A stretch of DNA of 34,778 nt from assembly GCA_025354785.1 (NCBI GenBank), contig JANXME010000347.1, positions 1 to 34,778 on the forward strand. Direction: 5' to 3'. Shown here one piece after another: positions 1 through 34,778 of the stretch (its first letter is position 1; each line of letters starts with the position of its first letter). The notes under the pieces were generated by a model. The model did no database searches. It was not told where the DNA came from and saw only the letters and a program-made list of their open reading frames with translations. The stretch comes from Actinomycetes bacterium. Lineage in GTDB: Bacteria; Actinomycetota; Actinomycetes; Nanopelagicales; Nanopelagicaceae. The position numbers were made by a program, and so were the translations under genes.

Positions 1-207
1 ATGCGCAACGTTCGTACGGTGGGTGAGCTCAAGGAGCTGCTCAAGAGCTACGAAGACCACCAGCCGATCGGGCTGTCGTACCACCAAGATGAGGGAATCG
101 GGGAGACTTTGGTCGTGATGGCCGACGACTCCCATCAGAAGGATGTTGGCTGGGTTGGCCTAGAGGTCTTCGACACCTCCGATCTGACCGACGACGAGAA
201 CACCTAG
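1..207 (+). CDS. small phage protein, possibly related to the MKVKELI..DPE.EVVV family
   Basis: ORF from base 1; N-term VGELKELLKSYEDHQPI resembles ORFs at 2178, 6362, 8353; may be 5' truncated. Confidence 0.7.
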   Translation: MRNVRTVGELKELLKSYEDHQPIGLSYHQDEGIGETLVVMADDSHQKDVGWVGLEVFDTSDLTDDENT

Positions 208-227
208 GGAAGTTCCGCAGACGACCC

Positions 228-243
228 CGGCACGACGCTTGCA
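228..243 (+). promoter_or_regulatory. sigma-54-like -24/-12 promoter
   Basis: CGGCACGACGCTTGCA; GG-N10-GC; 47 nt upstream of ATG 290. Confidence 0.65.
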
Positions 244-289
244 GCGCCGGGGCAGCACCCCACGCAGCACCAACCAAGGAGCACCCCGC

Positions 290-487
290 ATGGCTTGGCA
301 ACCTCTCACGTTCACGCAGACCAGTCAGGGCCTCAAACCCCTCTCGGACGTCCGCATTGGCGGGACGTTCATGTTCGAGGGGGAGCAGTGGCGGCGGTTC
401 GAAGGCGGGGTGCGCCGGCAGGTCGGCAGGGCCCCCAAGGTGCTCCGCCAGCTGGCGCTCTGCACGCTGGTCTACATCACGGTCTGA
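290..487 (+). CDS. hypothetical protein (MAWQPLTFTQ...)
   Basis: AAGGAG RBS; ORF to 487. Confidence 0.6.
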   Translation: MAWQPLTFTQTSQGLKPLSDVRIGGTFMFEGEQWRRFEGGVRRQVGRAPKVLRQLALCTLVYITV

Positions 488-554
488 GAGCGCGCGGGAC
501 GGCCCAACGTAGGTTAGTTGGACTGCCCCTTGTACCTTCAACCAAGGAGTAACC

Positions 555-659
555 ATGGAAGTCGTCGTGTTCGCGGTGTCCTGTCTGGCCCCGGCGGCGG
601 TGATTCTCACCGTCTTCGGCAACGTCGCCCAGCGCATCTACCACGCGGTCCGGAGCTAG
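555..659 (+). CDS. 34-aa predicted membrane peptide (MEVVVFAVSCLAPAAVILTVFGNVAQRIYHAVRS)
   Basis: CCAAGGAGTAACC RBS; hydrophobic core. Confidence 0.55.
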   Translation: MEVVVFAVSCLAPAAVILTVFGNVAQRIYHAVRS

Positions 660-660
660 C

Positions 661-834
661 GTGGACAAAATTACCCTTACCTTCACTCGCAGGGAGTTGG
701 AGGAATACGCGGAAATTCTTCGCGAGTTCCGCACCAAGCCGGGCGGCGACCTGAGCCTGTTTCGGCGGGTGGTCGACAACGCCGTCCTCGACTTGCTCGT
801 CCACATCAACGGCAAGCTGGCAGAGAGGAGCTAG
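661..834 (+). CDS. hypothetical protein (VDKITLTFTRRELEEYAEILREF...)
   Basis: GTG start just after the preceding stop; ORF to TAG 832-834. Confidence 0.5.
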   Translation: MDKITLTFTRRELEEYAEILREFRTKPGGDLSLFRRVVDNAVLDLLVHINGKLAERS

Positions 835-836
835 GC

Positions 837-905
837 ATGTTCTTGCTCGGCCTGATGTTGGTAGCGTTCGTTGTCATTTCCACCACGTGTGGAAGGGAAG
901 AATAG
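837..905 (+). CDS. 22-aa membrane micropeptide (MFLLGLMLVAFVVISTTCGREE)
   Basis: GAGGAG upstream; similar to the ORF at 6233-6361. Confidence 0.45.
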   Translation: MFLLGLMLVAFVVISTTCGREE

Positions 906-930
906 AACTGAGTTGGTTCGTAGGAGGGCT

Positions 931-949
931 GGCAGGTGCCGAACCTGCC
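931..949 (+). repeat. intergenic hairpin GGCAGGT-GCCGA-ACCTGCC
   Basis: 7-bp perfect stem followed by CGCTTTCTCGTACCCACCAATCAAGGAG; resembles the hairpins at 5285 and 6165. Confidence 0.6.
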
Positions 950-982
950 CGCTTTCTCGTACCCACCAATCAAGGAGCCGTA

Positions 983-1039
983 ATGATGCGGGTGGCCTTT
1001 GATTTTGGCAGCCTGGACGGCGGCGCCCTCATCAGGTAA
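983..1039 (+). CDS. 18-aa micropeptide (MMRVAFDFGSLDGGALIR)
   Basis: CAAGGAG RBS; short ORF, uncertain. Confidence 0.3.
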   Translation: MMRVAFDFGSLDGGALIR

Positions 1040-1251
1040 GGACCCCAATGACCAGGCGGGGCAAGCCTGGTCCCAAGCTGTAAAGGTAATTGACATTCGA
1101 ATAATTTCGAAAATACCTGCAGCAGCCTGTAAACATTACATATGCCCTCCGGTAAGCATTAATCGCTCAGCACCGGGGTCGAAAATCCACAAGGAGGTCG
1201 CAATGCCCCACAACGACACCAGCTAACCCACCAATCGTCATCGTCGCGGTT

Positions 1252-1336
1252 GGGTAGCCTCCAAACCAAAGGACGTACGGGACCGTGAGGAGTGTTTAGA
1301 TGTCTTAGGTGGAGGCTACCCCGCGTCCCGTACGTC
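1252..1336 (+). ncRNA. noncoding element with two interleaved 12-bp perfect inverted repeats
   Basis: GGGTAGCCTCCA 1252-1263 / TGGAGGCTACCC 1310-1321; GACGTACGGGAC 1272-1283 / GTCCCGTACGTC 1325-1336. Confidence 0.6.
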
Positions 1337-1414
1337 GGCAAACCCGATTGGGTGTTCATCCGCCGGGGAGAAAACAACCTCCCAACGTACGCTAGCGGGT
1401 TAAGCGCGCCGGGG

Positions 1415-1523
1415 AGCTAAGGTCAAAGTCTACAAAGGTAGGGGAGGGGCTGACCGGTTATGTTTGTAGCTGTTGGTAGAAAGGCGCTTGCACTTGTCCG
1501 GGATTTTCCTTACTTCCTTAGCT
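1415..1523 (+). ncRNA. structured noncoding region with nested stems
   Basis: AGCTAAGG 1415-1422 / CCTTAGCT 1516-1523 enclosing CTACAAA 1430-1436 / TTTGTAG 1463-1469. Confidence 0.4.
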
Positions 1524-1636
1524 TTTAACACCCCGTGCGGCAAGGTAACATAGGGTGTCTAGGAGGGCTGAGGAGGGGCTGGGGCATTTCGGTGACCACC
1601 GGAAAGAGCGCTTGGAGGGGTGTGCTTCCCCCCGGC

Positions 1637-1652
1637 GGGCACGGCTCTTGCA
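1637..1652 (+). promoter_or_regulatory. sigma-54-like promoter
   Basis: GGGCACGGCTCTTGCA; GG-N10-GC; no clear ORF immediately downstream. Confidence 0.55.
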
Positions 1653-1676
1653 AAAGGAGGGGCAGCGGGCGGCGAC

Positions 1677-1716
1677 GGGGAGGGGAAGGAGAGGGGGAAC
1701 CGGGTGCGGGGAGGGG
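1677..1716 (+). other. G-quadruplex-forming motif
   Basis: GGGGAGGGGAAGGAGAGGGGGAACCGGGTGCGGGGAGGGG: six G-tracts of at least 3 with short loops. Confidence 0.55.
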
Positions 1717-1839
1717 CGGAGGCATGACCCCCTCGGGGCGGGCGGCCGGAAGGTCGGTAAACATTTCTTAAGGAGCTTGGGTTGGGCCGGAACTGGTAGC
1801 CCCGACCTTTCCTTGTCCCCTTAACCAAGGAGCGTAACC

Positions 1840-2112
1840 GTGGACAGCATCACCCGGATGCACAAGCAAGAGCTCGATTGGCTTGCTGGATTCAAGTACA
1901 CGTGGAAGGTCACCTACGACGGCCGAACCTGGGTGCACATATCGAACCAGATCCGCCCCACCGAGGGCATGGAGAAGATCCCGTACTACGTGTTCGATTG
2001 GCTCGACTTTTGGGGTGACATCAACCTCGTGGGCGGCCCGGTCGTTTGGGAAGATACCCGGCACGGCATCCGCATGGAGTATATCGGCGAGATCTGGCGC
2101 CCCGAAGAGTAA
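1840..2112 (+). CDS. hypothetical protein (VDSITRMHKQELDWLAGFKYTW...)
   Basis: GTG start, TTAACCAAGGAGCGTAACC RBS. Confidence 0.7.
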   Translation: MDSITRMHKQELDWLAGFKYTWKVTYDGRTWVHISNQIRPTEGMEKIPYYVFDWLDFWGDINLVGGPVVWEDTRHGIRMEYIGEIWRPEE

Positions 2113-2177
2113 ACCGCACTGACCGGGCTGCGTGATTAGCCCAGTCCCACGTACCAACACTTAACCAAGGAGTAACC

Positions 2178-2414
2178 ATGAACGTGCGCGAACTGATGGA
2201 AGTACTCAGCAAGGCAGATCCGGAGATGGAGGTCGTGGTCGAGGACCACAGCAGCGAGTACTTCAGCGGAATCGAGTATCGAGGGACCGGCGTTCGGGAG
2301 GTCGCCCCGTCCCAGGAAGACGAAGGCGCAGGTTGTTGGGGGCCTTTGGAAGGGGCGCTCGTGTTGGCGCAGACCCACGAGTCGGTTGCGCGAGATACGC
2401 CCGGCGACGATTGA
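2178..2414 (+). CDS. small phage protein, MNVRELMEVLSKADPEMEVVVED family
   Basis: RBS CCAAGGAGTAACC; paralogous N-term with 6362 and 8353. Confidence 0.75.
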   Translation: MNVRELMEVLSKADPEMEVVVEDHSSEYFSGIEYRGTGVREVAPSQEDEGAGCWGPLEGALVLAQTHESVARDTPGDD

Positions 2415-2499
2415 GGCTGCGCGGGACCGCCTGACGCAACTAGTCAGGCTGCCCCTTGTTGCTTCAATACAGGTTCAACCCGCAGGCGGAGGTAGCACA

Positions 2500-2772
2500 A
2501 TGAGGCAGATTCGGTACATGTCTGAACGAGATGGCGCGGTACTCGATAGCTCGCGTTTCCGGCAGCGCATCGAGACGTCGATTGCGGAACTCAGGACTCG
2601 GCTGGTTGAGGCGGAGATTTTCCGAGGTAAATACGCGGCCGGGTGTATTCAGGCTGGCGATACCTTTCTCGACTTCAGCGTGGTTGTGGAGGCGGGCTAC
2701 GACCGCACCGGCCCCGACTTGATTTCGGCCGAGGTGTTCGACGATGGCAAGGAGGACGCAAATGAGCCGTAG
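2500..2772 (+). CDS. hypothetical protein (MRQIRYMSERDG...)
   Basis: GGAGG RBS; internal ATG of ORF 2386-2772. Confidence 0.65.
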   Translation: MRQIRYMSERDGAVLDSSRFRQRIETSIAELRTRLVEAEIFRGKYAAGCIQAGDTFLDFSVVVEAGYDRTGPDLISAEVFDDGKEDANEP

Positions 2773-2980
2773 CGACAAGTTGTGGTCAGAACTCAGTAAA
2801 GAAGAGAAGCAAGAGGAGAAGAAGGAGTTCATGGTTGGCTGGATGGTTGAGACGGGAGACACCCAAGAGGTCGCCAGCCTGATGTGGGGCGAGTACCTCA
2901 ACCAGGAGGGTTACACCAGCCGCGACGAGCAGATTGCGCAGCGACGGGACCTTGCATACGAAGCGGGACGACTCCGATGA
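2762..2980 (+). CDS. hypothetical protein (MSRSDKLWSELSKEEK...)
   Basis: overlapping start, coherent with downstream ORF. Confidence 0.65.
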   Translation: MSRSDKLWSELSKEEKQEEKKEFMVGWMVETGDTQEVASLMWGEYLNQEGYTSRDEQIAQRRDLAYEAGRLR

Positions 2981-3183
2981 AGATCGCGGAACTCAAGGCA
3001 CGGTTGGTCAAGGCCGAACAGGCGGCCGAGATCTGGCGCGTGGTCAATAACCTGCGTACCAGTGACAATTGGCAGGGTCTTGAGCTACTCGCCCAGAGAC
3101 TCGACGCGGTAGCGGTCCAGCTGACCAAGGAATCTGGAACCGATTACACAGACATCGTGGAAGAGTTCGAGCTTGGCGATTGA
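2977..3183 (+). CDS. hypothetical protein (MKIAELKARLVKAEQ...)
   Basis: ATGA overlap with upstream stop. Confidence 0.65.
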   Translation: MKIAELKARLVKAEQAAEIWRVVNNLRTSDNWQGLELLAQRLDAVAVQLTKESGTDYTDIVEEFELGD

Positions 3184-3239
3184 GTGCATAGAGGTCGAAG
3201 AGTTCGAAGATCAGGTCTGTCTCTGGAGGGAGGTGTAAA

Positions 3240-3665
3240 ATGGCTGAGATCGAGATTACCGAGGAGCAGCGTGTAGAGATTATCGCTGCTATTAAGAAGT
3301 ACCGGAACGGGAAGATAACGCTGATGAAGTTTCTGAGCATCGTGGGGTTCGGCGACGACTCTGGGCTCGTCGAAAACCATCAAGTTGCCCTCTTTGAAGT
3401 AGAGGGCAACACAGTCGACCACGCATTGGAGTTGGTTGGCGTGGAGGAACCGGAAGATGACGATCCCGAGCCGGTTGATCCTCGGCCGAAATTCACGTTC
3501 GAGCTCGTAGAACGGATCAGAATCGCCACCACGGTGGAAGTTCATGCCGACACCGAGCAGGAAGCAATGGACAAGGCGTTCAATGAGGCTGACGCAGACC
3601 TCGACGTTGCGCCGGGCTGGGAAGTCAACATCGAAGACTCGTGGATTGAAAAGGTAAAAGTCTGA
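3240..3665 (+). CDS. hypothetical acidic protein
   Basis: GGAGG RBS; 141 aa; C-term TTVEVHADTEQEAMDKA resembles the ORF at 7528. Confidence 0.75.
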   Translation: MAEIEITEEQRVEIIAAIKKYRNGKITLMKFLSIVGFGDDSGLVENHQVALFEVEGNTVDHALELVGVEEPEDDDPEPVDPRPKFTFELVERIRIATTVEVHADTEQEAMDKAFNEADADLDVAPGWEVNIEDSWIEKVKV

Positions 3666-3673
3666 GGATGTGC

Positions 3674-3703
3674 GGGTGAGCCCAAACATGTTTGGGCTCA
3701 CCC
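3674..3703 (+). terminator. perfect 30-nt palindrome followed by T-rich sequence; probable terminator
   Basis: GGGTGAGCCCAAACA/TGTTTGGGCTCACCC then TTATTTT. Confidence 0.65.
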
Positions 3704-3733
3704 TTATTTTCTCAATCGAGATCAAGGAGACAC

Positions 3734-4186
3734 ATGCCCACCTGGAATGACTGCCAAGCTGCTTATGCCAAACACCCGCATGAAGTTTGCTGCATTGGAG
3801 CGGCTCTTTCAGCACGCGACGTATGGAGTGATGGAGAGGATTGGAGCTTAGCAGCGTTGTGGGCGATTGATTGTGCTGAAAGGGTTGCAAAAGGAGATGC
3901 TGCCGACGCTGCCAACGCTGCTGCCGACGCTGCCAACGCTGCTGCCAACGCTGCTGCCTACGCTGCTGCCTACGCTGCTGCCTACGCTGCTGCCTACGCT
4001 GCTGCCATCGAGCGCCTACCACTCACTGTCGGTATTTGGGGTAAATGGGAGGAGGCGCACGGCATCGCGAAGGCAGGCGACTACCTCATGCGCATAGACC
4101 CCGTTGACGGAGCAATCACCTTCGTTGAACGAGAAGATTTGGAGCCTCACGAGTTGATTGCCCTCGACGAGATTCTGGAGCGGTAA
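3734..4186 (+). CDS. Ala-rich repeat protein with (AAYA)n tract
   Basis: RBS AAGGAG; MPTWNDCQAAYAKHPHEVCCIG...AAYAAAYAAAYAAA... Confidence 0.7.
   Translation: MPTWNDCQAAYAKHPHEVCCIGAALSARDVWSDGEDWSLAALWAIDCAERVAKGDAADAANAAADAANAAANAAAYAAAYAAAYAAAYAAAIERLPLTVGIWGKWEEAHGIAKAGDYLMRIDPVDGAITFVEREDLEPHELIALDEILER
3899..4006 (+). repeat. coding micro/minisatellite (21-nt and 12-nt units)
   Basis: GCTGCCGACGCTGCCAACGCT x2 then GCTGCYWACGCT units. Confidence 0.85.
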
Positions 4187-4206
4187 TTTTTTTTTTTTTT
4201 TTTTTT
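4187..4206 (+). repeat. T20 homopolymer tract
   Basis: 20 consecutive T between stop TAA 4184-4186 and GCAACG. Confidence 0.9.
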
Positions 4207-4229
4207 GCAACGTAGCAAGGAGATACGCC

Positions 4230-4455
4230 ATGGAACGCAACATTTGTGTATTATCAAGTTCAGCCATCCCACGGCTTTTACGGAGCCCGCATCTGGGTGT
4301 CGTGGTCCTCCATCACGCCGGAGGTACGTGAGGGGCTGAACGCCCACTCCAAGTGGGGAGGTGCCGACAAGCGCGACCAGACCGGGCAATCGTGGGAGTT
4401 TGGCGAAGATCAGTTGTGGGAGGCATGCAGCTTCCTCAACTGCATCGGTCGTTGA
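4230..4455 (+). pseudogene. small ORF with apparent 1-nt frameshift (ATG 4230 out of frame with YYQVQPSHGFYGARIWVSW...)
   Basis: RBS CAAGGAGATACGCC-ATG 4230; body reads in the frame of 4246-4455. Confidence 0.45.
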
Positions 4456-4466
4456 TCCTCCACGGC

Positions 4467-4482
4467 TGGCACGCCGCTCGCA
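4467..4482 (+). promoter_or_regulatory. sigma-54-like promoter
   Basis: TGGCACGCCGCTCGCA; GG-N10-GC; 66 nt upstream of ATG 4548. Confidence 0.65.
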
Positions 4483-4547
4483 AAGAATCCACAGCAGGAT
4501 CCGGCGCAATCCCGCGCCGGTAATCAACGCAGCAAAGGAGATACACC

Positions 4548-5003
4548 ATGGACAGCAAGACCCCGATCAGCCTCATTGACATGAAGAACGCCATCAAGGC
4601 GAACCTCGGCACCCCGCAGAGCAACGCGAACGCTGCCAAGACCCTCGCCGGGACTCAGTTCTTCGCTGAGAACATCAAGGGAGAGTTCGTCATCGCCACC
4701 CTTCTCCCCGACCTCAGCCCGAAGGGCAAGCTCACCGCCAGCCTCAAGTGCGCGGTCGACGGATGCGACAGCGTCCACGTCCGGGAGATGAGCGACTGGC
4801 ACCAGTCCCTCAAGTGCGCGATTCACGCGGAGGCCAGCAAGGCGAAGCTGACTCCCGAGGAGAAACAGCAGCGCGCGGTTGCGAAGGCCCAGGCCTTCCT
4901 CGCCGCCAACGCGGCGCAGGCTGTCCCGCCCACGCTGCGCAGCGGTCCGACCCTCGACGCCATCGAGGCTGCTGAGGCTGCCGCCGAGCAGAACGCGAGC
5001 TAG
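4548..5003 (+). CDS. hypothetical protein, paralog of 23612-24235 (GKL.AS...SDWHQ)
   Basis: RBS AAAGGAG; shared GTQF...GKLTASLKC...VREMSDWHQ motif. Confidence 0.8.
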   Translation: MDSKTPISLIDMKNAIKANLGTPQSNANAAKTLAGTQFFAENIKGEFVIATLLPDLSPKGKLTASLKCAVDGCDSVHVREMSDWHQSLKCAIHAEASKAKLTPEEKQQRAVAKAQAFLAANAAQAVPPTLRSGPTLDAIEAAEAAAEQNAS

Positions 5004-5017
5004 TATCGCGGCAGGTT

Positions 5018-5065
5018 GGGGTGGTCAACCACCCCTCCTTGCTCAACTTCCTGAAATTGGTCAGG
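5018..5065 (+). repeat. intergenic tandem hairpin
   Basis: GGGGTGG/CCACCCC then CTTGCTC linker then CCTGA-AATTGG-TCAGG, then GTCGTCAAGGAG. Confidence 0.55.
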
Positions 5066-5086
5066 GAGTCGTCAAGGAGCATTAAC

Positions 5087-5272
5087 ATGCGTGAAGACTA
5101 CACTCGCCCGGCGCGTCGTCCACTCCCTCCCTCAGAGATTGATACGGCTTGGCAGGCTTTCACCCGAAAAGTGGAGCTGAATGAACTGCGCCGTGAGCGT
5201 GGACTCGGTGCGATCTACTTGACCGAGGACAAGACCCGTAGCGAACTGATCAAGATCACGGCGGTGAAGTAG
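5087..5272 (+). CDS. hypothetical protein (MREDYTRPARRPLPPSE...)
   Basis: CAAGGAG RBS. Confidence 0.7.
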   Translation: MREDYTRPARRPLPPSEIDTAWQAFTRKVELNELRRERGLGAIYLTEDKTRSELIKITAVK

Positions 5273-5284
5273 CAGTCACAAGCT

Positions 5285-5334
5285 GGGCAGGGCTAATCTG
5301 CCCTTCTTGCTCGTTCCACCGAATCTCTCGGTGG
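5285..5334 (+). repeat. intergenic tandem hairpin
   Basis: GGGCAG/CTGCCC; TTCTTGCTCGTT; CCACCG-AATCTCT-CGGTGG; TTTGTCAAGGAG. Confidence 0.7.
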
Positions 5335-5350
5335 TTTGTCAAGGAGTTAC

Positions 5351-5623
5351 ATGCGCAAGACCACCAAGATTCGTACCGGCCTGCACACCTACAACGTCGG
5401 TGACGGCGAGGCTGTCAAGCGGGTTGAGTACAAGCAGACCCGCGTCCAGAAGATCGTATCCCCCAAGAAGGGCACGTCAGCGCTGGGTAGCCGCTTCATC
5501 AAGGGGCAGGAGATTGTCCACATCTCCAGCAGCCGCGCCACCGGAGAGGTCTTCACCCTGACTCTGGGCGACCTCTACAAGCTCATTAACAGTCGCAGCC
5601 ATCGCGCCCTCAAGCGTATCTGA
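5351..5623 (+). CDS. hypothetical basic protein
   Basis: GTCAAGGAG RBS; MRKTTKIRTGLHTYNVGDGE... Confidence 0.7.
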   Translation: MRKTTKIRTGLHTYNVGDGEAVKRVEYKQTRVQKIVSPKKGTSALGSRFIKGQEIVHISSSRATGEVFTLTLGDLYKLINSRSHRALKRI

Positions 5624-5904
5624 TGCAGATTGGGGAGTTGGATCACCAAATGAGCATCTGGCAGCTGTTGTACGAATTGGGCACGACTACGGTCGCGCTC
5701 TTGGCAGCCTGCCTAGTCGGGCAGGGCATCAAACTGGCAGTCCAACGCTGGACCAACCGTGGAGCCACCCAAACATGCAGACCGACATCATCGCCCGTAA
5801 TCTCACCAAGTGGCGCAAAGAACAAGACTCCAAGCAAGCCAAAGTCGCTGTCAGCCGGGCATCGAGCACTGGGAGTCACATGGAAAGGCGCTCGCGCTCG
5901 GTAA
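5623..5904 (+). CDS. hypothetical protein with a TM segment
   Basis: start overlaps upstream stop; alternative start 5650; overlaps next ORF. Confidence 0.45.
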   Translation: MQIGELDHQMSIWQLLYELGTTTVALLAACLVGQGIKLAVQRWTNRGATQTCRPTSSPVISPSGAKNKTPSKPKSLSAGHRALGVTWKGARAR

Positions 5905-6005
5905 GCGGCCCACCGAAGTTCAAGAAGTTGGTCGAGTACGAAGCGGCGAACGGCGTGAAGGGTTGGATGACGGCTCCCGGTGGAGTCAGCGTCGAAGGTA
6001 AGTAA
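5775..6005 (+). CDS. hypothetical protein (MQTDIIARNLTKWRKEQ...)
   Basis: ORF overlapping the previous one; coherent composition. Confidence 0.45.
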   Translation: MQTDIIARNLTKWRKEQDSKQAKVAVSRASSTGSHMERRSRSVSGPPKFKKLVEYEAANGVKGWMTAPGGVSVEGK

Positions 6006-6012
6006 GCAGATT

Positions 6013-6035
6013 GGCGGGGGTTCGACTCCCCCGCC
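6013..6035 (+). other. orphan tRNA T-arm-like hairpin
   Basis: GGCGGGGG-TTCGACT-CCCCCGCC; no matching tRNA body found upstream. Confidence 0.5.
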
Positions 6036-6164
6036 TCTCTTTGGCCAGAGCTCCGTTAATGGATGTCAACGCTAGCCCTCTTCTGGGCGAAACGGACCGG
6101 AAATGACCGGCAGGCCAGCATAGTCATCGTAGGCTAAGGAGCTAATCGTGAAATCTATCTGATT

Positions 6165-6215
6165 GGGGCAGGCAAGCCTGCCCCTCTTGGTCGACCCCAG
6201 CAATCTCGCTGGGGT
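6165..6215 (+). repeat. intergenic tandem hairpin
   Basis: GGGGCAGG-CAAG-CCTGCCCC; TCTTGGTCG; ACCCCAGC-AATCTC-GCTGGGGT; AGTCAAGG. Confidence 0.75.
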
Positions 6216-6232
6216 AGTCAAGGGGTGAACAT

Positions 6233-6361
6233 TTGGTTTTTCTGGGTTTGTTCGGCATTGCTTTCATCGTCATCTGCGCCACCTGTGGGTTCGAGAGTGA
6301 GCCACCCCATCCGCCCAAGCCTCGCTACAAACCGAAGTACTTCGCTGGACGGAGGCCGTAA
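6233..6361 (+). CDS. 42-aa membrane microprotein (MVFLGLFGIAFIVICATCGFESEPP...)
   Basis: TTG start; TAATG overlap with next ORF; resembles the ORF at 837. Confidence 0.5.
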   Translation: MVFLGLFGIAFIVICATCGFESEPPHPPKPRYKPKYFAGRRP

Positions 6362-6532
6362 ATGAAAGTAAAAGATTTGATTGATCAGCTGCAGTGCTAT
6401 GATCCCACACTCGATGTGGTGGTATCCGGTGGTGGCGACTACGCCAACGTGGTCAAAGTTGTTGTCGGCGCTCACTATTCTGGACCCTTGGTAAATGTGT
6501 TGGAGCTCTACGGATTAGGAGGAGCCATATGA
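6362..6532 (+). CDS. small protein, MKVKDLIDQLQCYDPTLDVVVSG family
   Basis: paralogous N-term with 2178 and 8353. Confidence 0.7.
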   Translation: MKVKDLIDQLQCYDPTLDVVVSGGGDYANVVKVVVGAHYSGPLVNVLELYGLGGAI

Positions 6533-6744
6533 AAGATCCGGCTACAGACGAGGAGATTGACGAGTTCCGCAAGAAATTCTGTCAGTTGAATTACCTCGAT
6601 CGCTACCGGGTCGCCTACGGTGATTCACCGGGCGACCTTCTTGACTTGGCCGTATGCAAGTTTGCCGAAGCAGAAGATGAGGACGAGGCCAAGGATCTCA
6701 TGGACGCCGTTGATGAGGCGCTCGCCAACCCCAGTAAACTTTGA
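6529..6744 (+). CDS. hypothetical acidic protein
   Basis: GGAGGAG RBS; ATGA overlap. Confidence 0.75.
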   Translation: MKDPATDEEIDEFRKKFCQLNYLDRYRVAYGDSPGDLLDLAVCKFAEAEDEDEAKDLMDAVDEALANPSKL

Positions 6745-6758
6745 CCAAGGAGGAATGA

Positions 6759-7013
6759 ATGCTTTACGTGAAATACGCAAAGAAGACCTATGATGTCGAG
6801 CTCCAGTGGCATGTCGGGAACAAGCCGGTTCTGGATCAGCTTGAGGGTGACACTGAGGGTGTCCTCAACCACGTTGTTGAGGTTTATGCCGATGGCGACG
6901 AGCTGGATTACATCCGCAGCACGTTCGACCGGTTGCCGATCAAGGTTGGTCGCACCTGTGTGTGGCATGGCGAAATGGCGAAGTTCATCGTTGTCAACCT
7001 GGGGAATCCATGA
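6759..7013 (+). CDS. hypothetical protein (MLYVKYAKKTYDVELQWHVG...)
   Basis: AAGGAGG RBS. Confidence 0.75.
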   Translation: MLYVKYAKKTYDVELQWHVGNKPVLDQLEGDTEGVLNHVVEVYADGDELDYIRSTFDRLPIKVGRTCVWHGEMAKFIVVNLGNP

Positions 7014-7531
7014 AAGTCGAAATCTACTGCTACCGGGGTCCGAACTACTACGGGTTCGGGCTTACTCCTGAGGCTGCCGTCGCGCAGGCTGTGCAGGCTG
7101 GTATGCGTCGCGACAAACTGTATCAGAACTACATGATGACACGTCTTCCGGAGGGAGTTAACAATGTCTACGTTGACGACTTCGGAGGACTTAACTGGGA
7201 TTTCCCCAAAGAGATGGCGACGATCGACATGGAGTCGATTACGTCCAGGCCGGGCGCTCGCCTTTACCTCAATTCCAACACTGACAAATGGCAGGAGGAG
7301 GAGATCGCTTACCACAAGCCGAAAGGCGAGCCGCAGCTGCTGCATGTGCGGATCGAGGGTTGGATCGAGAGGCCATTCGCCGCTCATGAGGCCAGTGGAA
7401 CTTCAGGTGAGGAGTTCATGATGGAATGGGCCGAAACCGTGGACGCGCCGCGTCTTGCGCAAGAGCTTTATGAGAACGGCGATTACGAGATCTTCCTCAC
7501 CCCATTGAGCAAGTATAAGGCGGGGCGATGA
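7010..7531 (+). CDS. hypothetical protein
   Basis: ATGA overlap; MKVEIYCYRGPNYYGFGLTPE... Confidence 0.75.
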   Translation: MKVEIYCYRGPNYYGFGLTPEAAVAQAVQAGMRRDKLYQNYMMTRLPEGVNNVYVDDFGGLNWDFPKEMATIDMESITSRPGARLYLNSNTDKWQEEEIAYHKPKGEPQLLHVRIEGWIERPFAAHEASGTSGEEFMMEWAETVDAPRLAQELYENGDYEIFLTPLSKYKAGR

Positions 7532-7707
7532 GATACCTCGTCCATCTGCGAAGGACCACGGTGGAAGACGTGGTTGTCAACGTGGAGGCTGAGTCAGAAG
7601 ACAAGGCTGAAGTGGAGGCCAAGACCATCATCGAGAACGGTGGTGGAGATGACTGGGATCTTGACGATGACAATCTCGACGTAGTGTCGGTCGAAGAAGC
7701 CGGCTAG
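7528..7707 (+). CDS. small acidic protein (MRYLVHLRRTTVEDVVVNVEAES...)
   Basis: ATGA overlap; resembles C-term of 3240-3665. Confidence 0.65.
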   Translation: MRYLVHLRRTTVEDVVVNVEAESEDKAEVEAKTIIENGGGDDWDLDDDNLDVVSVEEAG

Positions 7708-7715
7708 CAAGGAAT

Positions 7716-7765
7716 GGGCAAGGAAACTTGCCCCTTCTGCTCAGCCCCAGCAATCTTGCTGGGGC
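7716..7765 (+). repeat. intergenic tandem hairpin
   Basis: GGGCAAG-GAAA-CTTGCCC; CTTCTGCTCA; GCCCCAGC-AATCTT-GCTGGGGC; AGTCAGGAG. Confidence 0.75.
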
Positions 7766-7782
7766 AGTCAGGAGTTTCACGA

Positions 7783-7986
7783 ATGACTAAACATGAAATT
7801 CGCAAAGCTGCCAACGCTGCACGTGATGTTCATCCGATGTTGCGGTATGGACAAGCGATCTTCAATGCGGTCTACAAGGACCAGCCGCAAGCCGCAGAGA
7901 GGCTCATAGACACCAAGTTGGATTGTTTCCACGAAGACGGTGTGGTTGAGTCTTTCCTCGATAACATTTACGGACTGGGTGAATAA
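7783..7986 (+). CDS. hypothetical protein
   Basis: MTKHEIRKAANAARDVHPML...; CAGGAG RBS. Confidence 0.7.
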   Translation: MTKHEIRKAANAARDVHPMLRYGQAIFNAVYKDQPQAAERLIDTKLDCFHEDGVVESFLDNIYGLGE

Positions 7987-8175
7987 ATGTCTAGTTTTAA
8001 AACAGGATGGGGGCTGTTCAAGATGCTTCTACAGCCCCTTCTCATGAGGTTTCGTAGAAAGCTGAAGGAGTTCGCCTGTTTCCACGATGAATGTGTATCT
8101 CGCATCGAGTGGTCTGGGATCTACATCATCTGCTCCAAGTGCAGGAAGACCGTTCGATGCATTATCAAACTATGA
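7987..8175 (+). CDS. hypothetical Zn-ribbon-like protein
   Basis: contains CFHDEC...ICSKC. Confidence 0.6.
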   Translation: MSSFKTGWGLFKMLLQPLLMRFRRKLKEFACFHDECVSRIEWSGIYIICSKCRKTVRCIIKL

Positions 8176-8363
8176 CCTACTGCGTCCAATGTGGCTGGGA
8201 TGGCAACGTTCATCAATATGGTTCGAAAGGCAATGATCTCTGTAGCAGATGTTTTGCTAACGAACTGGCTGATGAACCTCGCCAAGATGTGTATCTATTT
8301 AGTCAACACCAAGTCACGATGACTCGTGACCAACGTATGCCAGAGGAGAACAATGAAAGTTAA
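8172..8363 (+). CDS. Zn-ribbon-like small protein (MTYCVQCGWDG...CSRCF)
   Basis: ATGA overlap; CxxC pairs. Confidence 0.6.
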   Translation: MTYCVQCGWDGNVHQYGSKGNDLCSRCFANELADEPRQDVYLFSQHQVTMTRDQRMPEENNES

Positions 8364-8556
8364 GGAACTGATCAGGCTGCTGGCTCTCCGAGATCCGGAA
8401 GCAGAAGTGGTTGTCCCTCATGATGAGGAATGGAATTGGCTTGAGCCGATCGGCTGTGCTACACGTCATAAGGTGGTGCACAATGTTAACGGGCACCCTG
8501 ACAGCAACAACGAACCGATGAAGGTGGTTATCCTGCTCCCTTGGAATGGAGAATGA
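8353..8556 (+). CDS. small protein, MKVKELIRLLALRDPEAEVVV family
   Basis: paralogous with 2178 and 6362. Confidence 0.75.
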   Translation: MKVKELIRLLALRDPEAEVVVPHDEEWNWLEPIGCATRHKVVHNVNGHPDSNNEPMKVVILLPWNGE

Positions 8557-8825
8557 CCATGAAGACTTGTCGATGTTTCAGCACTCTGGTGGCCGATGGC
8601 ACACCTTTTTGCCAAGAATGCGGCTATCAGCCTTCTCACTGCCGGTGCGACCACACCACCACCAATTGTTTTGATGCGGCCCTAGTGCGCGCCAAAAACA
8701 GGCTCACGGCGGCCCAAGCCGCCAGAGACGCGGCGCACAAGACCGCCGTATTGGCGGCAAAGACATGGGGCCAGGCTTTGACTGAATGGATGGTATTGGA
8801 CGCTGAGAAGATCAACTTTTTGTAA
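8553..8825 (+). CDS. small Cys-rich (zinc-ribbon-like) protein
   Basis: MTMKTCRCFSTLVADGTPFCQECGYQPSHCRC... Confidence 0.7.
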   Translation: MTMKTCRCFSTLVADGTPFCQECGYQPSHCRCDHTTTNCFDAALVRAKNRLTAAQAARDAAHKTAVLAAKTWGQALTEWMVLDAEKINFL

Positions 8826-8841
8826 TTCGGTGCTTAATCAC

Positions 8842-8857
8842 TGGCACGACGCCTGCA
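8842..8857 (+). promoter_or_regulatory. sigma-54-like promoter
   Basis: TGGCACGACGCCTGCA; 42 nt upstream of ATG 8899. Confidence 0.7.
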
Positions 8858-8898
8858 GAACCATCACGCAGCAATCACACAACCGCAAGGAGCATCAA

Positions 8899-9150
8899 AT
8901 GAAGGAAGTCACGTTCACCGTCCGCAAGGAAACCAAGCTCTACCTCGTTTGCGACGAGGACGGCGATAAGGCCAATCAGGCGATCGGTGCCCTCAACGTC
9001 AAGAAGTCGCTCTTCCCCGGCGTCACGGTCGGCGGCAAGGTGTCAGTCAGCCTCAATACTCCCACTCCACCGGTCATCGGCATCGGGCTGGGCGCGGTCA
9101 CCGCCACCGACGTCGACAGCGCGCCGTACGGGTTGGTGGTCACGCCGTGA
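8899..9150 (+). CDS. hypothetical protein (MKEVTFTVRKETKLYLV...)
   Basis: AAGGAG RBS. Confidence 0.75.
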   Translation: MKEVTFTVRKETKLYLVCDEDGDKANQAIGALNVKKSLFPGVTVGGKVSVSLNTPTPPVIGIGLGAVTATDVDSAPYGLVVTP

Positions 9151-9506
9151 AGTGTGAGATCTGCGAGGACCCAACTGATAGTAAGATCCAGGCTTCATGT
9201 GGCCATGGATCTTACATTTGTCTGGAGTGTCAAGATGAATGTGAAGAATCACTCAAGGCAGATATTTGTCTGGGCTGCCAAGAGTCGCATGACGAAGACT
9301 ATGAGGGAGAAGATGTGCCCCTCAAGCCGGTGGTCGAGTTGATTGGAACCGACAGCAATGCGTTTTCGATCATCGGTAAGTGCATGAAGGTCGCACGCAA
9401 GGCTGGCTGGGACAAGGCGACTCAGGACAAGGTGCGGGACGAGATGATGTCTGGCGACTATGACCACGTTCTCCAGACCGCCATGAAGTATTTCGAAGTG
9501 GAGTAA
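9147..9506 (+). CDS. phage protein: N-terminal Cys-rich (RING-like) segment plus C-terminal VELIGTDSNAFSIIGK...SGDYDHVLQT domain
   Basis: ATGA overlap; C-term resembles a widespread small phage domain. Confidence 0.75.
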   Translation: MKCEICEDPTDSKIQASCGHGSYICLECQDECEESLKADICLGCQESHDEDYEGEDVPLKPVVELIGTDSNAFSIIGKCMKVARKAGWDKATQDKVRDEMMSGDYDHVLQTAMKYFEVE

Positions 9507-9509
9507 ATC

Positions 9510-9758
9510 ATGTCCTCACACTTTGTTGTAATGCGCTGGAATGGCCATGACTACGATGATAGCGTTGATTATGTTGACGCCGTATTCGACAGTCTCGCAC
9601 TGGCGGTAGAACATTGTTTGAGAGTGGAACCACTTGTAATGTACAGAACCGATGTATTGCCGAGGAACGAGGCTTACTCGATCGATGAGTTTCTGGGTGC
9701 AACATGTTTGCGTAGCTTTACTTGGGAAGGAACTGAAGTTCCACACTCACTATACTGA
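9510..9758 (+). CDS. hypothetical protein
   Basis: MSSHFVVMRWNGHDYDDS... Confidence 0.65.
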   Translation: MSSHFVVMRWNGHDYDDSVDYVDAVFDSLALAVEHCLRVEPLVMYRTDVLPRNEAYSIDEFLGATCLRSFTWEGTEVPHSLY

Positions 9759-9769
9759 GGACACACCAA

Positions 9770-9997
9770 ATGTTCGTCAAGAAGAATACTGAGATTCCCG
9801 TTGGCTTCAAGATCACCAAGTGCCCACCGATGCCTGCGGCCGGCAAGTCGATCTATCGCTTGGAGGTTGAGGAAGAGGAGCGGCTCATCGCGGCTGCACA
9901 GGTGTCCGTCAAGGACACCCATACCTGCCAGACGCCGAGCAAGGAAGGCATGTTGTGCATGGAATGCGAGACGACCAAGACCGCCAAGGCTGGGTGA
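9770..9997 (+). CDS. hypothetical protein
   Basis: MFVKKNTEIPVGFKITK... Confidence 0.65.
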   Translation: MFVKKNTEIPVGFKITKCPPMPAAGKSIYRLEVEEEERLIAAAQVSVKDTHTCQTPSKEGMLCMECETTKTAKAG

Positions 9998-10001
9998 CTC
10001 C

Positions 10002-10289
10002 ATGGGCGGGTTTGAGAAGACGCAAGACAGCAAGGTAACTGCATTAGTGAAGCAGGGCGCTCACGGCTGGATTCAGTGGAAAGGTACTGCCGTGTGTATG
10101 GATGTTCATTGTACTTGCGGCGAGCACACACACATCGACGATGAGTTCGCCTATTTCGTTAGGTGTGGCGCGTGTGGAAAGACATGGCAATGTAATCCGA
10201 ACATCGAGTTGATTGAAGCATCTGTCCAGGACCTAAAGGGCGCATGTGAACCTGTGTTGTCGATGACTGACGGGAGTAATGACCGCTAG
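10002..10289 (+). CDS. phage zinc-ribbon protein (GWIQWKGTAVCMDVHCTCGEHTHIDDEFAYFVRCGACGKTW)
   Basis: internal ATG of ORF 9801-10289; CxC/CxxC motifs typical of a recurrent phage family. Confidence 0.75.
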   Translation: MGGFEKTQDSKVTALVKQGAHGWIQWKGTAVCMDVHCTCGEHTHIDDEFAYFVRCGACGKTWQCNPNIELIEASVQDLKGACEPVLSMTDGSNDR

Positions 10290-10301
10290 TTGCGGTCCCA
10301 T

Positions 10302-10359
10302 GGGCTGGCCGGTGGTATTGAGAAGCACCCCTACTCGGAGAGAGTCGATCCGGCAGCCC
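10302..10359 (+). promoter_or_regulatory. structured 5' leader
   Basis: GGGCTGgCCGG 10302-10312 pairs with CCGGCAGCCC 10350-10359. Confidence 0.45.
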
Positions 10360-10377
10360 CTATTTTACAGGAGCCCT

Positions 10378-10995
10378 ATGAAGACTAAAATTGTCGGAAT
10401 GCTCGCTGGACTGGCTCTTGCTTGTGGCGACTCCAATCCAATTGACAATGTGCTTGGACCGCAGCTGAAAAATTTCCCAAATCAGTGTGGCGCGGTCGAA
10501 GTATATGGTTTTTCCCACTCGGCAGGGGTCGCCAATTGCGCTTACATCCGCAAGGCTGTATTGCTTTCACGCGAGATTTTGTGGCAGGCTGGACTGTGGG
10601 CTCCAGCTGGGCCGCATGGCCATGACCAAAGTGTCAGCCAATTTCAGCTGTATGTCCACGACACGTTTGGTTGGACCGACATTTGGAGTCGTCAGATTTC
10701 GGGTGAAACAAATCGCGGCACCACCTCAATCGAGGTAAACGACGACCTATCTTCGCTGCTACATGAAGAAATCCACGTCATGCTGGGCCAGGATGGCGAT
10801 AATCACGATAATTGGGATAAGCTCGGCTACTATGGGTTGGACACCTACTTTTCAAATCAAGTTGGAGATGGTATGGCGTGGAATTGCGCAACCGGTCGTG
10901 GCATGACGCGTGCAATGGTGGATTCGCTCCGCGATTCCGGGCGGCCCATCGACGAGTTTTTGATCAAACACCCCGACTGCCTGAATAAGGAATAA
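10378..10995 (+). CDS. putative lipoprotein with HExxH (HEEIH) zincin-like motif
   Basis: MKTKIVGMLAGLALAC lipobox-like; LLHEEIHVMLGQD; CAGGAG RBS. Confidence 0.65.
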   Translation: MKTKIVGMLAGLALACGDSNPIDNVLGPQLKNFPNQCGAVEVYGFSHSAGVANCAYIRKAVLLSREILWQAGLWAPAGPHGHDQSVSQFQLYVHDTFGWTDIWSRQISGETNRGTTSIEVNDDLSSLLHEEIHVMLGQDGDNHDNWDKLGYYGLDTYFSNQVGDGMAWNCATGRGMTRAMVDSLRDSGRPIDEFLIKHPDCLNKE

Positions 10996-10999
10996 GACA

Positions 11000-11218
11000 T
11001 TGATCCTTCAATTTATGGTCGGCATGTTGGCAGTGGCCATGACGATTCTCATTTTAAATTTTGTGGGATTCTTGGCAAGATCCTTCGAAGAGTATCCAAA
11101 CTACCTGGACCTGGAGAATGTGGTCATTGGCATACTCATCTTGGTGTGGTTGTCTTTTGCGACGGTCGTAGCGTGGTTTGTTGGCGGTTGCATCATCAAA
11201 ACAATCATTTCCTTGTAG
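11000..11218 (+). CDS. membrane protein, about 2 TM segments
   Basis: TTG start; hydrophobic segments. Confidence 0.6.
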   Translation: MILQFMVGMLAVAMTILILNFVGFLARSFEEYPNYLDLENVVIGILILVWLSFATVVAWFVGGCIIKTIISL

Positions 11219-11230
11219 GAGAGCCCGAAA

Positions 11231-11689
11231 ATGTCGAAACTACTGAGTGACGCGACTGAAGCAGAATTGGAGTCGCAGCTGAAGGCCAGGAAGAAATCCA
11301 GATGTAACAATCCTGTCGGCACCTGGACGATTAAGACCGAGGGTGATTGCGAGGGTAAGAGTATTAAGACGATTGCTACGGAAACTGGGCATGTTGGTGA
11401 TCTTCTCTTGAAATACGCCGCTACGGCATACTACACCCTGTGGGCCGAATTAGTTACCGGAGCAGTGGACTCGCTTTACACTACGCCCAATACGGCGTCG
11501 GTAGCCGCAAGCACTTTCCCATTAGAGCCAGCGCTGGATCGTCTTACTACAGTGACCAATGTTGTTAGTGTTGACGAGATTATTCAGATAAGGAAGTTTT
11601 TGGGCGAGGAATTTGAGGTTGTGCGCGGTATCATGTTCCGTAGCGTCGTCATTTCTAAGAGGCTCCCCTCATGGGCTCGGACTACTTAG
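11231..11689 (+). CDS. phage protein with W.IKTEGDCEGKS domain
   Basis: GGAG RBS; motif resembles a recurrent phage family. Confidence 0.7.
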   Translation: MSKLLSDATEAELESQLKARKKSRCNNPVGTWTIKTEGDCEGKSIKTIATETGHVGDLLLKYAATAYYTLWAELVTGAVDSLYTTPNTASVAASTFPLEPALDRLTTVTNVVSVDEIIQIRKFLGEEFEVVRGIMFRSVVISKRLPSWARTT

Positions 11690-11946
11690 TGGAGTGGGAT
11701 ACCGACGCGACTGATATTCCTATTTGTAAGAATAAGGTACATGACATTTCGTGCATCCTGTGGTACAAGCATACGCCAGAGCAGAAGGCAACCTTTACTG
11801 ACCCTCCATCATCCGATCCAGAATCCCTGCCTAGACAGGAACGCATTACGGATCGGCACATACTACAACCCTACGAGACACCCCCGCCACCTTCGTTTAA
11901 GAGCCGTAGAACCAAGAAACCCAAAACCAAAGGACGCCGAAAATGA
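11671..11946 (+). CDS. hypothetical protein
   Basis: ORF overlapping upstream end. Confidence 0.6.
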   Translation: MGSDYLVEWDTDATDIPICKNKVHDISCILWYKHTPEQKATFTDPPSSDPESLPRQERITDRHILQPYETPPPPSFKSRRTKKPKTKGRRK

Positions 11947-12155
11947 CCAAGTTTTTCACGCTTTACAGCTGTGGTGAGCCGGTTGTAGTTGCGGTTGGTG
12001 ATGCGTTTGTGGTGCCGCTTTACACTACGCCCAAGGACGCCGAAGAGGCGTTGATGTTTTACATTCATGAGGGAGCCAAGCTCGGATTTGACGACACTGG
12101 CACGTCCATCGAGGAAGTCACCATGGCACGTCCTGTGCAACCTGTATCCGCGTGA
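11943..12155 (+). CDS. hypothetical protein (LYTTPKDAEEAL motif)
   Basis: ATGA overlap. Confidence 0.7.
   Translation: MTKFFTLYSCGEPVVVAVGDAFVVPLYTTPKDAEEALMFYIHEGAKLGFDDTGTSIEEVTMARPVQPVSA
12124..12139 (+). promoter_or_regulatory. weak sigma-54-like match inside CDS
   Basis: TGGCACGTCCTGTGCA; GG-N10-GC, intragenic. Confidence 0.25.
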
Positions 12156-12244
12156 AAACTGACACCGGACTGCCCGAAGCCATTTATATGATGGTCTGCG
12201 TGCTGGCGATCGTCGTGGGCATCGTTTTCTTCCTATGGATTTAA
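12152..12244 (+). CDS. 30-aa TM micropeptide
   Basis: GTGA overlap; VKTDTGLPEAIYMMVCVLAIVVGIVFFLWI. Confidence 0.45.
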   Translation: MKTDTGLPEAIYMMVCVLAIVVGIVFFLWI

Positions 12245-12254
12245 GCATGGTCAG

Positions 12255-12626
12255 ATGGGAGCGCTGGATTGTGATTTTCGGTGTGTACCTGACCATCATG
12301 GATTGGGATGGTCACACTGCAGGAAATGCATGAAGACGTTGATGGGACATGGCGCCACTGTGATTGAGATTACGCACGTCGCCATGATTTGGGAGGGTAA
12401 GCTCTACTCTCTACCTAAACCCAATCGCCACCACAATCTAATCCAGATGGCTTTTGCCGAGACGGGGCATCCTGTCTATCAAAGTTGGCAGGGATTCTTA
12501 GATAGCAACGGCAAGTTTGTGGGTCGGAAGGAGGCTTATAAAACCGCTTTAAAGGCGTGTCAGCTGGACATAATGCGCCCCAAGACTTGCCCACTACACT
12601 TATTGTTTTCAGAGGATATCTGGTAA
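12255..12626 (+). CDS. phage hypothetical protein (LPKPNRHHNLI..GFLDSNGKFVGRKEA)
   Basis: motif characteristic of a recurrent phage family; start uncertain. Confidence 0.7.
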   Translation: MGALDCDFRCVPDHHGLGWSHCRKCMKTLMGHGATVIEITHVAMIWEGKLYSLPKPNRHHNLIQMAFAETGHPVYQSWQGFLDSNGKFVGRKEAYKTALKACQLDIMRPKTCPLHLLFSEDIW

Positions 12627-12925
12627 TGACTCGAAAAGAATTTGAGAGTTTAGTTAAAAAACTTAACCCATGCCAAACGGGAATGGCACGTCTGCGTCAT
12701 GCCAAGGGCACGGTGCTCCAGGTGCTCAAGGAGTATGCTGCCTGTGAAGCTCATCCCAGGTGGCTGTTAACAGATCGACAACGGTTGCTAGATCAAGATT
12801 TTGCATGGCTTGAATTAAATGTTCGCAGTCTATCTCTACCGATGTATAGTGATGGTGTCAGTCGTCCTGCGCATAGGGCCGCCAAGCGTCTTATAGTCGA
12901 GCTCAAGCGTGTCAAAATTTTTTAA
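12626..12925 (+). CDS. MTRKEF-family protein, member 1
   Basis: TAATG overlap; MTRKEFESLVKKLNPCQTGMARLRHAKGTVLQVLKEYA. Confidence 0.75.
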   Translation: MTRKEFESLVKKLNPCQTGMARLRHAKGTVLQVLKEYAACEAHPRWLLTDRQRLLDQDFAWLELNVRSLSLPMYSDGVSRPAHRAAKRLIVELKRVKIF

Positions 12926-13118
12926 GCTCTATGTGCGTCGCCAACTGTACATGGAAGTAGTCATAGAAGCCAATTCCAAAAATGAGGCGCAACGTCTACT
13001 TGGTCGAGATATCATAAACCGTACCGGTCGATATGATCTCCGTTGGATTGGTAACCATGAAGATTTTGTAACCCTGATTTGTGAGATAGATAAAGATGGG
13101 AAAGCAATTCCTGATTAA
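12909..13118 (+). CDS. hypothetical protein (MSKFFKLYVRRQLYMEVVIEANSKNEA)
   Basis: ORF overlapping upstream end. Confidence 0.65.
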   Translation: MSKFFKLYVRRQLYMEVVIEANSKNEAQRLLGRDIINRTGRYDLRWIGNHEDFVTLICEIDKDGKAIPD

Positions 13119-13128
13119 GGAGTCCACA

Positions 13129-13386
13129 ATGACACGTAAAGAGTTTCATAAGTTGGTCAAGTCCCTGCATCCTTGCGCAGATGGCATGCGCCGCCTTCGT
13201 GCCAAAAAGGGGACAGTGTTGCAGGTGCTCAAACAATATGCCAAACACGAGCGTGTTTGGAATCCCCACAAACGCGGATATAAAATGAATTGTGATTTCT
13301 GCTGGTTACGCAATATGGTCTGTTGGTGGCGTACCACAATCTGTAAGATGATTTATAAGCAAATGAAACGCGCCAAGGTTATCTAA
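13129..13386 (+). CDS. MTRKEF-family protein, member 2
   Basis: AAGGAG RBS; MTRKEFHKLVKSLHPCADGMRRLRAKKGTVLQVLKQYA. Confidence 0.75.
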   Translation: MTRKEFHKLVKSLHPCADGMRRLRAKKGTVLQVLKQYAKHERVWNPHKRGYKMNCDFCWLRNMVCWWRTTICKMIYKQMKRAKVI

Positions 13387-13387
13387 C

Positions 13388-13699
13388 ATGACTAAAAAAG
13401 AATTTTGCTCATTGATTTCAAAGCTTAAACCGTGTGATGAAGGGTTGGTCCGCCTGCGCAACTCGCCAGGAACTCTGAGACAGGTACTGAAGCGGTATGC
13501 ATCGTACAAGATCAACTACAGTTCCCATAGCCCTCAGCAGTGTGGTAGACACCGCCGCGCAATCGATTTTGATTGGTTGCTCCATATCGTAGAAATGAGC
13601 ATTTATCATCTGGGTTATGATATCAGGGTACTCAAAAAGATTATGGCAGAGCTAGATCGCACCCTGCCGAATGTGCAGCGGCAACCACGTCCCTATTAG
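13388..13699 (+). CDS. MTRKEF-family protein, member 3
   Basis: MTKKEFCSLISKLKPCDEGLVRLRNSPGTLRQVLKRYA. Confidence 0.75.
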   Translation: MTKKEFCSLISKLKPCDEGLVRLRNSPGTLRQVLKRYASYKINYSSHSPQQCGRHRRAIDFDWLLHIVEMSIYHLGYDIRVLKKIMAELDRTLPNVQRQPRPY

Positions 13700-13703
13700 A
13701 CAC

Positions 13704-13719
13704 TGGCACGCCCATTGCA
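13704..13719 (+). promoter_or_regulatory. sigma-54-like promoter
   Basis: TGGCACGCCCATTGCA; 29 nt upstream of ATG 13748. Confidence 0.75.
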
Positions 13720-13747
13720 TTTCTTCTTGTCTCCAGGAGAAGAGTCG

Positions 13748-14107
13748 ATGGTACACTTGCTCGCCGCGATGCTTGTCGTTAGTCCACCGAGGCCCCGGAC
13801 GGTGCCAGTCGTTCTCAAGCATTGTTTGACTCAATGTAAAGACGGTTACGATGACAGTGTACGCAGGTGTTGGTATGACGAAGCAAAATCTTGCAAAATC
13901 GAGTGTGTTGTCACACGTTGGCGACAATGTCTCCCAACAGTGGTGGTGTTGGGTAATTGGAACCCAACTCCTGCAGATTATCTGCCAGAGTCTTACGATT
14001 TTGTCCAATATCCGCCAGATACGTTTGTCTCGCATCTCGCAGATTCACCTGAACCAGAAACTCCGACATATCACTTTAGCGGCCATTTCGGCGTCGTGAA
14101 GGAATAA
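13748..14107 (+). CDS. hypothetical protein, hydrophobic N-terminus
   Basis: CAGGAG RBS; MVHLLAAMLVVS... Confidence 0.65.
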   Translation: MVHLLAAMLVVSPPRPRTVPVVLKHCLTQCKDGYDDSVRRCWYDEAKSCKIECVVTRWRQCLPTVVVLGNWNPTPADYLPESYDFVQYPPDTFVSHLADSPEPETPTYHFSGHFGVVKE

Positions 14108-14109
14108 CT

Positions 14110-14349
14110 ATGGCAAATTTGCTCAAGCAGGATCTGGTTGGCAAAATGGTAGTACTTAATAAAGAGGCGTTTGACGAGCCTTTTTCGGAGGCTGATCGTA
14201 CCTGCAAGGTGATTGGTGGGTTCGGGTCAAACGACATGGACATTGACGACCCGCGCTGTCTTTCACGTCGGGGCGGTGCGTTGTATGTTGAGTGGCCCGA
14301 TGGTTCGTCGGGCGCGTTCCGTGGTCTGGACGTGGAGAAACTAGCATGA
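14110..14349 (+). CDS. phage hypothetical protein (CKVIGGFGSNDMDID)
   Basis: AAGGA RBS; coherent ORF. Confidence 0.7.
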   Translation: MANLLKQDLVGKMVVLNKEAFDEPFSEADRTCKVIGGFGSNDMDIDDPRCLSRRGGALYVEWPDGSSGAFRGLDVEKLA

Positions 14350-14546
14350 GCGTCTTGGCGATCATGGCAATGACGAGCATCATGGATACGCCCGGTCCGC
14401 AAGAGCGTGTTGATGTGCCCGTTCGGCGGGTGCGGTCGTCGCACACACACCCGTTCGAGACGACGGCCCAAGCGCGCGACAGAAAGAAACTAGAGCGGCA
14501 ACGTAAAAAGAAGGCCCGCGCCGACCAGCGCCGGATAGAAAGATGA
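14346..14546 (+). CDS. hypothetical basic protein
   Basis: ATGA overlap; MSVLAIMAMTSIMDTPGPQ... Confidence 0.6.
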   Translation: MSVLAIMAMTSIMDTPGPQERVDVPVRRVRSSHTHPFETTAQARDRKKLERQRKKKARADQRRIER

Positions 14547-14570
14547 TCTCAGAGCCACGAAACGAATAGT

Positions 14571-14586
14571 TGGCACGGCCATTGCA
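14571..14586 (+). promoter_or_regulatory. sigma-54-like promoter
   Basis: TGGCACGGCCATTGCA; 46 nt upstream of ATG 14632. Confidence 0.75.
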
Positions 14587-14631
14587 CACCGGGACGGGGC
14601 CACGCAGTTCAGCGCCAACCAAGGATCAATA

Positions 14632-14823
14632 ATGAATACCCGTCTCATCCCAACCGATTTCGGTTTCGAGATTCACCTCCGAATAGTTGATAACGACTCC
14701 AGGTCGCCGTTCAAGCAGTTCGGCACGGGTGTGGGTGTAACCATGGAGCAACATCTGGGCCGCGAACTTACTCCGGCAGAGCTAAAGTCGTTGGCTACCA
14801 ACAAGTATGTGGAGATTGCATGA
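14632..14823 (+). CDS. hypothetical protein
   Basis: CCAACCAAGGATCAATA-ATG. Confidence 0.65.
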   Translation: MNTRLIPTDFGFEIHLRIVDNDSRSPFKQFGTGVGVTMEQHLGRELTPAELKSLATNKYVEIA

Positions 14824-15299
14824 CCCGCAAAGATTTTTTGAAAATCTTGAGGAAGTTAGACGCTTGTGGTGAAGGTTACGACACTGCTGCAGCCTCCAAA
14901 GGCGCAGTCTTCACAGTGGCGAAGGCGTGGAGGGACTCATACGGCTGGACGTGTGTACGTCAATATTATGACTGGTTAAAGCAAGAGCTCGACTCGCCGG
15001 GCAACCTGACCCGCAAAGAATACGCCCAGATGGTCGACTTGATGCATCGCCTTGAGCCAAATTTTATGACCCGGGCTGAAAGAGCAAAAAAGATAGACCT
15101 CGAAGATACATTGAATGAAATTACCTGTAGTCTAAGTACTGCAAGAAGTATGTTAAACGACGCCCAAGATCTAGAAGACTCAATCAGATCGGACCTAGAA
15201 AACGCCCATGCAGATACGAAGATGTATACGAAAGAAGTGAGAGAAAAAACCATTCGGGGACAAAAGTTGGAGAATGAGCTTAAGCGATTCGATAAGTAG
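14820..15299 (+). CDS. MTRKEF-family protein, member 4, with coiled-coil C-terminus
   Basis: MTRKDFLKILRKLDACGEGYDTAAASKGAVFTVAKAW...YYDWL; ATGA overlap. Confidence 0.7.
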   Translation: MTRKDFLKILRKLDACGEGYDTAAASKGAVFTVAKAWRDSYGWTCVRQYYDWLKQELDSPGNLTRKEYAQMVDLMHRLEPNFMTRAERAKKIDLEDTLNEITCSLSTARSMLNDAQDLEDSIRSDLENAHADTKMYTKEVREKTIRGQKLENELKRFDK

Positions 15300-15340
15300 C
15301 AAATTTGCAAGGTTGTTAAACCAAAGGAGAAGTAAATAAT

Positions 15341-15601
15341 ATGCGTAGAGTTGATTTTGTTGAAGTGCTGAAGAAGTTAGGTGCCAGTCCCGAGGGTATT
15401 GAGGCTGTCAGCCGAGTTCCCGGTAAGGTGACTCAGGTTGCACGAAAGTTTGCACATCCGCGTGGTCGAGGTGCGCCGGTCAAGCGTCAGTATTTTGATT
15501 GGCTGGTCGAGCAAGTCGCGACCATCAACACCGCTCTGACTCCGTTCGAGCAGAGCGAGGTTACGCAGATCGTCACTAACGCCGACACCGTTCGGCAGTA
15601 A
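15341..15601 (+). CDS. MTRKEF-family protein, member 5
   Basis: MRRVDFVEVLKKLGASPEGIEAVSRVPGKVTQVARKFA...YFDWL. Confidence 0.7.
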   Translation: MRRVDFVEVLKKLGASPEGIEAVSRVPGKVTQVARKFAHPRGRGAPVKRQYFDWLVEQVATINTALTPFEQSEVTQIVTNADTVRQ

Positions 15602-15620
15602 ACATTCACAAGGACTAGGG

Positions 15621-15809
15621 GTTTAGGTGGAGCCGGCCTAAACTTGCGGAGATAACTTCTTCCAACAGAGCAATCCTTGACTATATAAACCCGGTTTGGC
15701 GAATTGGAACCGGTGCTCTAAATATTCGCTCAGTACGCAAGGGCTAAATCTTTATCATAAATCTAGCTGGTCCCAACCAGAGAGCACTGGTTTAGATTTA
15801 GCCTTTGCG
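15621..15809 (+). ncRNA. structured noncoding RNA/leader with competing stems
   Basis: GTTTAGG/CCTAAAC; CCGGTT/AACCGG; AACCGGTGCTCT/AGAGCACTGGTT; CGCAAGGGCTAAATCT/AGATTTAGCCTTTGCG. Confidence 0.6.
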
Positions 15810-15835
15810 CATTGATTTACACAATGGAGAATACA

Positions 15836-16165
15836 ATGAATTTTGGAGAACCAAAAAGTCTAGATGCAGCCTTTGCAGATTTGACTGTCCCACAGCGATT
15901 CGTATATCTGTTGTTGAGTATCCCGCTTACTCCGATACATGGGCTGGTGTTCTCATGTCTATGGAATTGGTTCCTTGTGCCGCTCGGTCTGATTCATGTC
16001 AGCTGGATTCATATGCTTGGTGTCGGACTCGTCACGTACGGTCTTACCAGCACATACGGCGCTGCGACCAAATCGGTCGATAGTGCATTCGAATATGTCG
16101 TTGGGCGATACATGTTTTTGGGAGTCATCCTTCTTGAGGGCTGGATTGTCCATGCACTCATGTAA
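15836..16165 (+). CDS. membrane protein
   Basis: GGAGA RBS; hydrophobic segments. Confidence 0.65.
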   Translation: MNFGEPKSLDAAFADLTVPQRFVYLLLSIPLTPIHGLVFSCLWNWFLVPLGLIHVSWIHMLGVGLVTYGLTSTYGAATKSVDSAFEYVVGRYMFLGVILLEGWIVHALM

Positions 16166-16179
16166 CAACGGAGAGTAAA

Positions 16180-16377
16180 ATGTCACTGTTTAATGTTTGT
16201 GTTTTGGCGTATGTATTTATCGCCGGCATGATGTTCAATAGTATGCTGGAGGTTGAGGACGACAAACGCACGCCTCTTGCGCGGATGTCAATCGGTGTGA
16301 TTAAGCTAGGCGGATCATCTGTCTGGCCGCTGGTGGCATTTATCACGTTCATGGATTCGCTCGGGAGTTATTTATGA
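16180..16377 (+). CDS. small membrane protein
   Basis: GGAG RBS; hydrophobic N-term. Confidence 0.65.
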   Translation: MSLFNVCVLAYVFIAGMMFNSMLEVEDDKRTPLARMSIGVIKLGGSSVWPLVAFITFMDSLGSYL

Positions 16378-16613
16378 AGTTAGCAGTCTTTGCGCTGTGC
16401 ATGTTTACGGGTTGCGCGACCACCACCGCTCCCCAACGTCGAGTGATGACCAACAATGAGGAGTTCGCCAATGCACCACCGACCTTCATTTTCACCGAAG
16501 CTATCAGACTAAATCGTGACCAGACTATTGTTTGTACATATCTGGCTAAGCGGAACGGATTCTTTTGCCAGACCCCACAGGAGTTTTTAGCGATGCAGTC
16601 TAAGAACCCGTGA
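16374..16613 (+). CDS. putative small lipoprotein
   Basis: MKLAVFALCMFTGCATTT lipobox-like; ATGA overlap. Confidence 0.65.
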   Translation: MKLAVFALCMFTGCATTTAPQRRVMTNNEEFANAPPTFIFTEAIRLNRDQTIVCTYLAKRNGFFCQTPQEFLAMQSKNP

Positions 16614-16614
16614 T

Positions 16615-16630
16615 TGGCATGGTGGTTGCA
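16615..16630 (+). promoter_or_regulatory. sigma-54-like promoter
   Basis: TGGCATGGTGGTTGCA; 26 nt upstream of ATG 16656. Confidence 0.65.
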
Positions 16631-16655
16631 ATTTTTCCTGGTTGGAGGGGCACAC

Positions 16656-16796
16656 ATGGACTTGGTGTACGAGTTGGAAGAGGACGGGGACCCTGAATTG
16701 GCTGCGCTCATTCGAAAGGCTATCGAGGACAACACAACTACACAAGTTGATGAGGACGTTGAATATGAACGCTTCCTCAACAATGAAGGTATATAA
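16656..16796 (+). CDS. small acidic protein
   Basis: GGAGG RBS; MDLVYELEEDGDPELAALIRKAIEDN. Confidence 0.65.
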   Translation: MDLVYELEEDGDPELAALIRKAIEDNTTTQVDEDVEYERFLNNEGI

Positions 16797-17119
16797 TGAC
16801 GGTTAGTTTCCATTTGGACTACGCCGTTGAGGTTATTAACCCGGCCAATTCTGTAGAGTGGATGTACATAAGTATATATTCATCACTAGATGAAGCGACT
16901 AAGGTTGCGGACTCCATGCCGGGTGCAAGGGTACGTACGTTCACGGTGGCAACCTACAAGAAAGTTCTAGATGTGGCAAGCGAACCAGAAGTTAATATAA
17001 AGGATGGTGACGAAGATGGGTCCCAAGATGTTGAAGGTAGTTCTCCGCAAGCCAACGATTCGAGTGATGCGCACGCCGGGACCGTACAGCCAGTGGATCA
17101 TAGCATCTCGCTCCCTTGA
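16796..17119 (+). CDS. hypothetical protein
   Basis: TAATG overlap with upstream stop. Confidence 0.6.
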   Translation: MTVSFHLDYAVEVINPANSVEWMYISIYSSLDEATKVADSMPGARVRTFTVATYKKVLDVASEPEVNIKDGDEDGSQDVEGSSPQANDSSDAHAGTVQPVDHSISLP

Positions 17120-17231
17120 CAAGTTGGGTCGCCGAACCGTTAACTTTCTGGGTGCGTTCGTGACGCGAGAAGATGCACGTGCTTCAGCACAGGTGCTCAA
17201 ACGTATTTTTGAGGTAGAAAACGATGACTGA
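17016..17231 (+). CDS. hypothetical protein (MGPKMLKVVLRKPTIRVMRTPGPYSQW)
   Basis: overlaps the previous CDS out of frame; alternative start 17004. Confidence 0.55.
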   Translation: MGPKMLKVVLRKPTIRVMRTPGPYSQWIIASRSLDKLGRRTVNFLGAFVTREDARASAQVLKRIFEVENDD

Positions 17232-17379
17232 CTGTCGCGAAGCCCTGAAGGTCCTAAACGCAGCCATCGTCAAATTTAACAATGCATGTGCTGATGAAAA
17301 TTCCGACAAACTTTGTGCTTGTCAAAAACTTCATGCCACCATCAAGGAGATTGGTGTGACCGCCGAGCCATGCCAATAG
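17224..17379 (+). CDS. 51-aa Cys-containing protein
   Basis: ATG 17224 to TAG 17379; overlaps upstream end. Confidence 0.55.
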   Translation: MTDCREALKVLNAAIVKFNNACADENSDKLCACQKLHATIKEIGVTAEPCQ

Positions 17380-17382
17380 TCT

Positions 17383-18588
17383 ATGAAACTTCATTTCCAG
17401 GACGTGCCGATTCGGGTGTTGGATGTGATACGTACCCTGCAGGAGCATAAGCACCAAGCATATCTGGTGGGCGGGTGTGTGCGTGACATGCTCATGAGTG
17501 TCACTCCCAAAGATTGGGATGTGTGCACCGACGCGTTGCCAAAGCGGGTGATGAAGTATTTTCTGAGGACTATTCCTACCGGAATCGACCATGGGACAAT
17601 TACCGTGAATTCTGGTGGAGAAATGGTCGAGGTTACCACTTTCAGGTCTGAAAGCGGATTTACCGATGGTCGCCGCCCAGATGAGGTTGAGTACGAAATC
17701 GACATTAACGCAGATTTGCTGCGTCGCGATTTTACCATGAATGCAATCGCATGGGATCCAATCTTCAATGTGTTGGCTGACCCCTTCGATGGACAAGGCG
17801 ACATTGAGCGCAGAGTGATCCGTGCGGTTGGAGATGTCAACAAGCGCTTTAAGGAAGATGGGCTGCGTTGTATCCGTGCGATTCGGTTCCAAACTCGCAT
17901 GGGCTTTGAAATAGAGCCTGAAACGCATGCAGCAATCGGCGCCAACCTGGAGACCTTCGCTAAGGTTTCGATTGAGCGTCGCCAAGATGAATTTTTCAAG
18001 ATTCTAGTTATGCCCAACGCTCAAGAAGGGTTGATCGAACTGTGTGAAACGGGGCTGCTTGACCACATCCATCCGATGTTAAGCCAAAATGGGTGTTATA
18101 CCTGCCTGAACAATGTTAAGCCGACTGTAGAAATGCGGTTGGCGGCGCTGTTTTGCTCTTACGCCAATAGTTACATTAGCGATGAGGATTTACTCACCCC
18201 ACTTAAACTCCCTGCCAAGATGGAGGCATTTATTTTGACCGCACGTGAGCAAAAGTGTGTGCCGGGGAGACTAGGTCCAGTTGCAGACAGAGATATTCGC
18301 ATATGGATTCGCGCATGCGGGGACATTGATGCGAACGAATTGTTGGATATGTATGCAGCACTGACAGGTGAGAGTCCCAATAATTTTTTTAGAGTGCGCG
18401 GTCTTATTACACAACAGCCGCGCAAGTTGGCTTTGGATGGACATGAAATCAAGGAAGAATTGGGTTTGGCTAAACCAGGACCTTTGATTGGCAAGGCGAC
18501 CAAAATGTTGTGGTCTTTGGTTTTGGGTGATCCAAATATGAATACGCCCGAAATGCTGCGTGCCGCGCTGAGAGAGTACCATGAATAA
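17383..18588 (+). CDS. cca: CCA-adding enzyme / poly(A) polymerase-type tRNA nucleotidyltransferase
   Basis: YLVGGCVRDMLM..KDWDVCTDALP, TTFRSE, RDFTMNAIAWDP, DPFDGQGDIERRVIRAVG, F.EDGLRCIRAIRF motifs. Confidence 0.95.
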   Translation: MKLHFQDVPIRVLDVIRTLQEHKHQAYLVGGCVRDMLMSVTPKDWDVCTDALPKRVMKYFLRTIPTGIDHGTITVNSGGEMVEVTTFRSESGFTDGRRPDEVEYEIDINADLLRRDFTMNAIAWDPIFNVLADPFDGQGDIERRVIRAVGDVNKRFKEDGLRCIRAIRFQTRMGFEIEPETHAAIGANLETFAKVSIERRQDEFFKILVMPNAQEGLIELCETGLLDHIHPMLSQNGCYTCLNNVKPTVEMRLAALFCSYANSYISDEDLLTPLKLPAKMEAFILTAREQKCVPGRLGPVADRDIRIWIRACGDIDANELLDMYAALTGESPNNFFRVRGLITQQPRKLALDGHEIKEELGLAKPGPLIGKATKMLWSLVLGDPNMNTPEMLRAALREYHE

Positions 18589-18862
18589 CATGGCCGATGA
18601 TTTCCAGCGGCTGCTATATGACTTCCATGGTATCTCCGGAGTGTTCACATTCAAACACCCATGTGAAGGTATTGCCTGTGAAATCTGTTATAATGCCATC
18701 CGCGACTTCTTTAACAACTCCAACCCGCATGAGACTGAACGTGAATTCTGGTGTTATGATTGTGATACCTATGTAACTGTTACACGGCCAGATGGTGACT
18801 GGGTTAGTAAAGTGACCTGTATTGTCTGCGAAGAAAATCTCGCCGACAGCAATGGCACATGA
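18581..18862 (+). CDS. Cys-rich (zinc-binding-like) protein
   Basis: CEICYNAI..CYDCD..CIVCEE. Confidence 0.7.
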   Translation: MNNMADDFQRLLYDFHGISGVFTFKHPCEGIACEICYNAIRDFFNNSNPHETEREFWCYDCDTYVTVTRPDGDWVSKVTCIVCEENLADSNGT

Positions 18863-18868
18863 TTTGCT
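18853..18868 (+). promoter_or_regulatory. sigma-54-like promoter
   Basis: TGGCACATGATTTGCT; GG-N10-GC; 58 nt upstream of ATG 18926. Confidence 0.5.
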
Positions 18869-18925
18869 GCCTGGATTGCTGGAGCCACCTATACTCATAC
18901 GGGAAAACAAACGGGAGCAAGATCG

Positions 18926-19156
18926 ATGGCTGACCTGATTTTGACAAAGGAAGAAGAGAAGACCTTCAATGAGTGGCTGAAGGACCACCATGATAGATAT
19001 CATGGTGGTCGATATCCATACTCTGGAGCCGCTGGCGGAGCCATCTCCTTTCATTGGACCCAAACCGGCCTCGGCGACGAGACTACGGTCCACTGTGCCC
19101 ACTGCAAGAATAAACCCGAACACATCGGTCACTTAACCGACATCAGTCTATGGTAA
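18926..19156 (+). CDS. hypothetical protein
   Basis: MADLILTKEEEKTFNEWLKDHHDRYHGG... Confidence 0.65.
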   Translation: MADLILTKEEEKTFNEWLKDHHDRYHGGRYPYSGAAGGAISFHWTQTGLGDETTVHCAHCKNKPEHIGHLTDISLW

Positions 19157-19199
19157 AGGAATACTTGATGATTAAGCATCATTGATCTTAGGAGGCTAT

Positions 19200-19517
19200 A
19201 TGGCTGACAAAATAAAGAAACTTGAGATTCCAGTCGTCATAAATAAGATGACATGTTCAGATTGTGGCGTAGCATTTGGCGTGCCCGAATACTACGAAAC
19301 GACCCGCAAAAGCGACCACAAAACCTTCTATTGCCCCAATGGGCACGGTTTGACCTTTACTGGCAAAACTGATCAAGATACGATTAAAGACCTGAATTTA
19401 CAGCTAGATGCGCTCAAAGCAATCCTTAAATGCATATCTGATATAGAGATTGGCGTTGTGTTTAACAAAAATTCGCTAGAGATGGCGGTCCAACTTGCTA
19501 AAAGTGGTCTAAAGTAA
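19200..19517 (+). CDS. zinc-ribbon-like protein
   Basis: AGGAGG RBS; MTCSDCGVAFGVPEYY...FYCPNGH. Confidence 0.7.
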   Translation: MADKIKKLEIPVVINKMTCSDCGVAFGVPEYYETTRKSDHKTFYCPNGHGLTFTGKTDQDTIKDLNLQLDALKAILKCISDIEIGVVFNKNSLEMAVQLAKSGLK

Positions 19518-19732
19518 TGCAAGCGGTCGTGAAAATATATATCGATAAGGAAGTTGCTAGTAGGCTGAAGGCGCTGGGTATTTACATGGAGAGGGACGGC
19601 GTCCTAGATATTGATGGTATTCAAGAATACAACATACTAGAAGAGACTCATCAGCAAATCTTGCTATATTCCAAAACTGGCTTTGCCGATTTGACCTTTG
19701 AAGAGTTCATACGAGCTATCAATGACAAATGA
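19517..19732 (+). CDS. hypothetical protein
   Basis: TAATG overlap. Confidence 0.65.
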   Translation: MQAVVKIYIDKEVASRLKALGIYMERDGVLDIDGIQEYNILEETHQQILLYSKTGFADLTFEEFIRAINDK

Positions 19733-19880
19733 AGAGAGAAAAGAAGAGCACCGCAAGTGGTTGGCTGAATTGATGCGCGCCAAGTTAGAAGAATGGAAAA
19801 TTCATCCAGGACCAGTTGCATACCGACCAGCACTTGGCATGACTCTTGAATTTCATAAGCGAAAGGATCGCTCGAACTAA
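19722..19880 (+). CDS. hypothetical protein (MTNEERKEEHRKWLAEL...)
   Basis: overlap with upstream stop. Confidence 0.6.
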   Translation: MTNEERKEEHRKWLAELMRAKLEEWKIHPGPVAYRPALGMTLEFHKRKDRSN

Positions 19881-20329
19881 TGACACCGCCCGAATGGTTA
19901 ATTAACGTCGCAAAGAACAATTTGGTGGTAGCAGCATATATGAAGATGTGGCCTGTTGGCGAGTCTGACTGCGCCGCGTTTTTTGAGGCATTGGCTCAGG
20001 AACTGGCTCAGCAGGGAGCAGATCAATCTAGAGAATACGACCGTTTGGCTTTTGCAGCTAATGGGTTTTGTCTCGCCGTTGATGCAGCCGGCGTACATCA
20101 GCGTCGTGGACGTGGTGGTCAACAGGTGTCATTTCATGGCGATTTTGCCAGCATTACGCCATCGTCGCTAAGCCGACTGGAATGGCACGCAAGAAATATG
20201 CGAGATAACAAGGACAATCTTGAATACGCTATCTCTTTTATGGAGAAACAGGAACAAGATCTGCGTGCCGAAATTGCTACACTGGAAAGAAAGCTTAATG
20301 CCTTGATGGCTGAGAAGACAATCAAATGA
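19880..20329 (+). CDS. hypothetical coiled-coil protein
   Basis: TAATG overlap; 149 aa. Confidence 0.7.
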   Translation: MTPPEWLINVAKNNLVVAAYMKMWPVGESDCAAFFEALAQELAQQGADQSREYDRLAFAANGFCLAVDAAGVHQRRGRGGQQVSFHGDFASITPSSLSRLEWHARNMRDNKDNLEYAISFMEKQEQDLRAEIATLERKLNALMAEKTIK

Positions 20330-20661
20330 CAATTAAAGACATGGCACAAGAGGTCGTAGAAAAGATAGTGGAGCGTGAACTTGCTCCGGATATCGTCTTG
20401 GATATGGTGGGCGAGGTGTTAAACAACGAATACGACATAGCCGGAATCGCCACCGAACACATCGAGGAGATGGTTAAAGACTTAGATCCAGATGACGCCA
20501 TTTGTTCAGCTATTCAAGATAATCTTGACCTTGATGATAAGATCGAAAAATATCTTGCGGCTAGGGTCGACGAGCTCCTTGAGGCTGCTATTGACGAGCT
20601 CGATTTGGACGAAATGATTCAGGTGGCAATCGAAGACAAGCTTCAGGAACTTATTGAGTAA
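20326..20661 (+). CDS. acidic hypothetical protein
   Basis: ATGA overlap; Asp/Glu-rich. Confidence 0.7.
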   Translation: MTIKDMAQEVVEKIVERELAPDIVLDMVGEVLNNEYDIAGIATEHIEEMVKDLDPDDAICSAIQDNLDLDDKIEKYLAARVDELLEAAIDELDLDEMIQVAIEDKLQELIE

Positions 20662-20666
20662 ATAAA

Positions 20667-20963
20667 ATGAATAAGTATAATAAGTTGATCAAGCAGTTAA
20701 AGAAAATGGCTAAAACAATTGACCGCCTAGAAATGGTAGTCAAGTTTATAGCTCCACGATGTTCACACTGTGGACTTGGGATGGTGGTGCGTCAAAACTC
20801 GTATACCAGTAAGCTATTTTATGGATGTGCGCTATATCCTCATTGTAAAGATATGACTGGGTTATGCATGAATCTGGAGTGTCACCCTGCGCAACACCCA
20901 CATGGATATCATGGTGTCTCTAAACCACATGCGTATGTTAAGATTCATAAGGTTTTGGTCTGA
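20667..20963 (+). CDS. small protein with topoisomerase-type zinc-finger-like motif
   Basis: CSHCGLGMVVRQN..KLFYGCALYPHCKD. Confidence 0.7.
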   Translation: MNKYNKLIKQLKKMAKTIDRLEMVVKFIAPRCSHCGLGMVVRQNSYTSKLFYGCALYPHCKDMTGLCMNLECHPAQHPHGYHGVSKPHAYVKIHKVLV

Positions 20964-20997
20964 TTATGGACTACGATGGCGACTGCCCTTTCTAAAC

Positions 20998-21013
20998 GGG
21001 CACGCCGATTGCA
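20998..21013 (+). promoter_or_regulatory. sigma-54-like promoter
   Basis: GGGCACGCCGATTGCA; 34 nt upstream of ATG 21047. Confidence 0.7.
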
Positions 21014-21046
21014 AAAACCAATGGGACACACCACAGGAGCGACCCA

Positions 21047-21331
21047 ATGAGCGGTGAAATTCGACACAGTGGCGGTGAGTATGTTGACTCAGGGCTTCGA
21101 GACGTGAACGGCAAGCCCATCGAAAAATGGGTACGATCTTCCACCGAGGTGAAGTGCTGTGACGAGTGGGTATATTGCGGCGGCTTCACCAACACCTGTC
21201 CGTCCTGCGGGACCGACTACAACATGTCTGGTCAGCAACTTGCCCCTCGCAGCCAGTGGGGTGAAGACACTGGTGAGTCTCTGGCTGACATTCTCGACAT
21301 TGACTCCGGATGGGAATATGAAAATCGTTAA
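21047..21331 (+). CDS. phage Cys-rich protein (IRHSGGEYVDSGL...YNMSGQQLAPRSQWGEDTGES), paralog of 25996-26280
   Basis: strong alignment with 25996 ORF. Confidence 0.85.
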   Translation: MSGEIRHSGGEYVDSGLRDVNGKPIEKWVRSSTEVKCCDEWVYCGGFTNTCPSCGTDYNMSGQQLAPRSQWGEDTGESLADILDIDSGWEYENR

Positions 21332-21339
21332 GGTGCCAC

Positions 21340-21672
21340 ATGACTGCCTACTTCACGACCACCATTTCGCGGCCAATCCCCAATAGTGAAGACGAAGTAG
21401 AAATCGAAATCGCTGTGTTTGGCGATTACGAGCCATTCGTCCCCGCCCGCGTTAGTGGGCCACCGGAGGATTGCTACCCTTCTGAAGGCGGTTACGCTCA
21501 AGATGTGTATGCAGTGTTTGACGATGAGGGTAATGACCGGCTGATCCCACTTACCAAAGAAGAACTCGACAGTTTTGAAGAACCGATGGCTCAAGCAATT
21601 ATGGATTGTGAAGAAGCCGCCTATGAAAGGGCTATGGAGAATCGTTATGACGCAGACAAAACTCGCGACTGA
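21340..21672 (+). CDS. hypothetical protein
   Basis: MTAYFTTTISRPIPNSEDEVEIEIAVFGDYEPFVPARVSGPPEDCYP. Confidence 0.7.
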   Translation: MTAYFTTTISRPIPNSEDEVEIEIAVFGDYEPFVPARVSGPPEDCYPSEGGYAQDVYAVFDDEGNDRLIPLTKEELDSFEEPMAQAIMDCEEAAYERAMENRYDADKTRD

Positions 21673-21820
21673 TGCCGTCCCGGCGCATACCCACGCCCCG
21701 CTTGGCCCCGTGCGAGCGCGCTTTAAACTCCTGCTCATGCGGGTGGTGCTCATCGGCCCGGTGGCCGCACTCATCGCGGATCGTATCGCGCACGCGCTCG
21801 GCTTTTGCCTAGGGTTCTAG
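21647..21820 (+). CDS. small protein with C-terminal TM segment
   Basis: overlapping start. Confidence 0.5.
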   Translation: MTQTKLATDAVPAHTHAPLGPVRARFKLLLMRVVLIGPVAALIADRIAHALGFCLGF

Positions 21821-21822
21821 TT

Positions 21823-22086
21823 ATGGCTAACCATTACGCAGGCGAAATTGGTGAATGTGATACCGGATTGTGTGGGCGATGCGCCTTCCGTACATACAAG
21901 ATTGTACGGTCGTATCCAGATTATGCTGGCCGATCCAGGTATGGATATAGAGCGAAGACGATTAGGCGTGGACTAAGTCTAGCGGCTGTCCGAGCGCATT
22001 GCGCCAATCCTGACGCATGCAGTATGACCACTACTAAGCCTCTGCGCAACGGCGAGAGATATTTCGACTCATACTATGAAGAGTAA
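21823..22086 (+). CDS. hypothetical protein
   Basis: MANHYAGEIGECDTGLCGRCAF... Confidence 0.65.
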   Translation: MANHYAGEIGECDTGLCGRCAFRTYKIVRSYPDYAGRSRYGYRAKTIRRGLSLAAVRAHCANPDACSMTTTKPLRNGERYFDSYYEE

Positions 22087-22312
22087 CACTCGTGACATTT
22101 GTAGCAATTGCCATCCGAGGATGGCTGAGCATGCTACAGTATCTAAGTGTGATGATTGTAGGAGTGAAAACGAACCACCCTACAAAGAATTGCTCAATAA
22201 AGTACGCCAAGATGACGGACAGTGCACATACTGCCCTCCGAACAAGGGTGAAAACACACCACGTCGTGCCAGACATGGCTCCCAAAAGTCTAGAAAGAGG
22301 GATAAACGATGA
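22076..22312 (+). CDS. Cys-rich basic protein
   Basis: CSNCHPRM..CDDCRS..CTYCPP. Confidence 0.6.
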   Translation: MKSNTRDICSNCHPRMAEHATVSKCDDCRSENEPPYKELLNKVRQDDGQCTYCPPNKGENTPRRARHGSQKSRKRDKR

Positions 22313-22863
22313 AACTGAACGATAAGTTGATTGTAGCGAAGAAATTCTCCGCGATGATGTTTGAGGATTTAGGGAAGCGTTATGGCGATGCTCCTAACGA
22401 CCACCCATATTCTAAGCATACACAAGATGTTGTAGATGTGCTGCTGTCGTTTGGCATAACTGACCGTGACATTTTGGCGGCTGCATATCTGCACGATACG
22501 TTGGAAGATACCCCGGTCACAAAGGCAATGCTAAGCGAGTTCTTTGGAGACACGGTGGCTGACTATGTTGATTCAGTAACCGACATGCCCGGCGCGAATC
22601 GCAAAGAACGCAAGGCTGCAACATATCCTAAGACTCGTGCCAACCCAGTCGGCATTCAGATAAAACTGGCTGATCGCATTGCGAATGTGCAATTTTCCAT
22701 TCTTACCAAGAACGAGCGAATGTTTCGTATGTACTATAAGGAGCGTATTGAATTTGACAAACAACTACGAACCGACGACCACCCCCGTATGTGGGAATCA
22801 CTTGATTATCTGATGTACACTGGATTGCCGCACATTAAAGGAGAACTTAACCCGCATGAATGA
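22309..22863 (+). CDS. HD-domain hydrolase, SpoT/MESH1 (p)ppGpp-hydrolase-like
   Basis: SKHTQDVVDVL, AAYLHDTLEDTPVT, FFGDTVADYVDSVTD, KLADRIANV motifs. Confidence 0.8.
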   Translation: MKLNDKLIVAKKFSAMMFEDLGKRYGDAPNDHPYSKHTQDVVDVLLSFGITDRDILAAAYLHDTLEDTPVTKAMLSEFFGDTVADYVDSVTDMPGANRKERKAATYPKTRANPVGIQIKLADRIANVQFSILTKNERMFRMYYKERIEFDKQLRTDDHPRMWESLDYLMYTGLPHIKGELNPHE

Positions 22864-23228
22864 AATTCCAACAAAACGTGTCTGGTTTGTTGCTTGTGGA
22901 TGTTATCGACAAGGATGGGTGGCGGAATATCTTGAAAAGAGGGATTGAAAATTGGCCCACAGATGGCAGCCGCCCGTATATATGCGGGCCTCCTTGGGAG
23001 CCCGCCGTGCTTGATCTACCAAACTGTAAAGCCATCCATGCCGAAGGAGTTAAGTGCCCCCGGTGTGGGCATTGGCATATGGTGAGTGTAAATTGGGATA
23101 ATTGGTGCGATCGATGCTGCCGTGTCTTCATTGAAGAATATCCTGACCACGAGTACACCTTCTCTATCAAAGAAGCCTACCGCGTCCAACGTGAGAGATG
23201 GCATGTTGGCGAATATGCTACAAAATGA
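22860..23228 (+). CDS. hypothetical Cys-containing protein
   Basis: ATGA overlap; CPRCGHWH. Confidence 0.7.
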   Translation: MKFQQNVSGLLLVDVIDKDGWRNILKRGIENWPTDGSRPYICGPPWEPAVLDLPNCKAIHAEGVKCPRCGHWHMVSVNWDNWCDRCCRVFIEEYPDHEYTFSIKEAYRVQRERWHVGEYATK

Positions 23229-23246
23229 CACCCAGCGTAAATCTTA

Positions 23247-23528
23247 ATGCTCACTAATATATCCAAAGCACATGTGACCACCCCAAATCTAGATAAAGAA
23301 CGATACATCGCCTGGGATGGTCATTGTTTCTATCTAGATAAATATAGTGGCAAGACATTTGTCCACTCTGTATGGTGCAGATGTAGGCACAAAAACCAGT
23401 TGCATACCGATGATATGCCTGAAGATATGAAAGTGGCAGCTTTCATATGGAATAAAGCGAACTTTGTGGCCATACCTCTGCAAGAATTCCTCGAAAAGAT
23501 TTATGTCGATTCCAAATCGCCTCCTTAA
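23247..23528 (+). CDS. hypothetical protein
   Basis: 93-aa ORF, coherent. Confidence 0.65.
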   Translation: MLTNISKAHVTTPNLDKERYIAWDGHCFYLDKYSGKTFVHSVWCRCRHKNQLHTDDMPEDMKVAAFIWNKANFVAIPLQEFLEKIYVDSKSPP

Positions 23529-23532
23529 TCGG

Positions 23533-23548
23533 TGGCACCACGATTGCA
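23533..23548 (+). promoter_or_regulatory. sigma-54-like promoter
   Basis: TGGCACCACGATTGCA; 64 nt upstream of ATG 23612. Confidence 0.7.
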
Positions 23549-23611
23549 AAAAGTCGTTGTACTGGTGGCAATAATGCCTCCAAGACCGGCCACACGGCCA
23601 GGAGTTGCAAA

Positions 23612-24235
23612 ATGGAGTCGATTCGTTCAGTTGAGGTTGTGAAGGCGGAAGTGGATGCGAAGCTCAAGACGAAGGAGAGTGTCGCGGGTATGCAGTTCAT
23701 CAATTCGAAGGGGTCCGTTGGAACCATTCTGGAGGCTCTCTCAGGGCGCGGCAAGCTCCAGGCGAGCATGACCTGCGTGGAGGGCGGACCTGACCACATC
23801 CGGGAGCGCTCCGACTGGCACCAGTGCTACCTTTCGCCGGAGAAGGCGAAGAATAAGCCGCGCAAGACCGGCGGTCCGAACACCGGCATGTCGCTCCGCA
23901 CTCCGGATGGCACTCTGCTCAGCTACAAGGCGATCGTCGAGGATGACAGCGATGAGGTGAAGGCCGCGAAGGAGCTCAACAACGAGGCGTTCGCCACCGC
24001 CAAGATGGCCCGTGATGCCGCCGAAGCTGTCGAGAAGACCAACAAGGTGACTCTTCGCGCTCAGAAGCAGGAAGAGGCACGGCAGGTCCGCAAGGCCGCA
24101 AAGGACGCGGAGACGGCTGCCGCATTCAAGGCGAGCGCGAGCAAGCTGAAGGAGTACGCGGACAGCATCGGCGCGAAGGTGTCGCCCAATGCCCCGCAGG
24201 TCAGCGAGTCGACGGACGAGACGGTCCAGGCGTAA
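23612..24235 (+). CDS. hypothetical protein, paralog of 4548-5003
   Basis: GMQF...GKLQASMTC...DHIRERSDWHQ; coiled-coil C-term. Confidence 0.8.
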   Translation: MESIRSVEVVKAEVDAKLKTKESVAGMQFINSKGSVGTILEALSGRGKLQASMTCVEGGPDHIRERSDWHQCYLSPEKAKNKPRKTGGPNTGMSLRTPDGTLLSYKAIVEDDSDEVKAAKELNNEAFATAKMARDAAEAVEKTNKVTLRAQKQEEARQVRKAAKDAETAAAFKASASKLKEYADSIGAKVSPNAPQVSESTDETVQA

Positions 24236-24239
24236 TGGT

Positions 24240-24673
24240 GGTGAATTCTGGTTCCTTGCTCACGGAGAGCAGGGGTAATTAGGGCATGCACTCCCTTTCC
24301 CGATTTATTCCCCGCTACAGGTTAGTTAAGGGTGGGCTTGCCAGTCCACGATGTTCTGCAGTACCTCGTGGAAATATCTGGGCCCAGTACCTTAGGCCGT
24401 CCAATTCGGCCGGTGGGGGTTGTGGGTGTGATAGGTTGTATAGAGGAAGTGTGGCCGCCGTGCACTGTCAGCGGCATGTGCATTGAGCTCCACCCAAAAA
24501 TAATTTGGGCTAAAACGTAAGCGAACACGGAATGCTCTATTGAGATAGCATGGTAGATAGGGGTGGTGCCCTGAAGTGCTGTGTAATGTAGATGTGAGAA
24601 CCGTAAGTAAGCCACACCTAGAGAGAACTAACCACCTTAATAGGCCGGGGTTCAAGTCCCCGGTAGCCCACCA
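24240..24673 (+). ncRNA. candidate structured ncRNA ending in tRNA-like T-arm plus CCA
   Basis: no credible ORF; multiple hairpins; GCCGGGGTTCAAGTCCCCGGTAGCCCACCA at 3' end. Confidence 0.45.
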
Positions 24674-24678
24674 ATTCT

Positions 24679-24843
24679 ATGATTAAATATATCGTTATAG
24701 TTGATAAACACAACAAAAAAAGCTTTGAATCGTGGGATGACGCTAAGGCGTGGGCAGATGTTCAGGCGGCGCGCAAGAAGGTTAACAGTGTCATCATATT
24801 TTATGTAAGATCTAGTGATACCCATTCATACATACTCAAATGA
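24679..24843 (+). CDS. 54-aa protein (MIKYIVIVDKHNKKSFESWDDAKAW...)
   Basis: ATGA overlap with 24840 CDS. Confidence 0.6.
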   Translation: MIKYIVIVDKHNKKSFESWDDAKAWADVQAARKKVNSVIIFYVRSSDTHSYILK

Positions 24844-25250
24844 AGATTCTAATCTTAGATGATGACGATTGTCGTCACAATCGTTTCAAACTTCATCTAT
24901 TGGGGAACCATTTCCTCACGCACGCGCGAACATATGATGAGTTCGTGACGGCGATGATGACAGACACATTTGATGTGATTTTTCTCGATCACGATCTCAA
25001 TTACGAGGAGTATGTCTCCAAGGATAAAAATGGTTGTGAGCTCACTGGATATCATGCAGCACTTTGGATCGTGAAGAATCTCCAACTGGAGACTCGCCCA
25101 AATAACATCGTCATTCATTCACATAACATGGGTGGAGTGATCCAGATGTTAGGCATATTGAAAGATGCTGGATATAACCCAAAGATCTGGGAGTTCTCCC
25201 CAGCAGAGAATCCGCTAGAAGGTGCGGGACTAGGGCCGGCAAATGAGTAA
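24840..25250 (+). CDS. cREC-like (cyclic-phosphate-processing) receiver domain protein
   Basis: MKILILDDDDCRHNRF...DVIFLDHDLNYEEY...TGYHAALWIV...VIHSHNMGGVIQM. Confidence 0.75.
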   Translation: MKILILDDDDCRHNRFKLHLLGNHFLTHARTYDEFVTAMMTDTFDVIFLDHDLNYEEYVSKDKNGCELTGYHAALWIVKNLQLETRPNNIVIHSHNMGGVIQMLGILKDAGYNPKIWEFSPAENPLEGAGLGPANE

Positions 25251-25295
25251 TGGAAGAGATTTATGAGCATCATCAAAAGCGAGATGCAGAACGGT

Positions 25296-25311
25296 CGGCA
25301 TGACGATTGCA
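25296..25311 (+). promoter_or_regulatory. sigma-54-like promoter
   Basis: CGGCATGACGATTGCA; 36 nt upstream of ATG 25347. Confidence 0.65.
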
Positions 25312-25346
25312 GAATGGTGTGTACCCCGCCACAAAGGAGTACCAAA

Positions 25347-25937
25347 ATGGAACTCGCAATCGAGCCGCCAGTCAAGTACACCGCCAATTTCCTTGGCGAA
25401 GATGTGTCGTCGATTTATACCAAAATGAGTGTGCTGCCTTGGGATAGGCACAGCGCAAACATGTATGGCAAGAAGATTGACATGCCGCGATTCTTCGTTT
25501 GGATGGGTATTCCACCGCTCAAGCTGTACGGGGCACCTGTGCCGACGATTGAGTGGACCCCAGAGGCTATCGATGTGCGCGAACGTGTCCAGAAAGCGAC
25601 CGGCGTGCTTTACGATAGCCTCAATATCAACATGTACCGGGACGAAAATGATTATCTTGGATGGCACATCGACCCGGAAGACGAGGGTCGGTGGGATTAT
25701 CCCATTGCCAGCGTAACGCTCGGTGCTGAACGACAGTTCCAGATGCGCCAATACATCAAGAATGAGGGCTCAAGTAAGAAGGTCCCGGTTGGCGACATCC
25801 ACAGCATCACGCTTGGCCATGGCAGCCTTCTGTTGATGCCGCCCGGCTTCCAAGCGGGCTGGTTACACCGCGCCCCTAAGAGCAATAAGAAATGTATCCG
25901 CCGCATTAACCTGACCTTCCGGCGTATGGCCCCCTAG
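25347..25937 (+). CDS. alkB-like: AlkB-like 2OG-Fe(II) oxygenase
   Basis: NINMYRDENDYLGWHIDPED...IASVTLGAERQFQMR...HGSLLLMPPGFQAGWLHRAPKSNK..RINLTFR. Confidence 0.9.
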   Translation: MELAIEPPVKYTANFLGEDVSSIYTKMSVLPWDRHSANMYGKKIDMPRFFVWMGIPPLKLYGAPVPTIEWTPEAIDVRERVQKATGVLYDSLNINMYRDENDYLGWHIDPEDEGRWDYPIASVTLGAERQFQMRQYIKNEGSSKKVPVGDIHSITLGHGSLLLMPPGFQAGWLHRAPKSNKKCIRRINLTFRRMAP

Positions 25938-25941
25938 GGGC

Positions 25942-25957
25942 CGGTACGGCGGTTGCA
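25942..25957 (+). promoter_or_regulatory. sigma-54-like promoter
   Basis: CGGTACGGCGGTTGCA; 39 nt upstream of ATG 25996. Confidence 0.55.
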
Positions 25958-25960
25958 GCA

Positions 25961-25987
25961 CCCGGTGTGGAACACAACCACACCGGG
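25961..25987 (+). repeat. 10-bp perfect leader hairpin next to the RBS
   Basis: CCCGGTGTGG-AACACAA-CCACACCGGG then AGTCCAAAATG. Confidence 0.7.
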
Positions 25988-25995
25988 AGTCCAAA

Positions 25996-26280
25996 ATGAG
26001 CGAAATCCGACGTAGTGGCGGCGAATATGTTGACTCTGGATTGACTGATGCTGACGGCAAGAGCATCCAGAAGTGGCAGCGGTCAAAGGTTGAGGTGAAG
26101 TGCTGCGGCGAGTGGTTCCACTGTGGTGGATTTACCAACACCTGCGAATACTGCGGTGCCGACTACAACATGTCGGGTCAGCAGCTTGCCTCACGCAGCC
26201 AGTGGGGTGAAGACACCGGGGAGTCGGTTGACGACATCCTGAGTGTGGACACCGACTACGCGTCGTACGACGGAGAATAA
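25996..26280 (+). CDS. phage Cys-rich protein, paralog of 21047-21331
   Basis: IRRSGGEYVDSGLTDADGK...YNMSGQQLASRSQWGEDTGES. Confidence 0.85.
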   Translation: MSEIRRSGGEYVDSGLTDADGKSIQKWQRSKVEVKCCGEWFHCGGFTNTCEYCGADYNMSGQQLASRSQWGEDTGESVDDILSVDTDYASYDGE

Positions 26281-26282
26281 GG

Positions 26283-26513
26283 ATGTATCTAGTCACCTCC
26301 TATAGCGACACGTGGCTCATCGGCGCCATGAAGATCTTCAGTAAGAAGACCGCTGCTCGCAAGTATTACGAATCCGTACGAGCAGCGATCGGATATGCAG
26401 TCTGCTATCAGGTCCATAGCGATTGGACTCTGCCCGAGTTAATCTGGAATCATGTCTCCGATTTGAGGGAGGTCACTGGCTCGCCCGGAGTTGGCGAAGA
26501 CGAAGCTGGCTAA
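26283..26513 (+). CDS. hypothetical protein
   Basis: MYLVTSYSDTWLIGAMKIFSKK... Confidence 0.65.
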   Translation: MYLVTSYSDTWLIGAMKIFSKKTAARKYYESVRAAIGYAVCYQVHSDWTLPELIWNHVSDLREVTGSPGVGEDEAG

Positions 26514-26517
26514 GAAG

Positions 26518-26583
26518 ATGACTAAAGTTAAGGTTGGCACCATGAAGCGGGGCGATTTAATCGGCGTGTGGTCCGGGGAGTGA
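26518..26583 (+). CDS. 21-aa micropeptide
   Basis: MTKVKVGTMKRGDLIGVWSGE; uncertain. Confidence 0.3.
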   Translation: MTKVKVGTMKRGDLIGVWSGE

Positions 26584-26585
26584 AA

Positions 26586-26813
26586 ATGGCGAGTAAGACC
26601 AAGGCGAGTAAGATTGAGGTGATAGACCTTGCTAACGAACCTATGGTCTATGTTAACACTCAGGACTATAGGGATGCAATCGACGGCACCATGCCAGCTA
26701 CGCTGTTCTCGCTTGCGTATGACTGGATGGATAAACCACATCGGCTGGTCTACGACCTATGTAATGAGATTGATCGCCTTAGAGCGAAATATGAGGACCC
26801 CAATGGCAAATGA
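26586..26813 (+). CDS. hypothetical protein
   Basis: MASKTKASKIEVIDLANEPMVYVN... Confidence 0.65.
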   Translation: MASKTKASKIEVIDLANEPMVYVNTQDYRDAIDGTMPATLFSLAYDWMDKPHRLVYDLCNEIDRLRAKYEDPNGK

Positions 26814-27078
26814 CTTTTACGAGGCCATATATGATGGCAGGTATACAACCAAACTCCGATGGGCGTCACATACTCAAGACCCAGTGGCCTGTAGGGCACA
26901 CAAGGAAGACGTATGTGCTTTGGAGGCCCTGTTTAAAACAGACCTCTTGGCTGAATATGACGTTACCAACAATCCAAAAGCTGATCTTTGCTATGCAAAG
27001 GCATGGGACATGGGACACGCCAATGGACTCCACGAGGTGGCGATGTATTTTGAGGATTTGGTAGGTCTGATCAAGTAG
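26803..27078 (+). CDS. hypothetical protein
   Basis: MANDFYEAIYDGRYTTKLRWASH...; overlap. Confidence 0.7.
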   Translation: MANDFYEAIYDGRYTTKLRWASHTQDPVACRAHKEDVCALEALFKTDLLAEYDVTNNPKADLCYAKAWDMGHANGLHEVAMYFEDLVGLIK

Positions 27079-27086
27079 GAGGTTGT

Positions 27087-27671
27087 ATGTCAAAGACTAA
27101 GAAAAAGAAACTGGTCGCCCACGACCTCGATGGATGCATGTGCGATTGGGATGGCGCTATGAAACGCGACCTGACTGCCATGCTATTGCCCGGTGAGGCT
27201 TCATTGCCACCCATTCTCGATCCAAATGTCCCTGAGTATCGGGACCGATGTGAAATTATCAAGGGCCGTCCTGGCTGGTGGCTAAACTTGGTGCCGCTTG
27301 CCAGCGGCTTCAAACTATATGAACTGGTCAAGGAAATTGGTTTCAAGAGCCAAGTCCTGACCAAAGGACCTCGACGTTTTCCAATGGCATGGGCAGAAAA
27401 GGTTCAGTGGTGTGCTGCCCATATGCCGGGCGTCGGTGTAAACATCGTAATGAACAAGGAACTTTTCAACGCGGATGTGCTCATCGATGATTTTCCTCCG
27501 TACAACATGAAATGGCTGGACCGCCACCCAAACGGCCTCGTAATTATGCCAGATCGCCCGTGGAATCAGTGGTGGAACCACCAGCGGGCATTTAGGTACC
27601 GGGATGGCGTAGAAGAGCCGGCAGATTTTCAATTGGTTAAAGCTGTTCTGGAAGCAAAGTTTAACGAATAG
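27087..27671 (+). CDS. HAD-like phosphatase / 5'-nucleotidase-like
   Basis: VAHDLDGCMCDWDGAM; LTKGPRRFPMAWAEKVQW; ADVLIDDFPPY. Confidence 0.75.
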   Translation: MSKTKKKKLVAHDLDGCMCDWDGAMKRDLTAMLLPGEASLPPILDPNVPEYRDRCEIIKGRPGWWLNLVPLASGFKLYELVKEIGFKSQVLTKGPRRFPMAWAEKVQWCAAHMPGVGVNIVMNKELFNADVLIDDFPPYNMKWLDRHPNGLVIMPDRPWNQWWNHQRAFRYRDGVEEPADFQLVKAVLEAKFNE

Positions 27672-27866
27672 GGACGCGAGTGCCCGTGGATTTTTGTAGT
27701 AAGGGTTTGTAAAACGCCTGAGTCAGTATGACCCAAAGCTACCTGTTCGGAGGAGGGCTAGTGTGCCTGGATACTCCGTCAGATCTTAAATAATCTGCTA
27801 TTGCTTTTGCTGCGGAGTCACAACCCACTGCTGTTTTTATGACGACGATAGGAAGAGGAGAAGAGT

Positions 27867-28151
27867 ATGGATAGTGTAAAGAAGAATAGTGTTGACAATA
27901 AGGAAGAGTTAGAATCTCTTTTGTTTCAGATGCGCGAAGAAGGTAGTGGAACCACCAGATTGCAGTGGTTTTGCATGGTGTTGTTCGTTTCTGACCTTAT
28001 CTGCGGGTTGGTCGCACCGCAGATCAAGGCGTGGTATGGAGCGATTCCAGTTCTTTTCACGTTCGTAGTCTATCTGCTCAGCCTAGCAAACCAGCGCGCC
28101 AAGTTGGTTACCATTAACACTCTCTTGGAGCTCGGCCGTCGCATGTCGTGA
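27867..28151 (+). CDS. membrane protein
   Basis: GGAGAAGAGT-ATG; two hydrophobic segments. Confidence 0.7.
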   Translation: MDSVKKNSVDNKEELESLLFQMREEGSGTTRLQWFCMVLFVSDLICGLVAPQIKAWYGAIPVLFTFVVYLLSLANQRAKLVTINTLLELGRRMS

Positions 28152-28378
28152 AAACTCCGCCAATTGGACAGGTCGTTTGGCGGTCGGTTGGTGGCATGGT
28201 TGTTGCAGACTGGGTTTGTATGGTGCGAGTGGCACACGGCTGCCCAGATCCGAGGCATAAAAGGGCTTGTACGTGTGCAGATGAGGTGGGTGTGGTAAAA
28301 TGGGGTTTGACTGGCGACCGACATCAACCAGATGTTGATGCCTGGAAGGAGCGTGTGATTCCATGGTACTTTGGGTAA
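28148..28378 (+). CDS. hypothetical protein, start uncertain
   Basis: GTG start; sigma-54-like site lies inside the N-terminal part. Confidence 0.45.
   Translation: MKTPPIGQVVWRSVGGMVVADWVCMVRVAHGCPDPRHKRACTCADEVGVVKWGLTGDRHQPDVDAWKERVIPWYFG
28192..28207 (+). promoter_or_regulatory. sigma-54-like promoter
   Basis: TGGCATGGTTGTTGCA; GG-N10-GC. Confidence 0.5.
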
Positions 28379-28569
28379 GTAAAGGTGGTCGACGTCGTGT
28401 GCTTTATGATGGCACCTTCCTGAACTTTGAACATCTGTACACTCACAAAGGTAATTCTAAATGGGTGTCAATGGATTCGGCCACATTTTTGCACAGCCTC
28501 CCAACTAAGAAAGATGTTAAGGCCGTGTGGCCGACAACCCGCAAAGGAGGCACCTGGGATGAATATTGA
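28363..28569 (+). CDS. hypothetical protein
   Basis: MVLWVSKGGRRRVLYDGTFLNFEHLYTHKGNSKW. Confidence 0.6.
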   Translation: MVLWVSKGGRRRVLYDGTFLNFEHLYTHKGNSKWVSMDSATFLHSLPTKKDVKAVWPTTRKGGTWDEY

Positions 28570-28711
28570 ACTCATCGTCGACCATGAAGGTCTTGAGATT
28601 TATGGATTGGTCGAGCACGGTAGTTTAGAAGACCGGGTGCTCTATGAGGGCTCTAAGACAGAGGTGTTGAGCTTTTATCTGGGCATGGTTGGCCCGCAGG
28701 CTGAGGCATGA
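28559..28711 (+). CDS. hypothetical protein
   Basis: AAAGGAGG RBS; MNIELIVDHEGLEIYGLVEHG. Confidence 0.65.
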   Translation: MNIELIVDHEGLEIYGLVEHGSLEDRVLYEGSKTEVLSFYLGMVGPQAEA

Positions 28712-28920
28712 GACTTATGACTCCGGGTGATGCTTTACAGTTCGTTGGGTGTCGGGTCCAGAAGCACTCTGGTAAGCCTTTTAAATCGACATTTATCACC
28801 GCCACGGTCGCTGGAGCAGTCTACTCACCATATCCAGGACGGTCCGATAGGGTGGCCTTTGTCTTCGAAGAAGATGATTCGATTGTTGAGTGTAATTTGC
28901 TGGATTTCGCCATCATTTAA
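28708..28920 (+). CDS. hypothetical protein
   Basis: ATGA overlap. Confidence 0.65.
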   Translation: MRLMTPGDALQFVGCRVQKHSGKPFKSTFITATVAGAVYSPYPGRSDRVAFVFEEDDSIVECNLLDFAII

Positions 28921-28930
28921 GGAGTATAAC

Positions 28931-29404
28931 ATGTCTGAAGAATTGCCTATTGTCGAAAAGAAGACGTGCTTGGTGGCGCGTGGTATTCCCGGCGCCGGCA
29001 AGTCTACTCTTCTCTCTAAAAGGGCGCCCAACGCGCTTGTCTGTTCTGCTGACCACTTTTTTATCGGCGCGGATGGCAAGTATGTTTTCGACGCGTCGAA
29101 ACTGAGGGGTGCTCACGAAAGTAGTTTCAATAAATTCCGACTGGCGGTGGCCGGTGGCGCCCCAATGGTCGCAGTCGATAATACCAACCTCACTTGGTGG
29201 GAGATGGGACGATATGTCGAGCTCGCGCTTGGTGTCGGATATCAGGTTGAGGTGCTGGATGTGCAGACCCCACCGGACGTGGCAGCTGCGCGTGGCATTC
29301 ATGGTGTCCCGGCAGAGCACGTCCAGAAGATGGCGCGCAAGAAGCTTGAGGTACCGGAGAATGTTCGTGCCAATCCGAATTTCAAGTACACTACGATCAA
29401 GTGA
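28931..29404 (+). CDS. P-loop kinase, polynucleotide-kinase-like (AAA_33 type)
   Basis: ARGIPGAGKSTLLSKRA; VAVDNTNLTWWEMGRYVELA; AAGGAG RBS. Confidence 0.85.
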   Translation: MSEELPIVEKKTCLVARGIPGAGKSTLLSKRAPNALVCSADHFFIGADGKYVFDASKLRGAHESSFNKFRLAVAGGAPMVAVDNTNLTWWEMGRYVELALGVGYQVEVLDVQTPPDVAAARGIHGVPAEHVQKMARKKLEVPENVRANPNFKYTTIK

Positions 29405-29459
29405 GTCATCAATGCGGCGAACCTAGATAAATGTACGACCATGTTTGCCGCTGCCTGAT

Positions 29460-29475
29460 TGGCACGGTTCTTGCA
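29460..29475 (+). promoter_or_regulatory. sigma-54-like promoter
   Basis: TGGCACGGTTCTTGCA; 27 nt upstream of TTG 29502. Confidence 0.75.
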
Positions 29476-29501
29476 ATTTCCCCGTGTGGAGGACGCCCCA
29501 T

Positions 29502-29648
29502 TTGTCATCGGAACAGTCTAAGAGCACCATAAAGAACACTCGTGAACTCATCGATAAGCTGTTGGAGGAGGCCCGCAACGACATAGAACAAGCGAAGGAA
29601 ACTCTCCGAAAGGCTGCCGCAGAACAAGGCCATAAAATCAAACTCTAA
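29502..29648 (+). CDS. small helical protein, TTG start
   Basis: GGAGG RBS; LSSEQSKSTIKNTRELIDKLLEEARND. Confidence 0.55.
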   Translation: MSSEQSKSTIKNTRELIDKLLEEARNDIEQAKETLRKAAAEQGHKIKL

Positions 29649-29662
29649 CCACAGGACAGACG

Positions 29663-29971
29663 ATGAAGATCCTTGCAAAGGACCAGTTGGACGAGAATAT
29701 TGCTTTCGTTGATGAGTGTATTAGTCTGGGTGCGCACACGCCGCCAACCTTCATTCTTGCTGCTGATGTGGTACCTGAAGTGGGTGTGGTTGTGGTCGTC
29801 TTCTCAGATAGGACGGTCGCTTCGATGGAATTCAGTGAGTTCACCCCCAACCCGACTGCAACCCCAGACTTTTCTGACTTGGAAATCATCGATCATGGGC
29901 TGACGCTCCGTCTTGGGTCATACGAGGTCGATGTGGGAACCTTTATGAGCGGTTGGACCAACATAGACTAG
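29663..29971 (+). CDS. hypothetical protein
   Basis: MKILAKDQLDENIAFVDECISLG... Confidence 0.7.
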   Translation: MKILAKDQLDENIAFVDECISLGAHTPPTFILAADVVPEVGVVVVVFSDRTVASMEFSEFTPNPTATPDFSDLEIIDHGLTLRLGSYEVDVGTFMSGWTNID

Positions 29972-29978
29972 GGCTACA

Positions 29979-30050
29979 CGGCCCATAGCTCAGGGGTAGA
30001 GCAAGCACCTTATAAGTGCTAGGTCGTTGGTTCGAAGCCAACTGGGCCGA
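29979..30050 (+). tRNA. tRNA-Ile(TAT), no encoded CCA
   Basis: acceptor CGGCCCA/TGGGCCG; anticodon loop CTTATAA; T-arm GTTGG-TTCGAAG-CCAAC. Confidence 0.93.
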
Positions 30051-30052
30051 CT

Positions 30053-30514
30053 ATGAATGATGCTGAGAAGAAAAAGTGGTTGGATGGTTATGAGTGTGGG
30101 CTCACGTGGCCCGATTCACATGACTACCGTCCAGGCGGGCCGTGGATCTATATGGCTTCTCGAAGAGATCAGCCCGAGCAAATAGATATGGAAATACAAT
30201 CTCGTCTAGAAAATGCGGCATGGCGTAGTGGTTGGGAGGTGGGCTTCGTGTGCGGCAAGTCGACTGGCATCCGGTTTACTCAAGCGCAGATCGATGCTAT
30301 TTGGGTCAAACACGACCGCGAATTGCAGGTAGTGCAAATCCGTACCACAATTCAAAAATTAACCAACTCGTATAATGAGTTGGTGGCTCGTGCTGGCGAG
30401 ATGCCAAAACTGGATGCTTGCGGTCCATATCGTTATATGGCGCAGCTTCTACTGACAGAAGCTGCCGGGAAGCTTAAAGAAGCTATTAATCAGCTGAATA
30501 TTAGCATTAAATAG
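30053..30514 (+). CDS. hypothetical protein
   Basis: MNDAEKKKWLDGYECGLTWPD... Confidence 0.7.
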   Translation: MNDAEKKKWLDGYECGLTWPDSHDYRPGGPWIYMASRRDQPEQIDMEIQSRLENAAWRSGWEVGFVCGKSTGIRFTQAQIDAIWVKHDRELQVVQIRTTIQKLTNSYNELVARAGEMPKLDACGPYRYMAQLLLTEAAGKLKEAINQLNISIK

Positions 30515-30531
30515 GGAATTGGCGCGATATA

Positions 30532-31377
30532 TTGAATTTACACAAGCATAACCAGGAACATACTGAAGAATCGCATCGAGAAAGGTGCTCTGATATGATA
30601 GAGGAATACAAACTAAATATGGGCAACATGAAGGGTGGTGTAGTGGTATACTACACCTCTAATGAGTTAGATGCACTCCATGAACAAGCTAAGGTGTCAT
30701 TTGAAAAGTTGTTGGCCTATAACAACGATTTGCGACTAAAATACTCCTCTGGGCTATGTAAAACAGATAAATATTATTATTTTAATCGAAATTTCGCAAG
30801 TGATTTAAAATTCTTGGGTACACATAATCTCCATAGTCACATGCTTCTAGACTATGGCAAGGAGATTCTTGCCTGTCTAGACGATAATGACAAGGAGATT
30901 GAGCGTGATATGAAAAAGAATGCCGAATTCGTTCGGCATTGCAAGAAAGATAATGTGAAATCTGCTGATTATTTTATGTGGCTTGTATATGAGCCGTGGA
31001 CGATTCCAGAGTATTACACAGATGCCGGCAATGTAATTGACACTTGGGTCGCACGTTGTATCTGGAAAGATTTAAAGTCCAAATGCAATCTCTGCAATGT
31101 ATCTATTTCACCTGGACGGCTTGTCGCGCATCAAGCATCAACGCAATGTGCAAATAAAGCTCTTAGCTATAAAGCTCATCAGGCGGGTTATGTGTATACG
31201 GCTAATCAGGCCATAGTCAGGGCGGTAAAAGCCGGAACACTGGTTGGCGAAAAGGTCCCAACCCACTACTCAATTTATGTGCCAGAGTGGACTATAAAGG
31301 CTGCCGAAATATATGCCAAAAACAAAGACTATGCTGGCATGTCTTTTGTAGAATTTGTTAACAGCATGAAACCATGA
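30532..31377 (+). CDS. hypothetical 281-aa protein with Cys/His motif
   Basis: TTG start; CNLCNVSISPGRLVAHQ..C. Confidence 0.65.
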   Translation: MNLHKHNQEHTEESHRERCSDMIEEYKLNMGNMKGGVVVYYTSNELDALHEQAKVSFEKLLAYNNDLRLKYSSGLCKTDKYYYFNRNFASDLKFLGTHNLHSHMLLDYGKEILACLDDNDKEIERDMKKNAEFVRHCKKDNVKSADYFMWLVYEPWTIPEYYTDAGNVIDTWVARCIWKDLKSKCNLCNVSISPGRLVAHQASTQCANKALSYKAHQAGYVYTANQAIVRAVKAGTLVGEKVPTHYSIYVPEWTIKAAEIYAKNKDYAGMSFVEFVNSMKP

Positions 31378-31715
31378 AGAAGCCAACTGGTCGTCCATGT
31401 AAAGAATGCCCATTTAAGCGCACATCAATGCCCGGATATCTCGGAGCCTCTACAACACGCGAATTCCTTGAAACTACAATGGTGGATGTTGCCATGCCGT
31501 GTCATACTACAGTTGATTATGACAGCGCGGATTGGAAAGAGAATTTATCGGATGCTAAATTTTGTTCCGGTGCGCTGATATTTTTTCGAAATATTTATAA
31601 ATTATCTCGCGACTCGTCGCGACCGCGTCTTCAAACTAATAAAGGACTTGTATTTGGCACGCCGCTTGAATTTCTTGAACACCATGAGCGACATGATCCA
31701 ATCGACGAAGAATGA
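31374..31715 (+). CDS. DUF6283-like phage protein
   Basis: RPCKECPFKRTSMPGYLGAS...AMPCHTTVD. Confidence 0.75.
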   Translation: MKKPTGRPCKECPFKRTSMPGYLGASTTREFLETTMVDVAMPCHTTVDYDSADWKENLSDAKFCSGALIFFRNIYKLSRDSSRPRLQTNKGLVFGTPLEFLEHHERHDPIDEE

Positions 31716-31860
31716 ACTTACTCGCATCGAAGTAATTTACTTCCCCAAGAAATGTCCGAAATGTCAGTCAATTATGCGCACAGTCACCAAGATGAGCTAC
31801 TCTTGGTATGAGTGCACTAACGGTAGCTGCGGTTACGACTGCTGCTATATGCACAGGTGA
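31684..31860 (+). CDS. zinc-ribbon-like small protein
   Basis: CPKCQSIMRTVTKMSYSWYECTNGSC. Confidence 0.6.
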   Translation: MSDMIQSTKNELTRIEVIYFPKKCPKCQSIMRTVTKMSYSWYECTNGSCGYDCCYMHR

Positions 31861-31863
31861 ATT

Positions 31864-32043
31864 ATGTATAATCGAGACGAATTAGAGCGTGAAATAATTA
31901 GGTCAGCGGTGAAGATGTTCGCTGACTACCACGTTCTCTACAAGAATATGTTGCGAGGCAATAAAGATAGCAATGAGGCTAAGCTTCTCAAGGCAGTCGA
32001 GCTTTATGAAGCACATAAGGATATCATACATGACAGTAAATAA
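31864..32043 (+). CDS. 59-aa helical protein
   Basis: MYNRDELEREIIRSAVKMFADYH... Confidence 0.6.
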   Translation: MYNRDELEREIIRSAVKMFADYHVLYKNMLRGNKDSNEAKLLKAVELYEAHKDIIHDSK

Positions 32044-33331
32044 GAAGGTTCAGATTATTGGCGGTGGTACGATCGAGCATGTGGCGGCGCACCTGGCTCT
32101 GTCTGCTCCCGCATATGGTCAGACCGCTCGCAGATTGTCGGAGCTCGCTAAGGAACTATGTTACTCGCTCGACACCATCCTGACTTTGACCAAGATGGCA
32201 GGTGGGGATGTAATCGAGACTAATAGTGATGTGTCTCGTTGGGTTGCGAATATCATCAATGATCCGCTCACCAAGATTGTGTTCTTCAACGTGGCTCTGG
32301 TCGATTTCGGTGGCGCAGTATGGACGTTGCGTGACACGGATGTTGCGACCACAGAGTTTTGTGATCCGCTGCCACACGGTAAGTATGCTACCCGCCTGCA
32401 GAGTAATCTGAAGGATATCGATGGATATGCTATTGAGCTTATTCCGACTGACAAGATTGTAGATCGCATCCGGGCAATCCGTAAGGATATCACGTTGGTC
32501 GCGTTCAAGACTACATGCGGAGCAACGGAGGATGAACAGTACATTGCCGGCCTCAACCTGTTGAAGCGTGCCTCGTGCAATTTGGTATTGGCAAATGACG
32601 TCAAGACCCACGTGAATATGGTCATCACTCCCGAAGAAGCTAGATATCACGTCACCACTGACCGTGATGAGGCACTCCGTGGGTTGGTTGAGATGGCCAG
32701 CTTGCGCTCTCATCTTACATTCACCCGGTCCACTGTACTACAGGGAAACCCGATACCGTGGCAGTCAGAGTTGGTTCCGGACACCTTGCGTACGGTCGTC
32801 AATTATTGCATCAGCGAAGGTGCCTATAAACCTTTCAGAGGTGCGACGGTTGGACATTTTGCTTGTCGCCTGGAGGGTACACACGACGAGTTTTTGACGT
32901 CACGACGCAAGACCAATTTCAATGACCTGGACAAGCTGGGGCTTGTTCGTATCAAGACTGACGGGCCAGATTCGGTTATTGCTTATGGATCCAAGCCGAG
33001 TGTTGGTGGCATGTCTCAGCGGATTATCTTCAAAGAGCATGAAGGTTACGACTGTATCGCCCATTTTCACTGTCCCATCAGGCCCGGCTCCAAGGTCCCA
33101 ATCGTTTCCCAGCGTGAGTTTGAGTGTGGAAGTCACGAATGCGGCAACAACACATCCTCGGGTTTGCGAGAGTTTAGAGCAGGTGATCATAAGATCTTGG
33201 CTGTTTACCTTGACCAGCACGGACCGAATATCGTGTTTAAACGAGATGTTGACCCATACGCCGTCATCAAGTTCATAGAACAGAATTTTGATCTCAAGGG
33301 GAAGACCGGTGGGTTCGTCGAAATTAAATAG
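32030..33331 (+). CDS. fusion: CoaB/DFP-like Rossmann N-terminus plus class II aldolase-like C-terminus
   Basis: VQIIGGGTIEHV...VFFNVALVDFGG...VAFKTTCGATEDEQY..LKRASCNLVLANDV; C-term CIAHFHCPIRPGSKVPIVSQREFECGSHECGNNTSSGL. Confidence 0.75.
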   Translation: MTVNKKVQIIGGGTIEHVAAHLALSAPAYGQTARRLSELAKELCYSLDTILTLTKMAGGDVIETNSDVSRWVANIINDPLTKIVFFNVALVDFGGAVWTLRDTDVATTEFCDPLPHGKYATRLQSNLKDIDGYAIELIPTDKIVDRIRAIRKDITLVAFKTTCGATEDEQYIAGLNLLKRASCNLVLANDVKTHVNMVITPEEARYHVTTDRDEALRGLVEMASLRSHLTFTRSTVLQGNPIPWQSELVPDTLRTVVNYCISEGAYKPFRGATVGHFACRLEGTHDEFLTSRRKTNFNDLDKLGLVRIKTDGPDSVIAYGSKPSVGGMSQRIIFKEHEGYDCIAHFHCPIRPGSKVPIVSQREFECGSHECGNNTSSGLREFRAGDHKILAVYLDQHGPNIVFKRDVDPYAVIKFIEQNFDLKGKTGGFVEIK

Positions 33332-33366
33332 ACTTAGATTGCCCTTCGAGATGTCGATGCCCCGAA

Positions 33367-33690
33367 GTGGTGAAGCGCGTAAGGCAGCAAATCAAGCATA
33401 CTGAGATCAAGCGGAGAAACATGCAGATTCCCCTGAAGCTGTTGGAGCAATTAAGAAGTTCCTTGCCAGAGCAGGCACCAACTCCGCCTCCGCCACGGCG
33501 GCCAACGCTAAGGAATATAAAAGAAAAACCGCCCCAAAAATCCAAAAAAGAAAAGGCTGTTGTCCAACCTGTGGTCGCCCACGATAATGAGTGTCTCAGC
33601 TGTTGGGATCCAATATCAATTGGCAAGTTTCTATGTGAAGGTTGTATGCCCCACACCCAGTCAGGGGGAGATCTAGTCAATGGCTTGTAA
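33367..33690 (+). CDS. hypothetical Pro/Lys-rich protein with CxxC pairs
   Basis: GTG start (alternatives 33370/33421); CLSCWDPI..CEGC. Confidence 0.55.
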   Translation: MVKRVRQQIKHTEIKRRNMQIPLKLLEQLRSSLPEQAPTPPPPRRPTLRNIKEKPPQKSKKEKAVVQPVVAHDNECLSCWDPISIGKFLCEGCMPHTQSGGDLVNGL

Positions 33691-33958
33691 ATGTGGAAGT
33701 GGTCGTATTGCCGACTTGGGTGCCAAATGTAGCGACAATTTTGGTGTGTCGATTAGTTCACAAGATCACGAGGGTTATGTCCCGACCGATATGGGTATCG
33801 GCGGTGGAGATTACGTAAGATTGCAATGGTGTTTAGATTGTGGCCAGATTCAGGGCAAATTTCCACTACCAAAAACCGAACTGGAGCATAGGTTCGAATG
33901 TTGTGGTGGCAATGACGATTATCCTCAAACGCATTGCACAGATTGCCCAGACCGCTAG
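33680..33958 (+). CDS. Cys-rich hypothetical protein
   Basis: MACKCGSGRIADLGAKCSDNF...CLDCGQ..CCGG..CTDC. Confidence 0.7.
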   Translation: MACKCGSGRIADLGAKCSDNFGVSISSQDHEGYVPTDMGIGGGDYVRLQWCLDCGQIQGKFPLPKTELEHRFECCGGNDDYPQTHCTDCPDR

Positions 33959-34117
33959 ATGCCAGACTCTTTAAAAGAATGTCTACTCGCACTTGGAGAG
34001 GCGTTCCTGTTCTCCTTGGTGGCAGGCATTGGCGCGGCTGTTGCAGAGGAACTGGTCGACCACGCGCGAAAGAAGCGCAAGCCCAAAAAGCGCAAGAAGG
34101 CGAGGAAGTCTCGATGA
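33959..34117 (+). CDS. 52-aa protein with TM-like segment and Lys/Arg tail
   Basis: ATG 33959 to TGA 34117; ATGA overlap with next CDS. Confidence 0.55.
   Translation: MPDSLKECLLALGEAFLFSLVAGIGAAVAEELVDHARKKRKPKKRKKARKSR
34030..34045 (+). promoter_or_regulatory. sigma-54-like match, intragenic
   Basis: TGGCGCGGCTGTTGCA; GG-N10-GC; 69 nt upstream of ATG 34114. Confidence 0.35.
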
Positions 34118-34383
34118 CCGAGAAGACGACTAACTACGATGAGAGAGTATATGTCGATAGCCCAGGCAAACTTCCTGAAGGTGACCATTACGCCCTCATT
34201 GAATCTACCTCAACTGATGACGGTTGGGGTGGGCGGCAGCCGGCCATACTCTATACCGCCTTCCTTACCCGCGCAGAATGGGAGTGGGAGATACAGCAGT
34301 TGATTAAACGTCCGCATACTTCCTTTAGGGCTATAGTCGTAAAGCCGGCTAAAGTCGAAACGGTTGTGAAAATAGGAGAGTAA
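34114..34383 (+). CDS. hypothetical protein
   Basis: MTEKTTNYDERVYVDSPGKLPEGDHYALIE. Confidence 0.65.
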   Translation: MTEKTTNYDERVYVDSPGKLPEGDHYALIESTSTDDGWGGRQPAILYTAFLTRAEWEWEIQQLIKRPHTSFRAIVVKPAKVETVVKIGE

Positions 34384-34385
34384 GC

Positions 34386-34550
34386 ATGGTCTGGCTCGCA
34401 ATTTCAGCGCTTGTATACCTCTCAGTTGCTCTATGGATGGCTTGGCATAACGCAGAGTCGAGTTTAGCAGTCGCATGGCCGCTGGCTGTATTGTTCGTAA
34501 TCGCGTATCGGTCTGTACATTGGTGGTATAGTTTGGGGCAGCGTAAATGA
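34386..34550 (+). CDS. 54-aa membrane protein
   Basis: MVWLAISALVYLSVALWMAWHNAESS...; close to upstream stop. Confidence 0.55.
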   Translation: MVWLAISALVYLSVALWMAWHNAESSLAVAWPLAVLFVIAYRSVHWWYSLGQRK

Positions 34551-34578
34551 GTCATAGCCCAATAGGGCAATAATGTAG

Positions 34579-34661
34579 GGGAGTGTGGTGGAACGGCATA
34601 CACACAGCACTCAAAATGCTGCGGGCTTACGCCCATGAGGGTTCGAGTCCCTCCACTCCCA
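34579..34661 (+). tRNA. tRNA-Leu(CAA), long variable arm, no encoded CCA
   Basis: acceptor GGGAGTG/CACTCCC; anticodon loop CTCAAAA; T-arm GAGGG-TTCGAGT-CCCTC. Confidence 0.93.
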
Positions 34662-34696
34662 TCGTTGCTGCCTTGGTTAAATTGGAGTGTACGTTT

Positions 34697-34778
34697 ATGA
34701 TTGATCGCATTGAAATAGCGCTCAGATTGTTTCAAATTAATGTAACATATCTGGATAACGTATCATCTACCGCTGGTG
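34697..34778 (+). CDS. partial hypothetical CDS running off the window
   Basis: MIDRIEIALRLFQINVTYLDNVSSTAG... Confidence 0.45.
   Translation, partial: MIDRIEIALRLFQINVTYLDNVSSTAG

Follow-up and report, generated by a model that had tools for sequence, protein, structure and literature searches.

A predicted tRNA-repair gene set dispersed over the genome of an uncultured large tailed phage

Jumbo phages are already known to carry complements of RNA-repair genes, and the work that described them (Iyer et al. 2021, PMC7824862; follow-up PMC9503650) named these genes as a protection of the translation apparatus against attack. Other described systems that resemble the one reported here are the Pnkp/Rnl1 pair with which phage T4 counters PrrC, the kinase and RNA ligase neighbourhood of Vequintavirus, bacterial Pnkp-Hen1 RNA repair (PMC4411300) and the neighbourhoods that unite Thg1, polynucleotide kinase (PNK) and RNA ligase (PMC2904730). 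We analysed a whole contig of 34,778 bp (34.8 kb, hereafter the window) from a large tailed phage, uncultured and co-binned with a freshwater actinobacterium. Within the part of the phage genome that was recovered, the window forms one end, and a near-identity DNA search of phages yielded no match to it. Taken together with a second phage contig, it gives a tRNA-repair complement of two RNA ligases, Thg1, PTH2, a CCA-adding enzyme, a PNK-like kinase, cREC and 13 tRNA genes. We consider it likely that the phage has a kit for tRNA repair and maintenance, dispersed and made of ordinary phage genes on a single strand rather than of one operon, and we put the probability of this explanation as a whole at about 0.72.

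Predicted tRNA-end enzymes and tRNA genes in the window

The sequence-only reading had recognized five proteins in the window: a CCA-adding enzyme, a cREC, an AlkB, a HAD phosphatase and a P-loop kinase. All five were recovered on the plus strand near the positions given then, each above its curated Pfam cut-off. Their spacing is loose and they form no tight cluster: 6.3 kb separate the CCA enzyme from cREC, and the only direct neighbours among the five are cREC and AlkB.

The CCA enzyme (17383..18588, 401 aa; PF01743, 120 bits, and PF12627) belongs to phrog_2244 (tRNA nucleotidyltransferase) and, judging from its sequence, is a class II CCA-adding enzyme of full length. Its best match is the CCA-adding enzyme 6ibp, and the alignment to the solved CCA-adding enzyme 1miv (E 7.5e-55) covers nearly the full length, from residue 12 to residue 398. 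The translation and the alignment to 6ibp show the GGxVRD, DxD, RRDFT and ED(x)LR motifs; the match to NF009814 (E 2.5e-79, 267 bits) lies below that model's cut-off of 290. The predicted role of this enzyme is repair and maturation of tRNA 3′ ends. The tRNA-Ile(UAU) lacking an encoded CCA, also claimed earlier, was confirmed on the plus strand (29979..30051; ARAGORN; Rfam RF00005, 65.8 bits), with CTATGA after its 3′ end. Near the end of the window a tRNA-Leu(CAA) without CCA (34579..34661, plus strand; ARAGORN; Rfam, 56.4 bits; followed by TCGTTG) is the first of a tRNA group running on into the second contig, C128, which adds 11 tRNAs. None of the phage's 13 tRNA genes encodes CCA, a feature that is not distinctive, because most of the host tRNA genes sampled lack it as well. 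An ARAGORN tRNA-Asp at 5957-6040 was discounted, since Rfam gives it no support.

The P-loop kinase (28931..29404; PF13671 AAA_33, 47 bits) is a member of the phage polynucleotide-kinase-like family phrog_2071 and keeps the Walker A, D41, N84-T85 and HxVP motifs. The profile of its family matches the solved kinase domains of Pnkp (4gp7), T4 PNK (1ly1, 1ltq) and mammalian PNKP, and the protein is predicted to be a 5′-OH RNA kinase. Examination of 10 phage loci with a homologue showed that in 8 of them an Rnl1-type ligase adjoins the kinase gene or lies one gene away, which places this PNK-like kinase in an RNA-repair context, as had been proposed. The protein is a small stand-alone domain, and its pairing with Rnl1-type ligases is directly testable.

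The cREC (24840..25250; PF20274, 56.3 bits against a cut-off of 27) is a predicted cyclic-phosphate-processing enzyme of receiver fold. It retains the LDD, DHDL and HS.N motifs common to 13 other phage cRECs in our alignment, in which the Arg after LDD is displaced by two positions; the conserved aspartates and HS.N motif expected of a catalytic cREC are in place. Of 43 phage records that bear AlkB or are related, 14 contain a cREC.

Also in the window, as a context gene, is an HD_4 protein resembling SpoT hydrolases (22309..22863, plus strand; PF13328, 43.7 bits). Its match to TIGR00691 spoT_relA is partial and under the cut-off of that model, and it is a possible (p)ppGpp hydrolase. Its homologues lie close to a kinase and an RNA ligase in two phage loci (L177 and L181).

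RNA ligases on an overlapping contig

The window itself holds no ligase, as had been observed, and this was the main objection to a repair pathway. Extending the search beyond it revealed two RNA ligases, matching PF09414 and PF09511, on the 65.6-kb contig C128: an Rnl2-type enzyme 2.2 kb past the end of the window, and an Rnl1-type enzyme adjoining a nucleotidyltransferase gene. These ligases remove the objection. Further genes on C128 encode Thg1, PTH2, SpoU, a calcineurin-like protein and a weakly matched 2H protein. On the joined contigs (about 100 kb) the genes are scattered throughout, and the only adjacent repair-gene pairs noted are cREC-AlkB and Rnl1-nucleotidyltransferase.

The join was based on contig overlap, not on reads: the last 126 bp of the window (34653..34778) recur without a mismatch inside C128 (65022-64897, minus strand; blastn, 100%). 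As the contigs are separate, and an overlap of this length could in principle be a repeat, they might come from unrelated phages that share a bin, leaving the ligases unconnected with the five genes. The composition of the window's first part fits such a reading, with a GC of 0.48-0.60 at positions 1-17 kb, somewhat different from the rest, and a tetranucleotide correlation with C128 of 0.47-0.67, compared with 0.75-0.87 for 17-35 kb. Against it stand the position of the exact overlap at the extreme end of the window, the equal coding direction across it, and a repeated C-terminal domain found only on the window and C128, bar one weak match on a 17-kb contig of similar composition (C132). Furthermore, the other flank of C128 at the 3′ end of the tRNA-Leu is HNH-endonuclease-like sequence, an insertion that accounts for the contig break there, and the distant 595-kb phage LR756511 has homologues from both contigs. 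We therefore regard two unrelated phages as very improbable.

LR756511 has the CCA enzyme, kinase, Rnl1, Thg1, PTH2, 2H, AlkB and HAD in common with our phage. By tblastn, 6 of 10 core RNA-repair genes are detected in it, compared with 14 of about 169 other predicted genes (Fisher p 1.5e-4), a test confounded by conserved enzymes being easier to detect than unknown genes. Thg1 lies at most 1.4 kb downstream of an Rnl2 homologue in 6 of 49 IMG/VR loci. Co-occurrence of the genes in relatives is seen in the kinase-Rnl1 pairing and in the gene set of LR756511, in which cREC was not found. Other searches for relatives gave less: the 452-aa protein, used as a marker, produced weak partial matches only in 297 genomes of the phylum, and scans of viral contigs with single-protein queries (the 452-aa protein, AlkB) returned nothing, whereas alignment queries did give matches.

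The HAD and AlkB proteins and the proposed pathway

The HAD phosphatase (27087..27671) is of the NT5C type (PF06941, 44.2 bits, cut-off 24.8). A profile search matched it to 5′(3′)-deoxyribonucleotidases (2jao, E 4.6e-9), and when its AlphaFold model (pLDDT 87.7) was submitted to Foldseek, the best 16 matches were deoxyribonucleotidases or designs on that scaffold, with TM-scores to the former of 0.66-0.76 by query length. By fold and profile it is not closer to the phosphatase of PNKP or T4 PNK than to nucleotidases. Homologues in relatives adjoin NAD or nucleotide genes and also ligases. Because profile and predicted fold agree, the protein is probably a 5′(3′)-deoxyribonucleotidase that acts in nucleotide metabolism, outside the repair pathway. 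We accordingly rejected an RNA 3′-phosphatase as the leading reading, which corrects the end-healing role the protein had been given; a HAD acting only on nucleotides, named beforehand as an outcome that would count against the proposal, is what is predicted here. With the HAD nucleotidase-like, no dedicated RNA 3′-phosphatase was identified; the calcineurin-like protein of C128 could be a substitute.

The AlkB-family Fe(II)/2-oxoglutarate dioxygenase (25263..25937; PF13532, 70.5 bits) starts 12 bp downstream of cREC. It has the HxD...H motif and two distal arginines, and H135, D137, H202, R214 and R220 are invariant in the phage AlkB alignment. The solved structures nearest to it are ALKBH3, then ALKBH2. 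ALKBH3 accepts both RNA and single-stranded DNA, and ALKBH2 is a DNA enzyme. An addition to the kit, compatible with it, would be that AlkB itself belongs to the repair set, clearing phage or host tRNAs of m1A/m3C-type methyl lesions. The closeness to cREC and the resemblance to ALKBH3 are suggestive of this, as is gene order elsewhere: genes for an AAA_33 kinase, Hen1 and a Pnkp-type ligase come next after AlkB in the jumbo phages XacN1 and RAS14, and in LR756511 AlkB comes after a calcineurin-like phosphoesterase and a HAD. Across IMG/VR phages, however, AlkB neighbours are diverse. Pooling 115 AlkB-flanking genes gave one RtcB, one HAD_SAK_2 and one NT5C among the 25 of 62 families listed, with no sign there of systematic linkage to RNA repair. 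Nor is cREC-AlkB a conserved pair: the two were not neighbours in any other cREC-bearing phage for which we compared coordinates. Occasional linkage is thus what stands of the proposed membership of AlkB, its tie to RNA repair is suggestive only, and we hold the tRNA-demethylating role as tentative and somewhat doubtful. The broader idea that large phages couple ALKBH3-like demethylation with RNA end healing and ligation, restoring both methylated and cleaved tRNAs, we judge rather unlikely. If true, the cREC-AlkB pair of the window and the XacN1/RAS14 row would be two versions of one coupling. That row offers a concrete hypothesis for an RNA-acting phage AlkB, whereas Iyer et al. 2021 (PMC7824862) suggested that AlkB serves jumbo phages in resetting methyl marks on DNA.

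In the pathway that we propose, tRNAs would be cut by host ribotoxins or anticodon nucleases. The resulting 2′,3′-cyclic phosphates would be opened by cREC, perhaps also by the 2H protein, 5′-OH ends would be phosphorylated by the P-loop kinase, and the Rnl1- and Rnl2-type ligases would reseal the strands. Lost nucleotides may be replaced by the Rnl1-adjacent nucleotidyltransferase, Thg1 and the CCA enzyme, the last of which could also mature the phage's own CCA-less tRNAs, and stalled peptides would be released by PTH2. The substrates, the order of steps and the counter-defence role against anticodon nucleases are inferred; the genes, their families, their conserved residues, the contig linkage and the kinase-ligase co-localization in relatives are observed.

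The same genes could be read as a loose assortment of enzymes for translation and nucleotide metabolism, such as big phages typically have, with no integrated repair pathway. The CCA enzyme would then serve phage tRNAs, for which 13 CCA-less genes are sufficient explanation; AlkB would repair or demethylate DNA, as its diverse neighbours and the methyl-mark proposal allow; the HAD, a deoxyribonucleotidase by profile and fold, would act on deoxynucleoside monophosphates, and the HD protein on (p)ppGpp. The dispersal of the genes also suits this account. Yet two RNA ligases, Thg1, PTH2 and a PNK-like kinase have few roles beyond RNA end processing and ribosome rescue, and chance is an unlikely explanation for the repeated kinase-ligase pairing across unrelated phages, so that we consider a loose assortment unlikely. 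The interpretation first proposed thus finds partial support: a dispersed repair kit is likely, the HAD probably does not belong to it, and AlkB may or may not.

Comparison with known systems

The bacterial Pnkp-Hen1 system is related through the kinase, whose profile matches solved Pnkp kinase domains; XacN1 and RAS14 have a kinase-Hen1-Pnkp ligase row beside AlkB, whereas neither Hen1 nor a Pnkp-type ligase was identified among the scanned proteins of the window and C128. With T4 Pnkp/Rnl1 our phage has in common a (predicted) 5′-OH kinase and an Rnl1-type ligase. However, T4 Pnkp has a fused 3′-phosphatase while the kinase of the window stands alone, about 48 kb separate this kinase from the Rnl1 gene in joined coordinates, and a CCA enzyme, Thg1, Rnl2 and cREC are additional. 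In Vequintavirus (Escherichia phage V5, Salmonella PVP-SE1) a homologous kinase is one gene from an Rnl1-type ligase, and the published Sir2, RNA ligase, kinase and cREC neighbourhood includes the cREC also present in the window; near the window's genes we saw no sirtuin, and they do not form a single conserved operon. The Thg1-PNK-RNA ligase neighbourhoods share the functional set, with Thg1 near Rnl2 in relatives, although in this phage the two are about 9 kb apart.

The jumbo-phage complement has the most in common: ATP-grasp RNA ligases, polynucleotide kinase (predicted here), cREC, 2H, a CCA-adding enzyme, Thg1, peptidyl-tRNA hydrolysis and tRNAs. It includes a PNK-HAD or a Swiss-army-knife HAD where the window has an NT5C-type HAD in place of an RNA 3′-phosphatase, and our genes are dispersed over the roughly 100 kb recovered, jumbo genomes being larger than 200 kb. 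No sirtuin, KptA or Nudix came to notice in our phage. Since such giant-phage toolkits have already been described, the phage of the window is a good new example of a known toolkit.

Candidate RNA-repair genes in the window

All five proteins claimed by the sequence-only reading are present in the window with scores above curated cut-offs: a CCA-adding enzyme (17383-18588), cREC (24840-25250), AlkB (25263-25937), an NT5C-type HAD protein (27087-27671) and an AAA_33 kinase (28931, the likelier start, to 29404). Many unrelated small genes are interspersed among them, the sole directly adjacent pair being cREC and AlkB, with 12 bp between. ARAGORN and Rfam support the tRNA-Ile(UAU) (29979-30051), which has no encoded CCA, as reported earlier, and a tRNA-Leu(CAA) (34579-34661), which likewise has none. 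Together with C128, a second phage contig of the same bin with 11 tRNA genes (Rfam), CCA follows the 3' end in 0 of 13 phage tRNA genes. This is not special to the phage, since most host tRNA genes sampled also lack it.

The window is an entire 34,778-bp contig of a metagenome-assembled genome totalling 1.95 Mb. The bin probably belongs to the freshwater actinobacteria/Candidatus Planktophila group, because its own CCA-adding enzyme (contig C315) has its nearest counterparts in uncultured freshwater actinobacteria, Candidatus Planktophila among them. Small genes with PHROG matches are densely packed on one strand of the window, and the phages most closely related to it in the collection have huge or large genomes; it looks like phage DNA, the binned bacterium being a possible host. 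Gene calls are open frames only, and the recovered phage genome is incomplete.

Further genes of the window were noted. An HD_4 protein resembling the SpoT hydrolase domain (22309-22863), whose homologues in Pyxpy02 and ACP17 lie close to kinase-ligase pairs, is a possible phage (p)ppGpp hydrolase. Two cysteine-containing 94-aa paralogues (21047-21331 and 25996-26280, 72% identity) lie either side of the cREC-AlkB region, and no further copy was found in the bin. One half of a 452-aa protein (31973-33331) weakly resembles CoaB/DFP and the other, also weakly, a class II aldolase; at 56% identity, this is the most conserved gene found between this phage and LR756511, a distant 595-kb phage. Elsewhere in the bin, C283 (5.1 kb, record L214) carries an array of about 11 tRNA genes, almost all with encoded CCA; its composition differs from those of the host and the window phage, and it is probably another mobile element.

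RNA ligases on an overlapping contig

The earlier observation that no ligase is present stands for the window itself but probably not for the phage, as Rnl2-type and Rnl1-type ligases lie on the overlapping C128. A PF09414 search of the bin returned one RNA ligase, on this contig, which by its UvsX, its primase-helicase and its genes, almost all on the same strand, is also phage. The window ends in 126 bp that match C128 65022-64897 (minus strand) without a difference, and therefore both contigs share coding direction. On the basis of this contig overlap, we take the window and C128 to be probable parts of the same phage. Tetranucleotide correlation of window 17-35 kb is 0.75-0.87 with pieces of C128 versus 0.67 with pooled host contigs. 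Furthermore, the repeated C-terminal domain of the 30532-31377 protein has its other copies only on C128, bar one weak match on contig C132; these C-terminal 50 aa recur several times in different C128 proteins.

In the alternative flank (C128 65023-65566), the sequence resembles an HNH-endonuclease gene and abuts tRNA-Leu(CAA) at its 3' end. The tRNA is intact on the window (34653), and on C128 the HNH-like sequence is joined exactly at its 3' end. This apparent polymorphic insertion in the population would explain the contig break at that point.

With window 34653 set equal to C128 65022, the C128 genes fall, in joined coordinates, at about 35.7-36.3 kb (SpoU), 37.0-38.0 kb (Rnl2-type ligase), 43.8-44.3 kb (2H-like protein, a weak family match), 44.6-46.0 kb (DNA ligase), 47.1-47.9 kb (Thg1), 53.3-53.7 kb (PTH2), 77.8-78.9 kb (Rnl1-type ligase) and 78.9-79.6 kb (a neighbouring nucleotidyltransferase, again a weak match). 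C128 also encodes a PurZ-like adenylosuccinate synthetase (12037-13167, minus strand; phrog_1211) that has WGSSAKG where GDEGKGK is usual and scores 153 bits with NCBIfam PurZ, below the cut-off of 300; the phage might make 2-aminoadenine DNA.

Predicted functions of the kinase, cREC, AlkB and HAD proteins

The PNK-like assignment of the kinase (phrog_2071) is borne out. Its family profile matches solved Pnkp kinase domains, T4 PNK and mammalian PNKP, and a T4 Rnl1-type ligase adjoins the kinase homologue, or lies one gene off, in 8 of 10 phage loci opened. The pair was found in Pontus, Pyxpy02, PVP-SE1, 2L372X and ACP17 (annotation and phmmer), in DC31, in Nitrincola 1M3-16 (ligase Pfam score 27.3 bits, slightly below the 28.3 cut-off) and in LR756511 (kinase 8147-8536, ligase 8856-9911); no Rnl1-type ligase was found beside the homologue within the opened stretches of ParMal1 and V45v66. 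Because of this pairing and the profile match, the best reading is a predicted 5'-OH RNA kinase. In the window phage the gene is separated from the Rnl2-type ligase by 7.5 kb and does not adjoin Rnl1.

The cREC protein retains the LDD, DHDL and HS.N motifs, which are also conserved among 13 other cRECs of phages. Published work predicts that cREC would open cyclic phosphates (PMC7824862; PMC9503650). It was present in 14 of 43 phage records searched, most of those AlkB-bearing; the literature reports cREC in up to 18% of jumbo phages (PMC9503650), a set not matched to these records.

AlkB has intact catalytic residues, its nearest solved relatives being ALKBH3 and then ALKBH2. In the jumbo phages XacN1 (record L072, 4992-8682) and RAS14 (L076, 4941-9248), AlkB is followed in a row by an AAA_33 kinase, Hen1 and a Pnkp-type ligase; the latter two are annotated merely as methyltransferase and metallophosphoesterase in XacN1, and as hypothetical proteins in RAS14. 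The LR756511 AlkB sits after a calcineurin-like phosphoesterase and HAD, and flanking genes are diverse across 72 IMG/VR AlkB loci. That AlkB may belong to the repair kit is a lead; full-text search found no literature that connects phage AlkB with operons for RNA ligation, which is weak evidence of novelty.

The HAD protein had been proposed as an end-healing phosphatase, a role that its profile and predicted fold both speak against. The family profile points to 5'(3')-deoxyribonucleotidases (2jao, E 4.6e-9), and the top 16 fold matches of the AlphaFold model (pLDDT 87.7) are deoxyribonucleotidases or designs on a deoxyribonucleotidase scaffold; a nucleotidase is thus the most likely prediction. 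Its neighbours in relatives are AlkB and NAD-salvage genes, and it lies within 5 kb of the ligase in 3 of 49 Rnl2 loci, judged not clearly above chance. In the metagenomic phage record LR745208 (L014, 19953-20509), a frameshift, possibly an assembly error, breaks the HAD gene.

Conservation and relation to known systems

Homologues of the CCA enzyme, kinase, Rnl1, PTH2, Thg1, 2H, AlkB and HAD were found in LR756511 by tblastn, and Rnl2-type ligases by profile; cREC was not found there. The two phages have in common 6 of 10 core RNA-repair genes versus 14 of about 169 others (Fisher p 1.5e-4); conserved enzymes are more readily detected, which confounds this comparison. Thg1 lies at most 1.4 kb downstream of an Rnl2 homologue in 6 of 49 IMG/VR loci, consistent with the Thg1-ligase-PNK neighbourhoods already published (PMC2904730).

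Iyer et al. 2021 (PMC7824862) described RNA ligases, polynucleotide kinases, cREC, 2H, HAD phosphatases, CCA-adding enzyme and Thg1 in jumbo phages, and interpreted the set as a means of repairing RNA when the host attacks tRNA. Since the window phage fits this description by its predicted genes, it is a further example of the already described kit, differing in that its HAD protein is of nucleotidase type where a phosphatase would be expected.
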